Virus record (IMG/VR): IMGVR_UViG_3300049733_000058
Coordinates: 1-64,000 of that record
DNA: 64,000 bases
Reading direction: 5' to 3' (one strand)
DNA from: a virus
Part shown: positions 1 through 64,000 of the stretch, in pieces
Numbering within the stretch: position 1 is the first letter of the stretch
Layout: each line of letters opens with the position of its first letter
Notes under the pieces: generated by a model
What the model was told of the DNA's origin: nothing
The model's input: only the letters and a program-made list of their open reading frames with translations
The model's database searches: none
Program-made: the position numbers and the translations under genes

Positions 1-1501
1 CAGAGGTGATCGTGTTGGCTGCAATCTCTGCTGCCGTGACGGCATTGGCTGCGATCTTCGGAGTGGTGATTGCATCGTCTGTGATTTGTGTGCTGGTGAT
101 TTGTCCGGTGATGTCTACAGCGGGGACGGCAGCGGTCCATGCGCTGCCGGTGCTCCGATACAACTTGTCATCGGTAGTAAGAAAGACAACGGTACCTTCT
201 GGGTACCCCGTGCCTGCCGCGGCGAAGGCAGCCAGGGCGTGACAGATTCGCGGCACAGAAACAGAGAATGTCCATCCCAGGGTCGCACTGCCTGCGGTAG
301 CCACCGTCTCGTGCGACATCGCCATGGCTTGCCCACCGGCCCCACCCTGCTGATCCACACGCTCGGTCTGACCGGCATCGGCGGTGTGAGTGACACCAGT
401 ACCTTCACCGATGACATCGAATACCCATGCACCGTTGGTCAGTGTGGTGATGTTGGTGGAATGCACGGTGTTATCTACGGCGGTGTTGCTGGAATTGGTG
501 GCTTCTGGTGGCTGCTGCGCCGCATCTGCAACTGAGATTGCACCAGCACCGACACCGCCACCCGGTGGGTTTCCGGCTAGAGTGACGACGACGTTGTACG
601 TACCCGCTGCGGGCAGTTGCGCTTCTAGCATGTAGAACAACTGCACCCGTTGGAACGCCGCTTCTGCGGTGTTGTCGGCGGTGATGATGTGCGTCATGGC
701 CACGCCGTTGTACGTCACGCTGGTGGTTGCTTGCAGCGCGGTGGCTTCCTGCTCGACACCGACGACCAACAGGCGGTTGGCCCCGGAGCCGATCGTGTGC
801 GAGAAAGTGAGCGGTGACGTGCCAGTGATGGTGCCGGTGCTTGCTGCGCCAAAGGTGATGGCGCCGCCTGCGAAGGCAGGCAGCGACGAGACCACCTCAA
901 TGCCGGTGATGGAGAAGTCCACGTCGCTTTCGGCAACGAGGGCGGGGGTCTCGCTGTCAGTAGCAGACCAGGCTCCGGCGGTCCCGACGTAGTCAATAGC
1001 ACGAACTCGAATGTAGTACAGAGTTCCTGCGACGAGGTCGGTGATTGTGCAACTGGTGCCGGGGGCGTCTACTGACTTCAAGTTTACGCTGTCAAAGGTA
1101 TTGACAGTGTCCACCTGAACTTGATAGTAGCCACGATTCCACTTGACGTCGGCCTCGATGATGGCTGCCCACCGGACGACCAGGCTGCCGATCCCAGGAG
1201 AGGTGCTGACGCCGGTCACCTGCGCCGGTGCTGCTGAAACAATGGGTTGCGTCGGTGCGAAGACGATGGGCTGGTTGCCATTGAGAATGAACGGCACCTG
1301 CTGTTGCGCTTCTGGAATGTAGTTTCCAGCCACGGGCACGTTGGTCATGCTGCTGCCGTCAGGCAGGGTGACCGTGCCTAGTTGCGTATTCGGATTGGCG
1401 GCAGACAGCGTGCCGACGCCCATCCGGACTCCGTTGACTTCCAAAGTCTTGACCCGGCGGATCAAATCGGAGAGTTGCTCTTCAGTGCTGATGGGGCTCA
1501 T
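1..1501 (-). CDS. Minor tail / fibre protein, truncated at the left edge
   Basis: The frame opens at ATG 1501 and stays open for 500 codons to base 1, so the C-terminus lies outside the window. It starts MSPISTEEQLSDLIRRVK, a coiled-coil-like N-terminus. A fibronectin-III-like module follows at about residues 95-165, with VTGVSTSPGIGSLVVRW and YYIRVRAIDYVG. A beta-rich domain comes next, and then the phased segment ITDDAITTPKIAANAV near residue 480, which is typical of the collar or shaft of actinophage tail proteins. It overlaps the stop of the upstream hub gene by 4 nt. Its place after the tape-measure and hub genes suggests a tip or receptor-contacting fibre. The exact role is inferred. 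Confidence 0.85.
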   Translation of the reverse strand, partial: MSPISTEEQLSDLIRRVKTLEVNGVRMGVGTLSAANPNTQLGTVTLPDGSSMTNVPVAGNYIPEAQQQVPFILNGNQPIVFAPTQPIVSAAPAQVTGVSTSPGIGSLVVRWAAIIEADVKWNRGYYQVQVDTVNTFDSVNLKSVDAPGTSCTITDLVAGTLYYIRVRAIDYVGTAGAWSATDSETPALVAESDVDFSITGIEVVSSLPAFAGGAITFGAASTGTITGTSPLTFSHTIGSGANRLLVVGVEQEATALQATTSVTYNGVAMTHIITADNTAEAAFQRVQLFYMLEAQLPAAGTYNVVVTLAGNPPGGGVGAGAISVADAAQQPPEATNSSNTAVDNTVHSTNITTLTNGAWVFDVIGEGTGVTHTADAGQTERVDQQGGAGGQAMAMSHETVATAGSATLGWTFSVSVPRICHALAAFAAAGTGYPEGTVVFLTTDDKLYRSTGSAWTAAVPAVDITGQITSTQITDDAITTPKIAANAVTAAEIAANTITS

Positions 1502-2616
1502 GCGGCTCGTCCTTCAGACTTGACGTTGCGGCGTCCTGTGATACGCATACCGTCATCGGCGAGGAGTGGGATTTCCATGTGGCTGATCAACAGTGGACGC
1601 TGGTTCATGCCCAACCTGGCTCTGGTGATGGCAATGGTATCGGCTTCATCTAGGTGGGGTAGGGGTGTGGTCATGAAGGCCACTTCGTCACTGGGGCCAA
1701 GCCTGCGGCTGAGAATGTTCTGCGCCATGGCGATGGCTTGCGTGTCTGTGACGATGAGTTCTGACTTGTAGTTCTCGATCACCCGGCCATACGGTCCCTC
1801 CACGAAGGTAGGGCTGTACGGGTCGTTGTCGAAAGCGACACCACGAACTCCAGGGGCTAGAGTGTTGGTGCCTTCCACCACGATGACGTTGGGCTTACGG
1901 GTGCGGGTGTTGCGCTGCGCACCCCAGAACGTAGCGTTCTCGCCTTCAGTGAAGTACCAGCGTGGGTTCGGGTCTACGGTGCTGGGGCGGCTACCCATGG
2001 CGCAGAAATTGTCACGAGTGATGAACAAGTCCTGCCCTGCGGCGTTGGCGAGGCGCACCGCTTCGTCCCAGGGGTTCTTGTCAGTGTCGATGAGCGTGGC
2101 CGGGACCGTGAAGGGTGACTCACGAATGTTGAAAGACATCCGAGGCCACACTTCCCGCAGCACCCGTGGGATGGCCTCACCAACGGGAGTTCCGTCCGGA
2201 ATGAATACGGGCGTAGGTAGTGGAGTTCGGCACATGCTGCTGCTGTCCAGGCTGGCGATGCGCCACATGACACCGCCTTCCACTGTCTCCACTACTTCAA
2301 GTGTGTCGGTGTAGTAGGAGCCCAACAAGCACCATTCGACGTCAGTCCCGGTATTGTCGAACTGCACACCCCGGTACGCCCGCAACTCACTGACGTAGGG
2401 ATCGGTTAGGCTCTCCATCTCATCGAAGGTGCGGCCCGACTCATCAATAAAGGTGATGTCCAGACTTCGGCGGGTGGTGTCGTCAAAGTCAAACGTGACG
2501 ACCCCGTCAATAGCCTTGAACTCGTACACCTGCGTTCCCCGGATGATGTCAATCCGTGCTCGGGCAGTATGCGAGCCTTGTACGGCTCGGCGGAAGCGGT
2601 CGCTGACGGGGAGCAT
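1498..2616 (-). CDS. Minor tail protein, tail hub-like
   Basis: 372 residues. The N-terminal half is a beta-rich module (ARIDIIRGTQVYEFKAIDG) and the middle is the mixed fold seen in tail hub or baseplate proteins of actinophages (DUF5047-like by appearance). It is the second gene after the tape measure, where siphoviruses place the hub that joins tail tube to fibres. Its ATG overlaps the TAA of the preceding distal-tail gene by one base, and its own stop overlaps the next gene, so the series is translationally coupled. I see no catalytic motif. Tail assignment is firm from position; hub versus other baseplate part is inference. Confidence 0.82.
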   Translation of the reverse strand: MLPVSDRFRRAVQGSHTARARIDIIRGTQVYEFKAIDGVVTFDFDDTTRRSLDITFIDESGRTFDEMESLTDPYVSELRAYRGVQFDNTGTDVEWCLLGSYYTDTLEVVETVEGGVMWRIASLDSSSMCRTPLPTPVFIPDGTPVGEAIPRVLREVWPRMSFNIRESPFTVPATLIDTDKNPWDEAVRLANAAGQDLFITRDNFCAMGSRPSTVDPNPRWYFTEGENATFWGAQRNTRTRKPNVIVVEGTNTLAPGVRGVAFDNDPYSPTFVEGPYGRVIENYKSELIVTDTQAIAMAQNILSRRLGPSDEVAFMTTPLPHLDEADTIAITRARLGMNQRPLLISHMEIPLLADDGMRITGRRNVKSEGRAA

Positions 2617-4529
2617 TACGCCGCCAGTGGTCCAACCAGCGGGCCAGTCTTGGGACGGGCCACCCTTTGGATTTCGAAACTGAACACGTTGGCGTCACGC
2701 AGCGGTGTGGTCTCCGTCAGCAACGGTGAAGCATGCATCGGTGTCTGTTCGATGTTCTGCACGGGGACCACGTAGTAGCGGTGGCCGAACGGATCTCGCA
2801 ACAGAAGCACCTGCGATCGCAGGATGGCTTCCAGAGCGACACGGGTGGCGTTGTCCAGTACCCAAAGGGAAAGGCTGGTGGACATGAATTTAGGCACTCC
2901 ATCCCGAATGACGATGGGGTCTTCCCGCCCGCTGGGCCAGAAGGTACCCGCCCGTGTCTCCTGGGTGAAGCGCAACCCCGGCTGCACCCGGATAGTCATC
3001 TGGTCGCTGCTGTCAGCCGTGGCCAGCACCCACTTTGATTTGTCGGTGAGAGTGGCGTTGGCCGTGGTGCTGAAATCGCTACCGTTCCAGGCGCCGGTAG
3101 CGGAGTCGTACACGTAGTGCACGGCCCGATACGTGCGCTGCACACCGAAGCCTGCGCCGTAGTCAATCACGGTGGCGTTGCCACTGCCGTCCGGCACCAA
3201 GTCCCAGCCGTTCTGCACCCAGCGCCACGTTGTGTCGTCAGCGTCCTGATACTGGACACCGACTCGCTCGTTGGCGATGAGCGTTCCTCGGTTGATCAAC
3301 AAGGAGACTCGTTGAATTGGTGAGCCGGTGACGGTAGGCGTCACGGTGGGAGTGGTGGGCCGAGTGACGTTCTGAATCCACGTGATGTTGGCGGTGGTGG
3401 ATTGCAGACCACTGGCATCCCGGACTCGCACGTAGGCCCGATACGTGGCGTTGGGCAGGTCTACCGGCAGTTGCAGGCTGCGAGTGTTCCCACTGGTCTG
3501 CCCGGTGATGCGGTAGACCACGGTGCTGACCCACGGGTCGAAACCACCGCCACCGTACTGCGTGCTGTTGGCGACGGAGAGATCCCAGGAGACCACTGCA
3601 TCACCCTCTGGGTCGAACACTGTCCAGCCCACAGTGGGGCGAGTCGTGGTGGTCTGGGTGGCGTTCGGTAGTTGCACCGTGACGGTGGGTGCCGTGCTGA
3701 CGATGTACTCGAAGATGCCGCCGAACTCGTTGAGCAGCGCCAGTCGGATTGGCGATGCCTGACTGATGATCTTGATGTCCTGATAGATCTTGTAGCCCAG
3801 TGGGCCAGGGTGCCCCGGTGCATCGGCTGCACCACCCAATGCATTCACCTGTCCGAACTGATTGAGGTGCCAACCTTTGGCGGCGGCGGTGTAGTCGTAC
3901 AGATCACCGGCGAACTGCATGCCGGTCTGGTCGCCAGGCAGAATTCCCAGGGGCGGGAGAGCGCCCACGGCCAGGTTGTTGCCGCCGTTCATGCCCCACC
4001 AGCGCCCGAGGCTGTCCAGCACCCAGTAGCGCTTGGAAGTCCAGTCCATGTACAGGCGCAGCGCTTGCACGCCGGTCCCTGTCAAGAACGCACTGTGAGT
4101 GATGCCCGGTGTGCCGGTGCTGAATGCGATAACGTCACCGTCGTAGTTCAAGGCGTAGCCCTGGCCGTTGCCCGCCGGGTTCATGACGAAGTCGTTGTAG
4201 TACCCGAACACCGGCTGATACAGCCAGACGTTCGGAGGCCCGCCGTCGCTCGGGACAGTGGTGCCACCCCAGTTGAAGACGCTGCCCCAGATGTTCATGG
4301 TGTACCCGCTGGGCGTGGACCATGAAATCACCTTGGCGCTGCAAACTGGATGCCCACCGCCCTCGTAGAAGGTGGGAGCGTTGGGTGCCACGGGTGACTC
4401 CCCGAAACGAGCCTCGGCCTGGGCCACGGGCAGTGCCCCGCCGATGGGCTGAATCCAACCATTGGACCAGACGATGTAGCGCTGATCCTTGTTGGCCGGG
4501 TTCACCAAGAGTTCTTGTGCTACTGCCAC
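2616..4529 (-). CDS. Distal tail / minor tail protein with propeller-like N-terminus
   Basis: 637 residues, GTG start two bases after the tape-measure stop, with AAAGGG upstream. Three parts can be seen. Residues about 1-280 carry Gly/Trp/Tyr-rich short strands (WSNGWIQPIGG, YWVLDSLGRWWGMNGG) resembling a beta-propeller or carbohydrate-binding fold. Residues about 285-400 look like fibronectin/Ig-like strands (PTVTVQLPNATQTTTTRPTVGW). The C-terminal ~230 residues resemble a distal tail protein (LLLRDPFGHRYYVVPVQ). The order tape measure, this gene, hub matches the Dit position. The large N-terminal addition suggests a surface-binding function, which is inferred. Confidence 0.8.
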   Translation of the reverse strand: MAVAQELLVNPANKDQRYIVWSNGWIQPIGGALPVAQAEARFGESPVAPNAPTFYEGGGHPVCSAKVISWSTPSGYTMNIWGSVFNWGGTTVPSDGGPPNVWLYQPVFGYYNDFVMNPAGNGQGYALNYDGDVIAFSTGTPGITHSAFLTGTGVQALRLYMDWTSKRYWVLDSLGRWWGMNGGNNLAVGALPPLGILPGDQTGMQFAGDLYDYTAAAKGWHLNQFGQVNALGGAADAPGHPGPLGYKIYQDIKIISQASPIRLALLNEFGGIFEYIVSTAPTVTVQLPNATQTTTTRPTVGWTVFDPEGDAVVSWDLSVANSTQYGGGGFDPWVSTVVYRITGQTSGNTRSLQLPVDLPNATYRAYVRVRDASGLQSTTANITWIQNVTRPTTPTVTPTVTGSPIQRVSLLINRGTLIANERVGVQYQDADDTTWRWVQNGWDLVPDGSGNATVIDYGAGFGVQRTYRAVHYVYDSATGAWNGSDFSTTANATLTDKSKWVLATADSSDQMTIRVQPGLRFTQETRAGTFWPSGREDPIVIRDGVPKFMSTSLSLWVLDNATRVALEAILRSQVLLLRDPFGHRYYVVPVQNIEQTPMHASPLLTETTPLRDANVFSFEIQRVARPKTGPLVGPLAA

Positions 4530-4531
4530 CG

Positions 4532-7500
4532 CTAGCCCTTTCTGCTCAGTGCGATGCTGACCTCACGGTCCCTGCGGTCTACCACGTTCCTGGCGATGCG
4601 AGCGAACTCCTCATGGCCCGCAATGTTGCCACTGAAGACGACGGTGCTGCTGACGTTGACGACACTGCCTGCGGCGGACTGCATCCTTCCCGGTCGCACG
4701 TCGTAGAAGCCACCCCGGTCCATGGGCACGGTGGCATATCCGAACATGGTGGCGACTCGGTCCAGAATTGCCAGGTCTCGCTTGGTGGGTCTGCCGTGGT
4801 GCAGCGGGATATACGCCTCCCCGCCAGTTTCAGGTTCAGCCCACAACCGCCAGGTGCCACCCTTGGCCATCTGAGCGACGTGGTGCTCACCACCCCGTGC
4901 GAACGACTTGATGATTCCACCCTTGGCGGCACCCATGGCCGCGATGTTGGCCTGGTCGGCCACTCGCATCCCTGCGATCTCGAGGTACTGGCGCAGGGTG
5001 ATAGTCTTGTCATTCAGGTTGTCCCACATGGTCTTGTACTCACGCAGTTGCGAAAGTGAAAGACCGAAGTCAGTCGCCAGTTTGACTTCGTGGTGGGTGG
5101 GCAGTTTGTCAACGGCTTCGCCAAAGTCTGTGATCTTGTGGCGAGCGAGGTAGTCGATGACGTCGATGACCAGTTTCAACTCATGCTCCGGCAAGCCGAA
5201 GGTGCGGACCAGTTCCTTGGCAGCCTTCTCGCCGCCCTGGATCAGAGTGACGAACATCTCCCCCACCTGAGCCTCGGTCAGTCCCGTGCTTTGAACAAGT
5301 GTCTGCATGGAGAGACGGAAGTGATCCTGTACGGCGGGCATCTGTGCGTTCAATGCTGTTTCCAGAGCGGGTGGGATGCTGGAGGCCAAGGTCCACCCGA
5401 ACTCGGTGGCGATCCTCCCCGCCTCTTCCGGTGTGATGCCCATGGCCTGGGCGATGCGCTCCTTGGTGGCGGCTTCACCCAGGAAGGTGATGATGGGCGC
5501 CATCTCCATGGCGGCTGCCATATCCTTGGCCTTGAATGGGTCGGCCGCTGCCTTGGCGATGAGGTCTGCTTCGATGGCCAACTTCAACCGCATCTCCCGC
5601 ATGGCGTTGGTGGCGTTGTTGACCATTTCAATGACGGCTTCGCTGTTCTTGCCCAGGAGCACGTCAATGGCGTTGGCCGCAGCGTTCGGCCCCGCCATGG
5701 CAATTTCCATCAGCGTCTCGGCATTGAGGCCCCGGCGCATCAGTTCCTGGATGCCTTCTACGAACCTACCGCTGGTGTTCAGTTGGGCGAACAGGTAACC
5801 CCGTAGTTCCTGCTCACCCTCGGCCCCGGCGTGCTCAATGGCGCCCACGATGCTGAAGTCCTTGCGGAAGGCACCGACGATATCTGCCACCGTCTTCTCG
5901 ATGTACTTCCTGTATTGCTCGATCTGCTTCTGGGACTGTTGGATGGCCTGCCCTGTCTGGTTGAGGATGGGACCGCCAGCAGCCGAGGCCAGGTTCTGCC
6001 ATTCCTCCCGTACCATCTTGAGTTCTTCACGGGACAGGCGCCCACTGTTGAGCAGGTCCTTTCCAAGCATGTTGCTGACGTTGTTGACGGCTTTGCCCAA
6101 GTGGGGCAGTTGTCCGGCCAGGTTTCGGTAGACCTCGGCAGTGGGGCGAGCACCATCTCGCCAGAGTTGCATCCAGACGTTGGTGGAAATCTTGTTGAGT
6201 TTGGTCTGCTTCTCGACAAGTCGGTTGAGTTCCTTGGTGGCCTCGATGTTGGCGACGCCCTTGCCGATCACGTCGGGCAGAAGGCTGCCTGCCCCTACAA
6301 TGTTCAACAACTCGTGACCCACGCCTTGCAGCACACCCTTGGTGGTGCCCCACACACTTTGATATTGCTGCATCGCATCGGCGGAGGAGTTCTGTTCCTT
6401 GCGGACGGCGGCTATGGCCCTCTCCAACCCGGACCAGGTGTTCAGGTTGAAGCCCTGCGTCAGTTGCGCAAGGTTCATGCGAGCGTTCTGCTGGGCCTGG
6501 TTCAGTGCGCCGAGGCCAACGGTCAGCCCGAGGAAAGCGGCCGGAAGCCCGATAGCGAGTCGTGGAATCCACCGTGCTATCGCCTGGAGGCCGCTGCCGG
6601 TGCGGGTCAGCATGGTGGCCACACGTTCGGTGACCAACCCGGTGCGGGCGAGGATGGCGGTCAGCCACGTCAAGGCGGTGCCCGTGGTACGCACACCACC
6701 TGGAATTCTAGTGAACACAGAGAGCAGGCCCAACTTCTGAGACTGCAACTTCTGGGCCGAAGCACCCATCATGTTGCTGGTATTCGTGAAGAGGGTTCCT
6801 GCTCTGGCGTAGCGACTGGCAGCCAGGACGATGCTGTTGCTACTGGCCTGCCATCTCATTCCGAAGTTCGTGACCCAGTTGCCTGCGGCCTGGACGACCT
6901 TGCCCAGCCCAGCGGTGGCAGCCCGCACGGCGATGGACTTCAGCACGAACATGCCCAGCACCCCAACCACCACCATCAGCGCACTGGAAAGCCCACCCAG
7001 GAGGGCGATAGCGGTCTTCAGTGGGCCAGGCAGGACGTTCCATGCACCGGCCATGAAGGTCACCACCTGCGCCATGGCCTTCACCACGGGCAGGAACACC
7101 GCACCGATTTCCAGGCCGATGGACTTCAGTTGATTTATCATCAACTTGATCTGCATGCTGGCCGACTGCATCTGCTGCTTCAGAGCGTCGTTGGTGGCTC
7201 CCGTGGTCTCCTTCATCTGCTCTTGCACACGGTTGTAGGTCTGGCCTTCGTTGGCCATCAATGCCAGGGCACCCCGAGCGGCTCTGATCTCGTCGAACCA
7301 CTCCAGCAATACGCTGATGTTGCCGCCGCTGGCCTTACGTAGTTCTTCCATGACGGCGTGCAAGCCCCGGCTGGCCACCGCCTGCTGAAGCGTCTGGCTA
7401 CTGAGCCTGGACCATGCTGTGGTCAACGCCTCGCTGGGCTGAATCAGGGACTGCACCATGCGGTTGAGGCTGGTGCCGCTCTCTGCGGCGCTGATGCCAG

Positions 7501-8224
7501 AAAGGGTCATCGTCGCCAGGGCGGCGTTGGCGTCCTGGATCGGGATACTGGCCTGCGAGACCATGCCCACGTAGTCACCGGTGGTGGCAGCCAGTTCGGA
7601 GAAGGTGACGACACCAAGGTTCACCGTCTGGAACAAAATGTCGCTGACCTTGGCTGCCTGATTGGCAGACATGCCATAGGCGTTCAGAACGCTGGTGATG
7701 GCACGGCCTGCTTCGGCAGTGGTGGAGAGGCCAGCGGTGGCAGCCTTGGCAGACTGGAATAGAACCTGCTGTCCGGCGGCGCCAACGAACCCTGACGATG
7801 CGATGTCGTAGTACCCCTCCGCCAGTTCCTTGGCAGACTGAGGCAGAATTCGAGACATTGCTATGATTTGTGCTGTAGTTTTACCGAAACCTTCTCGAAC
7901 TGTGTAGTCAATGGTGGCGACGTTGCGCATCGCCGATTCCAATTGGATGGCTCCGTAGGTGGCACCGACCAGGCTCACCCCCAGTCCGATGCCAGCGTTA
8001 CGGATGCGCCGAGCGGTGCGCTCCATGCCTGCCACCACACCTTGGAAGGTGTTCATGACAGACTTGCCAACGTTCTGAATTCCCTGGAGGGTGGCGGCGA
8101 AAGTCTTGCCTGCGGTGTCCGCCTGGGCGAAGCCCTTGACGATACCTACCGGATCGGCGTCAAGAACGACCTTGATGCCGACGACCGCAGCACTACCGCC
8201 TACCAAGTTTCCTAAACCGGCCAC
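4532..8224 (-). CDS. Tape measure protein
   Basis: 1230 residues, GTG start with GAGGAAG upstream, overlapping the end of the chaperone frameshift product by 32 nt. The sequence is long, helical and Ala/Gln-rich, with hydrophobic segments near residues 400-435 (ALLGGLSSALMVVVGVLGMF) and 555-575. The phage tape-measure core of the TP901 type is visible around residues 100-350 (AQIIAMSRILPQSAKELAEG). Tape measures set tail length during assembly and help DNA entry. Using the family rule of about 0.15 nm per residue, this predicts a tail near 180 nm. The place directly after G/GT and before the distal tail gene is diagnostic. Confidence 0.96.
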   Translation of the reverse strand: MAGLGNLVGGSAAVVGIKVVLDADPVGIVKGFAQADTAGKTFAATLQGIQNVGKSVMNTFQGVVAGMERTARRIRNAGIGLGVSLVGATYGAIQLESAMRNVATIDYTVREGFGKTTAQIIAMSRILPQSAKELAEGYYDIASSGFVGAAGQQVLFQSAKAATAGLSTTAEAGRAITSVLNAYGMSANQAAKVSDILFQTVNLGVVTFSELAATTGDYVGMVSQASIPIQDANAALATMTLSGISAAESGTSLNRMVQSLIQPSEALTTAWSRLSSQTLQQAVASRGLHAVMEELRKASGGNISVLLEWFDEIRAARGALALMANEGQTYNRVQEQMKETTGATNDALKQQMQSASMQIKLMINQLKSIGLEIGAVFLPVVKAMAQVVTFMAGAWNVLPGPLKTAIALLGGLSSALMVVVGVLGMFVLKSIAVRAATAGLGKVVQAAGNWVTNFGMRWQASSNSIVLAASRYARAGTLFTNTSNMMGASAQKLQSQKLGLLSVFTRIPGGVRTTGTALTWLTAILARTGLVTERVATMLTRTGSGLQAIARWIPRLAIGLPAAFLGLTVGLGALNQAQQNARMNLAQLTQGFNLNTWSGLERAIAAVRKEQNSSADAMQQYQSVWGTTKGVLQGVGHELLNIVGAGSLLPDVIGKGVANIEATKELNRLVEKQTKLNKISTNVWMQLWRDGARPTAEVYRNLAGQLPHLGKAVNNVSNMLGKDLLNSGRLSREELKMVREEWQNLASAAGGPILNQTGQAIQQSQKQIEQYRKYIEKTVADIVGAFRKDFSIVGAIEHAGAEGEQELRGYLFAQLNTSGRFVEGIQELMRRGLNAETLMEIAMAGPNAAANAIDVLLGKNSEAVIEMVNNATNAMREMRLKLAIEADLIAKAAADPFKAKDMAAAMEMAPIITFLGEAATKERIAQAMGITPEEAGRIATEFGWTLASSIPPALETALNAQMPAVQDHFRLSMQTLVQSTGLTEAQVGEMFVTLIQGGEKAAKELVRTFGLPEHELKLVIDVIDYLARHKITDFGEAVDKLPTHHEVKLATDFGLSLSQLREYKTMWDNLNDKTITLRQYLEIAGMRVADQANIAAMGAAKGGIIKSFARGGEHHVAQMAKGGTWRLWAEPETGGEAYIPLHHGRPTKRDLAILDRVATMFGYATVPMDRGGFYDVRPGRMQSAAGSVVNVSSTVVFSGNIAGHEEFARIARNVVDRRDREVSIALSRKG

Positions 8225-9136
8225 GATGCGCTTCCTCGTTTAGTCGCAGGAACACGTAGATGTGGTCCCTCTGCTTATCAGGAATCTCATCCCTGGCAGC
8301 GGAGAGCGTCTCGCAGCCTAGACAGTTGACGGTGTGTGCGATGTAGGGATCGACGGTATGTGGCTGGCCCTTGTCGTTGAGCCACTCGTCTGGGAAGGTG
8401 CCGCAGTTAGGGCACCTCTCTCCCGCATGCAACTCGTATTCGATTGCGGCTTCCTGGTCGTGCTCGTCCCAGGACAAGAACTCCGAATGTGGTATGCCCA
8501 TCTGATTGCAAAGGCGCATCTCAAGGCGGTACCTCGGGTCTCGTTTCAGCCTTTTCCCAGGTCAATGACCGATGCGTGGAATTGTGCGTTCTGGGCTGTG
8601 GTCAGCAGCGCACCTAGTTCGGCAGCCGACCAGTCTGGATCGTCGTAGATCTCCTGCACTTGCTCCAGGGTGAGGTCTGGCTCGACGATGGCCTCGGCAA
8701 TCAGAGCCGGAGGGAAGGTGTCGCTGTTCCACTCCAGCATGTCCGGGTCTTGGCCGTAGGCCTCTGCCTTCTGCTTCTGCTCATCCGTGGGTGGGTTGGA
8801 AAGCAGGAGGTCTTCGTAGCGCTTGCGACCGATACTACGGAAGACGAACACAACGGATCGCTCGGTCGCCGCCTTCTCAGCCTTTTCGTAGGCTGCCTTG
8901 GCGTCCTTGAGTCGGTGCTGCACGCCCGTGTCCTCCGGCCCTGCATGCTCTACTTCGATCTCTGCGTATCGAAGATCGTTTTGGGCCTTGATGAACTCTT
9001 CCCCGATCTCGCTGTCCAGGCAGAGCCGCAGTGTGCGAGTCACCGGCTTCTTCATGGACTTGAGATGGTCGAACGTCTGCGGACGACTCTCTTGTGTCTT
9101 GGTGGTCACGTTGCTTGGCTTTCCCGAGTTGGACAT
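8193..9136 (-). CDS. Tail assembly chaperone GT, -1 frameshift product
   Basis: This product is made when ribosomes slip back one base at GGGAAAA (8558-8552) near the end of the G frame. Reading then continues with RLKRDPRYRLEMRLCNQMG through the downstream frame to the stop at 8193, giving about 314 residues. The extension carries two Cys pairs (CPNCG and CLGCE) that look like a zinc ribbon. The first ATG of the downstream frame, at 8519, has no convincing independent ribosome site, and the peptide RYRLEMRL before it is coding-like, so the fusion is preferred over separate translation. G and GT proteins coat the tape measure during tail assembly. Confidence 0.88.
8546..9136 (-). CDS. Tail assembly chaperone G
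   Basis: 196 residues, acidic and helical, beginning MSNSGKPSNVTTKTQE, with AGGGGG just upstream of the ATG. It lies between the major tail protein and the tape measure, the fixed site of the first chaperone. Features include a central helix rich in Lys/Glu/Ala and a C-terminal segment DWSAAELGALLTTAQNAQF similar to other actinophage G proteins. The last codons carry the slippery site, so a fraction of product extends as GT. G is needed for tail assembly and is usually absent from the virion (family knowledge). Confidence 0.9.
   Translation of the reverse strand: MSNSGKPSNVTTKTQESRPQTFDHLKSMKKPVTRTLRLCLDSEIGEEFIKAQNDLRYAEIEVEHAGPEDTGVQHRLKDAKAAYEKAEKAATERSVVFVFRSIGRKRYEDLLLSNPPTDEQKQKAEAYGQDPDMLEWNSDTFPPALIAEAIVEPDLTLEQVQEIYDDPDWSAAELGALLTTAQNAQFHASVIDLGKG
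8552..8558 (-). other. Programmed -1 ribosomal frameshift site (GGGAAAA)
   Basis: On the minus strand the codons CTG GGA AAA GGC TGA end the G frame. They contain the slippery heptamer G GGA AAA just before the stop at 8546-8548. It fits the X XXY YYZ rule, lies at the position conserved in lambda-like G/GT pairs, and puts translation in the frame that encodes the 119-residue T extension. Confidence 0.88.
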
Positions 9137-9179
9137 TTGACCCCCTATCTCGGCTTAGTGCCCTTCTGCATGACTGGTG

Positions 9180-9656
9180 TTACGTCATCGTCTTGTCGAA
9201 CCCAGGGACAGCCGTCGGCGTGTACGTGATCTGGTACTTGGCGGCTTCGTTGTCCGCCGTGTACTGCCGAGCGTTGCTGGCCACCTGGACCGGCCAAACG
9301 TCACACTTGTCACCCGCTGCGGGAGACGCACCTGCGATTCCCTTGTAGAGAATGACAACGTAGCCGTTTGTCCCCTTGGCCTGCGCCGTCGAGATCGCGT
9401 TCGTGGTGTCGTCTTCGTAGAAGATGAGGTTCGAGTCTTCGGTGGTGTCCTCACCGGAGACACTGGCCACGAACGTTGAACTCATGTCCGGAGCAGCAAT
9501 CGGGTTGTTGCTGAACGTGAACCCGTTGATCTCGGCCAACTGCGTGTCGAGACGGGTGCCGCCGTTCACTTCCGCTGCCGTGGGGATCAAGGTCGGTGAC
9601 GCAATGGTGAGGACGAAATAGAACCTCGTCTTGCCTTTCCGCATGAAGCGGACCAT
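9180..9656 (-). CDS. Major tail (tube) protein
   Basis: 158 residues, ATG preceded by AGGAGTGAGCG. The composition is beta-rich and Thr/Ala/Asn-rich (TFVASVSGEDTTEDSNLIFY, GTNGYVVILYKG), typical of small major tail tube subunits in actinophages. It sits after the tail terminator and an 81-residue gene and directly before G/GT, the conserved order. The segment YVVILYKGIAGASPAAGDKC near residue 105 reads like the core hairpin of the tube fold. Assignment rests on size, composition and order; no motif is catalytic. Confidence 0.88.
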   Translation of the reverse strand: MVRFMRKGKTRFYFVLTIASPTLIPTAAEVNGGTRLDTQLAEINGFTFSNNPIAAPDMSSTFVASVSGEDTTEDSNLIFYEDDTTNAISTAQAKGTNGYVVILYKGIAGASPAAGDKCDVWPVQVASNARQYTADNEAAKYQITYTPTAVPGFDKTMT

Positions 9657-9687
9657 CGCTCACTCCTTGCTCGTTGCTGATGGGGTT

Positions 9688-9933
9688 CTACTGGTCGCCC
9701 TCGGAGGGCTTTCCAGCCGGTGCGGGGGCCGGGGATGACTCCGCTTCGAGAACCCAGCCGCGGGGTTCCCAAACCTCTTCGAACGCTTCCTTGGTGACGG
9801 AGGCCGGAGGACCTTCCACCGAGGGGTTGGAAATGGTGACCCACTCCGGGCTAGGGTCGGGAGGATCGAGAGTGGCATTGGCTGCCGCCGCCATCTCCCG
9901 AGCCTTTTCTGCCTCTGAACTTGACTTGGTCAT
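9688..9933 (-). CDS. Small hypothetical protein next to the tail tube gene
   Basis: 81 residues, Pro/Ser/Glu-rich and probably partly disordered, with a central TKEAFEEVWEPRGWVL motif. Its ATG overlaps the stop of the tail-terminator gene by 4 nt (ATGA). Small proteins with a KEAFEEVWEPKGW-like motif commonly occur between head-completion and tail-tube genes in actinophages, so a structural or assembly role is plausible. No function can be read from the sequence. Confidence 0.75.
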   Translation of the reverse strand: MTKSSSEAEKAREMAAAANATLDPPDPSPEWVTISNPSVEGPPASVTKEAFEEVWEPRGWVLEAESSPAPAPAGKPSEGDQ

Positions 9934-10361
9934 GCTTGTGGCACCACCTTGATTCGGTACGTGTCAGGCGACTCGTACAATCGGTCACCGCTCTTCACTA
10001 TAGCCCCAAGGCCAGAAGCCCACCTGTGCGCCACTGAGAACCCATCCGGGACCATGGCGACAAGATAGTCCCCATCGGCGTCTCTGCCAATCAGCAGGCT
10101 CCGGGTGAGGTCTGACATCCAGCGGGTCTGCTTGGGGGTGCTGCCCACGTTAGTGATCTGGAACACAATTTCCATGTCGTTGTCGGGGGTGGCCCACGGG
10201 CCATCGTTCCTGGTTCCGATCAGGTACACGATGGCGTAGGGCAGTTCCAAGGTGTTGACCTTGGGCACATCGTGGTCTCCGACTTGCTGTCCGCTGTACT
10301 CCTTTAGCCATTCGACCATGTAGGCAGCCACGTCTTCTCGGTTGACGAACGTGTCGCTCAT
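9930..10361 (-). CDS. Tail terminator-like protein
   Basis: 143 residues, coupled by ATGA overlaps to both neighbours. It starts with a helix (VAAYMVEWLKEY) and goes on to a mixed alpha/beta fold (LPYAIVYLIGTRNDGPWATP, EIVFQITNVG), the pattern of tail terminator or tail-to-head joining proteins. These cap the tail tube and join it to the head. It follows a gp10-like gene and precedes the tail tube gene, the standard slot. Confidence 0.8.
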   Translation of the reverse strand: MSDTFVNREDVAAYMVEWLKEYSGQQVGDHDVPKVNTLELPYAIVYLIGTRNDGPWATPDNDMEIVFQITNVGSTPKQTRWMSDLTRSLLIGRDADGDYLVAMVPDGFSVAHRWASGLGAIVKSGDRLYESPDTYRIKVVPQA

Positions 10362-10738
10362 GTTGCCAGTCCTCTCACGATCTGCATGATGGCCTGGGTG
10401 TATTCAGGACCGACTTCCTGCATGGCGGGGCGGAAGTGCGGCTGCGGCGGCTGTGCGTAGTTGCGGCCCAGACTGTCCACGCCCACAAAGCCGAATTCCA
10501 GGCGCCGTGCATAGGCGTCGTCACTGGCGACGACCACCGTGTACCCGCTGACGTCGGCGTACAGCCTCGCCCGGTAGCCTCCGGTGTCCACTGGTGCCCG
10601 GTCCTGCACAGCCCTCAGCAACTTGTGCGAGAACTCCTGGGCCAGCGCTTGCATCTCTTTCCGCATGCCCGACCGCATGATGTACTGCCACTTCGCTCGA
10701 AGTCTGTCCAGCCCCTCAATGCTGACGGAGATGTTCAC
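10358..10738 (-). CDS. HK97 gp10-like head-tail completion protein
   Basis: I place the start at GTG 10738, because GTGA overlaps the stop of the preceding connector gene; this gives 126 residues. The longer upstream frame has no such coupling. The sequence VSIEGLDRLRAKWQYIM followed by LLRAVQDRAPVDTGGYRARL is the signature of the HK97-gp10-like family, a conserved APVDTG-R motif after an N-terminal helix. These proteins act in head or tail completion. Confidence 0.88.
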   Translation of the reverse strand: MNISVSIEGLDRLRAKWQYIMRSGMRKEMQALAQEFSHKLLRAVQDRAPVDTGGYRARLYADVSGYTVVVASDDAYARRLEFGFVGVDSLGRNYAQPPQPHFRPAMQEVGPEYTQAIMQIVRGLAT

Positions 10739-11148
10739 AGGCTGATCTGCCCAGCGAACTCGCGCTGTTCCATCTGGCAGGTACGGGCAGCCTGCATGCT
10801 GCTGCGGTCCACCGACACGATGGTGAACACGGTGTCGTTGATCTGTGGATCCCGCATGCACACGTCCAGGATGACGTAGTCGTTCACCATCAGGGGCGGG
10901 CAGGTCAGCGGCACGTACAACGTGTATCGGAGATAACTGGCAGTACCACCACCTTCAGGAGTCTCGTTCGGATAGGCGTTGATGACCAGTACCAGTGCCT
11001 TGCCCTGATACAACTGCACGTCGGGAGCAGAGGTGTACTTCCCGGTGTGGTTGTCGAAGATGTCGTTGGCCTGGCCTCGGGCGATGGTGACCTGGTCAGT
11101 CATCTCACCTTCGACGAAGCGAGTGATGGGGCTGAGGTCAATCGGCAT
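10735..11148 (-). CDS. Head-tail connector protein (DUF6093-like)
   Basis: 137 residues with ATG at 11148, overlapping the previous stop by 11 nt. The protein reads MPIDLSPITRFVEGEMTDQV followed by YQGKALVLVINAYPNE and a C-terminal beta barrel (LMVNDYVILDVCMRDPQIND). This resembles the small stopper or connector proteins (DUF6093 type) placed between capsid and gp10-like genes in actinophages. Upstream in-frame ATG codons to 11214 exist but add a low-quality stretch. Confidence 0.8.
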   Translation of the reverse strand: MPIDLSPITRFVEGEMTDQVTIARGQANDIFDNHTGKYTSAPDVQLYQGKALVLVINAYPNETPEGGGTASYLRYTLYVPLTCPPLMVNDYVILDVCMRDPQINDTVFTIVSVDRSSMQAARTCQMEQREFAGQISL

Positions 11149-11416
11149 TTCCCATTGCCTCCAGTACGTCAGCGATGGTCTGAACGATGTAGTAGGTGAC
11201 GTTACCCTCGTCACCCCACCCCAGGCGAGCCAGGGCTATTGCTTCCAGTTCTTGCACGTTGATTCTACGTACCAGGTCCGCCAGCGCTTGGTACGGGACC
11301 GGAACCGCGATCTCCAGCACCACTACGGAAGGCAAGCCAAGCGTCGTAGCGCTTCCTGGCGTCGACTCCGACGGGGTCTGTTCTGGCTTCGTAGAAGACT
11401 GGGACATCCTCGTCAC
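11138..11416 (-). CDS. Small hypothetical protein, head-tail region
   Basis: 92 residues if started at ATG 11416. The part after about residue 30 (LPSVVVLEIAVPVPYQALAD, LEAIALARLGWGDEG) reads as a well-formed helical protein. The first 30 residues are Ser/Thr/Pro-rich and overlap the upstream gene by about 150 nt. GTG codons at 11323 and 11320 are alternative starts that would shorten the overlap. It is probably a structural accessory protein; no family recognised. Confidence 0.65.
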   Translation of the reverse strand: MTRMSQSSTKPEQTPSESTPGSATTLGLPSVVVLEIAVPVPYQALADLVRRINVQELEAIALARLGWGDEGNVTYYIVQTIADVLEAMGNAD

Positions 11417-11579
11417 CCCTCAGTTGCTCGTGCGGATCCAGCAGGTCCCAGATTTCTTCCGGGATTCCGAACGGGTACGCCTGGCAGTGACCCGGCCGAA
11501 GGGCTTGGTCCCTCGGTACGTTCCTCTTGTCCAGCCGGGTGCAACTCTGACAGATCGGCGTTGAGAACGACATTGGCAT
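11265..11579 (-). CDS. Small Cys-containing protein of the connector region
   Basis: 104 residues from ATG 11579 (an ATG at 11573 is an alternative). The core TPICQSCTRLDKRN, then HCQAYPFGIPEEIWD, then LRGDEDVPVFYEAR, resembles a recurrent actinophage family in which Cys residues precede an AFP-GIPEEI motif and a glycine-aspartate loop. A zinc site is possible (CQSC plus HC). It overlaps the neighbouring frames on both sides, which is unusual here, so its start is uncertain though the core looks real. Confidence 0.72.
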   Translation of the reverse strand: MPMSFSTPICQSCTRLDKRNVPRDQALRPGHCQAYPFGIPEEIWDLLDPHEQLRGDEDVPVFYEARTDPVGVDARKRYDAWLAFRSGAGDRGSGPVPSAGGPGT

Positions 11580-11643
11580 CTTGCACCACACTTCCGTTAA
11601 AAAGTTCTACGATGATGGGGTCATATACAGGTTTGCGGGCCAT
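11413..11643 (-). CDS. Possible short protein overlapping the next gene
   Basis: From ATG 11643 the frame gives MARKPVYDPIIVELFNGSVV followed by about 55 more residues. The first 33 residues look like a genuine beta-strand pair. The remainder is Pro/Gly/Arg-rich and looks like a shadow of the Cys-containing gene read in another frame. Either a real N-terminus was truncated, or this is a short true gene that simply overlaps its neighbour. The ribosome site is weak. Confidence 0.4.
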   Translation of the reverse strand: MARKPVYDPIIVELFNGSVVQDANVVLNADLSELHPAGQEERTEGPSPSAGSLPGVPVRNPGRNLGPAGSARATEG

Positions 11644-11652
11644 GACCACAGC

Positions 11653-14600
11653 CTAGCCCCCGACCCTCGGACTGACGGTGTCCACCACCCGGCGGAGCAC
11701 CACCTTGGTCACCTTGTCCTGCATCATCTGACTGAACTCTGCCTTCTGCTCCTCCAGTTCCTCATCGCTGAAGTCTAGTTCCAGGCCGTACTCCTTGATG
11801 AGGTTCTCAATTACCCGCTTGGAAGGCGTCCACCGGGGCGTTACGCTGACGACCTCAAACGTTCCCTTGGTCAGCGCTTCGAGGTTTCGACCCACGGTGG
11901 TGGCAGTGAGGTCTGCAAGCCCGAAGTCCTTGTCAACTACGGGCAGTCGTTGAGCGCCGCCTTCAAGTTCTACGAAGATCCCTCGGGTGAAGGGCTTGTC
12001 CAGGTGCGAGTACGTGGCAGCCATCCAGTCCTCTTCGGTGAAACTGCTGAAGGGTAGTTCGAATGTGTTGCCCACCTTCATGAGTTCTTCGGCATGCGCC
12101 TGCTGTGGTGTGTTGCCCACCGTCTCGTAGGTGATGCCTCTGAACATCTTCTTCTTGTCTGGATATGAATATTTCTCCCACATCTTGTCCAGGTGGATGG
12201 CGGCGGCAACGTCCCGGTCGTTGTAGGCAACTTCAGGGCGGGCGATGCCGTGCATTTCTTCCCAGGCAGCCCGAATGGTGGTCACCTGAGAATTGTCTTC
12301 GGCCCAGTAGTGCAGTACCGAGGTGTCTAGCGTTTCACCTTGGTAGTGACGGTACGGGAAGAGAGCCTCCTGCATGGCTTGGGCAGTGTCCTCTTCGCCG
12401 TCAAAGGTTCTGGCGATCCTCAGCGCCCTCTTCTTGAAGTCGTCTGTCATGTTGCTGGGTACTTCGTGGTTGAAGACTCGCTCAATCACGTCACGCTGGT
12501 CGGCAACGACTTCTCCACCTACGGGGCGGGCCTGGTCCACCATGCGGGCGGCTTGACGCCCCAACAATTTTTCGTCGTAGAATCCACCAATAATTCTTGA
12601 AAGATTGGTGGGGTCCCGGTGGTACAAGTAGTGGCTCATGTTTTCTGAGATCATCTCGTCGATGTTCATGGCGCCGTACTCGCCGGTGATCCTCACGATG
12701 TTGCGCTCTACTGCTCGCAGGTTGTTCGGTGCCTGGTTGATGCGTAGTTCGTCCCGCAGTACCACCTGTCGACGCCACGCCATGAAACTACTGCCCAGCG
12801 GGTCACGGGTCTTGTAGTCAAACGGTAGGGCGGCAATATCTGTCAGCCGTTGTTCGATGTACTTGGGGTTGGTGATCCAGTGCAGGTTCAGGCTGGTGCG
12901 GTCGGCGATGACGTCCACCAGTTCATGGATCTCTGCTTCAGTCAGGTGGTCTGTCAGCCAGTGGGCGGTCTCGTGCAGCATGAGCCGATCGAAGATGTTG
13001 TCGCCGGTATACCTCCGCCCGGTGGGCACGACCCCGGACCGAGCCTCGTAGCGGATGATATCAGAGACGTCGGCCTGGGTCTTGGCATAGTTGAACGCCC
13101 ATTCTGCGTGGACGTTGATGTTGCCTTGCAAGTATGAGAACTGCCCTGCGTTGGCAACGTAGGCTCGGTCGGTGGTGATGCGAATGCCGGGCATGTCTTC
13201 CAGATTCGGAAAACGTTTGCGGGTGTACAACTGCAAACGGAGCGACTCCTTGACGAAGTCATCATCCACGGCGTTCAGCAGGGTGTTGGGACCCAACATC
13301 TGCTCGGCTTCGTCAAAGAGTTCGATGAAGAACCTGGTCTCACCTACTCGGAACGAGGTGGGGCTCTCCTCTACGGCAAGCCGCTTCCAGTTGGCGATGG
13401 TGGCGTACTGCTCCGGCTCCAGTCTGGTCACGCTGTACGAAGTGGGTACGAACTTGCGGGTGGCGATCTCAAAGTTGGTGACCAAGCGCTCCCAGTTGCG
13501 CTGGATGACAGCCAGTGCCTCACCCCTGGCGATGAAGTACGTCTGGAATCTACCGAAGTAGTAGTCCAGGTCAAACCCGCCCTTGATGGGCGCCAGCGGA
13601 TCCACCAGGCGCATGTGTCGGCCCTTGCGGTACATCTCATGCGACTTGGCGATGAGATCATCCATGGTGAGGTGCTGGGCAGCCTTGCCAATCTTCTGAT
13701 AGACCTCCAGGTACTCAGCCTTCACTCCGGGCGGCAACCCTTGGAATCCGAAGGGATTGAGCACTCCGCTGCTGGACCAGTCTCGGTAGACGATGCCTTC
13801 CCGTGCTTCGACGTTGTTGATCCAGTTGCGCAGGTGCAGCAGTTTGAGTTGGATCTGTCTCGGCCCGTCGCTGGGCAGAATGTCGGCCAGGTACCGCAGC
13901 GCACGCTCATCCACTGGGTTGGTGAACTTGTTGCCCATAGCGGTGACCACACGGTCCAGCGCTTCGGCTCGGGAGACCGGCCCTTCGCCTTCGATGCTGC
14001 TGGAGAACATCTTGCGCATGGTCTCAACGGTGCGGTCCCAATTCGGAATAGCATCGTCCAACTTGGTGAAGCCCAGCCGGTACGACATCAAGTGCATGCT
14101 GGCAAAGCCCTCGTCCACCAGTGCCTTGACTTCCTGCGCTCGCAGCGCCAGGACGTTGGCAATGTCGTAGACGTTCCACCCGAAGATTTTCATGTTGGTG
14201 GCAACGCTGCGCAGCCCGTCCTGGTCGAAGTGCAGGCGGCTGAGGAAGCGCACGTTGCCCCGTTGCAAGGCTCGGAGGAACGGATTGTTCTCTACGGCCC
14301 GCAGCCCACTGAACCGAATACCACCAAACAACGTAGACTTGATACCTGCGCCGGTCTCTTCTGCCAGGTGGCGGCTGCTGACCTGGATGGTCTTGAACAC
14401 TTCCACCGGGTTGGTCATCACCCATCGGAACAGACCGCTGTAGGTACCGTCAAAGTTCTTGGTCAGCAGGTTCTGGAGGGAGAGGTCTTCCACCACCCGC
14501 TTGACGGCGTCAATGGGAATGCGGAGGTTGGCGCTGATATCAAAGATGGACTTGTTGAAGATGCGCCACTCCACCTTGGCAGAATGGAACTTGAACTGGC

Positions 14601-16737
14601 GCACCACGTAGCCCAGGTCACGAGCCACCCGTGCTGCCCCGAACGTCCGGGCGGCGGTATAGATATCACGAGGGTCAAACGTCAGTTGGGCGCCCCGTGC
14701 AATGATCTGCTCGGTGAGGTCTTTGGCCAGTGGCCCGGTGACCAAGCCTTCTTCAGTCAGGCGACGGGCGACGCCGTAGGCAAGGTCTCTGGGCTTGAAA
14801 CCAAGTGGGCTGGCGTGACTGCCGAGGAAGTCCACGAGGTGGTCGGCGACCATGCGGGCGGACATGTTGTGAATCACGTCGCCACGGGTCAGCATCAGGT
14901 AGTGGGTGAATTCGTCGGCGAGATTGTCGGCAACCTCCTTGGGCATGCGAGTGATGAAGTTGAAGGTGACGTTCAGCGGCCCCTTGGGTACGATGCGAAT
15001 GTTGCCCACCAGTGCGCCATGCTCGTCGATTTCCACAATGGCCCGGAAGATGCCATTCAAGAAGTTCTTGGGTAGGGCGCTGATGTGCCCACCGATGGAG
15101 CCATCTTGATACATCTTGATGACGCCTCGGTAGGCGGTCTTCGGGAAGAACGAGAGGGACTTGATCAACCCCGTAGGTGTGAAGTTGACGTGTCCCCGCA
15201 GCCAGTCGAAAGGGTCAAGGCGTAGGCGTTCGCCCCAACTGGTCCACGTCATGCTGACCTTGCTGGCGAACTGCTCACCTCCCGGTAGTTTCAACAGCAC
15301 CCGGTGTACCAGGTTGCGGCGCTGAATCTCGGCGTTGATGACGCTGCGCAGGTTGGCTCGGTTTTCTCGGCTGCGCAGCATCTTGTTGGTGGATTCAAAC
15401 AGCAGTTGCAACTGCTCTTCATCACGGTGCCCCGGTAGGATGGTGTTGAGAAATCGCTTGGCATCGTCCCCGACGTGCTCGGCGTGGTACAGGATGCGGT
15501 CACCCGCAGCCCGGAGCCGGTCGATTTCAATGGGCAGGCTGGACCACTCCGGTCCACCCGGCCATGCCCGTTGCACCTTGAATTCCAAGGGACGGCGGGT
15601 GCTGATGTCAATGGCCCGTGCCCTGGCGATGACCACCTCGTCCCAGTTGGGCAGGAAGCGCTCCTGCAAGGTGAGCGCACGGTTGAACAAGGTCTGTGCG
15701 GTCATGTCGCCTTGGGCAATCAGCCTGCGCAGGTGGTTGAGCCAGTCCTCGAACAGTTGGCTCCCTAGAAAGCGCACCCCCGCTGCCGCTGCCATGTTGC
15801 TGACGGCGCTGGCTGCGTAGGCACTGAGCCCGGTGACCGCTGCGCCCAGGACCACACCCTTAACCGCTTTCGCAACCTTGGACTTTTGCCTCGACATTTT
15901 TTCTCGATCATCCTTCTTAGTGGAAATCGAGAAACGTCGAACACAATGCGGATGGGCAATGGGATTGGCCCGTGCGTCTTCAATGCTGACCCGCAGGCCG
16001 TTGGCCTTCAGCGGATCGGCGTGGTAGGTCCAGCCACAGTCGGGGCCGTCGTGCACGATGATGGTGACTTGCTTGCCCTTCAACCTTTCACGCTCTGCCC
16101 CGGCAAGGGCGCCTAGGTTGTGCAACTTCTGAGCGTAGGCGTCACCCTGCAACCGAGCGTAGCGTTCCAGACCCCACTGCCGCCCGTCACTGCCCATAGC
16201 AGCCTTGACGCCGTACCTCCGGTCGATGTTGACCTGGTTCATTTCCAGGACGTCAGGGCCAAGCGCTCCACCCCGACCAGCCTTGAACATTGATTTGCCC
16301 AGGTAGTTGGTCGTCCTGCCGAAGCGCTTGCGGCGGCTCTGGGTGTCTTCCCACACATGGTTGACGAAACGCTCGCTGTCTCGGGCAGCGTAACTGCGAG
16401 CGTTGCGCATCTTCATGTAGTGTTCGAGACTCAGCCGCTGCACGGCCCCTCGGTCAGTAGGCAGCATGACGAAGTCCGGCGACGTGCTGCGGGCGCCTTC
16501 CAGGTAGATCTTATCGAAGAAGCCGGTGCGCAGGCGGTCCAGGTGCGTGTCGTTGGCGTCTCGGAGTTCTTGCTTGACCTCTCGGGTAATCAGGCTGACG
16601 GCCCGACGTCGGGTCATGTCCTGGACTGTGAACTCATTTTTGATGACTGTGTTCTGCCACTTGAAGATAATACGCCCCACTGATCGGTCAGGTCGAAGCA
16701 GGGCGTCTACAAATTCGCTTCCGGCTACCACCGGCAT
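11653..16737 (-). CDS. Giant MuF-type minor head protein with zincin-like and ADP-ribosyltransferase-like domains
   Basis: 1694 residues, ATG preceded by GAGG. Residues about 1-270 resemble the MuF / phage head morphogenesis family and end with the diagnostic HPHCVRRF near residue 262. A hydrophobic segment follows near residues 290-310 (GVVLGAAVTGLSAYAAS). A long, mainly helical region of about 900 residues comes next. HETAHWLTDH near residue 1256 is an HExxH metallopeptidase motif, with a possible third ligand Glu in DEMISENMSHYL near residue 1365. The C-terminus from about 1530 reads like an ADP-ribosyltransferase: FRGITYE (Arg), LPFSSFTEED (STS-like), then NLEALTKGTFEVVSV, where the catalytic Glu would sit. 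MuF proteins are packaged in the head, so this may be an injected effector. Catalysis is inferred, not shown. Confidence 0.85.
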   Translation of the reverse strand: MPVVAGSEFVDALLRPDRSVGRIIFKWQNTVIKNEFTVQDMTRRRAVSLITREVKQELRDANDTHLDRLRTGFFDKIYLEGARSTSPDFVMLPTDRGAVQRLSLEHYMKMRNARSYAARDSERFVNHVWEDTQSRRKRFGRTTNYLGKSMFKAGRGGALGPDVLEMNQVNIDRRYGVKAAMGSDGRQWGLERYARLQGDAYAQKLHNLGALAGAERERLKGKQVTIIVHDGPDCGWTYHADPLKANGLRVSIEDARANPIAHPHCVRRFSISTKKDDREKMSRQKSKVAKAVKGVVLGAAVTGLSAYAASAVSNMAAAAGVRFLGSQLFEDWLNHLRRLIAQGDMTAQTLFNRALTLQERFLPNWDEVVIARARAIDISTRRPLEFKVQRAWPGGPEWSSLPIEIDRLRAAGDRILYHAEHVGDDAKRFLNTILPGHRDEEQLQLLFESTNKMLRSRENRANLRSVINAEIQRRNLVHRVLLKLPGGEQFASKVSMTWTSWGERLRLDPFDWLRGHVNFTPTGLIKSLSFFPKTAYRGVIKMYQDGSIGGHISALPKNFLNGIFRAIVEIDEHGALVGNIRIVPKGPLNVTFNFITRMPKEVADNLADEFTHYLMLTRGDVIHNMSARMVADHLVDFLGSHASPLGFKPRDLAYGVARRLTEEGLVTGPLAKDLTEQIIARGAQLTFDPRDIYTAARTFGAARVARDLGYVVRQFKFHSAKVEWRIFNKSIFDISANLRIPIDAVKRVVEDLSLQNLLTKNFDGTYSGLFRWVMTNPVEVFKTIQVSSRHLAEETGAGIKSTLFGGIRFSGLRAVENNPFLRALQRGNVRFLSRLHFDQDGLRSVATNMKIFGWNVYDIANVLALRAQEVKALVDEGFASMHLMSYRLGFTKLDDAIPNWDRTVETMRKMFSSSIEGEGPVSRAEALDRVVTAMGNKFTNPVDERALRYLADILPSDGPRQIQLKLLHLRNWINNVEAREGIVYRDWSSSGVLNPFGFQGLPPGVKAEYLEVYQKIGKAAQHLTMDDLIAKSHEMYRKGRHMRLVDPLAPIKGGFDLDYYFGRFQTYFIARGEALAVIQRNWERLVTNFEIATRKFVPTSYSVTRLEPEQYATIANWKRLAVEESPTSFRVGETRFFIELFDEAEQMLGPNTLLNAVDDDFVKESLRLQLYTRKRFPNLEDMPGIRITTDRAYVANAGQFSYLQGNINVHAEWAFNYAKTQADVSDIIRYEARSGVVPTGRRYTGDNIFDRLMLHETAHWLTDHLTEAEIHELVDVIADRTSLNLHWITNPKYIEQRLTDIAALPFDYKTRDPLGSSFMAWRRQVVLRDELRINQAPNNLRAVERNIVRITGEYGAMNIDEMISENMSHYLYHRDPTNLSRIIGGFYDEKLLGRQAARMVDQARPVGGEVVADQRDVIERVFNHEVPSNMTDDFKKRALRIARTFDGEEDTAQAMQEALFPYRHYQGETLDTSVLHYWAEDNSQVTTIRAAWEEMHGIARPEVAYNDRDVAAAIHLDKMWEKYSYPDKKKMFRGITYETVGNTPQQAHAEELMKVGNTFELPFSSFTEEDWMAATYSHLDKPFTRGIFVELEGGAQRLPVVDKDFGLADLTATTVGRNLEALTKGTFEVVSVTPRWTPSKRVIENLIKEYGLELDFSDEELEEQKAEFSQMMQDKVTKVVLRRVVDTVSPRVGG

Positions 16738-16741
16738 GGCG

Positions 16742-17071
16742 CTACCTCACATCGGGGCGATCAATGACCGTGACGCCGTAGTGCTGTGAGCCGTTCGGCC
16801 CGGTCATGAATTCCTCCAGATGCTTTTGAGCCGATTGAAGGTTGGCTCCCCACCCGATGCTGATGCCACCAATCGACATGTTGGTGGGCTGGTCCAGTGT
16901 GAGGACGGTGATCCGTGCTCGGATGGACTCTTCGATGGCGGCGTTGACCGCCTGGGTGTGGTCACTGCTCGTGGCCTCCAGGCGGTCAACACGCTCGTTG
17001 AACTCGGCGTCACTTTCCAGTTCGCCAATCCAGGACCGAGCATACGCCAGTTCGTCGCTAGTGGCTGGCAT
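16742..17071 (-). CDS. Small head protein upstream of MuF
   Basis: 109 residues from ATG 17071, overlapping the previous gene by 14 nt; a longer frame to 17131 adds an Arg-rich shadow. The N-terminal half is helical (ELAYARSWIGELESDAEFNE) and the C-terminal half has ARITVLTLDQPTNMSIGGIS. It lies between a SAP-like connector and the MuF protein in the capsid operon, so a head-tail joining role is plausible. No family recognised with confidence. Confidence 0.7.
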   Translation of the reverse strand: MPATSDELAYARSWIGELESDAEFNERVDRLEATSSDHTQAVNAAIEESIRARITVLTLDQPTNMSIGGISIGWGANLQSAQKHLEEFMTGPNGSQHYGVTVIDRPDVR

Positions 17072-17351
17072 CGTCTTCCTCGAGAGCGGTGATGAGATCC
17101 GCCTTCTTCTGGGACGTGGGCTCCAGGCCACGGTTCTTGACTTCTGACGCCAACTCCTTGGCCGTCATGTCGTCGTATTCGAGACCGGAGAGGTCGTGCT
17201 CGACTTCCTCTTCACCCGGCCAGGGCTCGAAAGCCCTCTCGTTGATGTCGCCGTCCTTGACACCGGGCGGCAGGTCCTCGTCCGGACTGACCAGTACGGC
17301 GCTGCCGTCTTCAGTCAACACGGTTACGGTGCGGAGTCGCTGTCGGGGCAT
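17058..17351 (-). CDS. Head-region protein with C-terminal HeH/SAP-like motif
   Basis: 97 residues. The N-terminal part has short strands (RTVTVLTEDGSAVLVSPDE) and an acidic middle. Residues about 60-93, starting YDDMTAKELASEVKNRGLEP, form a helix-extended-helix motif of the HeH/LEM or SAP type, which binds nucleic acid in other proteins. It is the first gene after the major capsid protein and after a strong hairpin at 17373-17409. Actinophages often carry a HeH/SAP-bearing protein at this slot. The same type of motif recurs twice in the ssDNA-binding-like protein at 53.4-54.2 kb. Confidence 0.8.
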   Translation of the reverse strand: MPRQRLRTVTVLTEDGSAVLVSPDEDLPPGVKDGDINERAFEPWPGEEEVEHDLSGLEYDDMTAKELASEVKNRGLEPTSQKKADLITALEEDDASH

Positions 17352-17372
17352 GTGATTTCCCTTCTTGTGGTC

Positions 17373-17409
17373 GGGCCGGGGCTAGGGGGTCAAGCCGAGA
17401 CCCCGGCCC
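17373..17409 (-). terminator. Hairpin after the major capsid gene (terminator or attenuator)
   Basis: A perfect 9-bp stem, GGGCCGGGG (17373-17381) with CCCCGGCCC (17401-17409), encloses a 19-nt loop just after the capsid stop on the minus strand. There is no clear U-tract, so it may attenuate rather than end transcription, keeping capsid mRNA above that of later genes. This is a common arrangement after capsid genes. Confidence 0.6.
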
Positions 17410-17423
17410 TTCCACAATCGCTG

Positions 17424-18473
17424 TTAGGCGACGTCTGCGACGATCAGTGCCTTCGGCGCTGCCATGGTGGGCAGTGCGACGGCAGTCGCCAGCGTGGACG
17501 TCTGGACGGGGTGCTCCTGGGTAAGGGTCAGAGCCACGATCCCAGGCATGGCGGTCTGATCGATCAGACCCTTGCCTGCCAGCACGATCGACTCGGCAGT
17601 GACACCGTAGAACGTCTCCCCCATGGGGGTGCCCGCCGGAGGCAGGCCGAGGACGAACTGAGGGTCCAGCACCGAGGTCTGTGCAATCGTGCCGTTGGCC
17701 TGGCCCACCCGGACCTTCACGTCGTACGTGGAGATCGGAGCAATTCCGTTGGCGGCGAGTACGGCGTCCACGACGTCCCGGTTGATCCGGTTGGGCGTGG
17801 TCCCGGCGAAGGCCACGGCCTGACGGAACTCAGCGTTCATCATCAGGTTCGAGACCCGAGCCTGGCTCATGAGCCAGGTGCCGGGGGTGGTGCCGTTCTC
17901 GTCCACGTAGAACTCCGTCCACGTGAGCAGGTCCGTCAGGGGCTTGGCGTTGGTCGTGTCCGTCCACAGGGCGATGGGAGTCACCTTGTGGTTGGCCGGG
18001 AGGCCGAAGTCCGCCTCGATCTGGAGACCGTTCTCGTTGAACGTCACCTTGCCCGTGGTGAGCAACTGACCCCTGGCCAGTTCGATGCGAGCCTGGACGG
18101 AGCGGACCATGAGTTCGCTGTCGTCGTAGATCGCATTGATCAGCGGGTCGTTGGTACCCCGGTCCAGCGTGCGCAGCCGGAGCATCTCCTCTTCACCGAG
18201 GGGGATCGCCCGGCTGACCGGGGGGATCTCACCACGGATCCGAGTGATGCCCGGACGCCCGGTGAACGGTGCCGGGGTGTCCCATGCACGGTACTCGGCC
18301 GTCTCCACATCGTTCAGCGTGCCCTGCCGAATCCGGTACTCGAGGTCCGGAATCTGCCTGTTGGGCAGCCAACGGTCGAGGGTGAACTGGTTCTTGAGGA
18401 CCTCGTTGTCGTAGGCACGAACGTAGTGGGTCAGTTCGCCAACGTCGACGAGATCGTAGAGGATGTTCGGCAT
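17424..18473 (-). CDS. Major capsid protein
   Basis: 349 residues, ATG with AGGGGGTGG upstream. The length, the segment PAPFTGRPGITRIRGEIPPV near residue 70, the long helix LMVRSVQARIELARGQLLTT and the C-terminal FVLGLPPAGTPMGETFYG match the gpE-like (lambda E / HK97-fold) major capsid family widespread in actinophages. It forms the icosahedral shell. It follows scaffold and decoration genes and is followed by a hairpin and connector genes, as expected. Confidence 0.95.
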   Translation of the reverse strand: MPNILYDLVDVGELTHYVRAYDNEVLKNQFTLDRWLPNRQIPDLEYRIRQGTLNDVETAEYRAWDTPAPFTGRPGITRIRGEIPPVSRAIPLGEEEMLRLRTLDRGTNDPLINAIYDDSELMVRSVQARIELARGQLLTTGKVTFNENGLQIEADFGLPANHKVTPIALWTDTTNAKPLTDLLTWTEFYVDENGTTPGTWLMSQARVSNLMMNAEFRQAVAFAGTTPNRINRDVVDAVLAANGIAPISTYDVKVRVGQANGTIAQTSVLDPQFVLGLPPAGTPMGETFYGVTAESIVLAGKGLIDQTAMPGIVALTLTQEHPVQTSTLATAVALPTMAAPKALIVADVA

Positions 18474-18487
18474 GTGTCATCCACCCC

Positions 18488-18910
18488 CTACACGTACTTG
18501 ATCCAGGAAGTGACTTCCACCTTACCGGCGGCGTCCACTTCACCCTTGTTGTTGCCGGTACCCGTGAAGGCAGGCAGACGGTTCTCCCGCACGACACCCG
18601 TCCAGAACAACGCTGCACCACAGTCCGGATCGGTCAGGGCCGTGACCTTGACCTCTTCGAAAAGGTGCCCCACCAGGGTCTGAGTCCCGTCGAGGGCAGC
18701 GTTGTTGTAGGGGCCGTACTTCCCCGATGCCGTGATCACGCCGAGAGCAATGCCGCTGGGCAGGTAGCCCTGGGCGATGTGCTCTGCGTCGAACGTTGAG
18801 ATGTCCAACGTGATCGGCAGCATGGAGTCGAGACCCATCCGCATGCGAATCCACGACTTGTCGGAGGCCTTGTTGAAGCCCTCCGATGAGGTCGCAATCT
18901 GCGTACCCAC
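18488..18910 (-). CDS. Head decoration protein
   Basis: 140 residues, GTG start with a strong AGGAGG seven bases upstream. The sequence is beta-rich, with LPSGIALGVITASGKYGPYN followed by LVGHLFEEVKVT. This is the pattern of small lambda-D-like head decoration proteins, which trimerise on the capsid surface. It sits between scaffold and major capsid protein, the usual lambda-like position. Confidence 0.85.
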   Translation of the reverse strand: MGTQIATSSEGFNKASDKSWIRMRMGLDSMLPITLDISTFDAEHIAQGYLPSGIALGVITASGKYGPYNNAALDGTQTLVGHLFEEVKVTALTDPDCGAALFWTGVVRENRLPAFTGTGNNKGEVDAAGKVEVTSWIKYV

Positions 18911-18943
18911 TTAGTTTCCTCCTTTGTGGGCAGACGGTTGGGG

Positions 18944-19678
18944 TTAGCCCTTTGCGAGTTCGGGGTGCCGCTCTGCCAGCCGGTTGGACGCACGCTCTGC
19001 GGCGCTGCCCTTGGGCTTGGACTTCGGCTGCCTCCCTGGATCGCTCCCTGGGACACGGGACTTCGGCGGCGTCTCGTCTTCGTCGTCGCCACCACCACCA
19101 TCTCCGCTGAACAGTTCCGGCCACTCCTCCTGGAAGGTTTCTACGGCTTCCTTGATGTCGTCGGCGTCCGGCTCGTCATCCACGTTGAGACCGATGAGGC
19201 GTACTGCCCCTTCGGCCCGCTTGGGATCGGCACCCTTCGCCAGCAACCGCCGCTCCACCTTGAGGTTGAGGCGTTCCTGTGCGACTTCAGCCTTCTGGCG
19301 TTCGTTCTCGGCCTTTGTGGCCTGGTTGCGCTCACGCTCCTTGGCCAAGTCCTTTTCCTCTTCCGAGGAGCCGTCCTTGACCTTCTGGAATGCGGCCTTC
19401 ATGTCGTCGACAGAATCGAAGCCAAGTTCCTTGGCCATGTCCTGCCGAGCCCGACGCTGGGCCTGCCCGACCCTCTTCTTGACGATTGCTTCGACCCTGT
19501 CCTCGCCGAACTGCCGTCCCTTGGCTTTGGGCGGTGGCTTTTCGTCGTCGTCGGTTTCATCGTCGCCGTCGTCGGTGTCGTCGTCAGCACCGTCGTCGTC
19601 CCCGTCGTCCGCACCGCCCGAAACAATGGGAACCCATGTTCCGTCGATCCAGATTCCGAGTGCCTTGTACTTCAGCAT
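18944..19678 (-). CDS. Capsid scaffold protein
   Basis: 244 residues, ATG with GGAGG upstream. A very acidic stretch at residues about 23-45 (Asp-rich, ending DDDEKPPPK) precedes a long charged coiled coil at about 55-160 (KERERNQATKAENERQKAEV). A Gly/Asp linker and a short basic C-terminus follow. The order portal, scaffold, decoration, capsid and the composition are those of scaffolding proteins, which template the procapsid and then leave. No protease gene is visible next to it. Confidence 0.88.
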   Translation of the reverse strand: MLKYKALGIWIDGTWVPIVSGGADDGDDDGADDDTDDGDDETDDDEKPPPKAKGRQFGEDRVEAIVKKRVGQAQRRARQDMAKELGFDSVDDMKAAFQKVKDGSSEEEKDLAKERERNQATKAENERQKAEVAQERLNLKVERRLLAKGADPKRAEGAVRLIGLNVDDEPDADDIKEAVETFQEEWPELFSGDGGGGDDEDETPPKSRVPGSDPGRQPKSKPKGSAAERASNRLAERHPELAKG

Positions 19679-19721
19679 TATGCTGCCTCCATCGGAGTGG
19701 GTTTTGGGAACTGTAACACCA

Positions 19722-21470
19722 TTAGAACGCAGGCGGTATCGCTGCCTCTTCAGGCAGGATAAACGGCGTCCCGCCTGGCACTTCTTCCCCTTCTACCGGG
19801 GTGCCGCCCACCGGCTGCCCGATACTGTCCAGCGGTACTGGATCCAGGCCCAGCATGGCTCGGCTGGCGTTGATGTCGCCGCTGGCTTCGGCCACGGTCT
19901 TGGCGCCCTCGTAGTTCTGCGACATGATGCGGATGACTTCCCGTTGGATGTCGTCGATGGGGTAGCCCGCCTGCATCAGCAGGCTGACGCCAGTTTCCAG
20001 GCTGATGGCGTGGTTGGCGATCAGGTTCCAGACGATGGTGCTGGTCTCCTGCTTGTCGGCAGGCAGGTATGCACCGAAAGCCAGGTGAGGCTGCACGAAT
20101 TCGTCCACAACTCCGTTTTGCATGAACATGCGCAAAACGAACCTGAGCAACATATCGTACTTGTCCTGTCGCACGAGCCGCATGTGCCTTACCATGTTGC
20201 TATGTGGCTGGAAAGACAATGTGAGCACGATGCCGCTGGGGACCTTGCTTGGGTCAATGCGACCCAGCAGAGTATTCGGGATACGACCGTTCACACTCAT
20301 GCGGTCCAGGAGGGACTCCTGATACTTGAGCAGTGCGTCGAGCGAACGGCTCGTGTCCAGGAGTTCCGCACCGTTCTCGCTCTCGAATACCTGACCCGGC
20401 CCGTATCCCGTCACCTTCCCTTCCTCGTTGCGGCCCAGCGTGCCTCGGACGCTCAGTGGTGGGGTGCCGGTCGTGGCACTGGCGGCGGCTAGGTCGGTCT
20501 CGCAACCCTGCACGTCGTCAATGATCTGGAGGATTGGGCTCAGGGTGCTGGTCCCGTAGTGCTCGTCTTCTGCCACGGTGTTGGGCAGGTGCACCACCGG
20601 GATGAAGTCGATCTCCAGGTCGGTCTCCGGCTTGATCTCGGTGCCGGTGCTGTTGCTGAGATCGTCAATGTCACCGTTGAGGTTCTCGTCGTTGCCGATC
20701 TCCCACTCCCGCTCGAACATCCAGCAGGATTCTGTGTGGGGCTTGCTGTTCCATGGCAGCGTGGTCGTAGTGGTGGTGGGACGCATCTCCCAGGTGATTC
20801 GCCTCAGGAATTTGCGCTTCCGGCCTCCCACATTTTTCTCGTACTCCCAGGCTATGTGAATTCGTTTCGGCCAGTCGCTGTCGTTCTCCCAGTCGTCCAG
20901 CACCGGGAAGTAGAAACCAGGGTCGTACACTCGTAGGCGGGGCCGCTCGTTCTGCTCGCTCCAGCCGAGGACGTACACGGCGTCGCCCAGTTTGATGGCC
21001 TTGCGCTCGGCCTCGTTCAACTTCAGGAGAAAGCGCTCTTTCTGCATCCAGTCGGTGATGAGATCGAAGACTGCCGTCGCCGGTCCTGAGACCTCGTTCT
21101 CCGACGGTGGGGCACCTTCGACCGGCGGACCAATCTGCTCCAGGGCTGCTTGCTCATCTGTGTAGCCATCCACCTGTAGGTTCTGCTCGTCGCCAATGAT
21201 GCTGGAAAGCACTGCCTCCACCACCAGATACGGGTCCCCATACTCTCGGCGCCCTTCCTTGACCTCTTCGTCTTGGGTGTTCAGCCAGCGGCGGGCGCTG
21301 GTGCGGTAGTAGTCCTCCAGAATCGTGTACGCCGTCAGGCGGCGTCCGTGTTCCTGTGCCCAGTTGGGCACTGCCATGCCGTGGTGGATGGTCAGGCGGT
21401 TCTGGAACGTCTTCTTGTAATCCAGGAAGGACCACGGATCGACAATTGATTCGAGCGTTCCCCAGGTCAT
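19722..21470 (-). CDS. Portal protein
   Basis: 582 residues. The ATG overlaps the terminase stop by 4 nt. It has the size and order of portal proteins and the usual mixed composition, with an N-terminal helix region, a wing (AVYVLGWSEQNERPRLRVYD) and a C-terminal helix-rich stem (AISLETGVSLLMQAGYPIDD). Portal forms the dodecameric ring at one capsid vertex through which DNA is packaged. The next gene is scaffold, as expected. Confidence 0.92.
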   Translation of the reverse strand: MTWGTLESIVDPWSFLDYKKTFQNRLTIHHGMAVPNWAQEHGRRLTAYTILEDYYRTSARRWLNTQDEEVKEGRREYGDPYLVVEAVLSSIIGDEQNLQVDGYTDEQAALEQIGPPVEGAPPSENEVSGPATAVFDLITDWMQKERFLLKLNEAERKAIKLGDAVYVLGWSEQNERPRLRVYDPGFYFPVLDDWENDSDWPKRIHIAWEYEKNVGGRKRKFLRRITWEMRPTTTTTTLPWNSKPHTESCWMFEREWEIGNDENLNGDIDDLSNSTGTEIKPETDLEIDFIPVVHLPNTVAEDEHYGTSTLSPILQIIDDVQGCETDLAAASATTGTPPLSVRGTLGRNEEGKVTGYGPGQVFESENGAELLDTSRSLDALLKYQESLLDRMSVNGRIPNTLLGRIDPSKVPSGIVLTLSFQPHSNMVRHMRLVRQDKYDMLLRFVLRMFMQNGVVDEFVQPHLAFGAYLPADKQETSTIVWNLIANHAISLETGVSLLMQAGYPIDDIQREVIRIMSQNYEGAKTVAEASGDINASRAMLGLDPVPLDSIGQPVGGTPVEGEEVPGGTPFILPEEAAIPPAF

Positions 21471-22819
21471 CGTCTACCTGCCAATCGGTAGTCGTCGGCT
21501 TGCGACTGATTGATTCGGGTCTTGGCCACCATCATCGTGTGCATGGCCCAGTTCAAGGCGTCCATGCGGTCGGGTGACCAACTGTCGTCTGGATCCTTGG
21601 CGTCCCAGGTGGTCATTTGCTCTTCCAGTTCGGGGAATGACCCAATGTGGTGAACCCTACCCTTCTCGTACAGGTTGGCGACAGGTTCAGCCCGACGGTC
21701 CTTCCCCCGTGAGGTATGCGCCACCCGTACCGGCAGCGTGTCCTCGTACACCTGAATGCTGTGCTGCACCATCTCACCGCCGAAGTTGATTTCGGCGACG
21801 ATGAAGTTGGCCTCCCAGTCGTAGTAGGCCTCGATTGCCCGCTTGGCCCATTCTGCGGTGGTGCCGTGCAGGCTGTAGTCGGCGAGGACGAAACCGTGGG
21901 TCATGGCCGTCAGTCGGGGCGGGCAGTTGTACCAGTATTCGCCATGCGTCATGGCGGCGACCACAATTCCGGTTTCGTCGCCCATCTTGCTGCCAGCGGG
22001 GTCCACGCCGACGCAGATCACGTCGTAGTCGTCGGGGGTGTGCATCAGCCCGATGCGATTGTCCTCGATCCAGGCAGGCTTCCACAAGGCGCCTTCCACG
22101 TCTTCCAGGTACTTGCCCAGAAGTTCCTGCTGGCCCAGGCGGGTGCCTTCGTAGTCGGTGTACAGGTCTTTCTTGACCTGCGAGTCCAGATATGGATTGT
22201 CTGCCGTAGTGGCGTGGGTAACTCGGCAGTCTTCCCGCTGCATGAGCGTCTTGATCAGCCGCCTTGATTTCGGCGTTGTGCTAACCACCACGTGAGGCCT
22301 CGGCCCAACACGTAGTCCGTATCGCATGTGCTGCCAACAGTCCTCGAGATATCGCCAGGCTGCCAACTCTTCTGCCCAGACAAAACAACGGTTACCACCC
22401 GATCGGAGCCGCTCGACATCTTCTGGGGTGTGGGCTCCGAACATCTTGCACTCTGCGCCATTCGGATACTTGACAATGGTGCCTCCGGGAGTGACTCGCA
22501 ATTTCAGGTCGGCCTGGTGGGCTCGAAGTCCAGAAGGCCCATTGACACACGACGTAACGCCGTCACCAAGTGTCGGGGCGATGATTGCAGCCCAGTGGCC
22601 ACCAGGAACATGGGGTAGGCAAGGTGGTCCAGAAAGATGTTCGTGCATGTACCGGGCAGCAGCAGCAGTTTTCCCGCTGCCACGCCCGCCCAGTAGCATC
22701 CAGATAAACCAACGGCCCTCGGGTGGAATCTGATGGGATAGGGCGATCCAGTCATCTTCCGGCGGGTGCAGGATATCCGCTGCTACGGCCCACGGCGAGC
22801 GAAGCCGGACCTGGCTCAC
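21467..22819 (-). CDS. terL: Terminase large subunit (ATPase and nuclease)
   Basis: 450 residues, GTG start coupled by GTGA to the preceding gene. Walker A GGRGSGKT lies at residues 44-51, Walker B-like CFVWAEE at 145-151, and the coupling motif VVVSTTPK at 177-184. The nuclease domain begins with GVDPAGSKMGDETG at about 271, containing the first catalytic Asp. Together these identify the packaging motor that cuts and translocates DNA through the portal encoded next. The sequence appears intact. Confidence 0.96.
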   Translation of the reverse strand: MSQVRLRSPWAVAADILHPPEDDWIALSHQIPPEGRWFIWMLLGGRGSGKTAAAARYMHEHLSGPPCLPHVPGGHWAAIIAPTLGDGVTSCVNGPSGLRAHQADLKLRVTPGGTIVKYPNGAECKMFGAHTPEDVERLRSGGNRCFVWAEELAAWRYLEDCWQHMRYGLRVGPRPHVVVSTTPKSRRLIKTLMQREDCRVTHATTADNPYLDSQVKKDLYTDYEGTRLGQQELLGKYLEDVEGALWKPAWIEDNRIGLMHTPDDYDVICVGVDPAGSKMGDETGIVVAAMTHGEYWYNCPPRLTAMTHGFVLADYSLHGTTAEWAKRAIEAYYDWEANFIVAEINFGGEMVQHSIQVYEDTLPVRVAHTSRGKDRRAEPVANLYEKGRVHHIGSFPELEEQMTTWDAKDPDDSWSPDRMDALNWAMHTMMVAKTRINQSQADDYRLAGRR

Positions 22820-23181
22820 GCAACATCCTCGGTGATCCAGACCTTGATCTTGCGTCCGCCAGTCAGGTCGTCATTGGGGATCGTTTCGGTCTTTCCTGCG
22901 ATGTTCACCTTGAACTCGGCGTCGTACCAACCCGGAGTGTCGGTATCACCTGCGGCCCAGTCGTAACGCAGAATTGCGTTGGGCGCATCCTCAACGAAGC
23001 CGGGACTTCCGTCGATCTTGGGCGGGTCGGTGGCGTCACCTTCGGCTCGGAGGAAGAACGTGATGGGTGTTGACGGTTGCAGGTCGGGCAGTGGAACCTT
23101 GTGACCATTGACCCGAGTGAAGGCTGCAATCTTGAGGCTGGGCAGCCGGTCACCCTTGCCAATCTTGAAAAACTCTTCCAT
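22816..23181 (-). CDS. BppU-like N-terminal domain protein
   Basis: 121 residues; ATG 23181 is preferred over 23184 because GAGG then lies five bases upstream. The pattern GKGDRLPSLKIAAF, then ITFFLRAEGD, then ILRYDWAAGDTDTPGWYDAE, matches the baseplate-upper-protein N-terminal fold (short beta sandwich with a W-xx-D-T-x-G-xY core). Such proteins attach receptor-binding parts to the tail. It lies between the giant repeat tail protein and the terminase, an unusual site for a tail gene. Confidence 0.75.
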   Translation of the reverse strand: MEEFFKIGKGDRLPSLKIAAFTRVNGHKVPLPDLQPSTPITFFLRAEGDATDPPKIDGSPGFVEDAPNAILRYDWAAGDTDTPGWYDAEFKVNIAGKTETIPNDDLTGGRKIKVWITEDVA

Positions 23182-26100
23182 CATGTCCTCATTTCCGTGA
23201 GGATGTGGCTCTGCATCAAGCGAGCCTGCACACCGCTCTGGACGAAGGCTATGTCAGTGTCGCCGCTGTTGAGGATCCGCACACTAATCGGTCCGCCGAA
23301 GGCCACCAATGGAATGGCATCATCTACGGTGATCACCACCACGGCCCGGACCACTGCGGTGGCCTGTACCGGACCCACCACCACCGTCGCATTGACGACC
23401 ACCAGGGCCACTACGGGCTGCACGGTGCCCACAGCGACCACCGGGGTCATCACTGCCAGGCCCGTGGCGTGGATCACAATGCTGGGGACCGTCGCCAGGG
23501 CAGCCACGTTGATGGTGGCGACGCTTGGAATTGCCGTGATGGTCACTGCCTGGACGGTGGCCAGAGACTGAACTCGGCTGACGGCGACCGTCTCGCCTGC
23601 TCCAGCCTGAACGGTAACTTGCTGAACCGTCGCCACTGCCGCTGCTGGAGTTCCAACGATGATGGCAGTGGTGTTGATGGTGACAGGGCGAACCGTGGCT
23701 GTGGCTTGCACCAAGTTCGGTGCGGGGACGGCAGTCGTAGAAATTGTGACGGGCTGAACAGTGGCGGTAGCCGGTACCCGCCCCGGCGTGACAGTGGCAC
23801 CACCCCCGGCCTGAATTGCCACGGCTTGCACGGTGGCTATCGCCGATGCGGGTGCGACAATCGCAGCACCCGTGAGGTTGATGGTGACGGTGCGAACTGT
23901 CGCTACTGCGGCCACCACGTTCGGGGCAGGCGTGACCGCTGCCAGAACCGTCACCGACGGCACCGTCGCAGTGGCGGATACCTTGGGTGGAGCCGCCAGG
24001 GCAGGAACCGTGATGGATACCGTCGGGACGGTCCCGGTCGCCACCACGGGAGTGCCGCCGAGCACAAGAGCCGTGGTGGAAATCGTGATGGCTGGCACCG
24101 TAGCAGTTGCCGCCACTCGGTTGGGTTGGATAGTCGGTACAGCGCTGATATTGACGGGCTGGACCGTGGCGATTGCCGCCACCGTAGAGGGTTGAGCCAG
24201 TGCAGCGGGGGCAGCGGAGGCCACCCTCACGGTGGCGGTCGCCGCTACTGGTCCCGGCGCAACGGTTGCAGTAGCGGAGATCGTGATGGTTCGTACTGAC
24301 GCAGTTGCCGTCACTGCGAGTGGTGTGACCGTAGTGCCAGCACCGGCCTGAACCACAACGCTGGGAACGCTGGCCGTGGCTGCCACTGGAGTTCCAGCAG
24401 TGACCAGCGCCGTCGTGTTGATGGTCACGGCTCGGACAGTTGCCGTCGCCGCAACCACATTCGGAATTGCTGCCCCGGAGAAGTTGATCGTTACGTTGCG
24501 AACCGTGGCTGTGGCTACAACCGGAGTCCCCGCAACGATTACGGCTGTCGTGTTGATGGTGACGGCTCGCACCGTAGCCGTGGCTGCTACTGGAGTCCCC
24601 GTGGTGACAACCGCAGTGGTATTAATAGTAACACTAGGAATACTGGTCGTTGCAGTGACTGTGCTAACCGGAACGTCGGTCGCTCCCCCAACATCAATCG
24701 TGACAGCGGGGACCGCAGCCGTTGCGGCCACGGTCGTCGTGGGGACGTTCGCCGTTGTGAGGACAAAGACTGAGGGCAATCCACTGGTGATCCACGGCGG
24801 GTTGGTCTGCGTGTTGACCGTGGTGCCATCCGTTGCAATGGAATATGGCGGGCCAATCGTGGTGCTGGGTTGGTCAAGTTTGATGACGACGTAGGCACCG
24901 AGGGTGCCCCACTGTTCGGAGACCGCAGCGAGGGCTTCTACCTGCCCGTCGGACATGTCCGAAGCCCATGCCGCCCCGGTGTAAACGTCTCCATCCCAGA
25001 ACTGGCCAGAGGAGATGGCGCTGTTCCCGGCATCAACAACGCTGTCGGCTTTCGTATTGGAGAGGTTCTCGTGAACCCAGACCCCGGTGTCGTATCGGTA
25101 GATATGCCCACGAGGTTGCACTGTGCCGCTGGCCTTGGAGATCACCAGCAGCACCCAGCCGTGCGCCGCCAGAATCGCAGTAGTTCCAACGTGGTTGGTG
25201 CCGTTGGTTTGGAGCCGTAGGAAGTTGTCGGCACCGTTCCTGGAGAATTGGTACCTGTTCGCAGTGCCAGGACCAAGCCTGAGGATGCCCTGATTTCCAG
25301 AGAGGGCGTCTTCGGTGGCGGCTCGGCAGATCACCGCAATGGTGAATGGACCGGTGATGGCACTGTTGTCGATATTGAAGTTGATTCGATCAGCAGCGGC
25401 CCTGCTGAACGTGCGGTAGTTGGTGGAAGACGGCTTGGCGTAGGGCCGTACCGGCTGCACGAGGAACGAGGTCGGAATCGAAGGTGTGACAGTGCGGACG
25501 GTGGCCGTTGCCACCACAGTTGAAACTAGAACGTCCGTGTTCCCAGCAGTTTGAACTGTTACAGCCTGGACAGTTGCAGTGGCGGCAACCGGACTGACGG
25601 GCACGTCTTGATTGCCACCGGTAACCACGGTGACACTAGGGACCGAGGCAGTTGCAGCCACCACATTCGGCGTTGCGATGCTAACGGCGACCGGTGTGAC
25701 AGTTTGTACGGTTGCGGTTGCAGCCACTGTGGCGGGTGGGACACTCCCCGTGGCTGAGATCGTCACTGTACGAACAGTTGCGGTTGCTGACACCGTGGCC
25801 GGAGCAGCAGCCACGCCAATTGCGATAGTGACTGCGGGCACGCTGGCGGTCACACTGACCTTGGCCGGTGTGACTGTCTGTGGAATTGAGATCGTCACGC
25901 TGGGAACACTGGCCGTCGCCGCAACCCTGCCCGGCGTGACGGTAGTTGGTCCAGCACCGGCTCGCAGGTACACCTCGTCGTAGACCCACTGACTCGTGCC
26001 TACGTCGTAGACCATGCCCAAGTAGACATTTCCACTACGGGTGTAAACGTTGGCGCTGGCGAGCGTCGAAGTTACGTCTTGAAGAACCCTCTTTACCCCG

Positions 26101-27725
26101 ACCCACCCGCTGCCCGTGTCCTGGCTCCAGTACGGCTCAGAGAATGAATCAACATAGACGAAGGATTTGTTCGTCCCGTCGTAGGGCGCACCACCCATCG
26201 GCCCCACTTGGTCGGTGTTTCCGATGGTTTGTTGCTTTGGAGACCCACCCACGTTCGTCACGGTCCACGTCGGCGTGTCGGCGTCACTCGCAACTGCGAC
26301 TGACGAGTTGTGGAATCCACCAACCTGGAACCGATAGAACGGCACGCAGATCTGGTTCCCACTCGACAAGAACGCCTGCCCGCTGGAGTGCTGCACATCA
26401 TCAAGTGAGGCAACGAGGTACAACGCCTGGCTCGAAACGGTGTATGCAGCCGTTGCCGGGGCGGTGCCACCGAGGTTGTCGGTGGACTTGACGCACCGGC
26501 CCATGATGAAACTGGAGTTGCTGGCTCCCTGAACTGTTGCACCTCTGGTCCAGAACAGATGCACTCTGTCTGAACTGGCAAGCAACGCACTGTCAACACT
26601 TTCTGACTGCTGGGTTGTCGCCGTAGAGCCGAACCCAATGTCGGTCGTCGCACCCCAGGAACCGCTGGAACGCCGACGAGCCGCAACCCGGCCGTAGGTC
26701 TTGCCCATGTTGGTGACGCCAGCGATGTTGTGGAACGAGATCAGATCTCCGTTGCTACGCCGAGCCACGGCGCATCCGTAGTTGATCGGCGTCGTCGTAC
26801 CGTGCGCATGAGAACTTGCTTCAAGCGTGTCGGTGCTCATGTCCAAGGACCGGCCTGACACCTGTGCAGCAGGGCCAGTGGTCAATCCCGCACCAACGAC
26901 ATACAGCGTGTCGCCCACCTGATGGGCGTGGACGCTTGCCATCGACGACGTATGACCGAACATAGTGACCCCAGCAGCAAACGATGAGGTCGGGTCGGTC
27001 GCCTTGTAGTACACAACGTTGGTGCCTTCAATGCCGATGACGTACACATTCCCGGCCGACGAGATGAATGGACCATTCCAACCGATGCCGTCCGAAGGCC
27101 CGGTGAAGTTCGCAATCGCCTGCGGCAGAGAGGCGTAATCCTCAGAGGTGAATTCGTCAACCTCGACCTGACCTACCGTGCCTACCGATCCAATGGTGAC
27201 ACCAAATCCGCACGAGCCAACGCTGGCGCCAATTTTCATCCGATTGACGTGCGTTCCACCGTTGATGTAGGCAGCCCAAGAGTAGTAAGCATTGCTGGTC
27301 CCGAAGCCCCCGCTTTGACGTATCTCGAACGTGAACGGCGCAGAAGGCAACGTCACTTGAAGTTCTGTGCCCGTCGCCTGAGCGGTCCAGGTGCCAGCAG
27401 TGGTCATGCTTCCGAACTGCACGAACGCCGTCCCGGCACTGGTGATGCGCAACCGAGCGCCGTAGTAGGTAGTAGCCGCGAACCCGATGAAGGCGTACAC
27501 GGCGTTGTCCGTGCCGCTGGCCGGTGCTGTGAACGTCTTGACCGTGACGACGGTGCGCTTCTGGTTGCTGGCGGATTGTGAGCAGCGAGCCAGGTTGGTG
27601 GTGTTGGCAGAAACTGCCCGACAGGCGTTGCTGACCACCTGAAGATCGCCGTTCTCGGTCCAGGACTGATCCGGGCCTAGAGTGGTGCTGTCCGCAGTGT
27701 TGAAGGATTCATTGGCAACGCTCAT
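23181..27725 (-). CDS. Giant repeat-rich tail / receptor-binding protein
   Basis: 1514 residues, coupled by ATGA to the methyltransferase gene. Residues about 1-190 look like a LamG/concanavalin-type beta sandwich. Residues about 200-590 have propeller-like short repeats (GNVYVIGIEGTNVVYYKA). About 7 degenerate repeats cover 594-753, and a second LamG-like domain covers about 755-985 (ADRINFNIDNSAITGPFTIA). About 21 more repeats occupy 988-1478. The repeat is 21-24 residues with consensus P-x-V-x-A-T-A-T-V-x-x-V-T-I. A short C-terminus follows (FGGPISVRILNSGDTDIAF). The domains suggest cell-surface binding on an extended stalk. Its place among packaging genes is odd. Confidence 0.8.
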   Translation of the reverse strand: MSVANESFNTADSTTLGPDQSWTENGDLQVVSNACRAVSANTTNLARCSQSASNQKRTVVTVKTFTAPASGTDNAVYAFIGFAATTYYGARLRITSAGTAFVQFGSMTTAGTWTAQATGTELQVTLPSAPFTFEIRQSGGFGTSNAYYSWAAYINGGTHVNRMKIGASVGSCGFGVTIGSVGTVGQVEVDEFTSEDYASLPQAIANFTGPSDGIGWNGPFISSAGNVYVIGIEGTNVVYYKATDPTSSFAAGVTMFGHTSSMASVHAHQVGDTLYVVGAGLTTGPAAQVSGRSLDMSTDTLEASSHAHGTTTPINYGCAVARRSNGDLISFHNIAGVTNMGKTYGRVAARRRSSGSWGATTDIGFGSTATTQQSESVDSALLASSDRVHLFWTRGATVQGASNSSFIMGRCVKSTDNLGGTAPATAAYTVSSQALYLVASLDDVQHSSGQAFLSSGNQICVPFYRFQVGGFHNSSVAVASDADTPTWTVTNVGGSPKQQTIGNTDQVGPMGGAPYDGTNKSFVYVDSFSEPYWSQDTGSGWVGVKRVLQDVTSTLASANVYTRSGNVYLGMVYDVGTSQWVYDEVYLRAGAGPTTVTPGRVAATASVPSVTISIPQTVTPAKVSVTASVPAVTIAIGVAAAPATVSATATVRTVTISATGSVPPATVAATATVQTVTPVAVSIATPNVVAATASVPSVTVVTGGNQDVPVSPVAATATVQAVTVQTAGNTDVLVSTVVATATVRTVTPSIPTSFLVQPVRPYAKPSSTNYRTFSRAAADRINFNIDNSAITGPFTIAVICRAATEDALSGNQGILRLGPGTANRYQFSRNGADNFLRLQTNGTNHVGTTAILAAHGWVLLVISKASGTVQPRGHIYRYDTGVWVHENLSNTKADSVVDAGNSAISSGQFWDGDVYTGAAWASDMSDGQVEALAAVSEQWGTLGAYVVIKLDQPSTTIGPPYSIATDGTTVNTQTNPPWITSGLPSVFVLTTANVPTTTVAATAAVPAVTIDVGGATDVPVSTVTATTSIPSVTINTTAVVTTGTPVAATATVRAVTINTTAVIVAGTPVVATATVRNVTINFSGAAIPNVVAATATVRAVTINTTALVTAGTPVAATASVPSVVVQAGAGTTVTPLAVTATASVRTITISATATVAPGPVAATATVRVASAAPAALAQPSTVAAIATVQPVNISAVPTIQPNRVAATATVPAITISTTALVLGGTPVVATGTVPTVSITVPALAAPPKVSATATVPSVTVLAAVTPAPNVVAAVATVRTVTINLTGAAIVAPASAIATVQAVAIQAGGGATVTPGRVPATATVQPVTISTTAVPAPNLVQATATVRPVTINTTAIIVGTPAAAVATVQQVTVQAGAGETVAVSRVQSLATVQAVTITAIPSVATINVAALATVPSIVIHATGLAVMTPVVAVGTVQPVVALVVVNATVVVGPVQATAVVRAVVVITVDDAIPLVAFGGPISVRILNSGDTDIAFVQSGVQARLMQSHILTEMRT
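23290..24760 (-). repeat. Coding repeat array, block 2 (about 21 units)
   Basis: Tandem degenerate units of about 63-72 nt inside the giant tail gene, each encoding a strand pair such as GTPVAATATVRAVTINTT. Units differ at the DNA level, so this is an old, selected protein repeat, not a recent DNA duplication. The variation between units (VTINTTA, VTISTTA, VVVQAGA) is mostly at the unit ends. Confidence 0.85.
25465..25945 (-). repeat. Coding repeat array, block 1 (about 7 units)
   Basis: The same repeat family as block 2, encoded before the second LamG-like domain. Examples are PGRVAATASVPSVTISIPQ and PATVSATATVRTVTISATG. The two blocks flank the domain like stalk segments. Confidence 0.8.
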
Positions 27726-28357
27726 GCGACTGCGTACCCTTCAGCGTTCATCCAAGTGTGGGTGCTGCGCATGGCTTTCCACTGGGCCATGGTCTTCTCG
27801 TTGAACACACCCGGTGCAGCCGGGAAGGGTGGCGTGTACACAAGATGGATGATGTTGGCCATGGGAGTCCCACCTTGACGGAGGCCCTCGCAGACGTTCA
27901 AGCCCACGGTGATATCGTTGTTGTCGTACGATTCCCACAGGCTCTCGGTGATGATCCAGCGGAAGTTGCTGCTGCCGGTGACCTGGTTGAGCGTCTGGTT
28001 GAACGACTGCCCACTGGCCAGGTCGGCATTGATGAGAATGACACCGCCGCCCAGCACTTCACCCCGGCTATTGGCGAACGGACTGTTATCCACACCCCAG
28101 CAGTTGTTTCGACCTCTGGCTTTCAAGGCTTCAGTGAGGAAGTTCCCCGGCCCACAACCCAGGATGATCACCCGGTCGGCGGCAGCAATGCCACGGGCGA
28201 TCAGAGCGTCGGCCCGATGGTGGATCTCGTTCTCGGGGTTGTCGATTGACCAGGTCCGGTCATCACCCATTGTGACGACCGAACCATCGGCTTTGGTGAT
28301 GCTATAGAAATTCAGCCAGTCTGAGCGATTCGCCCAGGTACACCCAGGCCGAGGCAT
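27722..28357 (-). CDS. SAM-dependent methyltransferase-like protein
   Basis: 211 residues. VIILGCGPGNFLTEALKARG at residues 63-82 is a class I methyltransferase motif I (GxGxG loop), and GVDNSPFANS at 88-97 provides the acidic residue that binds the SAM ribose. Later motifs are less clear; RWIITESLWESYDNNDI may be motif IV. The substrate is unknown. It is coupled by ATGA to the giant tail gene, so it could modify virion protein or DNA. A DNA methylase NPPY motif is not present. Confidence 0.75.
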   Translation of the reverse strand: MPRPGCTWANRSDWLNFYSITKADGSVVTMGDDRTWSIDNPENEIHHRADALIARGIAAADRVIILGCGPGNFLTEALKARGRNNCWGVDNSPFANSRGEVLGGGVILINADLASGQSFNQTLNQVTGSSNFRWIITESLWESYDNNDITVGLNVCEGLRQGGTPMANIIHLVYTPPFPAAPGVFNEKTMAQWKAMRSTHTWMNAEGYAVA

Positions 28358-28360
28358 GGC

Positions 28361-29041
28361 CTACGCAGCGAACAGAATGGTGACCATCCCCAGCGAGTTC
28401 AACTGCACCGTGAAGGTCCCGTTGGTCACGTTGTAGCCCGAGCCACTGCCGAAGTAGATGGCGCAGAACAGCGACGATGAGATCGTCGTGTCGAACACCA
28501 CCGCACCGAAGATGGCAGCAGCGAACGAACCCGTGATGGTCCAGTTGGGGTCGGTGGTGTTGTCGAACATCACCGTGCCGTTGGGCGACTGGGTCAGCGT
28601 CTTGTTGGCCAGCGTATATCCACCCGCCGTGTACCCCGTGCCGCTTGCCTCGTTGGCGTTGTAGGGCGCCGCCGTCTGGACGGTGTCGGTGTAGTACGAC
28701 GTGGCGGCAATCGAGTTGTTGTACAGCGCCATCTTGATGGTGTCGGCCAGATAGGCGAAGGCCAACTGGGTGGCGTCGTACACGTCCAGTTGGATGGCCG
28801 TGTAGATACCGCTGGCAGTCGGGAAGGCCCCACCGCTGACGCCCCGGCGCAGAATCTCGATCTGCTCGGGGGAGAGTTCCCGGCGGACCTCTTCGCTGAT
28901 GACGGTGGCCCGGATGTGCGGTGCGAACACCACGGCATCTTGACTGTCATCCCAGTGCCGGATCTCCTTGCCAGCGAGAACGTTGGGGTTCTCGGTGTGG
29001 AAATGCGGGATGATGAGGTCCCGAGGCTTGACGAGGTTCAT
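28361..29041 (-). CDS. Hypothetical virion-associated protein
   Basis: 226 residues. The first 50 residues form a structured start (MNLVKPRDLIIPHFHTENP), followed by a helix with EEVRRELSPEQIEILRRGVS. The last 80 residues are beta-rich with Gly/Thr/Asn (FAAAIFGAVVFDTTISSSLF). The overall look, a helical base with a beta-rich tip, is that of a small tail or decoration protein. No named family recognised. Confidence 0.65.
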   Translation of the reverse strand: MNLVKPRDLIIPHFHTENPNVLAGKEIRHWDDSQDAVVFAPHIRATVISEEVRRELSPEQIEILRRGVSGGAFPTASGIYTAIQLDVYDATQLAFAYLADTIKMALYNNSIAATSYYTDTVQTAAPYNANEASGTGYTAGGYTLANKTLTQSPNGTVMFDNTTDPNWTITGSFAAAIFGAVVFDTTISSSLFCAIYFGSGSGYNVTNGTFTVQLNSLGMVTILFAA

Positions 29042-29043
29042 GG

Positions 29044-29313
29044 TTACCCTTCCTGGATACCGATACCCGTGCGGGTACCGACCTGCTCACCCACCTGGCG
29101 CCAGTATTGGACACCGGCGACGAGGTTGTCTCGTGCTTCTTCGTAGACGGCCCGGAGATCCTCGTCGTAACCACTGGGCTCGCCCCGCTTGCGGCGGGTG
29201 GTGCAGTCTTCCATGTAGGCCTCTTCGGCCTCCTTGTATTCAGCGTAGGCCTCGTCGTGCCACTGCTGAATCTGGTCGTCGTCCTCTGCTTCGTGGGCAG
29301 CGAATTCCGGCAT
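29044..29313 (-). CDS. Small acidic helical protein
   Basis: 89 residues from ATG 29313 (GTG 29316 possible). Very acidic and Tyr/Ala/Glu-rich (DEAYAEYKEAEEAYMEDCTT), probably one long helix pair. It overlaps the preceding stop by one base and lies in the run of small genes between the small terminase and the tail genes. Function not recognisable. Confidence 0.7.
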   Translation of the reverse strand: MPEFAAHEAEDDDQIQQWHDEAYAEYKEAEEAYMEDCTTRRKRGEPSGYDEDLRAVYEEARDNLVAGVQYWRQVGEQVGTRTGIGIQEG

Positions 29314-29576
29314 CACTTACTCCCTGCGAAACGACCATGCGAATCACGCAAGGTCTGACGGTTGGTACGACGGGCTGCCTTGCGAGCAGCCCGCCCGAGT
29401 CCTCGTTGCTTCAGGAATTTATTCTGACCGACACGGTGGCCGATCAGCGCCCCGGCTGCGGTACCTGGTCCGGGAGCGACCAGTGTTCCAGCCACACCAC
29501 CCCACACAGCGCCAGAGGTTCCAGCACTGCGATAGGCATTGCTGCGGAGCAGTTTGACGTGTGCTTCACCAGCCAT
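29313..29576 (-). CDS. Small Gly-rich protein with shared C-terminal tag
   Basis: 87 residues. A Gly/Ala segment (VWGGVAGTLVAPGPGTAAGA) could be a membrane or glycine-zipper stretch. It is followed by a basic region and the ending NRQTLRDSHGRFAGSK, nearly identical to the end of the next gene upstream. Start and stop overlap neighbours by one base. Role unknown; the zipper-like segment hints at a membrane-active or virion-associated protein. Confidence 0.7.
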   Translation of the reverse strand: MAGEAHVKLLRSNAYRSAGTSGAVWGGVAGTLVAPGPGTAAGALIGHRVGQNKFLKQRGLGRAARKAARRTNRQTLRDSHGRFAGSK

Positions 29577-29896
29577 CACTTGCTCCCGGCGAAACGGCCC
29601 TGACTGTCCCGCAAGGTCTGACGGTTGCGACTGGCCTTGCCCTTGCCGCCCAGTTTCTTGGCAGCCCGCAGGCGAGCCAACGCCGCAAACCCCTTGCCCG
29701 CCGCGTATCCAACGACGAAGGCGCCACCACCAGCGGCAATCGCCTTGGCAGCGGCGGGAGTGCGGTAGTAGGCCATCTGGGCGTGGTTCGGATACTTCCA
29801 CCCGTTGTTGACGTAGGTCTGCCGCATCGACTCCCGAGCCAACTGCCTGCCGTAGCGGGTGGGCCTGGTGGTCGCACGTTCCTTGACGACCCGCAT
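29576..29896 (-). CDS. Small protein with Gly/Ala segment and shared C-terminal tag
   Basis: 106 residues from ATG 29896, two bases after the previous stop. It has a basic N-terminus, a hydrophobic Gly/Ala stretch (AAGGGAFVVGYAAGKGFAAL) and the ending NRQTLRDSQGRFAGSK. That ending matches the downstream gene in 15 of 16 residues, so the two genes share a tail and probably arose by duplication or a common targeting need. Function unknown. Confidence 0.7.
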   Translation of the reverse strand: MRVVKERATTRPTRYGRQLARESMRQTYVNNGWKYPNHAQMAYYRTPAAAKAIAAGGGAFVVGYAAGKGFAALARLRAAKKLGGKGKASRNRQTLRDSQGRFAGSK

Positions 29897-29897
29897 C

Positions 29898-30071
29898 TCA
29901 GTGACTGCCGGGGTTGGGAGTTCCTGTGTGGATGTCGTGGCCCTTGGGTAGTGAGGGCTTGAACTTCTTGGACTGGTTTCCGCCTGTGCGGAAATTGCTG
30001 GTGGGCTTGGTGTTCCGACCAGCGGCGACGTTCGTCGTTGTGGTCGGGCGACCGCCCTTGGCCTTGGCCAT
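29898..30071 (-). CDS. Small basic protein
   Basis: 57 residues from ATG 30071 with AGGAGG seven bases upstream; the frame extends to 30131 but that start lacks a site. Rich in Lys, Thr, Gly and Asn (MAKAKGGRPTTTTNVAAG), likely disordered. It is the first gene after the structured intergenic stretch 30072-30352. No function recognised. Confidence 0.65.
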   Translation of the reverse strand: MAKAKGGRPTTTTNVAAGRNTKPTSNFRTGGNQSKKFKPSLPKGHDIHTGTPNPGSH

Positions 30072-30130
30072 GATTGCCTCCTGATCAGGGTAGGTGGCCG
30101 GAACGGTAATTGGCCGCGAGGAAGAGTGCA

Positions 30131-30238
30131 AGCCAGGCTACTGTGGTGGTTGTGGCCTGCTGCGAAGGTTGGGGTTACTTCTGCCGTATCAGACAGTGAT
30201 TGGTTCGAATCCAATAGCCAAGGTTCATAGCCTGGCTG
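30131..30238. other. Structured intergenic element with tRNA T-arm-like hairpin
   Basis: A perfect 10-bp inverted repeat, agccaggcta (30131-30140) and tagcctggct (30229-30238), encloses 88 nt. Inside it, ATTGG TTCGAAT CCAAT (30199-30215) has the exact 5-bp stem and 7-nt loop of a tRNA T-arm. I could not fold a matching acceptor, D and anticodon set, so this is not called a tRNA. It may be a degenerate tRNA, a small structured RNA or an attachment-site remnant. Confidence 0.35.
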
Positions 30239-30253
30239 GGGGGTTGGCCCCCA
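30237..30253. other. G/C hairpin
   Basis: TGGGGG (30237-30242) pairs with CCCCCA (30248-30253) across a 5-nt loop. It directly follows the 10-bp inverted repeat and may be part of the same structured RNA or of the end of the minus-strand transcript. Confidence 0.35.
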
Positions 30254-30323
30254 TGTGTACCTCGCCGTTTGGTTCTCAGGTCACCAAGTCGAGAAAGGAG
30301 GCCGGTGTCATAGGAGCGGAAGA

Positions 30324-30346
30324 GCCCTCGCCACTGGGGCGGGGGC
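30324..30346 (-). terminator. Strong hairpin after the small gene at 30353
   Basis: GCCCTCGCC (30324-30332) pairs with GGCGGGGGC (30338-30346) with one G-T pair and a 5-nt loop; the outer AGA/TTT bases extend the stem. It lies seven bases after the stop at 30353 on the minus strand. The U-rich side is stronger on the plus strand (TTTCT). It is likely a transcription end or attenuator between the small-terminase operon and the genes that follow. Confidence 0.5.
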
Positions 30347-30352
30347 TTTCTG

Positions 30353-30523
30353 CTATCTGGGTGGCACGTTGGGCGGCACCCAGTCCATGACCGGCGACTG
30401 TTCGGCAGTGCGCTTGTGCTTCTTCGGGGGCTTGGGTGGGCGCTGCCCGCCTTGAATCACGTTGCGCTCGGTCTCTTGCTTGCGGGCACGCTCGGGGGCG
30501 CTGTCCAGATTTCGCTTGGTCAT
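30353..30523 (-). CDS. Small basic hypothetical protein
   Basis: 56 residues from ATG 30523, coupled by ATGA to the gene above. Highly charged (MTKRNLDSAPERARKQETER) with a PPKPPKKHK segment, so probably disordered and perhaps nucleic-acid-associated. A longer frame to 30727 has no support. Followed by the hairpin at 30324-30346. Confidence 0.65.
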   Translation of the reverse strand: MTKRNLDSAPERARKQETERNVIQGGQRPPKPPKKHKRTAEQSPVMDWVPPNVPPR

Positions 30524-30882
30524 ACCAGAATCCTGTTCCGTCTGATCAGGCCACGGATGGCCTTGATCTTGGACTCGTTGGCGTGGGGGTCGAACACTTG
30601 CAGGCCGTTGTACCGAAACTGCTCGGCCAACTCGTGAATGATGCGAAACTGCATGCAGGTGTAGGCCTCGATGACGATGTCGGCCTCGGTGTGGCTGGGC
30701 TTGACTACGAAATGCTCGCCGTACCACGGCAGACGTTCCCCGGATTGGTTCGAGTTCATGGGTGGGGGCACCATGTCACAGTGGACTTCCAACCTACTGG
30801 GCGGGGTCGTCTTGAGTGTGAATTGCCATCCCGGGCACGTCATGCTTTCCAATACGTGCGCCACTTGGTCTGCTCTCAACAT
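30520..30882 (-). CDS. Hypothetical protein following the small terminase
   Basis: 120 residues. ATG 30882 has GGGAGGAG about 12 bases upstream and overlaps the small-terminase-like gene by 89 nt. It starts MLRADQVAHVLESMTCPGWQ and ends with a helical part (FRIIHELAEQFRYNGLQVFD). The overall alpha/beta look is that of a compact folded protein. Alternative starts at 30843 or 30765 would remove the overlap. No family recognised. Confidence 0.65.
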   Translation of the reverse strand: MLRADQVAHVLESMTCPGWQFTLKTTPPSRLEVHCDMVPPPMNSNQSGERLPWYGEHFVVKPSHTEADIVIEAYTCMQFRIIHELAEQFRYNGLQVFDPHANESKIKAIRGLIRRNRILV

Positions 30883-31789
30883 CGATGACGTACTCCTCCC
30901 CGGCTGAATCTAGGGCCAGCATGTGGTCACGCACCACCGCAGGCATGATGGCCTTCTGCACGTTGGTGATGGCCAAGCGCTCATCCTGGAAAATGCGCTG
31001 GATGACCATGGCAAACAACCTACCTTGTTCTTCTGCCACACGAACTTGACGCTCGGCCACACCGGCAGCCAATGCGGCTTTTGATGAGGACACCAGACGA
31101 TCACGTTCTTTGTGGTACAGGTCGATCCACACGCTGGGCTGCACGCCAGTGGCTTCGGTGTACTGGGTCAGCAAGCGCTTGTCCTCAAAACTGTTGATCA
31201 ACTCGGCCAGCCACTCCACGTGTCCAGAACTCCGTTGCACTTCTTGCAGCAGGGCAGTGTTGGGGTCCATGTTCTGGTTGGGTCTGCCGTACATCTCCAT
31301 CAGGTCGGTGGCAATCTGGCGCTGCACGGCAATCTCGTGGCTTTCGGTCAAGCCACCGTGGTCTCGGCATGACCCGTAACCGGGGTGGGCCGTGCCCCAA
31401 CCCGCACTACGGCAGCAGATACCCGGCCCAGACGATGACCTGCCCGTGCGCTGCGCACCGCAGATCTTCTTGTTTCTCTTTCTGTCGGCCGGGGTCTTGG
31501 GCGCACGAGGGTCAACCTCACCCTTCTTGAACGTTTGGTACTTGTCGGTGCGCTTCAAGTTCTTGGCTCGGTCTTTGGCCCACTCGCCTTTGTAGTTTCC
31601 ACGCACCACCGTGTACTTGCCGGTTTCCGGGTGCACGCCGGAGTAGTCCACGCCCGGTATCCCCTCTTTCTTGCGTCTGCCCCGTTGGGGCTTGGGCGTC
31701 GTGGTGGTCACGGTCTGACGACCGCTCCCACGTGTTCCGGAAACTGTGTTGGGGCGGCGCTTGGGGTTGGCGACGGGCTTGCGAGCCAT
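30794..31789 (-). CDS. Terminase small subunit-like protein
   Basis: 331 residues from ATG 31789, chosen because AGGAG lies about nine bases upstream; the frame extends to 31918 without a site. The basic N-terminus (MARKPVANPKRRP) precedes a Cys cluster at about residues 110-145 ending GWGTAHPGYGSCRDHGG. This zinc-finger-like C-CC-C-HGG pattern recurs in actinophage small-terminase-like proteins. A helical C-terminal half follows (EDKRLLTQYTEATGVQPS). These proteins recognise phage DNA for packaging. It opens the minus-strand operon but is about 8 kb from the large subunit, which is unusual. Confidence 0.75.
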   Translation of the reverse strand: MARKPVANPKRRPNTVSGTRGSGRQTVTTTTPKPQRGRRKKEGIPGVDYSGVHPETGKYTVVRGNYKGEWAKDRAKNLKRTDKYQTFKKGEVDPRAPKTPADRKRNKKICGAQRTGRSSSGPGICCRSAGWGTAHPGYGSCRDHGGLTESHEIAVQRQIATDLMEMYGRPNQNMDPNTALLQEVQRSSGHVEWLAELINSFEDKRLLTQYTEATGVQPSVWIDLYHKERDRLVSSSKAALAAGVAERQVRVAEEQGRLFAMVIQRIFQDERLAITNVQKAIMPAVVRDHMLALDSAGEEYVIDVESRPSGARIGKHDVPGMAIHTQDDPAQ

Positions 31790-31890
31790 TTGTGTGCTCC
31801 TGATGGGGCGAGTGGGCGGTTTTAAGGGTAGCCGTTTCGGTGCGTTGAGGGGCAAAACCGCAGGTGGGGACGTGTATGAAATCTGTTTTA

Positions 31891-31923
31891 ATTGTACAAG
31901 GTAAACTAACTCTCCCACATGGC
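31891..31923 (-). promoter_or_regulatory. Candidate minus-strand promoter region with operator arm
   Basis: On the minus strand TACAAT (31896-31891) is a good -10 candidate about 100 bases upstream of the small-terminase-like start. The left arm of the 15-bp inverted repeat (31909-31923) lies over the expected -35. No consensus -35 is visible, as would be expected if the promoter needs an activator or is repressed from this site. Confidence 0.45.
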
Positions 31924-32036
31924 GCTCTCCGTACCTCTCTCTTTATGGCGTAAGACAGATAAATAACACATGTCATGTGTTTTATTGGGTTGTGATGCGA
32001 GTCTGCGGCTGCTTGCAGTTAGCCATGTGGGAGAGT
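31909..32036. promoter_or_regulatory. Divergent control region with 15-bp perfect inverted repeat
   Basis: ACTCTCCCACATGGC (31909-31923) is repeated as its exact reverse complement GCCATGTGGGAGAGT (32022-32036), 98 bases apart. The arms overlap the candidate promoters of the two diverging operons, so they look like paired operator sites for one regulator. The core CACATG recurs in the palindrome between them. Confidence 0.65.
31965..31981. promoter_or_regulatory. 17-bp palindrome AACACATG-T-CATGTGTT
   Basis: Perfect 8-bp arms around one central base, midway between the two 15-bp arms and sharing the CACATG core. It suits a dimeric repressor site; it could also form a short hairpin. Confidence 0.55.
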
Positions 32037-32041
32037 AAATT
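32013..32041 (+). promoter_or_regulatory. Candidate plus-strand promoter TTGCAG-N17-TAAATT
   Basis: The -35 box is TTGCAG (32013-32018) and the -10 box is TAAATT (32036-32041), with ideal 17-bp spacing. The right arm of the 15-bp inverted repeat (32022-32036) fills the spacer, so a bound protein would block RNA polymerase. It would drive the gene at 32071. Confidence 0.6.
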
Positions 32042-32070
32042 GCCAATAGACAAATTATATGGAGGATTTC

Positions 32071-32823
32071 ATGGGTTTCGTACGAGGTCAAGAGAGAAAT
32101 CGGACAACGTTGAAGATTCATGTGGTGGGTCTGGCGACGTTGGAGGATGTGTACGGCATTGCGAGGATGCCCATTCCCTATAGGCCGAAACTGGATTTTG
32201 AGGATGGGCTGGACTGTAGGTCTGCGGATGATGTATTCACATTGCTGTGGCGCTACACGGACCCAGTCAGACTTTCGCGATGGACTACCGCGAATCGAAA
32301 GTTGCAGTCTGGCAAGGATCACGGCGAGAAGTTGCTGGATGAATTCTATGCCCGTAAGGTCAATCGCATTGTGCTGGAGAAGGGCAAGCAGGTACCGCCG
32401 TGGTTGAAGGATGCGCTGGCAGAATGGGACCGGGATCCGTTCAATGAGATTCATCGTCTGGAGCCTGTACGCAGTGTGCCACCTGGTATCAACAGAGATG
32501 ATCTCAGTTATTACGAGGCCAAGGCGTGGCGATTGGTCTATTCGTATCTGAAGACATTGAAGTGGCCGCAAAGGTTGTACGTGTGGCAGCCAGTCGGTAC
32601 TGGGAAGGATCTCAACAAGCGCAAGTCTGATGCGGAGCGTGCAGGAGAGACCACGACGAAACAGGGCAGTAGGGTACCGAAAGCAAGGTATCCGACCCCA
32701 GAGGAACTGGAGCAGTTGCGCACTGGGAAGATCACCATTGATGACTTGCCCTGGCGTCAGTTCAATACCAAGGGTAGGCAGGCAGCGTGGGATGCCAACG
32801 AGATCGGGAGGACAGAACGATGA
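32071..32823 (+). CDS. Hypothetical protein, first gene of the rightward operon
   Basis: 250 residues from ATG 32071, with GGAGG six bases upstream; an in-frame ATG at 32059 lies before that site. The sequence has a mixed fold with many Trp and Arg residues (LLWRYTDPVRLSRWTTANRK, AWRLVYSYLKTLKWPQRLYV) and a Lys/Arg-rich C-terminal third. It is the first gene under the divergent promoter and overlaps the resolvase gene by 4 nt. No named family recognised. Candidate roles are an early DNA-associated protein or regulator, by position only. Confidence 0.75.
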   Translation: MGFVRGQERNRTTLKIHVVGLATLEDVYGIARMPIPYRPKLDFEDGLDCRSADDVFTLLWRYTDPVRLSRWTTANRKLQSGKDHGEKLLDEFYARKVNRIVLEKGKQVPPWLKDALAEWDRDPFNEIHRLEPVRSVPPGINRDDLSYYEAKAWRLVYSYLKTLKWPQRLYVWQPVGTGKDLNKRKSDAERAGETTTKQGSRVPKARYPTPEELEQLRTGKITIDDLPWRQFNTKGRQAAWDANEIGRTER

Positions 32824-33338
32824 TCGTCATGGGCATTGACCCCGGTGAGACCACGGGCTGGGCAGTGTGTGAGTTCATGGCTCGGGGGAAGTTGGAAGTT
32901 GTCTCTTGTGGTGAACTCAATGGTGAGGAGTTGATCTCTGACGGCATTGACATGACCATGCCGGGGGCTGGGAACTACAGTCACCACCGGGCGATCTGCA
33001 TGGCGCTGATGGAGATACTGGTAGCGCATGATTGTTCTGTTGTCGTGGTAGAAGACTTCGTGCTGCGGCAGTTCACTACTATGGATCGGGCAGGCATCGG
33101 GCCGCATGGCATCATCAACATGTTGGAAGTGTGGCTGTACGACATCATGATGCCTGCTGGGGAATGGCTGGGGGACGTGGTGTACCAGACACCCAGTCAG
33201 GCCAAGGGCGTCATGACAGACCAGCGAATGAAGTCTTTGGAACTATGGCAAAGAGGACTTCCACATGCGACGGATGCAGTTCGGCATTGTGAGGTGTTCA
33301 GGCGGAAGACGCAAGGAATAGGGCGAACAGGGAAGTGA
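32820..33338 (+). CDS. RuvC-like Holliday-junction resolvase
   Basis: 172 residues from ATG 32820 (ATGA overlap). It begins MIVMGIDPGETTGWAV, the RNase-H-fold first strand with the catalytic Asp. A second strand, VVVVEDFVL near residue 75, carries an acidic residue, and the ending HATDAVRHC near residue 155 supplies the last Asp. This is the pattern of phage RuvC-like nucleases that resolve branched DNA in recombination or before packaging. Confidence 0.85.
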   Translation: MIVMGIDPGETTGWAVCEFMARGKLEVVSCGELNGEELISDGIDMTMPGAGNYSHHRAICMALMEILVAHDCSVVVVEDFVLRQFTTMDRAGIGPHGIINMLEVWLYDIMMPAGEWLGDVVYQTPSQAKGVMTDQRMKSLELWQRGLPHATDAVRHCEVFRRKTQGIGRTGK

Positions 33339-33653
33339 GAATCGGCAAGTCGTTTCTCTTTCAGGGCCAGCCCTGTGGCGTATGCTGGTGCCAGCACCAA
33401 GTACCCGCCCACCGGGGGCGGGGGTGTGGCCCGGCGGTTAGGCGCCGGGGGCTACGGGCAACGCGCAGGCGCCCGCCATTGCACTGCGCAGCCGCCGCCT
33501 GGTGGCTAGTAACCGTGTGCGCTGTAAAGGCATCCGTTCGCCGCACCTGGTACGGCAGCAGGGTACACGTAGCAGTTCCATCCGGCCAAGGGTGGGTCTG
33601 GGTACAGTCGGGGTGGGAATCCATCCGACCTGGGCTCCCGAAAGGTAGGAATC
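33339..33653. other. 315-nt GC-rich structured intergenic stretch
   Basis: No convincing gene. It holds overlapping palindromes TGCTGG-TG-CCAGCA (33383-33396), a hairpin CCCGCCC / GGGCGGG (33404-33422) and further GGCGCC-type repeats to about 33510. Near its end are TACAGT (33603-33608, a -10-like box) and the ribosome site CGAAAGGTAGG before 33654. It could be a leader, a structured RNA or an origin-like element. Confidence 0.45.
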
Positions 33654-34283
33654 ATGGCCGAGGTTACCAAGGAACTGCGGGTGAAGGCGTGCAACGCCTA
33701 CGTTCAGGCCAAGCGGGACGGCAAGTCCAACGTGGAAGCCAAGGGCGTGGCGCACAAGATCGCCAAGGTTGGCCACTCGCTCCTGGATCTGTCGTGGTAC
33801 GCCACGAAGTTCGAGGCTCTGGGCACGTTCGCCCAGGTGGCGGAGGGCGAGACCGCTCAGGCGATCGTGGCGCTCCGTGGTGGGGCAGGCTGGAACGGCA
33901 AGCATGTGGGCCAGCGGCTCGCATGGGGGCCGATCAGCATCTGCCTGGGGTGGTTCAACCCCAGCGATCCCAGCACGGCGGGCGAGAACGCAGTGCAGCG
34001 CCTGTTCCCGATCTGCACCAAGGTGGTGGCCGGTGTTCCGGTTGCGGCCGAGGGCACCCGATCGGGCAAGGGCGGGCGTTGGCTGGGCGATGACGCTTCA
34101 CTCTACGTCGGGAACCACAAGGGTCACGGCGTGGAGGAAGAGCGGCCTCGTGCAGTGGACCGCAAGGCACTGCGGGAAGGCGCCGACGAATACCAGGGCA
34201 AGGTGGTGGCGTTCGCCGCTGGCCGCAAGGCTGCGGCTCGCCGCCCCCGGAAGCCCAAGGCCGCACCCGCAGCCAAGAAGTAG
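33654..34283 (+). CDS. Hypothetical protein with basic C-terminal tail
   Basis: 209 residues, ATG with AAAGGTAGG upstream. The N-terminal part is helical (KELRVKACNAYVQAKRDGKS). The centre has WGPISICLGWFNPSDPSTAG, and the last 25 residues are Lys/Arg/Ala/Pro-rich (AARRPRKPKAAPAAKK), which suggests nucleic-acid binding. It is strongly expressed by appearance (good site, own -10-like TACAGT). No family recognised. Confidence 0.75.
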   Translation: MAEVTKELRVKACNAYVQAKRDGKSNVEAKGVAHKIAKVGHSLLDLSWYATKFEALGTFAQVAEGETAQAIVALRGGAGWNGKHVGQRLAWGPISICLGWFNPSDPSTAGENAVQRLFPICTKVVAGVPVAAEGTRSGKGGRWLGDDASLYVGNHKGHGVEEERPRAVDRKALREGADEYQGKVVAFAAGRKAAARRPRKPKAAPAAKK

Positions 34284-34374
34284 CCACAAGGGAGGGCATT
34301 CGTGCCCACCCTTGGCCGGATGGGGCAGGGTGGTTCTACAGTGGGAAGTACCCGCTGGAAAGGTAGGAACTACC

Positions 34375-34530
34375 GTGGACTTCAAGTACGAGTTCGTCGG
34401 TATGACGAAGCGGTACGCCAAGTACGAGCCCCTCCCCGATCAGGGGATCACTGGGTCGTTCTACCTGGCGACCGAGCAGTACGAGGCGCAAGGCAAGCCC
34501 GAAGCCCTCGTTCTGACCCTCAGCATCTAA
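34375..34530 (+). CDS. Small hypothetical protein
   Basis: 51 residues from GTG 34375, preceded by AAAGGTAGGAAC. It begins VDFKYEFVGMTKRYAKYEPL and contains GSFYLATEQYEAQGKPEALV, a compact beta-rich look. Its own TACAGT box lies at 34337-34342. No function recognised. Confidence 0.7.
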   Translation: MDFKYEFVGMTKRYAKYEPLPDQGITGSFYLATEQYEAQGKPEALVLTLSI

Positions 34531-34588
34531 GGACCGGAACACCTCGCGGCAGTCAAACCGGAGCCGGTTCGCCAGTGTGGCATCGCTG

Positions 34589-34616
34589 TTGACAGGAGCG
34601 GTGCCCACTGTAGAAC
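34589..34616 (+). promoter_or_regulatory. Sigma70-like promoter TTGACA-N16-TAGAAC
   Basis: A consensus -35 (TTGACA, 34589-34594) with a -10 TAGAAC (34611-34616) in the gap between two small genes. The AC-rich leader and AAAGGTAG site follow before the gene at 34656. Confidence 0.7.
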
Positions 34617-34655
34617 TACCCACCCCAACAACAAAACAGAAAGGTAGGAACTGCA

Positions 34656-34910
34656 ATGATGGGTGAACTGTACCTGGTAGGTGGTGAGCCGATTCCCCCG
34701 GTGCAGGGGGATACGCATCGCACGCCCTTCCAGCGATACCTGTACGCCTCCCGTATAGCCAACCTCAGTGGTGAAGGCGATCTGCCTTGCCCTTCGTGTG
34801 GTGCTACGTGGGAAGCCCACATGGTCATTCATGTACTGGGTTGTGACTACATCCAGTGGGTGAACGCCCTCGGAATGTGGGAAGCACAGGCCACACCTGA
34901 CATGTTGTAG
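34656..34910 (+). CDS. Small zinc-finger-like protein
   Basis: 84 residues. LPCPSCGATWEAHMVIHVLG contains a CxxC pair followed by His residues and a later Cys, a probable single zinc site. It has its own promoter (34589-34616) and the common AAAGGTAGG leader. It is followed by a strong hairpin. Such proteins are often host-takeover factors in phage early regions, but no specific role can be read. Confidence 0.72.
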   Translation: MMGELYLVGGEPIPPVQGDTHRTPFQRYLYASRIANLSGEGDLPCPSCGATWEAHMVIHVLGCDYIQWVNALGMWEAQATPDML

Positions 34911-34915
34911 AAGTG

Positions 34916-34953
34916 GAAGGGCTTCGTTCAGAAAGTTTTGGGCGAAGCCCTTC
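34916..34953 (+). terminator. 11-bp perfect hairpin
   Basis: GAAGGGCTTCG (34916-34926) and CGAAGCCCTTC (34943-34953) flank a 16-nt loop rich in T. It lies just after the stop at 34910. There is no long T-run after it, so it may be an attenuator or an RNA-processing structure. Confidence 0.55.
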
Positions 34954-35116
34954 TGCTGCAACACGAGCCGCTTCTTTATTGGGCGTGTCGGAAGCGGGTT
35001 ATCTCAAAAGAAGCAAGAGGGAGGGGGGTACCCCGGAAATAAGGGGAGGGGGGCCGGTGAGGCGGGTTCCAGATATTTTTCGCGATACCACAGCGTTATG
35101 GCGAATCATTTCTGGG

Positions 35117-35135
35117 CGCTACCATGGTGGTAGCG
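35117..35135. promoter_or_regulatory. Palindrome CGCTACCA-TGG-TGGTAGCG upstream of a small gene
   Basis: An 8-bp perfect palindrome 30 bases before the gene at 35167. It overlaps the position where other leaders have their -10-like box. It is similar to the palindrome at 35735, so both may be operator sites. Confidence 0.5.
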
Positions 35136-35166
35136 TACCCAACAGAAAGGAAAGGTAGGAACTGCA

Positions 35167-35559
35167 ATGAACAAGGACGTTCCCAAGGGCACGTTCAGGT
35201 TCGAGGTGGAAGTGGGCAATGGCTCCCTGACCGCCGAAGACCTGGCCTGCCTGCACTGGGCCTTCACCCAGCAGACGTTCCCGGACACCGGCGATTCCGA
35301 CTGGTTCCACGAGACCCGCTTCTACCAGCCCTACGAACAGGGCGGTGGAGCGACCACCGTGCGCTGGATCGGCACCGGTGATCCGTACATCGCCTACATG
35401 CGGGAAACCATCTGGGCGGCGCTCGGCGTGCCCCACCCGCCGAAGGCAGAGTTCACCGGTTGGATCTTTACGGATTGGTACACCGACAGCATGACCGGCG
35501 TGTACGAATCCCCCATCTGGCGGCTCCCCAACGGCGAGTTCTGGATGGTGGAGCCCTAA
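35167..35559 (+). CDS. Hypothetical protein
   Basis: 130 residues, ATG with AAAGGTAGGAAC upstream. Aromatic and acidic, with many Trp and Tyr residues (CLHWAFTQQTFPDTGDSDWF, EFTGWIFTDWYTDSMTG). It looks like a folded soluble protein. No family or function recognised. It is the first gene of a small group that includes a membrane peptide. Confidence 0.7.
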   Translation: MNKDVPKGTFRFEVEVGNGSLTAEDLACLHWAFTQQTFPDTGDSDWFHETRFYQPYEQGGGATTVRWIGTGDPYIAYMRETIWAALGVPHPPKAEFTGWIFTDWYTDSMTGVYESPIWRLPNGEFWMVEP

Positions 35560-35600
35560 CCACCACCCACCCAACCCGAAAAGAAAAAGGAGGTGATCTC

Positions 35601-35747
35601 ATGGGAACCATTGCGTTTCTGCTGACGTTCGTAGCGTACTGCTTCCTGGCGTGGCTGCTGTGCCGCCTGTTCGACTACATGTGGCAGTTGCACCGAACCC
35701 GCCAGATGATGGGCGTAGCAAGAACGTCGTTCCAGGTACTACCATAG
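35601..35747 (+). CDS. Short membrane protein
   Basis: 48 residues with GGAGGTGATCTC upstream, a very strong site. Residues 3-24 (TIAFLLTFVAYCFLAWLLCR) form one clear membrane helix, followed by a basic cytoplasmic-looking tail. A role at the cell membrane such as superinfection control is possible but not shown. Confidence 0.72.
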   Translation: MGTIAFLLTFVAYCFLAWLLCRLFDYMWQLHRTRQMMGVARTSFQVLP

Positions 35748-35751
35748 TACC
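35735..35751. promoter_or_regulatory. Palindrome GGTACTA-CCA-TAGTACC
   Basis: A 7-bp perfect palindrome overlapping the end of the membrane-protein gene and just before the next leader (AC-rich, AAAGGTAG). It contains a CTACCAT-like core also seen at 35117-35135 and a related GGTACCATA at 45826. Confidence 0.5.
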
Positions 35752-35779
35752 GAAACAACCACACAACAGAAAGGTAGCA

Positions 35780-36031
35780 ATGGCAACCGAACTGACCGCT
35801 GGCCAACTGGCGGTGGAGAGCGCTGACGTGCTCCTGCTGCCCGACGTGAAGACGGCCCGAGAAGCCTACGTGGAACACAAGCACGAGGCGTTGGGCCAAC
35901 TGCTCGGGTGGCTCGTGGACGGTGCGTACGACGAACCGTCGTTCGACCCACACAAGTTCATGAACCGCCTGAACTGGCTGCTGGCTGATCTCGGCTACAC
36001 CATGGATCAGCCCACGGAGCCCCGGCTCTAG
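35780..36031 (+). CDS. Small helical hypothetical protein
   Basis: 83 residues from ATG 35780 directly after AAAGGTAGCA. Helical and acidic (QLAVESADVLLLPDVKTARE) with a hydrophobic C-terminal half (HKFMNRLNWLLADLGYTMDQ). No family recognised. Followed by a good terminator at 36038-36067. Confidence 0.7.
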   Translation: MATELTAGQLAVESADVLLLPDVKTAREAYVEHKHEALGQLLGWLVDGAYDEPSFDPHKFMNRLNWLLADLGYTMDQPTEPRL

Positions 36032-36037
36032 CCACCC

Positions 36038-36067
36038 GCCTCCGGCAGTTTCACCGCTGCCGGGGGC
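36038..36067 (+). terminator. Factor-independent terminator-like hairpin
   Basis: GCCTCCGGCAG (36038-36048) pairs with CTGCCGGGGGC (36057-36067) with one G-T pair and an 8-nt loop, directly after the preceding stop. The following bases are not T-rich. Confidence 0.6.
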
Positions 36068-36135
36068 ACTGGCACGAAGGTGCCTCGGCCCAGTACAATG
36101 GGCTGGAAATACAACAACACAGAAAGGTAGGTTCC

Positions 36136-36333
36136 ATGACCAAGTTCCGTGTCGACAAGGAAGTCGTGTACACGGAGATGCAGGTGCTGGACGACGAAGA
36201 GGGCAACGAATACGAGGTGCTCTTCATCGAGGCGAAGTCCATGCAGCCGGGCGGTACTTCGTGGTACCGCTTCTACCTGCCGCCGGGCAAGACCTTCGGC
36301 GGCGATCTCACGGTAGGTGATCATGCCGACTGA
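36136..36333 (+). CDS. Small hypothetical protein
   Basis: 65 residues, AAAGGTAGGTTCC upstream, with a TACAAT box about 40 bases before. It reads as a small beta barrel (TEMQVLDDEEGNEYEVLFIE, then GTSWYRFYLPPGKTFGG). It overlaps the next gene by 11 nt. Function unknown. Confidence 0.68.
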   Translation: MTKFRVDKEVVYTEMQVLDDEEGNEYEVLFIEAKSMQPGGTSWYRFYLPPGKTFGGDLTVGDHAD

Positions 36334-36481
36334 ATGCCAGGGCACCTGGCGGGATTACCACGGCCCGCTCGAGGCAGAACTACCCGAAGGCAAGTGGTTG
36401 ATGGTGTGCGATGGGTGCGGTGAGATCGTTATGTATCCTGCATCCATCACCCTAGTTCCTGGGAGGGAACGTGCTACCTGA
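36323..36481 (+). CDS. Small CxxC protein
   Basis: 52 residues from ATG 36323 with GGTAGGTG upstream. MVCDGCGEIVMY near residue 27 is a CxxC zinc-ribbon-like turn, with another Cys at residue 5. It overlaps both neighbours by 11 nt, so it is translationally linked. No further function can be read. Confidence 0.6.
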   Translation: MPTECQGTWRDYHGPLEAELPEGKWLMVCDGCGEIVMYPASITLVPGRERAT

Positions 36482-36743
36482 CGAGATCAAGCAACGGGTG
36501 GATGCGGCAGCGCATCAGACCCTTCGCATGGAACCCGACATCGTGCCGTTCATGGGCGTGCAGTGCATGCAGATCTCCTGCGAAGACTGGCAGTTCCTCA
36601 TGCCCATGGCGGGTGCGAACTGGGCGGCGTTCCGCATCTACCGGCCCGAGCAGGACGACTTCGACTACTTCGCCATCACCGACATCGAAGACGCCACGTA
36701 CATCGTGGAGAAGTTGGTGCCTCCGGACCCTAGCACGAACTGA
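36471..36743 (+). CDS. Hypothetical protein
   Basis: 90 residues from GTG 36471 with GGGAGGG upstream. It begins VLPDEIKQRVDAAAHQTLRM and continues with Trp/Phe-rich strands (FLMPMAGANWAAFRIYRPEQ). It looks like a compact alpha/beta protein. No family recognised. The stop is followed by a new leader with an extended -10 TGCTATACT at 36752-36760. Confidence 0.68.
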   Translation: MLPDEIKQRVDAAAHQTLRMEPDIVPFMGVQCMQISCEDWQFLMPMAGANWAAFRIYRPEQDDFDYFAITDIEDATYIVEKLVPPDPSTN

Positions 36744-36796
36744 TTTCCACCTGCTATACTGCTTTCAGCACCACACCAACACAGAAAGGTAGACAA

Positions 36797-36976
36797 ATGA
36801 TCCGAGAGATCCAAGGCCGGGAACTACAGCCCGGCCACGTGATTGCCCTGCCCATGGGGCGAACCGCCACCGTGCGGGAAGTCAAGGTGGGGCGTGTGTT
36901 CGCCACTTTCGTGACCGAACACGGTAAATCCCGGGTCGGCCTGAACGACCCGGTGCTGCTGGAGGTGGACGAATGA
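36797..36976 (+). CDS. Small basic beta-barrel-like protein
   Basis: 59 residues with AAAGGTAGACAA upstream. The sequence LQPGHVIALPMGRTATVREV followed by RVFATFVTEHGKSRVGL reads like an SH3- or KOW-like small barrel. It is coupled by ATGA to the next gene. Nucleic-acid or protein binding is possible; no family is certain. Confidence 0.65.
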   Translation: MIREIQGRELQPGHVIALPMGRTATVREVKVGRVFATFVTEHGKSRVGLNDPVLLEVDE

Positions 36977-37275
36977 ACCACCAGACAAGAATCCTCAAGG
37001 CGATCGAGGCCAACCTCGAAGGCTGGGAGCCCAGCCTGGAGATGACCTGGGATCAGACCGTGGCCAGCAACGTGGGCTTCGTCGGCAGCGTGTGGCCGGG
37101 TGAGATCACCGCCCGGTACCGCTTCCACTGCAACTTCCAGGCCGACTACGCCACCTTCGCACCCGTGAAGCCCAACGGGCAGATCAGCGACCGGAAGATC
37201 TACGCCAATTTCCACCAGCACGCCAAGGCGGAAGAGGCCATCATGCAGGTGGTGAAGACACTGTGCGGCTGCTGA
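36973..37275 (+). CDS. Hypothetical protein
   Basis: 100 residues, coupled by ATGA to the previous gene. It begins with an amphipathic helix (MNHQTRILKAIEANLEG) and ends with AEEAIMQVVKTLCGC, with aromatic strands between (YRFHCNFQADYATF). No motif recognised. Confidence 0.66.
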   Translation: MNHQTRILKAIEANLEGWEPSLEMTWDQTVASNVGFVGSVWPGEITARYRFHCNFQADYATFAPVKPNGQISDRKIYANFHQHAKAEEAIMQVVKTLCGC

Positions 37276-37370
37276 TGATCGCCCTGTCCGTCGCCGTGGT
37301 GGTGGGCGAGTTCTTGGCCTTCCTGTGGTGGATGCGCCACGAAAGGAGGTACTGGCACGATGACGAGTGA
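37275..37370 (+). CDS. 31-residue membrane peptide
   Basis: From ATG 37275, overlapping the previous stop by one base. MIALSVAVVVGEFLAFLWWM is a single membrane helix followed by a charged tail (RHERRYWHDDE). It is too short for most gene callers. The tight overlaps on both sides, and a GGAGG inside it that serves the next gene, support translation. Confidence 0.55.
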   Translation: MIALSVAVVVGEFLAFLWWMRHERRYWHDDE

Positions 37371-37518
37371 ACGCCCCGCCAAAGAAGTCATGCCCCGGCT
37401 GCTGCGCCTGGGCATCGCCCGCAATCGGCAGCACGATCACGAGCCTCGTACGGTGACCATCACCGATGACGAAGCCCTGGATCTCTACAACTACATCAGA
37501 GAACTGGAGGACAACTGA
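37360..37518 (+). CDS. Small hypothetical protein
   Basis: 52 residues from ATG 37360 with AAAGGAGG upstream (inside the membrane peptide gene). The sequence EVMPRLLRLGIARNRQHDHE, then ITDDEALDLYNYIRELED, is a basic N-terminus with an acidic helix. It overlaps the next gene by one base. Unknown function. Confidence 0.62.
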   Translation: MTSERPAKEVMPRLLRLGIARNRQHDHEPRTVTITDDEALDLYNYIRELEDN

Positions 37519-37805
37519 TGGCTTTCCCCGGACCCGGAGCAGAGATCCACTACAACGAAGCGGGTGAGCCCACCGGCTGGGACTATCCGTCCTATGAGCC
37601 GCCTGAGCCCGACCCCTACGAGGAATCCGCAGCGGATGCCGCTGCCGAAGCGGCGTACTTCTACGCCATGGACGAAGAGGGCGCATCCGACGACGAAGCC
37701 TGCAACTTCGCCCGGTATTACGTCCGGCACGCCAAGGGCCGAACCGAGACGCTGGAGTTCTTCTGGCGCTCTTGGGTGGAGACCAAGGAGGCGAAACTGA
37801 CGTGA
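37518..37805 (+). CDS. Acidic Tyr/Ala-rich protein
   Basis: 95 residues. Pro/Tyr/Glu-rich first half (DYPSYEPPEPDPYEESAADA), then a helical half (DDEACNFARYYVRHAKGRTE). It is overlapped by the PadR-like gene through GTGA. The acidic character could suit a DNA-mimic or antirepressor, but that is speculation. Confidence 0.65.
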   Translation: MAFPGPGAEIHYNEAGEPTGWDYPSYEPPEPDPYEESAADAAAEAAYFYAMDEEGASDDEACNFARYYVRHAKGRTETLEFFWRSWVETKEAKLT

Positions 37806-38002
37806 GACAGCGCAACCTTCTGGCCGTGCGGCTCGTGCTGGAGGATCATCCGGAGGGGTTGTATCCATTGCAGATCATGCGTCGCACCAGAATGCTCAGC
37901 GGAACGCTGTACCCGGTGCTGGCGCACCTGGAGCGTGAGGGCGAGATCACCAGTGAGCGCCACGACGATGGGCGGCGTCTGTACCGAAAGGTAGTTTCAT
38001 GA
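37802..38002 (+). CDS. PadR-like winged-helix regulator (minimal)
   Basis: 66 residues from GTG 37802 (GTGA overlap). LAVRLVLEDHPEGLYPLQIM followed by LSGTLYPVLAHLEREGEITS is the PadR-type winged helix, including the G-T-L-Y-P recognition-helix motif and a C-terminal wing with RRLYRKV. Normal PadR proteins add a dimerisation helix or domain, which is absent here, so this is close to a bare DNA-binding domain. It is a candidate phage transcription regulator, perhaps for the palindromes in the leaders nearby. Confidence 0.82.
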   Translation: MRQRNLLAVRLVLEDHPEGLYPLQIMRRTRMLSGTLYPVLAHLEREGEITSERHDDGRRLYRKVVS

Positions 38003-38196
38003 AACTGAAGAAGGGCGACCCCGTGATCGTCGTCGTGGCAGAAGACCCGGTGGACATCGAGTTCGCCGGTGCCTACGAATCAGCGGGGGATTGGCTGGTG
38101 ACGATACGCCAAGGGGAGAAGTTCTGCCACATTCCCAAGGAGACGGTGAAGTGCATCTACCAGCCCATCGATTCTGAGACGCTGGCAGGAACATAG
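37999..38196 (+). CDS. Small barrel-like protein
   Basis: 65 residues, ATGA overlap with the PadR-like gene and AAAGGTAG upstream. The sequence MKLKKGDPVIVVVAEDPVDI followed by GDWLVTIRQGEKFCHIPKET resembles an SH3-like barrel. Co-translation with the regulator suggests a related role, but none can be proved. Confidence 0.65.
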   Translation: MKLKKGDPVIVVVAEDPVDIEFAGAYESAGDWLVTIRQGEKFCHIPKETVKCIYQPIDSETLAGT

Positions 38197-38240
38197 TTCT
38201 ACGCACTACCCTGGTACCAACAACAACAGAAAGGTAGAAC

Positions 38241-38720
38241 ATGACCACGGATTTCGACCCCAGCACGATCGTCGTTCCTGACTACGGCGATTTCCTGCCC
38301 GCCTACATCAAGACGGCGTGGGTAGAAGAGGACCACAAGGCCATTCTGGACTGGGTGGTGTTCGGTCCGGAAGACGCCGAGCAGGCGCCCGAGGACACCC
38401 CTGAAGATCGCTACCACGACTTCATGGTGTGGTGCGGTCAGCGGAAGGCTCGGTGGTACGTCAACACGTACTTCACCCACGAGGCCTACGGTGGCCCCGA
38501 AGAAGGCGGCTGGTGGTACACCATCCACGCCCCGGCCGAGCCCAAGGAAGCACTGATCTTCCAGCCCATCGGTCCGTTCGACGACTACGTCAAGGCGTGT
38601 GAGGTCAGTGCTTTCATGCTGCCGATCCTGCGGGCGCAGCACCCCGGCGAGAAGTCGTACACCATCGTCGAACGCCACCGGGCTCGCCTGTACCCCCGCT
38701 TCAAGCCCCACTACTGCTGA
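38241..38720 (+). CDS. Hypothetical protein
   Basis: 159 residues, AAAGGTAGAAC upstream. Aromatic-rich and acidic (DWVVFGPEDAEQAPEDTPED, WWYTIHAPAEPKEALIF), with a basic C-terminal end. It looks soluble and folded. Overlaps the next gene by one base. No family recognised. Confidence 0.7.
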   Translation: MTTDFDPSTIVVPDYGDFLPAYIKTAWVEEDHKAILDWVVFGPEDAEQAPEDTPEDRYHDFMVWCGQRKARWYVNTYFTHEAYGGPEEGGWWYTIHAPAEPKEALIFQPIGPFDDYVKACEVSAFMLPILRAQHPGEKSYTIVERHRARLYPRFKPHYC

Positions 38721-39169
38721 TGGCCAGGTGGCGGCTCTCGAAGTTGAACGTGCCCGGTTGGTGCATGGAATGCGAAGGGCACAGCCTGCCCGTGTTTGAC
38801 AACGAGTTTCACGGGGAGGGGTTCGTCACGGTGTACCACGATCTGCGGGTGCATAGGTCGTTCAACGCCGACCTGCGGGGCGATGGGTTCAAGGTCGTCA
38901 CGCATGGTCGTGACGTCACGAACAACTGCTTCGCCGCCTTCGTGTACCCGCCGTGGCTGCTGATCAAGCGCTGGAACGACCCCGACGTCGGTCCTCTCGC
39001 TCGTCGAGATGCCGGGTGGTACGCCGTCTACGAAATGCGGGACGGCCAACGGATTCCCTGTGTGAACTGCCGTAGTCGGGCAGCCCAAAATCTCCTCTAC
39101 ACCAGCGATCTCCACATACATCACACAATGAAGGTGCCCGATGCTTACGGCTATATCTGGCAAGACTGA
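38720..39169 (+). CDS. Hypothetical protein with two CxxC pairs
   Basis: 149 residues. CMECEGH near residue 15 and CVNCRS near residue 118 form two Cys pairs that could bind zinc. Between them is a His/Asp-rich beta region (GFVTVYHDLRVHRSFNADLR). It overlaps the SET-domain gene by 29 nt. No family recognised. Confidence 0.68.
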   Translation: MARWRLSKLNVPGWCMECEGHSLPVFDNEFHGEGFVTVYHDLRVHRSFNADLRGDGFKVVTHGRDVTNNCFAAFVYPPWLLIKRWNDPDVGPLARRDAGWYAVYEMRDGQRIPCVNCRSRAAQNLLYTSDLHIHHTMKVPDAYGYIWQD

Positions 39170-39545
39170 GGTCAAACGATCTCGCACCCACGGCTGGGGT
39201 GTGTTCCTCACCAAGGACGTTCGGAAACACGAGATCATCGAACGCTCTTTGGCGCTCGCAATTCGGGACACACACATTCGGAAACCGGATCGTTGGTCAC
39301 CCCTGACCACCCATGCCTTCCACCCGGCGGGGTTCCGGGAATTGTGGATCTGCACTGGCACGGGCAGTTTCTACAACCATCGCAATCCGGCCAACGTGCA
39401 CTACGAGTACATCGAAGCCAACGACGACACCAAGGCCGACTGGATGGAGTTCCGGGCGGTGGGCTACATGCCCAAGAACACAGAACTGTTCATCAACTAC
39501 AACGGAGAGTGGGACGATGCCACAGAAGTCACTTTCAGCCAGTGA
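39141..39545 (+). CDS. SET-domain protein (lysine methyltransferase-like)
   Basis: 134 residues. SRTHGWGVFLTKDVRKHEII at residues 14-33 matches the first SET motif (GxG). NHRNPANVHYEYIEAN near residue 80 is the N-H-x-x-x-P-N motif that binds SAM and forms the pseudoknot. PKNTELFINYNGEW near the end matches the last motif, with the catalytic Tyr. The domain is compact, with no pre- or post-SET. SET enzymes methylate lysine on proteins; in phages the target is unknown. Host ribosomal or nucleoid proteins, or the phage HU- or histone-like proteins, are candidates. Confidence 0.85.
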   Translation: MLTAISGKTEVKRSRTHGWGVFLTKDVRKHEIIERSLALAIRDTHIRKPDRWSPLTTHAFHPAGFRELWICTGTGSFYNHRNPANVHYEYIEANDDTKADWMEFRAVGYMPKNTELFINYNGEWDDATEVTFSQ

Positions 39546-39729
39546 GCACCTGCGCAAGTTCGAACGGGAGTGGATGACGGACCTGATCGCCGATCACCCC
39601 GACGTCAGTCCCGACGAGTTGTACTGGGATGGCCTGAAGGCATACCTTGCCACCGACGTGGAGCCTGCCGCTCTGCGCAAGGAGATCGCCCGGATGGCGG
39701 GCGTGTCAGTGGACGAGGACGGGTTCTGA
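39517..39729 (+). CDS. Small helical hypothetical protein
   Basis: 70 residues from ATG 39517 with GGAGAG upstream, overlapping the SET gene by 29 nt. Helical and acidic, with HLRKFEREWMTDLIADHPDV and a C-terminal LRKEIARMAGVSVDEDG. No function recognised. The tight overlap implies co-translation with the SET protein. Confidence 0.65.
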   Translation: MPQKSLSASEHLRKFEREWMTDLIADHPDVSPDELYWDGLKAYLATDVEPAALRKEIARMAGVSVDEDGF

Positions 39730-39917
39730 TGCGAATCATCATTGAGACCAAGACCGGCTGGGGACGGAAGCAGAAGCACCGCTGCGTGATCGTGGCGGGC
39801 AACAACGAGCCGCTGGTGTGGAGCGAGAAGTACCACAACCTCAGCGATGTGGAAACCATGGTCACGCTGTTGAAGGCCGAGGTTCCCACGGCGAAGGTCG
39901 AATACATCACGGTGTAG
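39729..39917 (+). CDS. Small YegP/DUF1508-like protein
   Basis: 62 residues from ATG 39729, one-base overlap with the previous gene. The sequence RCVIVAGNNEPLVWSEKYHN followed by TLLKAEVPTAKVEYI fits the strand-strand-helix look of YegP-like (DUF1508) repeats. The family has no settled function. Similarity is by eye, so moderate. Confidence 0.62.
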   Translation: MRIIIETKTGWGRKQKHRCVIVAGNNEPLVWSEKYHNLSDVETMVTLLKAEVPTAKVEYITV

Positions 39918-39978
39918 CAGGAAGATACTTCCGCACGCTAAGGTGTGCGCAGCACAACACCACAACAGAAAGGTAGAA

Positions 39979-40194
39979 ATGGACCAGGAGATCCGCCAGG
40001 CGGTGGAGGAACTCACGCCGCCTGGGTTTCAGGAATTCATCCTCAGGTACCTGGAAGCAGCCGAGGAAATGGGCGGCGTGCTGCAACTGGATCGCCCGTT
40101 GGTGCGGGTGAATCGGGCCGATGGTGGGCAGGTGGCTACGGTTGATCTGCCCGCTGCCGAGACGTTCATCATCACGCCGCCGGAGCGTGGCTAG
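39979..40194 (+). CDS. Small hypothetical protein
   Basis: 71 residues from ATG 39979 with AAAGGTAGAA upstream. A helical start (QEIRQAVEELTPPGFQEFIL) and a beta end (GGQVATVDLPAAETFIITPP). No family recognised. Confidence 0.65.
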   Translation: MDQEIRQAVEELTPPGFQEFILRYLEAAEEMGGVLQLDRPLVRVNRADGGQVATVDLPAAETFIITPPERG

Positions 40195-40423
40195 GGAAAA
40201 CCTGGGCCTCACCGTGAATGGGCTGCCGCTGGATGATGGCGCTGGCCTGTGGGTGCCCGAGAACTGCTTTCCTGGTGCGACTTCCCGTGACGCCCGTGTG
40301 ACCGAACGGTGGCACAGCGATAGCGTGAAGACACCGGGGCAGGTGCACCGCAAGAAGACCCGGAAGAAGAAGCCCCCGACCCGAGAGCAAATGCTAGAAA
40401 GGATGCGCCGTGGGCTCGGCTGA
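40187..40423 (+). CDS. Small basic protein
   Basis: 78 residues from GTG 40187, overlapping the previous stop. The N-terminal half is neutral (LGLTVNGLPLDDGAGLWVPE). The C-terminal third is strongly basic (VHRKKTRKKKPPTREQML), which suggests nucleic-acid binding. The ribosome site (GGAG) is very close to the start, so the start is less sure. Confidence 0.55.
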   Translation: MARENLGLTVNGLPLDDGAGLWVPENCFPGATSRDARVTERWHSDSVKTPGQVHRKKTRKKKPPTREQMLERMRRGLG

Positions 40424-40733
40424 AGAACTGATCGCAAGGCTCAGAGACGACATCGCCAAGGAGTACTTCCACCCAGCGGGCGATGCTTGCTTTGACTACC
40501 ACATGGAAGGTGACCTGATCATGACCGAGATCCGACCCCGGTTGGAATCGGACAACGGATACGACTGCGCCATGCATGCCCTGCACATGGGGATGCTGGC
40601 CGATGCAGCGGCCATCAGCAAGATGCTGGCCGAGGACGAAGACCCGGTGGCGGTGGACCCCGAGTTGATCATCCGGATCCTCAACACCGCCGAGAAGGAG
40701 GACTTGATCGAATGGCGCTCCCTGCCTGACTAG
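40410..40733 (+). CDS. Hypothetical helical protein
   Basis: 107 residues from GTG 40410. Mostly helical, with EELIARLRDDIAKEYFHPAG, a central DCAMHALHMGMLADAAAI and an acidic end. It looks like a small all-alpha protein. No family recognised. Confidence 0.66.
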   Translation: MGSAEELIARLRDDIAKEYFHPAGDACFDYHMEGDLIMTEIRPRLESDNGYDCAMHALHMGMLADAAAISKMLAEDEDPVAVDPELIIRILNTAEKEDLIEWRSLPD

Positions 40734-40816
40734 CCACTTGCAGGAACGTCTTTCCATCAACCACAATGTTACTGGCACCAACGGGGTGCCGGAACAACAG
40801 CAAAGGGAGAATAGAA

Positions 40817-41002
40817 ATGCCCACGAGTCCCAAGAAGACGGTCACGATTCCGATGACCAAGACCAAGGAGACCAAGGGAACCTGGCACTACGCCGCCGAT
40901 GACGACACGGCGATCGCCAGCAACATCTACGTCAGCAAGGTCGGCCTCGACAAGATCGAGAACGCCGAGAAGATCGAGGTGACGATCACGAAGGTCTCGT
41001 AG
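40817..41002 (+). CDS. Small hypothetical protein
   Basis: 61 residues from ATG 40817 with AAAGGGAGAATAGAA upstream; the longer frame from 40766 is not supported. Lys/Thr-rich (KKTVTIPMTKTKETKGTWHY) with VGLDKIENAEKIEVTIT. Small proteins with this pattern are frequent in actinophages, without a known role. Followed by a nested hairpin. Confidence 0.7.
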   Translation: MPTSPKKTVTIPMTKTKETKGTWHYAADDDTAIASNIYVSKVGLDKIENAEKIEVTITKVS

Positions 41003-41044
41003 CCGCTACCTCCCCTGAACGCCGCCCCGTTCAGGCTGGCGGCT
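41001..41044 (+). terminator. Nested hairpin after a small gene
   Basis: Inner stem CTGAACG / CGTTCAG (41015-41034), outer stem AGCCGC / GCGGCT (41001-41006 and 41039-41044). The outer arm overlaps the previous stop codon, and a -10-like TACGAT follows at once (41044-41049). It may end one transcript and insulate the next. Confidence 0.55.
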
Positions 41045-41079
41045 ACGATGAAACCCGGTGGGTCGGGGAAGGCGTATTC

Positions 41080-41131
41080 CTACCTTTCCGCTGACCCCGG
41101 CCCTACCGGGAATTCCCAAATAGAAAGGTAG
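41080..41131 (+). promoter_or_regulatory. Leader hairpin that can hide the ribosome-binding site of the SLOG gene
   Basis: CTACCTTTC (41080-41088) is the exact reverse complement of GAAAGGTAG (41123-41131), the ribosome site of the gene at 41136. A smaller stem, CCCGG / CCGGG, lies in the loop. When folded, the site is closed. This layout suits a translational switch responding to a ligand, protein or RNA. Confidence 0.6.
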
Positions 41132-41135
41132 CAAC

Positions 41136-41606
41136 ATGATTCTCGGATTCACGGGCACCCGTCAGGGCATGACGGAAGCCCAACTGGAAGCCGTGTCGTT
41201 CACGCTGACCTGCTACCGCCCGGATTGGGTGGTGCACGGTGGATGCGTGGGCGCCGACCTGCAATTCGCCGATCTGGCCCTGCGCCTGGGTGACATCCGG
41301 AGCGAAGTGTGGCCTGCGGACATCGGTGCACCACTGCCGGATTGGCTGGTGCAGACCGCCATTGAGATCAAGCCTGCCAAGGCTCCGCTGGTGCGCAACC
41401 GTGACATCGTGACGGCCAGCGAGATGATGATCGCCTGCCCTGCGCAGCCGGACGAGATCCAACGTTCTGGCACCTGGGCCACCTACCGCTACGCCCGAGC
41501 CATGGGCAAGCCTGTGAAGTTGGTGGCTCCTAGCGGCTACGTCACCATGCACCCGGTGAAGGGTTGGAAAGACCCGTTCACCGGCAAGGTTCGAGACCCT
41601 CTGTAA
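41136..41606 (+). CDS. SLOG-like (Rossmann) nucleotide-sensor protein
   Basis: 156 residues. GFTGTRQGMTEAQ at residues 4-16, VVHGGCVGADLQFADLALRL at about 32-51, and SGTWATYRYARAMGKPVKLV at about 111-130 match the SLOG / DprA-like Rossmann family. That family binds nucleotides or their derivatives through a G-x-R start and a GGxxGAD loop. Some SLOG proteins sense nucleotide signals in defence systems. A phage copy could remove or sense such signals, but no specific role is proven. It has a long leader with a hairpin over its ribosome site. Confidence 0.8.
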   Translation: MILGFTGTRQGMTEAQLEAVSFTLTCYRPDWVVHGGCVGADLQFADLALRLGDIRSEVWPADIGAPLPDWLVQTAIEIKPAKAPLVRNRDIVTASEMMIACPAQPDEIQRSGTWATYRYARAMGKPVKLVAPSGYVTMHPVKGWKDPFTGKVRDPL

Positions 41607-41764
41607 TGCCCGTTCGCCGGTGCGCCGTGTGTCAGGCAGACCTGCCTCGCAACGACGAATTCGTCGTGTGCAGTGACGAATGCTGGGACGTGCTGGAAGG
41701 CAAGGCGACGCCGCAACAGATCGAACACATCCTGACAAAATCAGCCTACTACACAAGGAGTTAG
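41606..41764 (+). CDS. Small zinc-ribbon-like protein
   Basis: 52 residues from ATG 41606 (one-base overlap with the SLOG gene). CAVCQADLPRNDEFVVCSDE with a following ECW gives the four Cys positions of a short zinc ribbon. The C-terminal part is a helix (QQIEHILTKSAYY). Co-translated with the SLOG protein. No further function is readable. Confidence 0.65.
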   Translation: MPVRRCAVCQADLPRNDEFVVCSDECWDVLEGKATPQQIEHILTKSAYYTRS

Positions 41765-41767
41765 CAC

Positions 41768-42403
41768 ATGCGAAGAGTCCTGTTAGGAATCCTGGCCCTG
41801 GCGTTGGTGGCGGTTACGTTCGTCACCAGTGAGGAGCAGGCCAGCGAGGCGAACCACTGCGACCCCCGAGGGATCATCAAGTGCCACGCCACGCTGTACC
41901 CCAACCCGAACTTCTACTTTGCCGAGCAATTCTACGACGGCGCCATCCACTGCGCCGTGGCAGAAGGCTGGCTGACTTCATACGCCGGGGCGTCGCTGGG
42001 GAATCCGGGTGGCTACTCGCCTGCCTTCTACGGTGAGTTCACCGGCAGCACCCGGCAAGGCCCGTTCTGCTCGTTCTGGGAGGACGCAGGCAAGGGCTGG
42101 ATCAGCGTCAACGTCACGCTGTGGCGGTGGAACGACGGGTGGATCTATCCGCAGTTCTGCACTTCTACCGGCTGGCAGTCCAACCAGTTCGACGGTATAT
42201 CGCCAACGATGACGGTCTCGCTGGGTAGCAAGTGGTACGACCCACGGCTCCAGCAGTGGCGGACGACGCCCTACAGCGTGGCTGGAACTTCGTGTGCCGG
42301 ATGGGGTGGCCGGTTCCAGGTGCAGGCAGAGTTCTACATCGCCCGTAACCTGGGGATGCGGTACGCCTCGCTGTGGACAAGCCCTGAAGTACGAGGAGGA
42401 TGA
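41768..42403 (+). CDS. Exported Cys-containing protein
   Basis: 211 residues with AGGAG upstream. The N-terminus MRRVLLGILALALVAVTFV is a signal peptide, probably cut near the A-x-A-like site at residues 26-28. The mature part has six or more Cys residues and many Trp/Tyr residues (CSFWEDAGKGWISVNVTLWR, GWIYPQFCTSTGWQS), consistent with a disulphide-bonded beta fold at the cell surface. No enzymatic motif seen. It may act outside the cytoplasm, for example in superinfection exclusion or surface change; this is inferred. Confidence 0.75.
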   Translation: MRRVLLGILALALVAVTFVTSEEQASEANHCDPRGIIKCHATLYPNPNFYFAEQFYDGAIHCAVAEGWLTSYAGASLGNPGGYSPAFYGEFTGSTRQGPFCSFWEDAGKGWISVNVTLWRWNDGWIYPQFCTSTGWQSNQFDGISPTMTVSLGSKWYDPRLQQWRTTPYSVAGTSCAGWGGRFQVQAEFYIARNLGMRYASLWTSPEVRGG

Positions 42404-42404
42404 C

Positions 42405-42536
42405 ATGCAAAACCGCAACCGATTCGACGGCCCCACCGAGCAGGACCGCCGGGACGAAACCAAGTTCCTGTGGATCCTGGTGGCGTGCCTGGCCTTCGTG
42501 ATCATCGTGGCCGGTATCGCCATCGCCACCGTCTGA
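42405..42536 (+). CDS. Short membrane protein
   Basis: 43 residues from ATG 42405 with GAGGAGG upstream. A charged N-terminus (NRNRFDGPTEQDRRDETK) is followed by one membrane helix (FLWILVACLAFVIIVAGIAI). It overlaps the next gene by one base. Being next to the exported protein, it may act at the membrane with it. Confidence 0.66.
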   Translation: MQNRNRFDGPTEQDRRDETKFLWILVACLAFVIIVAGIAIATV

Positions 42537-42697
42537 TGGTCCGCTTCGAGATGAGCGCCACTGTGACCGCAGTGGTGCACGACCACTTCTTCGTCGAAGT
42601 GGCGGATAAGACCCTCATTCGTGTGTACCTTCCGCCCCACGCCGATGAACCCAAGGTGGGCCAGAAGGCCACCGTTGCCGTGGAGGTATGGCAGTAA
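42536..42697 (+). CDS. Small beta-barrel-like protein
   Basis: 53 residues. The sequence SATVTAVVHDHFFVEVADKT followed by RVYLPPHADEPKVGQKATVA reads like an OB or TOBE-type barrel. Coupled by one-base overlaps on both sides. No family certain. Confidence 0.62.
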   Translation: MVRFEMSATVTAVVHDHFFVEVADKTLIRVYLPPHADEPKVGQKATVAVEVWQ

Positions 42698-42855
42698 TGG
42701 AGAAGTTCACTATCACGGTCAGTGGTGAGGACATCACCGACCTGGACTTCATTCGAGAGCGCTGCGTGACCGCAGTGGAGGAAGTGGTGGAGGAGAGCAA
42801 AGGCCGCTTCGATGCTGAGGTGGTCGTGGACTGGGAGTGGGGCGATGCTGAGTAG
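42697..42855 (+). CDS. Small acidic protein
   Basis: 52 residues from ATG 42697. It begins MEKFTITVSGEDITDLDFIR, followed by a helix and VVVDWEWGDAE, so a strand-helix-strand layout. Overlaps both neighbours. No function recognised. Confidence 0.62.
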   Translation: MEKFTITVSGEDITDLDFIRERCVTAVEEVVEESKGRFDAEVVVDWEWGDAE

Positions 42856-43051
42856 GGAGCAATTCCTCAAGCGCACGGCGTTCCGGTTCCGTGCGAAGAC
42901 CGCAGCCAGCCGGGGTCTCAACGAGCGGGAGGAGGCCCTGGCTGCATTCGTCTATGACGAGGCGTGCGAGGAAATCGTGCGGTCCATCATGGAGGGAATG
43001 CGAGAGGCTTGGTACGGAGTGCCCCCGTGTGAGGAGGCTGAAAGTGGCTGA
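42845..43051 (+). CDS. Small helical protein
   Basis: 68 residues from ATG 42845, overlapping the previous gene by 11 nt. Arg/Glu-rich helices (LSREQFLKRTAFRFRAKTAA, EACEEIVRSIMEGMREAWYG). No family recognised. Confidence 0.62.
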   Translation: MLSREQFLKRTAFRFRAKTAASRGLNEREEALAAFVYDEACEEIVRSIMEGMREAWYGVPPCEEAESG

Positions 43052-43382
43052 CAAGCAAGTGGAAGAGGTCTGGCTTCAGATGATGCTGTTCCAGCGTGAC
43101 CTGTGGAGCCAGGCGGTCAAGGAGTTCGAGAAGGGCGAACTGGGGCGGGCGATGATCTTCATGCGGGAGGCGGCTGCCCTACTGTTCCACGGCAAGCAGG
43201 AATATGCCGGGGTGGCTGCCCGAGCGCTAGGGCAGGAGGGCTACACCGGCGAAGACCTGCGGTTGCTGCATGAGCGTATGCGGCCAGAGATCGAACACTT
43301 CTATCTACTGTACAGCATCGAACAAGGAGACAACGGTGAAACTGCGCAAACTTCAGAAGGTCAACGCCGAACGAGCGATTGA
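43044..43382 (+). CDS. Helical hypothetical protein
   Basis: 112 residues from GTG 43044. Four or more helices (VWLQMMLFQRDLWSQAVKEF, GRAMIFMREAAALLFHGKQE). It overlaps the MazG-like gene by 47 nt, so they are probably co-translated. No family recognised; the all-helical look resembles MazG-like or tetratricopeptide-type folds. Confidence 0.65.
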   Translation: MADKQVEEVWLQMMLFQRDLWSQAVKEFEKGELGRAMIFMREAAALLFHGKQEYAGVAARALGQEGYTGEDLRLLHERMRPEIEHFYLLYSIEQGDNGETAQTSEGQRRTSD

Positions 43383-43674
43383 GTGGCACAAGCCCGGTCA
43401 CGCCGAATGGACAGGCGGCGACTGGGGCAACGCCATGGGTGGCGAATGCGGTGAGGCCCAGAACGTCATCAAGAAGATCCGCCGCTTGGAGTGCGGCCTG
43501 GCTACGGAGCCGCCCTTCGAGGTAGACCTGGTGGCAGAGTTGGCCGAGGAATTGGCCGACACGCTCCTGTACGTGCTGCTGGTGGCGGAGCACTTCGGCA
43601 TTGACATGACCATCGCCACCCGCTACAAGTTCAACAAGGTGTCGGAGGAGAAGGGATTCGAGCAGCGCATATGA
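43336..43674 (+). CDS. MazG-like nucleotide pyrophosphohydrolase
   Basis: 112 residues from GTG 43336 with GGAG upstream. GGECGEAQNVIKKIRR near residues 38-53 carries the E-x-x-E pair, and VAELAEELADTLLYVLLVAE near 68-87 the E-x-x-D pair, of the all-alpha NTP-PPase (MazG) superfamily. These bind magnesium and split NTPs or dNTPs to monophosphates. In phages the enzyme may alter alarmone levels or clean the nucleotide pool. The length fits a single-domain phage MazG. Confidence 0.85.
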   Translation: MKLRKLQKVNAERAIEWHKPGHAEWTGGDWGNAMGGECGEAQNVIKKIRRLECGLATEPPFEVDLVAELAEELADTLLYVLLVAEHFGIDMTIATRYKFNKVSEEKGFEQRI

Positions 43675-43868
43675 GAACGAGCACGTTGATGGCTGCGGGG
43701 TTCCTCGCTGCGGGAACAGGCTATTTGGTTGGCCTGAGCCTATATCGGGACATTAACGTGCCACCGGCACCCAAGTTGATCAAAGAACCACAGCAACAAA
43801 TACAACCAGAACCTGATTGGTGCCAGGAGTTCTTCGGGCCGCTGGCCTATTGGCTCTGTCAGGAATAG
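43671..43868 (+). CDS. Short membrane-anchored protein
   Basis: 65 residues, ATGA overlap with the MazG-like gene. MRTSTLMAAGFLAAGTGYLV is a membrane helix or uncleaved signal. A Pro/Gln-rich linker and WCQEFFGPLAYWLC with two Cys residues follow, likely outside the membrane. Unknown function. Confidence 0.65.
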   Translation: MRTSTLMAAGFLAAGTGYLVGLSLYRDINVPPAPKLIKEPQQQIQPEPDWCQEFFGPLAYWLCQE

Positions 43869-43882
43869 CAAGGGAGAAAGGT

Positions 43883-44221
43883 ATGGCCAAGAGCCGCAAC
43901 CACGGCGACATGGAAATCTGCACGGGCTGGAACCGCCACAAGATGGACCCGGCTCCGGGCAGTGGGCGCAAGGTCCAGTTCGGCATCCCGGTGTACTGGC
44001 GCTGCGATCGCTGCCACACCGAGCGGGTGGACGTGTACAGCGTCACGGGCAAGAAGATCAGCCAGAAGTATTACCGGCCCGACGACTACCAGGAGCACCT
44101 GGAAGACGTCCGCCTGGAAAGCCCCGAGGAAAAGCGGGTCCGGGCGTTCAAGATCATGCGGCAAAAGCCCGCAAAGCGGTCACCCCGTAAGGGGAACCTT
44201 CGGTTGGTGAGAACCGCTTAG
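43883..44221 (+). CDS. Basic protein with Cys/His motif
   Basis: 112 residues from ATG 43883 with AGAAAGGT directly upstream. YWRCDRCHTERVDVYSVTGK near residue 40 has a CxxCH zinc-ribbon-like turn, with an upstream Cys/His near residue 14. A basic C-terminus (KIMRQKPAKRSPRKGNLRL) suggests nucleic-acid binding. No family recognised. Confidence 0.68.
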   Translation: MAKSRNHGDMEICTGWNRHKMDPAPGSGRKVQFGIPVYWRCDRCHTERVDVYSVTGKKISQKYYRPDDYQEHLEDVRLESPEEKRVRAFKIMRQKPAKRSPRKGNLRLVRTA

Positions 44222-44250
44222 GTCGCATAGGCTCTGCACCGCAAAGGTAG

Positions 44251-44829
<579 letters not shown>

Positions 44830-44856
44830 GGTACTAACCCGACGAGGAGAGGAGAA

Positions 44857-45213
44857 ATGGCCAAGGACAAAGACCTGGAAGTCGGCATCATTTTCATTCC
44901 GCTCAAGGAATGGAACCAGATGCTGAGAACACTCGAATCCATTGACCGTCGGATGGAGACGGTCATCAGGTTAGAAAGGAAGCAAATGGCAGAGATCGAA
45001 GACCTTCAGACCGAGGTATCGCAGAACACGGACCTGACGGGTTCGGTGGTCGCCCTGGTCAACGGCTTGGCCGACCAGTTGGAAGCAGCGATTGCCAACG
45101 CTCAGGACCCCGAGGCTGCGGCGAAGGTGCAGGCGGTCGTGGACCAGATGCGTTCGAACAACCAGGCGTTGGCCGACGCAGTCGCGGCGAACACCGAGGT
45201 GAATCCCCTGTAA
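44857..45213 (+). CDS. Coiled-coil protein
   Basis: 118 residues with AGGAGAGG upstream. The N-terminal 40 residues (VGIIFIPLKEWNQMLRTLES) lead into a long Ala/Gln/Asp coiled coil (EIEDLQTEVSQNTDLTGSVV, then ALVNGLADQLEAAIANAQDP). The second half is a common module that often occurs next to lysis or tail genes in actinophages. An internal ATG at 44986 follows an AAAGGAAG site, so the coiled coil may also be made alone. Confidence 0.72.
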   Translation: MAKDKDLEVGIIFIPLKEWNQMLRTLESIDRRMETVIRLERKQMAEIEDLQTEVSQNTDLTGSVVALVNGLADQLEAAIANAQDPEAAAKVQAVVDQMRSNNQALADAVAANTEVNPL

Positions 45214-45221
45214 CCTGGGGG

Positions 45222-45461
45222 ATGGATGCTTCACCGAGGGCGGTAGCCCGGAGAGCCCGGAGGGAGAAATGGTTTTGGATTGCCAACCTCCCGGTCTGTG
45301 CGGCGTTGTACTTCGGGCTGCCGCCCAAGGTGATGGGGCTGTACATCGCACTGGTTTCGGTACACGCCCTGGTCAAGACCTGTGCCACCGAAGAACAGGC
45401 GGCTGAAGCAAGGGAGGCCGCAGATGCCCAACAAACGAATGAGGTCGATAGCGAAGAATAG
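45222..45461 (+). CDS. Small membrane protein, possible holin
   Basis: 79 residues. A basic N-terminus, then two hydrophobic helices (WFWIANLPVCAALYFGLPPK and GLYIALVSVHALVKTC), then an acidic tail. This layout fits small class-II holins, and the Rpf-like enzyme lies two genes upstream. A holin role is plausible but not proven, because no endolysin is seen nearby. Confidence 0.6.
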   Translation: MDASPRAVARRARREKWFWIANLPVCAALYFGLPPKVMGLYIALVSVHALVKTCATEEQAAEAREAADAQQTNEVDSEE

Positions 45462-45600
45462 GCGCCACGTCTACGAAAGACTCAAGGGCAAGGGGTTCAG
45501 CAAGGCCAAGGCAGCCAAGATCGCCAACGCGGGCAAGACCAAGAAAGGGCGGAGCCGCATGGCGAAGAAGGCAGCCCGGACCCGCAAGCGGAGGAAGTGA
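45424..45600 (+). CDS. Small Lys-rich protein
   Basis: 58 residues from ATG 45424, overlapping the membrane-protein gene by 38 nt. The motif YERLKGKGFSKAKAAKIANA is a recurrent small-protein signature in actinophages; the rest is basic (KKAARTRKRRK). Probable nucleic-acid binding. No defined role. Confidence 0.7.
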   Translation: MPNKRMRSIAKNRRHVYERLKGKGFSKAKAAKIANAGKTKKGRSRMAKKAARTRKRRK

Positions 45601-45812
45601 TGGCCCGCTTGAAGGCAGCCCGCAGGAAGAAGTTGAAGAAGTCGCAGTTCGGTTTGCCGGGTAGCCGCAAGTACCCGATGCACGACCGCAAGCATGCTGC
45701 GAATGCCAAGGCCCGAGCGACGCAGCAGTACAAGAAGGGCCGCATCAGCAAGTCCACCAAGAACAAGATCCACGCCAAGGCCAATCGGAAACTCAGGCGT
45801 GGCAAGAAATAA
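45600..45812 (+). CDS. Small basic protein (DUF6582-like)
   Basis: 70 residues from ATG 45600 (TGATG overlap). FGLPGSRKYPMHDRKHAANA is the hallmark of a small phage family (DUF6582-like), and the protein ends with AKANRKLRRGKK. It may bind DNA or RNA. Function unknown in any phage I know of. Confidence 0.75.
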   Translation: MARLKAARRKKLKKSQFGLPGSRKYPMHDRKHAANAKARATQQYKKGRISKSTKNKIHAKANRKLRRGKK

Positions 45813-45865
45813 GTTCTGGGTGGTACCATACAGTAGTCACAAAAACACAACAGAAAGGTAGTGCA

Positions 45866-46777
45866 ATGGAAAAGGACGAAGTCCTCAGGAAGGTCCAGGC
45901 ACTTCTGGACAAGGCGGAAAGCACCGGCTTCACAGCCGAGGCTGACGCTGCCCGTGCCAAGGCCGACCAGTTGATGCTGGCCTACAGCATCGAAATGTGG
46001 GAACTGGACAAGCGGCGCAAGCCCGAGCAGCGGGCCACGCCGGAGATCCGCAAGTTCCACATCTGCATGAGCGACAACCCCGTCAGCGAGCAGTTGGAAG
46101 GCGTGTTCATGACGCTGTGCAACCACTGGCGGGTTCGCAGCGTGTACTACGGCTTCGGTCGCACGCCTCGCAAGGGGCAGTCGCCCTGGGAGCAGTACGC
46201 CAAGGTGGTCGGTTTCCCACAGGAACTGGACTGGCTGGAACTGATGTTCACCACCATGCGGCTGCACATCGGGACCAACCTGGAGCCCAAGCCCGACCCG
46301 GCCCTTGACTTCGAGGACAACCTCGTCAAGATGAAAGAGGCGGGTATGAAGTGGGAGCGCATCCACGAACTGCTGCGGCCTGACGTGCCGTGGTCCCGCA
46401 CCCACGGCGTTCGCTACACGAAGATGTATACCGACCACTGCCTGATCAACGGCAAGGAGCGGATGTACACCAGCCCGCTCACATATCAGCGGAACTTCGT
46501 GGAGGGCTACCGCATGCAGATCTCCAGCCGCCTGTGGGACATCAGGCAGTACCGGCAGGATCCCAGTGGCAGCGGCAACGGCATGGAACTGATGCTGCGG
46601 GACAAGAAGGTGCTGATCGACGAACTGTACGACGAGACCTTCAAGGATCTCAAGTCCCGCAAGGCCAAGAAGATGACCTTCGACCGCAACGCTTGGTCCG
46701 CTGGTCAAAAGGCCGGGGCCACTGCCGATCTGGGGCAGGAGCGTATGGGCCGAGGGCCACGGGAGATTGGGCAGTGA
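45866..46777 (+). CDS. DUF2786-like protein
   Basis: 303 residues with AAAGGTAGTGCA upstream and a TACAGT -10-like box 35 bases before that. The start LRKVQALLDKAESTGFTAEA followed by RAKADQLMLAYSIE is the DUF2786 domain, a short helical domain common in actinobacteria and their phages. The rest has long helices and a basic C-terminus. Function not known; its good leader suggests strong early expression. Confidence 0.8.
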   Translation: MEKDEVLRKVQALLDKAESTGFTAEADAARAKADQLMLAYSIEMWELDKRRKPEQRATPEIRKFHICMSDNPVSEQLEGVFMTLCNHWRVRSVYYGFGRTPRKGQSPWEQYAKVVGFPQELDWLELMFTTMRLHIGTNLEPKPDPALDFEDNLVKMKEAGMKWERIHELLRPDVPWSRTHGVRYTKMYTDHCLINGKERMYTSPLTYQRNFVEGYRMQISSRLWDIRQYRQDPSGSGNGMELMLRDKKVLIDELYDETFKDLKSRKAKKMTFDRNAWSAGQKAGATADLGQERMGRGPREIGQ

Positions 46778-46778
46778 C

Positions 46779-47063
46779 GTGGACGCCTACGCATCGTTCA
46801 GGTTTCTGCACCTGCTTCTAGACGCCACTTTCCAGGTGTGCTTCGAAAGTACGCCGTTGGTGCCCGGTGCCTACTGGGTCGTGCCCATGGCGTGCAGCCG
46901 AGAACTGTCGGGGCGTCAGCATCCGCACTGGCACTGCATGTACATCATGGGATATCAGGCACACCAAGCAGGATTCACATTCGACACCAGTCCGGAGGAA
47001 CATGATGACACTGGTTATGTTGTTGAAGCCAGACGAACCAACCGTCGCCATTACGAATCTTGA
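46779..47063 (+). CDS. Hypothetical protein
   Basis: 94 residues from GTG 46779 (TTG 46767 possible). It begins VDAYASFRFLHLLLDATFQV and contains a His/Cys/Tyr-rich middle (RQHPHWHCMYIMGYQAHQAG), perhaps a metal site. It overlaps the next gene by 59 nt. No family recognised. Confidence 0.55.
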   Translation: MDAYASFRFLHLLLDATFQVCFESTPLVPGAYWVVPMACSRELSGRQHPHWHCMYIMGYQAHQAGFTFDTSPEEHDDTGYVVEARRTNRRHYES

Positions 47064-47361
47064 GCCCACCCTGGAGAAGTTGCGGGCGTTGGTGCACTGC
47101 GAATGGCTGGAACCGCTGTACCTGCCCGACCGTATCGTGATGCTGTTCGACGAGGAAGCCCGCCTTTCCAGCGGTCACCAGGTGAACCTCACGGCGACGC
47201 TCTTTGCGGCACGCTATGGCCATGGCATCATGGGCGGGATCCTAGGGCCAGTGTTGGTACTAGGGCAGGCCGACGGCCGAGGGAGGTTCACCGACTTACC
47301 AGGCTCAGCACTGGATGTGGTGGCGGACATCGTAGGGGGTCTTGAAATTGCGGGAGGCTAA
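47005..47361 (+). CDS. DUF3846-like protein
   Basis: 118 residues from ATG 47005 (ATG 47002 also possible), GGAGG upstream. The order LRALVHCEWLEPLYLPDRIV, then LFDEEARLSSGHQVNLTATL, then IMGGILGPVLVLGQ, matches DUF3846, a small domain frequent in phages and plasmids with an F-x-E-E motif and a G-x-x-V-V-x-G end. Function unknown. Confidence 0.72.
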   Translation: MTLVMLLKPDEPTVAITNLEPTLEKLRALVHCEWLEPLYLPDRIVMLFDEEARLSSGHQVNLTATLFAARYGHGIMGGILGPVLVLGQADGRGRFTDLPGSALDVVADIVGGLEIAGG

Positions 47362-47362
47362 G

Positions 47363-47809
47363 ATGGCAGACCTGATCTTCCCCAACGAGGAATCAGAACT
47401 TCTCTATGAGTCAGGTACCCCCAACGACGTGCTGGAAAAGGAAGGGCGCTGGGCCAGGTTGTACCTGGGAGCGCACGGTGGCAGTATCATCGTCAAGCAG
47501 TTCGACGGCAGTGTGGATCACTACGTGTACACCGACGACGGTGTCATCAACTCTGCGTGGATCGCCTTTGAGAAATCCATTGAGGTCCGGCAGCCAGACT
47601 TCGTGAACGACCACTGCATCTTCCCGGTCAATGGTCACTGGGCCTGGACCCGCCCTGACCCCGAGCCGGGGGACACCTGCCTGATCACCTTCTACCCCGA
47701 CCGGGTGGAGGCAGTACAGACCATGCGTTCCTACTTTGACGAACTGCAAGAATGGTGGGAATCGCATGGTGGCGAGTGGGAACTGATCGGTCCTGATGAC
47801 GAGGATTGA
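47363..47809 (+). CDS. Hypothetical acidic protein
   Basis: 148 residues from ATG 47363, GGGAGG seven bases upstream. Acidic, beta-rich first half (GAHGGSIIVKQFDGSVDHYV) and a Trp-rich C-terminus (YFDELQEWWESHGGEWELIG). No family recognised. Followed directly by a strong promoter. Confidence 0.7.
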   Translation: MADLIFPNEESELLYESGTPNDVLEKEGRWARLYLGAHGGSIIVKQFDGSVDHYVYTDDGVINSAWIAFEKSIEVRQPDFVNDHCIFPVNGHWAWTRPDPEPGDTCLITFYPDRVEAVQTMRSYFDELQEWWESHGGEWELIGPDDED

Positions 47810-47812
47810 GAT

Positions 47813-47841
47813 TTGCAAGAACTCAGTTCGTCCGGTAATAT
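47813..47841 (+). promoter_or_regulatory. Strong sigma70-like promoter TTGCAA-N17-TAATAT
   Basis: -35 box TTGCAA (47813-47818) and -10 box TAATAT (47836-47841) with exactly 17 bases between, ahead of the nucleoid-like gene at 47877. This is the best consensus promoter in the window. Confidence 0.8.
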
Positions 47842-47876
47842 GTCCATAACATCCACACACAAGGAGAAAGAGCAAC

Positions 47877-48554
47877 ATGGCATCATTGCGTGAGTCCCTC
47901 ATGCCGCTCGGAAAGCGTGCGGTGAAGTTGCGTGACAAGGACGGCCTGCCCTGGTTCGAGATCGCCCAGCAGTTGGAGGTCCCGCAGGGCAAGGCTCTCG
48001 CCGCCTACGAAGTGGCATCCTGGCCGGACGCCAAGGTGTTCAAGGGCACCGAGGCCAAGGTGGCGGCGGAGATCGTCCGGCTGCGTGACAAGGAGGCCCT
48101 GAGTTGGGCACGAATTGCCGCACGGGTGGACGTCACCGAGGCCCGCTGCCGCACCATCTACGAAGAGACCAGCGGCAAGGCGCACCGGGGCAACCGGATC
48201 GGCAAGGGTGGCCGGTACCCCAGCGACGTCGAACGCCCGGCGACTAAGGCTCCGGCCAAGGCCACCGGCACCACCAAGAAGGCCGCAGCCAAGAAGGCTC
48301 CGGCCAAGGCCGAAGGTGGCGGCGGTCGAAGCGTCAACAAGCAACTGGCCATCCACCAGATGTCGAAGGACCAGTTGACCGCTCGCCTGACCGGCAAGGT
48401 CATCAAGTTCGACCACAACGGTCGGGTCAAGACCATGAAGGTGGGCGAGGTCGTCAACCTGGCGAAGAAGGGCGGCAACCTCACGGTGGCCGACGCCAAG
48501 GGCAACGAATTCACCTTCAACATCAGCGAGGACTTGGTGGACGCCAAGTCCTGA
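47877..48554 (+). CDS. Nucleoid-associated-like protein with HTH repeats and basic hinge
   Basis: 225 residues with AAGGAGAAAG upstream. Two similar helix-turn-helix-like units are visible: KLRDKDGLPWFEIAQQLEVP at about 17-36 and RLRDKEALSWARIAARVDVT at about 68-87. A histone-H1-like Lys/Ala/Pro hinge follows (KKAAAKKAPAKAEG), then a compact C-terminal domain (KVIKFDHNGRVKTMKVGEVV). It is likely to bind DNA and may compact phage or host DNA or control transcription. It has its own strong promoter and is closed by a strong terminator, so it is a separate, highly expressed unit. Confidence 0.75.
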   Translation: MASLRESLMPLGKRAVKLRDKDGLPWFEIAQQLEVPQGKALAAYEVASWPDAKVFKGTEAKVAAEIVRLRDKEALSWARIAARVDVTEARCRTIYEETSGKAHRGNRIGKGGRYPSDVERPATKAPAKATGTTKKAAAKKAPAKAEGGGGRSVNKQLAIHQMSKDQLTARLTGKVIKFDHNGRVKTMKVGEVVNLAKKGGNLTVADAKGNEFTFNISEDLVDAKS

Positions 48555-48577
48555 CCCTCCCGAGCGGAGCGGAGAAG

Positions 48578-48609
48578 GAGCCCCCGGCTGGGAAACTGGC
48601 CGGGGGCTC
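48578..48609 (+). terminator. Strong terminator hairpin
   Basis: GAGCCCCCGGC (48578-48588) pairs perfectly with GCCGGGGGCTC (48599-48609) across a 10-nt loop, followed by TTGCATTT. This is the clearest intrinsic terminator in the plus-strand half. Confidence 0.8.
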
Positions 48610-48615
48610 TTGCAT

Positions 48616-48645
48616 TTGCGGGAACACTGTGGCACCGGCTAGCAT
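48616..48645 (+). promoter_or_regulatory. Candidate promoter TTGCGG-N18-TAGCAT
   Basis: The -35-like TTGCGG (48616-48621) and -10-like TAGCAT (48640-48645) lie between the terminator and the gene at 48679. It would start the replication and recombination operon. Confidence 0.5.
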
Positions 48646-48678
48646 TGCTCAGTTTCTCGATTGACAAGGTAGGACACG

Positions 48679-49185
48679 ATGACAGAATTCGACCCTTTCC
48701 TATGTCCTGAATGTGGCGTAGACAAGCGGCTCAACGGGGCGGGCTACGTGGTCCACGAGCCGGACTGTTCCATAGGCCGTGAGAAAGAGAAATGGCGTAT
48801 GGACTACTGGGAGCGGATGATCGCTCTCGATATAAAGACAGCAGAGGCCAAGCGTGAGCGGGCCGGTGAAGAGAAAGAAAGAGAGCGCAGATTGACAGCA
48901 CCCAAAGGTCATCAATTCATCCTGCTACGGAGCGGGCACAACAATCCGAAAGACCCCAACGACTGGTGCTGGCTCATCCAGTGCGAATGTGGTTTCAAAG
49001 ACCTGGCCTGGTCCTACGACGATGCTGACCAAGCCCGTGCTGACCACCGTGCGGACTACGCCGCCAGCGCCCCTACAGCGCCGCCTAAGCCGCCTCGCAG
49101 GGCAGTACCGGCGCCCAGTACCCCCAAGCCTGCGAGGCAGCGCATACAGCAACAGCAAATCAAACCGAAGAGGGTGATCTACTGA
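48679..49185 (+). CDS. Hypothetical zinc-binding protein
   Basis: 168 residues with AAGGTAGG upstream. FLCPECGVDKRL near residue 8 and QCECGFKDLAW near residue 100 are Cys clusters. A charged coiled coil lies between (KTAEAKRERAGEEKERERRL), and the C-terminus is Pro/Arg-rich. It overlaps the next gene by one base. It heads the replication operon and may be a DNA-associated accessory protein. Confidence 0.7.
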   Translation: MTEFDPFLCPECGVDKRLNGAGYVVHEPDCSIGREKEKWRMDYWERMIALDIKTAEAKRERAGEEKERERRLTAPKGHQFILLRSGHNNPKDPNDWCWLIQCECGFKDLAWSYDDADQARADHRADYAASAPTAPPKPPRRAVPAPSTPKPARQRIQQQQIKPKRVIY

Positions 49186-49835
49186 TGGCGAAAGCGGAGG
49201 GTACTCGAGATCAGTGCCGCCATTGCGGAGAGCCGCTGCTCTACTGGCACTGCGACGAAAAGACGGAACGTTGGGGTCAGATGGTGTACCGGAGCGAGAA
49301 GCCCCGGTGGTGGCACACCAACGTGGATCCGGAACGTTCCGTGATGGACAGCATCTACCAGGACAGCAAGAAAGGTCCGCTGGGTGCGTATTGCAAGATC
49401 AAGCCCCTGGCTCAGTGGGAGTCCATTGAGGAATACCAGAACGTTCGTGGTCAACTTGGTGAGCCGGTCAACTACTGCGTGGTGCTGAAGGGCGAGTGGC
49501 CCCAGCAGTTCTGCATGAACCCGGTGCAGGATACCGACCTGTTCATGTGTGGCGTGCATGCCAAGAAAGAGCGTGAGCGTCGGCTGGCCAACGAGCAGCG
49601 GCGGGAGCGCACCGAAGCCGCGGAGGCACACACCGATGGTGGCGAGGAGGTGTGCAAGAGAATCCTCGAGAACTGGGGTCTGAATGTTAGCATTGCCGGG
49701 TACCGCTTTGACGGATACGTGAAGGTGCAGCACGAGGATCTCGAAACCCTGCTCCAGTCACTGGAGGAGGAATACCAATTGCTACAGCAAAGGAGGAAGC
49801 GTGCCTCGAACAAGAGCAAAAGCAACGCAGCGTGA
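49185..49835 (+). CDS. Hypothetical Cys-rich protein with coiled-coil C-terminus
   Basis: 216 residues. CRHCGEPLLYWHCDEKTERW near residue 11 holds a probable zinc site; further Cys/His residues lie at about 73-125 (QFCMNPVQDTDLFMCGVHAK). From about residue 125 it is a charged coiled coil ending in Gln/Arg (QQRRKRASNKSKSN). It overlaps the helicase gene by 35 nt. No family recognised. Confidence 0.7.
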   Translation: MAKAEGTRDQCRHCGEPLLYWHCDEKTERWGQMVYRSEKPRWWHTNVDPERSVMDSIYQDSKKGPLGAYCKIKPLAQWESIEEYQNVRGQLGEPVNYCVVLKGEWPQQFCMNPVQDTDLFMCGVHAKKERERRLANEQRRERTEAAEAHTDGGEEVCKRILENWGLNVSIAGYRFDGYVKVQHEDLETLLQSLEEEYQLLQQRRKRASNKSKSNAA

Positions 49836-51594
49836 TGAGAAACTCTGGGTGGAGTTTCCATACGATTACAGCCTGGTTCAGAAGGTCAAGTCCATCGGCG
49901 GCGCCCGGTACGTCAAGCCCGAAAAGGGAGGACCCGCCTGGTCTATGCCTCTGCACCTGGAGACAGCACGGCGTCTGCGGCGTCTCTTCGGCGATGAAAT
50001 CCGCTTCAGCAACGAACTTGAAGACTGGGGCAGAGACATCGTCGAATTGGAGGACCGTCTGGTGGCGCTGGCCATGGCCGAGGATGGTGAACTTGACCTG
50101 CTGCCCGATGTGCTGCCGGAGATGTACGACACCCTGTACCCCTTCCAGCGAGCAGGCATTGCCTTCGGGGTAGAATGTCCCTTCCCCTTAGTTGCTGACC
50201 AGCCCGGTCTGGGGAAGACCCGTGAAGCCATCGGCATCATCTTCGAAGCGGGCCTGGACTACGGCAAGCATCTGGTCATTGCGCCCAAGACCTCACTGAA
50301 CACAGTGTGGTTCGAAGAGTTGCGGGAGTTGCAGCCCTATGCGATCTGGGTGGCGTCGGGCAGTCGGGGTGAGAAGCAGCGGGCCATCGATGAGTTCATG
50401 GAATACGACGAGCCCGCTTGGCTGATCACCAACCCGGCCACCATCCAGTTCACCAGGGTACGGGGCAAGAAGGATCAATACTTCTCCCAGTTCCCGGCGC
50501 TGTTCGACTTCCTGTGGGACAGCATCATCCTGGACGAATGCCACAAGGCGGGCCTGCGTGACCCCAAATCCATGACGGCCCGTGGTCTGTACGCTCTGCC
50601 CCTGACCGAAGGTGGCAAGCGTCTCGCCCTCAGCGGCACGCCGATGGGTGGCAAGCCCATCAACCTGTGGCCCATTCTGCACTGGTTGGACCCAGAGGAA
50701 TTCAACAGCCGGTGGGCCTGGGCTGAGCACTGGTTGCAGATGTACGACAACGGGTGGGGCACGCAGATCGGTGAGGTGAAGCCCGAACTGCAAGAGGAGT
50801 TCGACCAGTACATCACCCGCTTCATGCTGCGGCGCACCAAGTTGGAGGTGTTCAGCGAACTGCCGCCGAAGCAGTACGTGCCGGTGTGGGTGGACATGAC
50901 CGCCAAGCAGGCGAAGCAGTACAAGGAATTCGCCCTGGCGGCAGAGGTCAAGATCGAAGAGGACCACCTCACCGCCACCAGCATCCTGGCCGAGTACATG
51001 CGGCTGAAGCAGTTTGCCATCTCCTACAGCCACATCGAATGGATTGACCGAGCCGAAGGCGTCTACAAGGTAGTGCCGGATGGCTACGAAGACAGTCCGA
51101 AACTGGAAGCACTGGAGGAGTTGCTGGAGGAGCGGGGTGTCTTCGACGAGAAGCAGGACGTGGATGAGCAGATCGTCATCTTCAGCCAGTTCAGTGTGGT
51201 GGTGGACTGGATCTGCAAGTGGCTGTACGAAGCCAAGGGCATTGAGCCGCTACGCATCACAGGCAAGGTGACCGAGGCGGGCAGGCAGGAAGCCACCGGC
51301 AAGTTCCAGAACAAGGAGGCCAAGGTCATCGTTATGACCACAACGGCGGGCGGCGTGGCCATCACCCTGGATGCTGCCGACACCGTCATCTTCATGGACG
51401 AAACCTGGGTGCCCGACGACCAGGAGCAAGGCGAGGACCGCATCCACCGGGTCAGCCGAATTCACCAGGTCACTTGCTACTACATCCGCACCAACGGTAC
51501 CATTGAGGAATACATCGAGAAGAAAGTACAGAGGAAACAGAATGTCAACAACATCATCCTCGATCTCCGTCGGGAAGGCCTCCGTGCCCTCTGA
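49801..51594 (+). CDS. SNF2-like helicase / ATPase
   Basis: 597 residues from GTG 49801. The first 80 residues (LWVEFPYDYSLVQKVKSIGG) resemble the HARP-like lead domain of such enzymes. Motif I DQPGLGKT lies at about residues 132-139, motif II DECH at 245-248, and motif III ALSGTPMGGKP near 278. The C-terminal helicase core has IVIFSQFSVVVDWICKW, IVMTTTAGGVAITLDAADTV and EDRIHRVSRIHQV (motif VI). SNF2 enzymes move along duplex DNA and remodel it. In this operon it likely supports replication or recombination. Confidence 0.92.
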   Translation: MPRTRAKATQRDEKLWVEFPYDYSLVQKVKSIGGARYVKPEKGGPAWSMPLHLETARRLRRLFGDEIRFSNELEDWGRDIVELEDRLVALAMAEDGELDLLPDVLPEMYDTLYPFQRAGIAFGVECPFPLVADQPGLGKTREAIGIIFEAGLDYGKHLVIAPKTSLNTVWFEELRELQPYAIWVASGSRGEKQRAIDEFMEYDEPAWLITNPATIQFTRVRGKKDQYFSQFPALFDFLWDSIILDECHKAGLRDPKSMTARGLYALPLTEGGKRLALSGTPMGGKPINLWPILHWLDPEEFNSRWAWAEHWLQMYDNGWGTQIGEVKPELQEEFDQYITRFMLRRTKLEVFSELPPKQYVPVWVDMTAKQAKQYKEFALAAEVKIEEDHLTATSILAEYMRLKQFAISYSHIEWIDRAEGVYKVVPDGYEDSPKLEALEELLEERGVFDEKQDVDEQIVIFSQFSVVVDWICKWLYEAKGIEPLRITGKVTEAGRQEATGKFQNKEAKVIVMTTTAGGVAITLDAADTVIFMDETWVPDDQEQGEDRIHRVSRIHQVTCYYIRTNGTIEEYIEKKVQRKQNVNNIILDLRREGLRAL

Positions 51595-52600
51595 GCCGCT
51601 GTTCGTTGTCCGCACCAGTGAGCGGGTCGACTTCACTCGGTGCAGGCAGCGGTGGTGGTGGGCCTACCAAGACAGGCTCAAGCCCATACAGAACGCACCG
51701 GCCCTGCGCTTCGGTGACTTGATTCACCAAGCCCTGGCCGTGTGGTACAAGCCCAGCAAGCCGGGGAAGATCCTGCGGGGCGTCAAGCCCTGGATCACCT
51801 TTGACAAGGTGTATCAGCAGCAGTTGGAGGACAACCTCAGCGAATTCAACATTCGGCTGGAGGACGAAGAGGAGTGGGTCAATGCCAGGGATCTCGGCAA
51901 CGAGATGCTGCGTAACTACGTTGATCGGTGGGGGCGTGACGAACGTTATCGTGTCCTCTCCCCTGAGCAGCCCATCCAGGTTGATCTGTATATGGCTGAC
52001 GGCAAGTATCTGTGCACTTACGTCGCTCAGTTGGACGTCGTCGTTCAGGATATGGAAACGCTCCAGTACGGCCTGATGGAACACAAGACCGCAGGCACCA
52101 TTCGCACTGACCACCTTGACCTGGACGAACAGGGCGGCACGTACTGGGCAGTGGCGCCGTTCTGGCTGATGGAACGAGGCATCCTCAAGCCGGGGCAGGA
52201 CTTGGACTTCATCCTGTACAACTTCCTGCGCAAGCAGAAGAAAGACACCCGCAAGCAAGACGCTGACGGCGCCTACCTGAACTTGGACGGTAGCGTCAGT
52301 AAGAAACAGCCTGCCCCACTGTTCCAGCGGGAGAAGATGTACCGAGGGCAGAACGAGCGCATTGCGCTCCTGCAACGCCTGGAGCAGCAGGTGTTGGAAA
52401 TGCGGGGCGTAGCCGCTGGTGAGATCGACTGCTACAAGACGATCCTAGGTGGTTGCCGTGGAATGTTTGGCTGCGCCTACCGGGATATGTGCGTTGTCCA
52501 CGAATCCAACGGCGACTGGGAGGCGGTCCGAGACGCTACAATGTCAACGTGGGACCCATACTCAGCACATGAACTAGAACAGGAGAAGGACAGTGGCTAA
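51542..52600 (+). CDS. RecB/Cas4-like PD-(D/E)XK nuclease with Fe-S cysteines
   Basis: 352 residues from ATG 51542 with GAGGAAA upstream, overlapping the helicase by 53 nt. A nuclease core is seen with QLDVVVQDM (Asp) near residue 163 and LMEHKTAG (E-x-K) near 180. One Cys near residue 34 (FTRCRQRW) and a C-terminal cluster near 297-318 (CRGMFGCAYRDMC) form the four-Cys pattern of Fe-S RecB/Cas4 exonucleases. With the Sak4-like protein next to it, this forms a plausible phage recombination pair of exonuclease and annealing ATPase. Confidence 0.87.
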   Translation: MSTTSSSISVGKASVPSEPLFVVRTSERVDFTRCRQRWWWAYQDRLKPIQNAPALRFGDLIHQALAVWYKPSKPGKILRGVKPWITFDKVYQQQLEDNLSEFNIRLEDEEEWVNARDLGNEMLRNYVDRWGRDERYRVLSPEQPIQVDLYMADGKYLCTYVAQLDVVVQDMETLQYGLMEHKTAGTIRTDHLDLDEQGGTYWAVAPFWLMERGILKPGQDLDFILYNFLRKQKKDTRKQDADGAYLNLDGSVSKKQPAPLFQREKMYRGQNERIALLQRLEQQVLEMRGVAAGEIDCYKTILGGCRGMFGCAYRDMCVVHESNGDWEAVRDATMSTWDPYSAHELEQEKDSG

Positions 52601-53426
52601 CCGACCATCAGCGATTGTTCCTGTCACAAAGATCGAGAGTCCATTCGCACGTGTCCTGATCTACGGCGACCCCGGCTGTGGAAAGACACCCCTGGTGGGT
52701 ACGTCACCCCGTGGGCTCATCCTCAGCGCCGACCCCTACGGCACCATCAGCGCCGCCCTGACGGGCAGCAAGTGTGACCGCTGGGACGTGCGAGACCACA
52801 ACGATCTGGACGAGGCGTACCAGTTCTTCCGGCACGGGGGCTGCGACGACTATTCCTGGGTGTGGCTGGACAGCGTCACGTTGTTCGAAGAACGTGGCTT
52901 GGACAGCATCATGGAAGACCTGATTAGCAGTGGCAAGACCCATCGCAAGGTGTACCTTCCCGACCGCCCGGAGTACGGGCAGAACCAGAACAGGATCAAA
53001 CTGTGGGTGCGGGGCATGGTGGACCTGCCCATCAACTTCGGGCTGACGGCGCACATCATGCGAGTGGAGGATGAAGACGGCAACGTCATCATGAAGCCCT
53101 CAATCCAGGGCGTACAGGGCAAAGTGTCAGACACGATTTGCGGCTACATGGGCATCGTTGGTTATATGTGGGCCGCTCGCAAGGAGGGGGAAATCCGGCG
53201 AGGCTTGCAGGTCTTCAAGGACAGCAAGCGGGTAGCGAAGGACCGCTACGGTGCCATCCCCAACGGCAAGATGTTCAACCCCACAATTCCGAGACTGGAG
53301 GAGTTGATCAGGAAGAAGTTGCCCGAGCCGCCTACACCTCGAAAGCGCACTGGCGTGAAGCGTGCGGCGCCAGGTAATGTGCAACGTAACCGCACAGCAG
53401 CACAACGAAACAGAAGGAGCACTTGA
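52593..53426 (+). CDS. Sak4-like recombination ATPase
   Basis: 277 residues from GTG 52593. Walker A GDPGCGKT is at residues 25-32 and the Walker B Asp is in WVWLDSVT near residue 92. This RecA-core ATPase type (AAA_24 / Sak4) binds ssDNA and helps strand annealing in phages, often with a ssDNA-binding partner. The gene directly downstream is such a partner. The C-terminus is basic and disordered (PRKRTGVKRAAPGNVQRN). Confidence 0.85.
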   Translation: MANRPSAIVPVTKIESPFARVLIYGDPGCGKTPLVGTSPRGLILSADPYGTISAALTGSKCDRWDVRDHNDLDEAYQFFRHGGCDDYSWVWLDSVTLFEERGLDSIMEDLISSGKTHRKVYLPDRPEYGQNQNRIKLWVRGMVDLPINFGLTAHIMRVEDEDGNVIMKPSIQGVQGKVSDTICGYMGIVGYMWAARKEGEIRRGLQVFKDSKRVAKDRYGAIPNGKMFNPTIPRLEELIRKKLPEPPTPRKRTGVKRAAPGNVQRNRTAAQRNRRST

Positions 53427-53427
53427 A

Positions 53428-54231
53428 ATGGCAGTCATCAAGTACGATGTCAGTGAGTCCGACCCCGGCTCAGCCAAGGGTGGGGCGCAGTCCGTACCCA
53501 AGCGGGGCGTGAAGGTAGTCAAGATCGAGTACATCAAGGACCGGCGCCCGGAGAAGAACGACTTCGAAGTCAAGGCCACCATCGCCCAGGGGGACAACAA
53601 GAACTACCCCTACTGGGACTACATCAACTTCGGTGAGTCCAGCGTGTGGAAGATGGACCAGTTCCTCATGGCCATCGGCGTGGCCGATGCAGACAGCAAG
53701 CGCAAGGGGCAGTTCGACCCGGCCAAGCAGAAGGGCAAGTTGGTCAAGGTCGACACCAAGGTGGAGAACGACGACGACGGCGAGCCGGTGCGCAGCAAGA
53801 TCCGGGCGTGGCTGGGCATGGCCGACGACAGCGACGACGAGAACGACGACGATATGTCGGATGACGACAACGACTCCGACACTTCTGACGACGAGAACAC
53901 CGAGGATTCCGACTCCGACAGCGACACCGAAGACGGTGACGACTACGACGGTTGGGAACTGTCGGATCTCCGGGCCGAGTTGAAGGACCGTGGGTTGGAC
54001 ACCAAGGGCGGCAAGTCCGTGCTGATCACCCGCCTGCGGGAAGACGACGGCGCCAGCGACGAGAGCGGGAACGGCGACGAAGATGACGCCGACCGGGACT
54101 ACGACAACTGGGACGCCGCCGACATCAAGGCCGAACTCAAGGAGCGAGGCCTGAACGCAAGTGGTCGCCTGCCCACCCTGATCCAGCGGCTGAAGGATTC
54201 CGACGGCCAGGAATCAGCGTTCGACTCGTAG
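53428..54231 (+). CDS. ssDNA-binding-like protein (DUF669-like) with two SAP motifs
   Basis: 267 residues from ATG 53428 (AGGAGCAC upstream); the frame extends to 53362 without support. Residues 1-125 look like a DUF669-type single-strand-binding fold (GVKVVKIEYIKDRRPEKNDF). Then comes a highly acidic Asp/Ser tract (about 130-172), and two SAP-like motifs: DGWELSDLRAELKDRGLD near 175 and DNWDAADIKAELKERGLN near 226. Acidic tails are common in SSB proteins, but tandem SAP motifs after one are not. It is coupled by position to the Sak4-like gene. Confidence 0.82.
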   Translation: MAVIKYDVSESDPGSAKGGAQSVPKRGVKVVKIEYIKDRRPEKNDFEVKATIAQGDNKNYPYWDYINFGESSVWKMDQFLMAIGVADADSKRKGQFDPAKQKGKLVKVDTKVENDDDGEPVRSKIRAWLGMADDSDDENDDDMSDDDNDSDTSDDENTEDSDSDSDTEDGDDYDGWELSDLRAELKDRGLDTKGGKSVLITRLREDDGASDESGNGDEDDADRDYDNWDAADIKAELKERGLNASGRLPTLIQRLKDSDGQESAFDS

Positions 54232-54233
54232 TT

Positions 54234-54302
54234 CTAACCCCTCGGGTGGACGCCGCCCCGTGCGCCATCCGCCAGTCACGGATAAGCGGTAGGAGGGGTT
54301 AG
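54234..54302. other. 10-bp inverted repeat around a GC-rich spacer
   Basis: CTAACCCCTC (54234-54243) and GAGGGGTTAG (54293-54302) enclose 49 nt directly after the stop at 54231. The right arm resembles the GGGGTTAGC of the hairpin before the primase gene. It may be a terminator or a structured leader for the gene at 54403. The rest of 54232-54402 shows no gene. Confidence 0.5.
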
Positions 54303-54402
54303 CCGGGGCTGCCCTGTGAGTGCATCTCGCCCCTCGCCTGGTGCGCTCCGGGGTGGCCCCGCTACGTTGTCGGGTCAACTTGTACAGAGGAGCATAGAAA
54401 TC

Positions 54403-54705
54403 ATGTCTACGGCGAGCATACAACATCTGTCGCCAGAGGAATTCTACCGCACCTCGAACATGGCGCTTGTGGCCTTCTTGAAGATGCAGGGCCACGCAGC
54501 ACAGACGGTTCGTTGGGAAGGGGAATCCTGCTACTGGTACTTCGACAAATCGGATCCGCTGCTGGATGTAGTGGATACCTACATGTCAGGAGACGCTTTA
54601 GTGGAACCTCGTGAGTACAACCGTGTATTCGGACTGACCAAGAAGGAGTTGGCAACGGACGACGCCCCTGAGCGATTTCACCATGACCAACAGCGTTCTG
54701 CCTGA
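54403..54705 (+). CDS. DUF5659-like protein
   Basis: 100 residues from ATG 54403, AGAGGAG upstream. The order YRTSNMALVAFLKMQGHAAQ, then CYWYFDKSDPLLDVVDTYMS, then REYNRVFGLTKKEL, matches small DUF5659-like proteins, which pair a helix-strand unit with an F-x-F-x-D motif. They occur beside replication genes in phages; the role is unknown. Confidence 0.72.
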   Translation: MSTASIQHLSPEEFYRTSNMALVAFLKMQGHAAQTVRWEGESCYWYFDKSDPLLDVVDTYMSGDALVEPREYNRVFGLTKKELATDDAPERFHHDQQRSA

Positions 54706-54733
54706 CCGCTAACTACATTCAGGGGGTTAGCGG
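54706..54733 (+). promoter_or_regulatory. Hairpin over the ribosome site and start codon of the primase-helicase gene
   Basis: CCGCTAAC (54706-54713) pairs perfectly with GTTAGCGG (54726-54733). The last paired base is the first base of the GTG start, and the GGGGG ribosome site (54722-54726) lies in the loop edge. Folding would limit initiation, so translation of the upstream gene or a bound protein may control primase synthesis. Confidence 0.6.
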
Positions 54734-57549
54734 TGAAGGTAGGCCCGCAGACGATTGCCGTCCTTGAGCCTTACCTAGAAGACCAAGGACCAAACAGTTC
54801 AAATGAGTGGGGCATGCATTGCCCCTACCATGACGACAGCAAACGCTCGGCTTCACTCAACGTGGAGAAGGGCGTCTTCTATTGCCAGGTGTGTGACCGG
54901 GGTGCTACGGCACGGGAGGTCGCCCAGGCAATCAAAGATGGGAAGGTGCTGAATGAACGTAGCGTATCGAAAGGTCCCGCTGCGAGAGGGAACGGCAAAG
55001 AGAACAGTCCCCTTAGTGAAGCACGAGTGCCAGGTTGGGCGTCTGCACTGCTGGGCAATTCTGACGCCCTCGAGAAGTTTCAGCAGAGGCGGGGTATCGA
55101 TCGATCGATCATCGAGGCTTACAGCATCGGGTGGGACAGAACGAACAGAGCGTACACTATTCCGATTCAAGACGAGCAGGGCACGCTCATCAATGTCCGA
55201 CGTTATTCACTCGATCCAGGTGACCGTCGGAAGATTTGGTCGGTTAACGGGCATGGATCTCCGACTCTCTATCCGATTGAGGGATGGGAGCACTGGGGAA
55301 AGCAAGTCATCATCTGCGAAGGAGAATGGGACGCCCTCTTCACAACGCAGCAAGGCTTCGACTGTGTGACCCGCACCGGGGCAGCCAAGGTGTGGAAGCC
55401 CGAGTGGAACCACTACTTCATCGGGAAGGATGTATTCATCTGCCACGACATGGATACGGCGGGGCAAGAGGCCAACCAGGTCGTAGCGGAGAGCCTGGCT
55501 CAGACGGTGGGCATACCCAGCATCCGCATCGTCACGCTGCCCTACCCGGTGGAGCCCAAGGATGGAAAGGACCTGACCAACTACTGGTTGGATGGCTACA
55601 AGGCCAGCGACTTCTCTCTGCTGATGGCGGGCGCCACCCATTACCAGCAGCAAGGGGAGGCCGAGCAAGAGATCATTGACCTGGAAGACGTCACGGTCCT
55701 GGACAGTTTCGACCCTGCCAACATGGGCAAGCGGTTGCGGATGAAGGTGACCATCGTCGGCAAGGCCACCAACAACTACATTCTGCCGCACGTCATCGAC
55801 ATGCACTGTGACCAGAAGGCGGGCAGTAAGTGCCAGACCTGTTGCATGGGTCCGGAAGCCGCCCTGCACAACGGGCAGTACACCATGGAGATTCCAGCGG
55901 AAGACCCCATCCTGTTGGAGTTCCAGAACAGCAGCAACAATCAGGTGGCTGACTTGTTGCGCCAGCGGTTGGGCGCCGAGAAGTGCAACCGTTTGGAGAA
56001 GGACGGGCTGAAGTTCCACAGTGTTGACGAGATCTACGTGCGGCCCAGTGTGGACATCAGTAGCAGTGCACGGGTGGACCACGTCAAGCGCAGATTCACA
56101 GTGGTGAACCAGCACGCCATCATGCCCAACAACACCGTGGAAGTTGTGGGCGCCATGTACCCCAATCCACGTTCGCAGTACAACGAGTTCCTGGCGTGGG
56201 AGTTGCAATCCACGTTGACCAGTGTTGATCACTTCGAAGTCACGGAGCAGGCCAAGCGCCACCTGCGTCGGTTCCAACCCCGTGAGGGTCAGACCCCGTT
56301 GGCCAAGGCGTTGAGCATTGCCCACGACCTCGGCGAGAACGTCACGCATATCTATGACCGTGACGATATGCACGTCTTCTTTGATCTGATCTACCACAGC
56401 GTTCTGATGTTCACGTTCTCAGGGCGCATGGTAGAGAAGGGCTGGCTGGAGGGCCTGATCGTTGGCGACACTCGCACGGGCAAGTCAGAAGTCGGCAAGG
56501 TTCTGACTCGCTACTACGGTGCTGGAGAATTCGTCAACGGTGAAGCAGCCAGCGTGGCCGGTATCCTGGGTGGTGTCCAGCAAATTGGCAGAGACTGGAT
56601 CATCACCTGGGGTGCCGTGCCACTGAACGACCGGCGCCTGGTGGTGCTGGACGAGGTCAGCGGTTTGGAACTACCGCAGTTGGCGCAGTTGTCCGCCATG
56701 CGCTCCAGTGGTGAGGCGCAGATCACGAAGATTGTTTCAGAGTCAACCCCGGCCCGCACTCGGGCAGTATGGATGGGCAACGCTCGCAATGGACGGCCCA
56801 TGAGTGACTTCACCTACGGGGTGCAGGCCATCCGTCCGTTGATCGGCAACAACGAAGATGTGGCCCGATTCGACATCGCCATGACCGTCTCCGAAGTAGA
56901 TGTGCCGACCGAGGTCATCAACGAGCGGAAGAACGAGAACACGTCCAGCCGGAGGTACCCCTCTGCCGCCTGCCGCACTGCCGTGAACTGGGCGTGGACC
57001 CGCAGGGCTGAACACGTCAAGTGGGCACCCGGTGCTGAGGACGCCGTGCTGGCGGCTGCGTCAGCCATGGGTGGGCTATACCACAGCGACCCACCACTGG
57101 TGCAGGCAGCCAACGTCAGGTTGAAATTGGCCCGCATCGCCGTGGCTCTGGCCTGTCGTACCGTCAGCACGGACAAGGACTTCGAGGTAGTCATCGTCAA
57201 GAAGCAGCATATCAAGGATGCCGTGGCATTCATGGACATGCTGTACGGGAACCCACGGTTCGGCTACAAGGACGTCAGCGAGGAGAACGTCAAGGACCGG
57301 CTGCGGGCGCAGGATGCTCTCGATAAGATCAAGGCGTACTTGATCAGCAAGCCGGGGTTGAGTAAGTTCCTCCGTGAGTCCGAGGGGCACTTCCGACGGC
57401 AGGACCTGGAGGACATTCTGAACTTCTCCAAGGAGGAGGCCAGCGCCACGGTCAATCGCCTGCACGACGCACGCATGATCCGCCGCACACAAGCCAACAT
57501 CCATCTCAACAGTGAACTGCAAGAACTCATCAGGGAGATTGAAGAATGA
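54733..57549 (+). CDS. Primase (zinc finger + toprim) fused to AAA+ / MCM-like helicase
   Basis: 938 residues, GTG start. A CHC2-type zinc finger is formed by C30, H33, C51 and C54. The toprim core has EGEWDA at 196-201 and DMDTAG at 239-244. The middle holds an extra domain with a Cys cluster (CDQKAGSKCQTCCMG near 360). The helicase part has Walker A VGDTRTGKSE at about 577-586 and Walker B RRLVVLDEVSG near 634; an Arg-finger candidate follows in TPARTRAVWMGNARNG. This MCM-like AAA+ core is unlike the DnaB-type found with most phage primases. It would prime and unwind DNA for the DnaE polymerase downstream. Confidence 0.9.
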   Translation: MKVGPQTIAVLEPYLEDQGPNSSNEWGMHCPYHDDSKRSASLNVEKGVFYCQVCDRGATAREVAQAIKDGKVLNERSVSKGPAARGNGKENSPLSEARVPGWASALLGNSDALEKFQQRRGIDRSIIEAYSIGWDRTNRAYTIPIQDEQGTLINVRRYSLDPGDRRKIWSVNGHGSPTLYPIEGWEHWGKQVIICEGEWDALFTTQQGFDCVTRTGAAKVWKPEWNHYFIGKDVFICHDMDTAGQEANQVVAESLAQTVGIPSIRIVTLPYPVEPKDGKDLTNYWLDGYKASDFSLLMAGATHYQQQGEAEQEIIDLEDVTVLDSFDPANMGKRLRMKVTIVGKATNNYILPHVIDMHCDQKAGSKCQTCCMGPEAALHNGQYTMEIPAEDPILLEFQNSSNNQVADLLRQRLGAEKCNRLEKDGLKFHSVDEIYVRPSVDISSSARVDHVKRRFTVVNQHAIMPNNTVEVVGAMYPNPRSQYNEFLAWELQSTLTSVDHFEVTEQAKRHLRRFQPREGQTPLAKALSIAHDLGENVTHIYDRDDMHVFFDLIYHSVLMFTFSGRMVEKGWLEGLIVGDTRTGKSEVGKVLTRYYGAGEFVNGEAASVAGILGGVQQIGRDWIITWGAVPLNDRRLVVLDEVSGLELPQLAQLSAMRSSGEAQITKIVSESTPARTRAVWMGNARNGRPMSDFTYGVQAIRPLIGNNEDVARFDIAMTVSEVDVPTEVINERKNENTSSRRYPSAACRTAVNWAWTRRAEHVKWAPGAEDAVLAAASAMGGLYHSDPPLVQAANVRLKLARIAVALACRTVSTDKDFEVVIVKKQHIKDAVAFMDMLYGNPRFGYKDVSEENVKDRLRAQDALDKIKAYLISKPGLSKFLRESEGHFRRQDLEDILNFSKEEASATVNRLHDARMIRRTQANIHLNSELQELIREIEE

Positions 57550-57629
57550 CAGATCATAGATATGGCGCTCTTAACCCCCGGTGGAAGGGCGGTAGTTCAC
57601 AGCGTGGTTCGGACGGGAGGTTCATCTGA
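57546..57629 (+). CDS. 27-residue peptide resembling an HNH-endonuclease leader (possible remnant)
   Basis: From ATG 57546 (ATGA overlap with primase) to TGA 57629 (overlapping the next ATG). The peptide MTDHRYGALNPRWKGGSSQR is close to the N-x-x-W-K-G-G segment of phage HNH endonucleases, and it ends GSDGRFI*. Either it is the remaining start of an HNH gene or a tiny coupled peptide. The perfect junctions on both sides argue that it is translated. Confidence 0.5.
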   Translation: MTDHRYGALNPRWKGGSSQRGSDGRFI

Positions 57630-58366
57630 TGGTTTCAGCGGCGATACTCGGTTGTGGGCCTGCCGGGTTACTGGCGGCGGATGCCTGCGCCCTCATGGGG
57701 ATCGAATTCACCATCTACACTGACGACATCAAACCCAGTCGCATTGGTGGGGCACAGTTCTTGCACCGGCACATTCCGTATCTCAACACCATGGAGCCGG
57801 AGGCACTGGCTGAGTTCCGACACATGGGCACGGCGGCGGGCTACGCCAAGAAGGTCTACGGCGATCCCTTTGCTGAGACCAGTTGGGAGGCCTACCCCAC
57901 GGGCCTGGTTCCCATATGGTCCATGCAGAAAGCCTACGACCTCTTGTTTCGTAGGTACCGCAGTCACATGATCAAGCGGGAGATCGACATTGCGGCGCTG
58001 TACCGACTGAAAGAAAACTGGATCTTCAGTTGCATCCCGGCGCCTGCCCTGTGCGAAGATCACCCTCGGTGCCAGTTCGTCAGGCAGGACGTGTGGATCG
58101 TGGACGCCCCTGCCGCCCAGGAACACACCGTGGTCTACAACGGCTACGACGGGTTCAGTTGGTATCGGTACAGCAGTCTGTTCGGCAATGCGTTCTATGA
58201 ATATCCCATGCCGAGGACAGGTAGTTTCAAGATCAGCAAGCCGCTCCGTACCACCTGCCCCGGTCCTGACCGGCCTGGGCTGTACCGGCTCGGGCGCTAC
58301 GGCGCCTGGGAGAAGAAGGCTCTCATCCACCACGCTTACGAAAAGACTCTGGAGGTCATCGGGTGA
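57629..58366 (+). CDS. FAD/NAD-binding oxidoreductase-like protein
   Basis: 245 residues from ATG 57629, GGGAGG upstream. SAAILGCGPAGLLAADACAL at 3-22 is a GxGxxG dinucleotide-binding motif, followed by a beta-alpha-beta to FTIYTDDI. The rest has many Tyr/Trp residues and a conserved-looking GLYRLGRYGAWEKK near the end, which resembles a substrate or flavin-binding part. It is shorter than a full flavoenzyme, so one domain may be missing. Reaction unknown. Coupled by GTGA to the HAD gene. Confidence 0.75.
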   Translation: MVSAAILGCGPAGLLAADACALMGIEFTIYTDDIKPSRIGGAQFLHRHIPYLNTMEPEALAEFRHMGTAAGYAKKVYGDPFAETSWEAYPTGLVPIWSMQKAYDLLFRRYRSHMIKREIDIAALYRLKENWIFSCIPAPALCEDHPRCQFVRQDVWIVDAPAAQEHTVVYNGYDGFSWYRYSSLFGNAFYEYPMPRTGSFKISKPLRTTCPGPDRPGLYRLGRYGAWEKKALIHHAYEKTLEVIG

Positions 58367-58992
58367 AGTGCACCGAGTGCAGCCGCATTGTGGAGCCAGT
58401 GGTCGCCATAGATATTGACGGCGTGCTGGCCGAGTACCACGAACATCTTCTGACCTTCATGGACGGGTACTTCGGTCGCACCATGCAGCGAGGGTGGAAC
58501 GGCAGTGGTGACTGGGAGGACTACCTCAACTTGGATTCCAAGTCATACCGAGAAGCCAAGTTGGCCTTCCGCCAAGGCGGGATGAAGCGCACCATGCCCA
58601 ACATGCCCGGTGCGTTCAGCATCGTGTACATGGCGGTGGCTCGTGGGGCAGAGGTGTGGATCACCACCACCCGACCGTGGAACCGCCTGGACAGTGTGGA
58701 CCCGGATACCCAGGAGTGGTTGCGTCGCAACCATATCGACTACAGCCACCTTCTGTACGACGACCACAAGTACACCCGCCTGGCGCAGATCGTGCAGCCA
58801 GACCGGGTGGTGTTCGTGCTGGACGACCTTCCGGAGCAATGGGTCAGTGCAGAAGCGATGTTTCCAGGACGAGCCTTCTTGCTGACCCGACCGCACAACC
58901 TGGCAGCGGGCGAGAAGCCACGCCGTGTGGCAGACTTGGGTGCAGCACAGCAGCACATGATTCGTAATATCGAGACTTGGAGGGACATGTGA
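58363..58992 (+). CDS. HAD-like phosphatase
   Basis: 209 residues from GTG 58363. VVAIDIDGVLAEYHEHLL at 13-30 carries the nucleophile and acid Asp pair (D-x-D-G). WITTTRPWNRLDSV near 98 is motif II, DDHKYTRLAQI near 133 supplies the Lys, and VFVLDDLPEQWVSAE near 150 the last Asp pair. A CxxC at the N-terminus (KCTECSR) may bind metal. This is a complete HAD set, close to 5'-nucleotidase types. A nucleotide substrate is plausible given the replication setting. Confidence 0.83.
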   Translation: MKCTECSRIVEPVVAIDIDGVLAEYHEHLLTFMDGYFGRTMQRGWNGSGDWEDYLNLDSKSYREAKLAFRQGGMKRTMPNMPGAFSIVYMAVARGAEVWITTTRPWNRLDSVDPDTQEWLRRNHIDYSHLLYDDHKYTRLAQIVQPDRVVFVLDDLPEQWVSAEAMFPGRAFLLTRPHNLAAGEKPRRVADLGAAQQHMIRNIETWRDM

Positions 58993-59771
58993 AAGAGCGC
59001 ATCAGTACGTCATATCTGGACAAGGTCAAACACAACTTCGGAGACCAGGCAGTGCTGCCGTACACCCATCTCCGTGCGGCGCTGGTGGTAGGCACCGACC
59101 GGCACCGCAGCATCGGGCGGGCCGTGGTTCAAGAACTCTCCCGCTCTGGCATGAAGGACGTGTGGGCGCCAGGCAAGAAGGACTTCAATGTGCTGTCTCC
59201 GGCGCAGATGAAGAACTGGCTGTGGAACCACGACTTCATCGATACGCTGGTGTTGTGTCAGGGGTACACCCACCTGGCTTGGTTCGAAGACCAGATGCCG
59301 GATGACCTGGTTAAGCAAGTGGAAGTCAACCTGACGGGCACCATGCATGCCCTCAGTGCATTCGTCAACCGCACCATGAGCGAGCGGCACACTCGGAAGA
59401 CGATCGTGTGTGTGGGCAGTATGGCTCACAACCATGTGCTGAACGCCAGTGCGGCGTACTGCGCCAGCAAGGCGGGGGTGGCGCATCTCGTTCGATGCTT
59501 GGGCCACGAGTTGACGCCCAAGGGTTTCTACATCTACGGGGTTCACCCCGGCAACGTGCAGGGAACACCCATGGCCGAGGACACCATTCAGGGCATCGTG
59601 GAATACCGGCACGTTGAGCATGATGTTGCGCAGGAGTACTGGGCCAGTGGTCTCCTGATGCCACGCTTCTTGAGGGCGGAGGACGTGGCTACCACCATTC
59701 GCAACCTTGTGCTGAGCGACAACGGTTATCAGTCCGGCACGAACATCGAGTTGTCTGGAGGAATGAGGTGA
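58989..59771 (+). CDS. Short-chain dehydrogenase / reductase (SDR)
   Basis: 260 residues from GTG 58989 (GTGA overlap, GGAGG upstream). RAALVVGTDRHRSIGRAVVQ near residue 29 is an atypical T-G-x-x-x-G-x-G nucleotide loop. VNLTGTMHALSAFVNR is the Asn motif, IVCVGSMAHNHVLNASAAYC with YCASK the catalytic Ser-Tyr-Lys, and VHPGNVQGTPM the PG motif. All main residues are present, so it should be active with NAD(P)H. Substrate unknown. It is the third enzyme of a coupled cassette. Confidence 0.85.
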   Translation: MKERISTSYLDKVKHNFGDQAVLPYTHLRAALVVGTDRHRSIGRAVVQELSRSGMKDVWAPGKKDFNVLSPAQMKNWLWNHDFIDTLVLCQGYTHLAWFEDQMPDDLVKQVEVNLTGTMHALSAFVNRTMSERHTRKTIVCVGSMAHNHVLNASAAYCASKAGVAHLVRCLGHELTPKGFYIYGVHPGNVQGTPMAEDTIQGIVEYRHVEHDVAQEYWASGLLMPRFLRAEDVATTIRNLVLSDNGYQSGTNIELSGGMR

Positions 59772-60253
59772 CCATTGAGGAATACCTGACAAGGGTCTGG
59801 TCGCACTGCAATCAGTTCAAGGAGGAAGGGCACTGGTATCGGGAAGTGGTGGAGCCGTGGGCTGTGGGCATTGCCCCGGTCAAGGCCGAGGAGTACGGCA
59901 TCGAATGCTGGAAGCGGTTGGGGAGCCGGGGACTGATGGTGGACATCAGTGCGTGCTACTACCGCTGGCAGCAGTTGATGACGAACGGGAAGGATGGCGA
60001 GAACCTGGACAATGCCCTGGTGGATATGTTCGGATACAGCGCCATCTACTGCATCTGCCTGGCGCACGAGCACCACATGCCTACCGGGCACTACCCGCAG
60101 ATCAACCAGTTTGCCCACCGTTCGGCATGGTCCCTGAACGAGTGGCTCATCGAACATGTGTGGGACCACCCCGTACAGAACCACCGGGTGCTGACTGCCA
60201 GTCGTCAGGTGGCGGTGCAGTTGGCTCGCAACGCATGGAGGGAATATCACTGA
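59768..60253 (+). CDS. Helical hypothetical protein in the enzyme cassette
   Basis: 161 residues from GTG 59768 (GTGA overlap with the SDR). Helical, with Trp/His/Glu residues (VDISACYYRWQQLMTNGKDG, YCICLAHEHHMPTGHYPQIN), perhaps a metal or nucleotide site. It resembles helical nucleotide-processing folds such as MazG-like or DUF1599-type proteins in outline, but without a clear motif. Function not assigned. Confidence 0.68.
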   Translation: MTIEEYLTRVWSHCNQFKEEGHWYREVVEPWAVGIAPVKAEEYGIECWKRLGSRGLMVDISACYYRWQQLMTNGKDGENLDNALVDMFGYSAIYCICLAHEHHMPTGHYPQINQFAHRSAWSLNEWLIEHVWDHPVQNHRVLTASRQVAVQLARNAWREYH

Positions 60254-60396
60254 TGGCCATGTTCATCGTACCCGTCTGCGTGTGTTTCCACCCGCTGGAT
60301 GCGCACGACGCCAAGACCAATGAATGCATGCTGCATGGTTGCAGTTGCCCCCGGTTCGAAGCAAGCGGACAAGTGCAGAAGGTGGAAGCCAGTTGA
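60253..60396 (+). CDS. Small Cys/His protein
   Basis: 47 residues from ATG 60253 (one-base overlap). The order VPVCVCFHPLDAHDAKTNEC followed by HGCSCPRFE gives five Cys and several His residues, a likely zinc-binding knuckle. It lies between the enzyme cassette and the polymerase, coupled on both sides. Confidence 0.65.
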   Translation: MAMFIVPVCVCFHPLDAHDAKTNECMLHGCSCPRFEASGQVQKVEAS

Positions 60397-63300
60397 AGTT
60401 TGTTTCACTACATCATCACAGCACGTATTCGTTCTTGGACGGGTACGCACTGCCAGAGGCTCATGTCCGGAGGGCGGCTGAACTGGGCATGAGCGCTCTG
60501 GCGCTGACCGAGCACGGGAACATCTCCAGCCACGTCCCGCTGGAGCAAGCCGCCGTCAAGGAAGAAGTCAAGCCGATCTTCGGGTGTGAGTTGTACACGG
60601 GGCCGGTGGACGAGGAACACAGAGGGCAGCGCAAGAACCACTTGACAATTCTAGCGGAGACACAGGATGGGTATAGAAATCTACTACGACTTGTTTCCAG
60701 AGGTTGGGCAGAGGGTTTCTACTACGAGCCCACTGTTTCGGGCGGAATGCTTACGGACCACGCCAAGGGCCTCGTTGTTCTCAGCGGCTGCCAGGGTTCT
60801 TTACTGGCAACTAGCCTTCTCGGTGGAAAGAACGTTACAGAAGCAGATGCATCTTACGCACGAGCGAAACGTGTGGCCGGGAGGTTCAAGAGAGTTCTGG
60901 GCGACAGTTTCTATCTGGAGGTACAGGCTTTTCCTGAACTGGAGAAGTCGCGGCAAATCAATCAGGCGTACGAACGCCTCGGCAAGGAACTGAAGATCCC
61001 GCTGGTGGTGACCGGCGACGTGCACTACACCCAGCCGTCCGAGGCAGAAATGCAGCAGATCCTCCACAACGTGCGGGGCGGCGGCAAGAAGACCATGGAA
61101 CAGCAAGCCAGGGAGTGGGGGTACGACGTCCCCCTGTGCCACCCGCTCACTGACCAATCCGTCTACGAACGACTCCGAGCGTGCGGGCTTACCAAGCGGG
61201 CAGCCGAGCAAGCCATCTACGCCACGGCAGAAATCGCAGAAAGGTGCAATGTCAAACTGCCTAAACTCGATCCGTTGCGATACCCAGGTGAGGAACCCAG
61301 CGAACTTCTCTGGCGTAGATGGCTGGATGAAGGATGGCGCTACCGCGGTATCCATACTCTTAGTCCTCGTACTCGTGCTCGATATCGTGGTCGTCTGCGT
61401 TACGAGATGGAGATCATTGAAGGCAAGGCGGGATTCATCGAGTACTTCCTCGTGGTCAGTGACATTGTCAAGTTCGCTAAGGATCACGGGATCCCGGTCG
61501 GTCCCGCCCGAGGTAGCGCTGCTGCGAGCCTTGTCTGCTATTTGTTGCGGATCACCGAGGTTGACCCGCTCCTATTTCCTAACCTCGTCTTCGAACGGTT
61601 CATTGACACGACTCGTCACGATCTCCCCGACATCGACCTTGACTTTGATGGTGACCGACGAGGAGAGATCCGCGAATACGCTCAAGCAAAGTACGGAGAC
61701 GAGTGCGTGGGTAACATTGGAACTGTTACCAATTACAAGAGCAAACTTGCTCTCGACGATGTGGCTCGCGTCTACCGCATCCCAAGTTGGGAAGTCGACC
61801 GAGTCAAGGAACTCCTGATAGAACGCAGCAGCGGTGACCTGCGGGCCAGTGCCACCATTGAGGACACTGCCGAGTACTTCCCGCAGGCCGCTGCCGTGTT
61901 TGAGGAGTTTCCCAACCTGCGCAAAGCCATGGATATCGAAGGCAACTACAAGGGGCTGGGGATGCATGCTGCTGGACTGGTGGTGGCTAGTCAACCGTTG
62001 ACCGATGCCTGCGCCATCTACACCCGTGAGGTGCCCAAGGGTTCCGGCAACTGGGTGGAGGTCATCAGCGCCGATAAGTACGACGCCGAATACCTGAACA
62101 TATTGAAGATAGACGCACTAGCACTGGACACCATGGGCATGCTGGGCATCGCCTGTGGCATGTGCGACATGAACCTGGAGGACTTGTATGCCATCCCGCT
62201 TGACGACCCAGAGACTCTCCGAGGGTTTGAGGAGAATGACGTCGTCGGTATCTTTCAGTTCGATGGAAGAGCCCAACGAAACGTTTCAGCAGAACTGGGT
62301 ACTAAGAATTTTGACGAGATCGCTGACGTATGCGCACTGGCTCGACCAGGACCCCTACATAGCGGGGCGACGGCTGAGTATATTGAAGTCGCCCGAGGTC
62401 GGAAGCAGCCGAGACATCTTCACCCTCTACTGGACAACATCACAAAGAACACGCACTATCAGATTGTCTACCAAGAGCAGATACTTCGCATTGTTATGGA
62501 AATCGGGGGCTTCGACTGGACCCACGCTGCCTACATCCGGAAGATCATCAGCAAGAAAATCGGAGAGCAAGAGTTCAACCGGCAGTGGGGCCGTTTTTGG
62601 GAAGGGGCGCAGGCCCGAGGCATCAGTGAAGCCGTAGCCAAGGAGATCTGGAACGCATGCATCACAGCGGGGTCGTACGCCTTCAACAACGCCCACACCG
62701 TCAGTTACGGAATGATTGCCTACTGGACGATGTGGTTCAAGCGTCACCACACCCAGGAGTTCTACGTGGCAGCACTGACCAAGTACGGCCACAAGGAGAA
62801 CAAGTACAAGCAGAAGAAGCATGTGGAACTACTGCGAGACGCAGCCAAGCATGGCCTGTACGTGGAACCCCCGGAGATCGGATTGAGCGGGCCGTCGTGG
62901 CAACCGTGCGGTGCTGACGCCATGGGCCTGCGGGCGGGCCTGACGCAGATCCCCCGTATTGGCGACAAGGTCGCCAAGAAGATTCTGGCGTGGCGGGAGT
63001 CCAAGGACACATTTGACATCGGCGGGTGGTACGACCTCACTGAGATTCCCGGCATTGGCGACAAGATGGTGGAGAGCATCATTGACTTCGTCGGGAAGGA
63101 AGACCCGTTCGACATCTACGCCCTTGAGAGGTCAATAGCCAAGGTGAAGAAGGAGATTGAGAATGGAGAGTTGGGGCCGGTACCTGTCCCGACACACACA
63201 GCCCTGGAAGTGCCGTACTCCCAAGGGCGGGATGAGGAGATCGTCTGGCTCGGTCAGGTCATTCACCGCAACCTACGGGACTTGTTCGAACTTCACTACT

Positions 63301-63563
63301 CGAGAACGGGTGAGACGCTGGACCCCAAGGACGTCCGGGATCCAGGACTGAAAGACTGGGTCGTCATGCTTGGGCAGGATGGCGACGAGTTGCTTAGTAT
63401 TACGGTGGACCGCTGGCGCTACCCCAAGTTCAAGCGGGCAGCCTGGGGTCTGCACCTCAACAAAGATCTCGTACTTGTACGGGGAATCAAGAAGGGCAAC
63501 CAGAGCCGTAGAGCCATCTACGTCTCGAACATGTGGGTCATAGACCCAGAAGGAGCACAGTGA
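60393..63563 (+). CDS. dnaE: DNA polymerase III alpha subunit (DnaE-type)
   Basis: 1056 residues from TTG 60393, whose TTGA overlaps the previous stop. The PHP domain opens with VSLHHHSTYSFLDGYALPEA and contains LTEHGNISSHV and GCELYTG. The polymerase palm has GPARGSAAASLVCYLLRIT near 370 and the catalytic DIDLDFDGD near 413-421. Helix-hairpin-helix elements follow (IPRIGDKVAKKILAW, IPGIGDKMVESIIDF). The length fits a bacterial-type alpha subunit without a long tail. It replicates phage DNA and indicates replication independent of the host polymerase. Confidence 0.94.
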   Translation: MKFVSLHHHSTYSFLDGYALPEAHVRRAAELGMSALALTEHGNISSHVPLEQAAVKEEVKPIFGCELYTGPVDEEHRGQRKNHLTILAETQDGYRNLLRLVSRGWAEGFYYEPTVSGGMLTDHAKGLVVLSGCQGSLLATSLLGGKNVTEADASYARAKRVAGRFKRVLGDSFYLEVQAFPELEKSRQINQAYERLGKELKIPLVVTGDVHYTQPSEAEMQQILHNVRGGGKKTMEQQAREWGYDVPLCHPLTDQSVYERLRACGLTKRAAEQAIYATAEIAERCNVKLPKLDPLRYPGEEPSELLWRRWLDEGWRYRGIHTLSPRTRARYRGRLRYEMEIIEGKAGFIEYFLVVSDIVKFAKDHGIPVGPARGSAAASLVCYLLRITEVDPLLFPNLVFERFIDTTRHDLPDIDLDFDGDRRGEIREYAQAKYGDECVGNIGTVTNYKSKLALDDVARVYRIPSWEVDRVKELLIERSSGDLRASATIEDTAEYFPQAAAVFEEFPNLRKAMDIEGNYKGLGMHAAGLVVASQPLTDACAIYTREVPKGSGNWVEVISADKYDAEYLNILKIDALALDTMGMLGIACGMCDMNLEDLYAIPLDDPETLRGFEENDVVGIFQFDGRAQRNVSAELGTKNFDEIADVCALARPGPLHSGATAEYIEVARGRKQPRHLHPLLDNITKNTHYQIVYQEQILRIVMEIGGFDWTHAAYIRKIISKKIGEQEFNRQWGRFWEGAQARGISEAVAKEIWNACITAGSYAFNNAHTVSYGMIAYWTMWFKRHHTQEFYVAALTKYGHKENKYKQKKHVELLRDAAKHGLYVEPPEIGLSGPSWQPCGADAMGLRAGLTQIPRIGDKVAKKILAWRESKDTFDIGGWYDLTEIPGIGDKMVESIIDFVGKEDPFDIYALERSIAKVKKEIENGELGPVPVPTHTALEVPYSQGRDEEIVWLGQVIHRNLRDLFELHYSRTGETLDPKDVRDPGLKDWVVMLGQDGDELLSITVDRWRYPKFKRAAWGLHLNKDLVLVRGIKKGNQSRRAIYVSNMWVIDPEGAQ

Positions 63564-63880
63564 ACAGAACAGAAATGGCACAGTACATCGCCAACCAGAC
63601 GGGGCACCCCCGCAGCGAAGTGCTGGACATCATCTCGGCCATGCAGGAAGTGGTCACCGACACCCTGCGCAACGGGGAGACGGTGGTGCTGACGGGCTTC
63701 TGCAAGTTCGCCAAGCAGGACGTCCCGGCCAAGAAGGCACGCAAGGGCATCAATCCGTTTACCCAGGAACCCACCACCTTCAAGGCCAAGCCCGCCACGG
63801 TCAAGGTGAAGATCACACCCCTGAAGAAGATCAAGGAAGACGTGGCTCGCAAGGGTCGCACCCGCAAGGCGATTCACTGA
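63560..63880 (+). CDS. HU-like DNA-binding protein
   Basis: 106 residues from GTG 63560 (GTGA overlap). NRTEMAQYIANQTGHPRSEV, then TVVLTGFCKFAKQDVPAKKA, then NPFTQEPTTFKAKPATVKVK, match the HU/IHF fold, including the beta-arm region. The C-terminus is basic (ARKGRTRKAIH). It would bend or wrap DNA in replication or packaging. The Pro at the arm tip is replaced by a PFTQEP segment. Confidence 0.9.
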   Translation: MNRTEMAQYIANQTGHPRSEVLDIISAMQEVVTDTLRNGETVVLTGFCKFAKQDVPAKKARKGINPFTQEPTTFKAKPATVKVKITPLKKIKEDVARKGRTRKAIH

Positions 63881-63882
63881 CC

Positions 63883-63935
63883 TGGTGGGGCTAGGGGGAC
63901 GACCCGCATCAGGAAACGAAACCCTGGCCCCACCA
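63883..63935 (+). terminator. Hairpin after the HU-like gene
   Basis: TGGTGGGGC (63883-63891) pairs perfectly with GCCCCACCA (63927-63935), enclosing 35 nt, immediately after the HU stop. There is no T-run, but it lies at the operon end. Confidence 0.55.
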
Positions 63936-63955
63936 CCTACATCCACAGGAGCGAC

Positions 63956-64000
63956 ATGAGCAATCTTGAAAAGTACGTGGACAAGGCCATGTTCCCGGCA
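63956..64000 (+). CDS. Start of a further gene, cut by the right edge
   Basis: ATG 63956 has AGGAGCG upstream and reads MSNLEKYVDKAMFPA to the end of the window. Only 15 codons are visible. It belongs to the same rightward series. No product can be named. Confidence 0.6.
   Translation, partial: MSNLEKYVDKAMFPA

Follow-up and report, generated by a model that had tools for sequence, protein, structure and literature searches.

How a phage controls the two halves of its genome when both gene arms begin at one short gap is the question raised by the locus described here. The phage (G000) is IMGVR_UViG_3300049733_000058, and the window, meaning the whole stretch of DNA that was analysed, covers positions 1–64,000 of its 68,531-bp uncultivated virus record. 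Both arms begin at a 281-bp divergent gap, which extends from the leftward start codon ending at 31789 to the rightward ATG at 32071. Read outward from the gap, the leftward (structural) arm encodes a phrog_3678 protein, the terminase large subunit, portal, scaffold, major capsid and tail proteins, while the rightward arm consists of a 250-aa gene, a RuvC-like resolvase, an HTH-like gene, many small genes, a helicase, a PD-(D/E)XK nuclease, an AAA ATPase, a primase, DnaE and HU. The genes flanking the gap are as follows:

30794–31789, minus strand: first leftward gene, phrog_3678 family (E 1.2e-26), 331 aa, with a zinc-type C/C/C/H motif and a helical domain
32061–32065, plus strand: GGAGG ribosome-binding site of the first rightward gene, read from the sequence
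32071–32823, plus strand: first rightward gene, 250 aa, without a family match
32820–33338, plus strand: RuvC-like resolvase (phrog_1981, phrog_159), conserved in relatives, where it opens the corresponding arm

The polarity asserted in the earlier note, with all genes to the left leftward and all to the right rightward, holds for the confidently called genes within the window. In the full 68.5-kb record, leftward genes appear again at 65249–68312 past a convergent junction, one of them weakly tail-tip-like, and the map therefore comprises one divergent and one convergent junction. The sole convergent junction lies outside the window at 64945–65249 of the full record, where a Thy1 thymidylate synthase faces the leftward genes. 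The closest cultured relatives of DnaE are found in Arthrobacter, Streptomyces and Microbacterium phages (~48% identity), which makes an actinobacterial host likely. Several other genes were noted along the way. A 1514-aa reading frame (23181–27725, minus strand) occupies the space from the large terminase to the phrog_3678 gene, where G003, a relative introduced below, has far less room. The rightward arm encodes a small SET-domain protein, unusual for a phage early region (39141–39545, plus strand; PF00856, E 1.9e-7), and a resuscitation-promoting-factor-like transglycosylase (44284–44829, plus strand; PF06737, E 2.5e-28), which thus lies in the replication arm and not among the structural genes. 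A 5′-nucleotidase (NT5C)-like gene followed by a short-chain dehydrogenase gene (58363–59771, plus strand) adjoins the polymerase.

Within the gap, two matching arms face each other across a palindrome:

31904–31923, no strand: left arm, with 15 perfect bp at 31909–31923, from an inverted-repeat search with shuffles
31965–31981, no strand: 17-bp palindrome AACACATGTCATGTGTT midway between the arms, read from the sequence
32022–32041, no strand: right arm, with 15 perfect bp at 32022–32036, from the same search

The perfect 15-bp inverted repeat and the central 17-bp palindrome reported earlier are both confirmed. The arms ACTCTCCCACATGGC and GCCATGTGGGAGAGT are exact reverse complements with 98 bp between them, and in their extended form 18 of 20 positions match. 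Nowhere else in the window does an exact inverted repeat within 200 bp reach 15 bp, which makes this pair the longest of its kind; by chance, ~2e-5 such repeats are expected in a gap of 281 bp and 0.02 across 64 kb. When the gap was shuffled 150 times, the maximum was 10 bp. Likewise, the junction has a best-mirror score of 30, whereas 300 dinucleotide shuffles reach no more than 23, and it ranks top among 638 sliding windows (runner-up 28). The palindrome is centred at 31973 and the arm pair at 31972.5, an offset of 0.5 bp. Since palindromes with 8-bp arms occur about eight times in the window, AACACATGTCATGTGTT is by itself ordinary or only mildly unusual. No further copies of arms or palindrome beyond chance were found across the window. 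Searches of the junction DNA against phage records, of both 12-bp arms as a spaced pair in viral contigs, and scans of genome collections returned no matches.

The core of the gap is AT-rich (GC 41.5% vs 60%), in keeping with a divergent control region; an AT-rich, dyad-symmetric segment adjoining the replication arm would also suit a replication origin at which initiator sites in inverted orientation surround an AT-rich core. Such an origin is nevertheless improbable: the gap holds no iteron array, the GC skew does not change sign at 32 kb, and the element sits exactly where divergent promoters are needed anyway.

The earlier note had suggested looking for the same repeats at this junction in related genomes. 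Three relatives were reached via their polymerase, terminase and capsid proteins: G003 (IMGVR_UViG_3300033407_000017), G004 (3300037189_010748) and G015 (3300042691_015661); LuckyBarnes, Rooney and Tank were picked opportunistically and are not a census. The boundary in G003, G004 and G015 is built as in G000, with terminase-side genes pointing one way, RuvC as the first gene in the opposite direction and the HTH-like gene next. The 250-aa gene that precedes RuvC in G000 appears, from this comparison, to be inserted there. A paired inverted element does recur in the distant relatives G003, G004 and LuckyBarnes, while its sequences are unrelated. The gap of G003 contains 26-nt arms, TTATTATTGTTGTTCATGCGTGCGAG and CTCGCACGCATGAAACACAATAATAA, with 24 of 26 positions matched, together with a palindrome, GGCCACTGTATAAATACAGTGTCC. 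G004 has inverted arms of 44 columns (34/44, 77%), and the cultured Brevibacterium phage LuckyBarnes a 34-nt pair (27/34) adjoining the record end, at its 50470–50774/1 junction; all three pairs beat 300 of 300 dinucleotide shuffles. The junction pair of G015 (12/14) is weak and within chance, being reached by 29 of 300 shuffles, and a clear palindrome is absent from the G015 and G004 junctions. In Rooney the best mirror is an unconvincing purine-rich low-complexity sequence, and the Tank junction has no mirror pair. A second copy of the junction from the same species was not found, and the same-species or near contigs L014, L029 and L030 end before it.

Inverted repeats as such are not limited to junctions. 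The junction is the top mirror window in G003 (42 vs 40) and in the sampled part of G004 (34 vs 33), but not in G015, and high scores also occur elsewhere, at ~8.7 kb in G003 contig L011 (score 40) and at ~16.1 kb in G004 contig L017 (score 33). These top-window margins are small, and the strength of the observation lies in the coincidence of place. L011 also holds two more exact inverted repeats away from the junction, of 18 bp (8714–8731 and 8818–8835) and 16 bp (5199–5214 and 5244–5259).

Compared across phages, the junction sequences show no likeness beyond shuffles, save one marginal 15-nt match between G003 and G004; CATG occurs in the arms of G000, G003, G015 (left arm) and LuckyBarnes and is too short to weigh. 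As far as these alignments go, the architecture is kept across distant relatives and the letters are not. Because the arms match within a phage but not between phages, the comparison points to selection on the pair. The spacing of the arms and the position of the palindrome vary between phages (the G003 gaps measure 17 and 38 nt), so a looping geometry is not conserved. The arms might instead be what is left of a recent event that duplicated one promoter segment in inverted orientation, retaining no current joint function, and the G004 pair, which is longer and more diverged, does resemble a decaying duplication. We regard a relic as unlikely, since such duplications would need to have arisen separately at the corresponding boundary of several lineages, each time from a different sequence, and in G000 only ~15–20 bp are identical.

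Homologues of the phrog_3678 protein lie near the terminase in G003, G004, G015, TripleJ and LuckyBarnes, and the genome ends of many two-arm actinophages lie between the structural and early arms. The gap could on these grounds be a cos or pac site for packaging or genome ends beside the terminase genes, with the arms as terminase-binding sites and a conserved terminase-proximal protein as the leftward neighbour. That reading is quite unlikely, given that the Rooney and TripleJ records begin exactly at the terminase start codon, which suggests circular permutation without fixed ends, and that the G000 contig is continuous through the site. Furthermore, phrog_3678 as a small terminase has no fold match, and LuckyBarnes annotates a different gene in that role; structure predictions for the first rightward protein and the phrog_3678 protein were of low confidence and gave no usable fold match.

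The gap is the natural place to look for promoters, and the following elements were considered:

32013–32018, plus strand: −35 candidate TTGCAG (3/6), not better than chance
32036–32041, plus strand: possible rightward −10 TAAATT, overlapping the end of the right arm and fitting TANNNT only
31891–31896, minus strand: possible leftward −10 TACAAT (5/6 vs consensus), without a good −35 and a candidate only

The rightward promoter proposed earlier, TTGCAG-17-TAAATT, has its hexamers and 17-bp spacer as described, but the match is no better than chance; similarly, the TACAAT hexamer of the opposing promoter is present on the minus strand as a fair −10, but belongs to no above-chance promoter. The best 12-base match is 8/12, the commonest value in shuffles, and a consensus scan of 6 kb for sigma-70-like promoters found none against 1.5 expected by chance. 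The junction therefore lacks a sigma-70/SigA divergent pair whose two hexamers, −35 and −10, stand out from chance on either side. The loose actinobacterial −10 is TANNNT, and TACAAT and TAAATT, both of which fit it, are retained only as candidate −10 elements. The arms adjoin possible −10 elements in G000, G003 and G015 (left side only).

The placement of transcription starts matters for an alternative in which the arms would act as RNA. If outward transcripts started nearer the centre, both would carry the identical sequence GCCAUGUGGGAGAGU in their leaders, where it could recruit, for either arm, a complex acting in processive antitermination or in regulation. In lambda nutL/nutR and HK022 putL/putR, identical elements face outward in divergent transcripts and act as RNA in the leaders. 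The G000 arms resemble these in being identical and facing outward, their mirror orientation would yield the same sequence in both outward transcripts if these start inside the arms, and the G003 palindrome holds TACAGT, a possible −10, on both strands. Unlike nut and put, however, the outward leader stretches of G000 share no common strong hairpin and have no Rfam match; by eye, no TANNNT lies between the G000 palindrome and the arms, the elements of this type being at or outside the arms. An RNA role is accordingly rather unlikely.

If the arms are instead sites on DNA, a protein that recognizes them should be sought, and four encoded proteins come into question:

33654–34283, plus strand: HTH-like protein with an R(I/S)GKGGR-type motif, downstream of RuvC; pairwise E 1e-6 and 3e-7 vs the same-position proteins of G003 and G004, in an alignment that includes G015
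37802–38002, plus strand: PadR-like 66-aa winged-helix protein (PF03551, E 2.4e-5, below cut-off)
47877–48554, plus strand: related two-HTH (sigma-70 region 4-like) protein, a second regulator candidate with homologues in G003, G004 and G015
63560–63880, plus strand: HU-like nucleoid protein (PF00216, E 2.8e-19)

The PadR-like and nucleoid-like proteins had been put forward for gel-shift assays. Both are encoded in G000, which bears out the naming of them, but neither is supported as the natural regulator: the PadR-like and the HU-like protein each have no match in G003, G004 and G015, whose records may be incomplete, and both were dropped as conserved regulators on this account. The HTH-like protein lies downstream of RuvC in all four of G000, G003, G004 and G015. 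Pairwise comparisons give modest similarity (E 1e-6 to 5e-13), the G000 copy being the most diverged. We consider it the best-supported candidate regulator, ahead of PadR or HU, and one that may bind the arms.

Taken together, we lean modestly towards reading the junction as a lineage-specific bipartite operator/promoter pair, whose two arms would be addressed by one predicted phage DNA-binding protein. Near-identical elements are indeed found on both outward sides of the divergent gap, at 15/15 in G000 and similarly in G003, G004 and LuckyBarnes. The gap would then serve as a common divergent control region for both transcription arms. Its two outward promoter regions would share one phage-specific recognition element in identical form, each possible −10 having an arm over it or immediately upstream. 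The central palindrome would be a dimer site midway. A phage-encoded DNA-binding protein would bind both arms, and perhaps the palindrome too, and thereby set the output of both genome arms together, possibly via a looped or bridged complex. The site occurs once in the window, and its sequence changes from one relative to the next while the two copies remain matched within each phage; co-evolution of the pair with a lineage-specific protein is therefore probable, the best candidate being the HTH-like protein downstream of RuvC.

The earlier note favoured an early/late switch. A single divergent, regulatory-looking region does separate a structural from a replication arm, but the elements on the two sides are identical, which supports common control at least as well as opposite control. 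A switch at the junction is thus plausible but unproven. Joint repression, joint activation and opposite effects on the two arms are all conceivable. The right arm abuts TAAATT, whereas the left arm overlies the −35 region of TACAAT; an opposite effect on early and late genes would need such differing arm-to-−10 distances to decide its sign.

Known systems offer partial parallels to a paired operator of this kind. The phi29 A2b/A2c/A3 switch (p4, p6) governs early and late promoters from a single control region, where inverted-repeat p4 sites overlap the promoters and the position of p4 relative to each promoter decides the sign of its effect (PMC3100819). G000, with its structural arm to the left and its replication arm to the right, may likewise have one control region in which candidate inverted sites overlap possible promoters. 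It differs in having two identical arms and one palindrome of unrelated sequence, compared with four imperfect p4 sites of known sequence and proven function; no phi29-type CTTTTT-15 bp-AAAATG inverted repeats were read in the 281-bp gap. The candidate regulators seen in G000 are HTH-like, PadR-like and HU-like, and no p4 homologue was identified among them. Furthermore, a nucleoid protein takes part in phi29 (PMC3100819), while the HU-like protein of G000 was not found in relatives. Among actinophages, cluster O mycobacteriophages have predicted divergent SigA-like promoters, PL1 and PR2, firing from one AT-rich intergenic region comparable to that of G000; their 17-bp palindrome, however, is repeated more than 30 times genome-wide, whereas the G000 elements occur at a single junction, as a mirror pair facing outward (PMC4351075). 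Clusters K, EG and EF contain short conserved intergenic or start-associated repeats, sometimes inverted and presumed regulatory, which are multi-copy and start-associated, in contrast to the single mirror pair at the arm boundary of G000 (PMC7302621). In prokaryotic bidirectional promoters, one pseudo-symmetric core serves both directions, with RNA polymerase binding one way or the other (PMC12825309). Symmetric DNA at a point of divergent transcription is common to both, but the G000 arms lie 98 bp apart.

Our literature search, whose coverage was incomplete and which is therefore weak evidence of novelty, turned up no account of a mirror pair of lineage-specific sequence at a structural/replication boundary. 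It is possible, if doubtful, that the junction exemplifies a general, fast-evolving mirror-image switch at this boundary in two-arm actinophages, in which two identical private sites would be matched to the phage's own regulator and their letters would change as a set. For the scheduling of the two arms in actinobacterial phages without lambda-like control regions, a mirror-image site that recurs with phage-specific letters offers a compact, defined 180-bp target together with a named protein family and, if the paired-operator reading is true, would account for how one regulator controls both halves of the genome.
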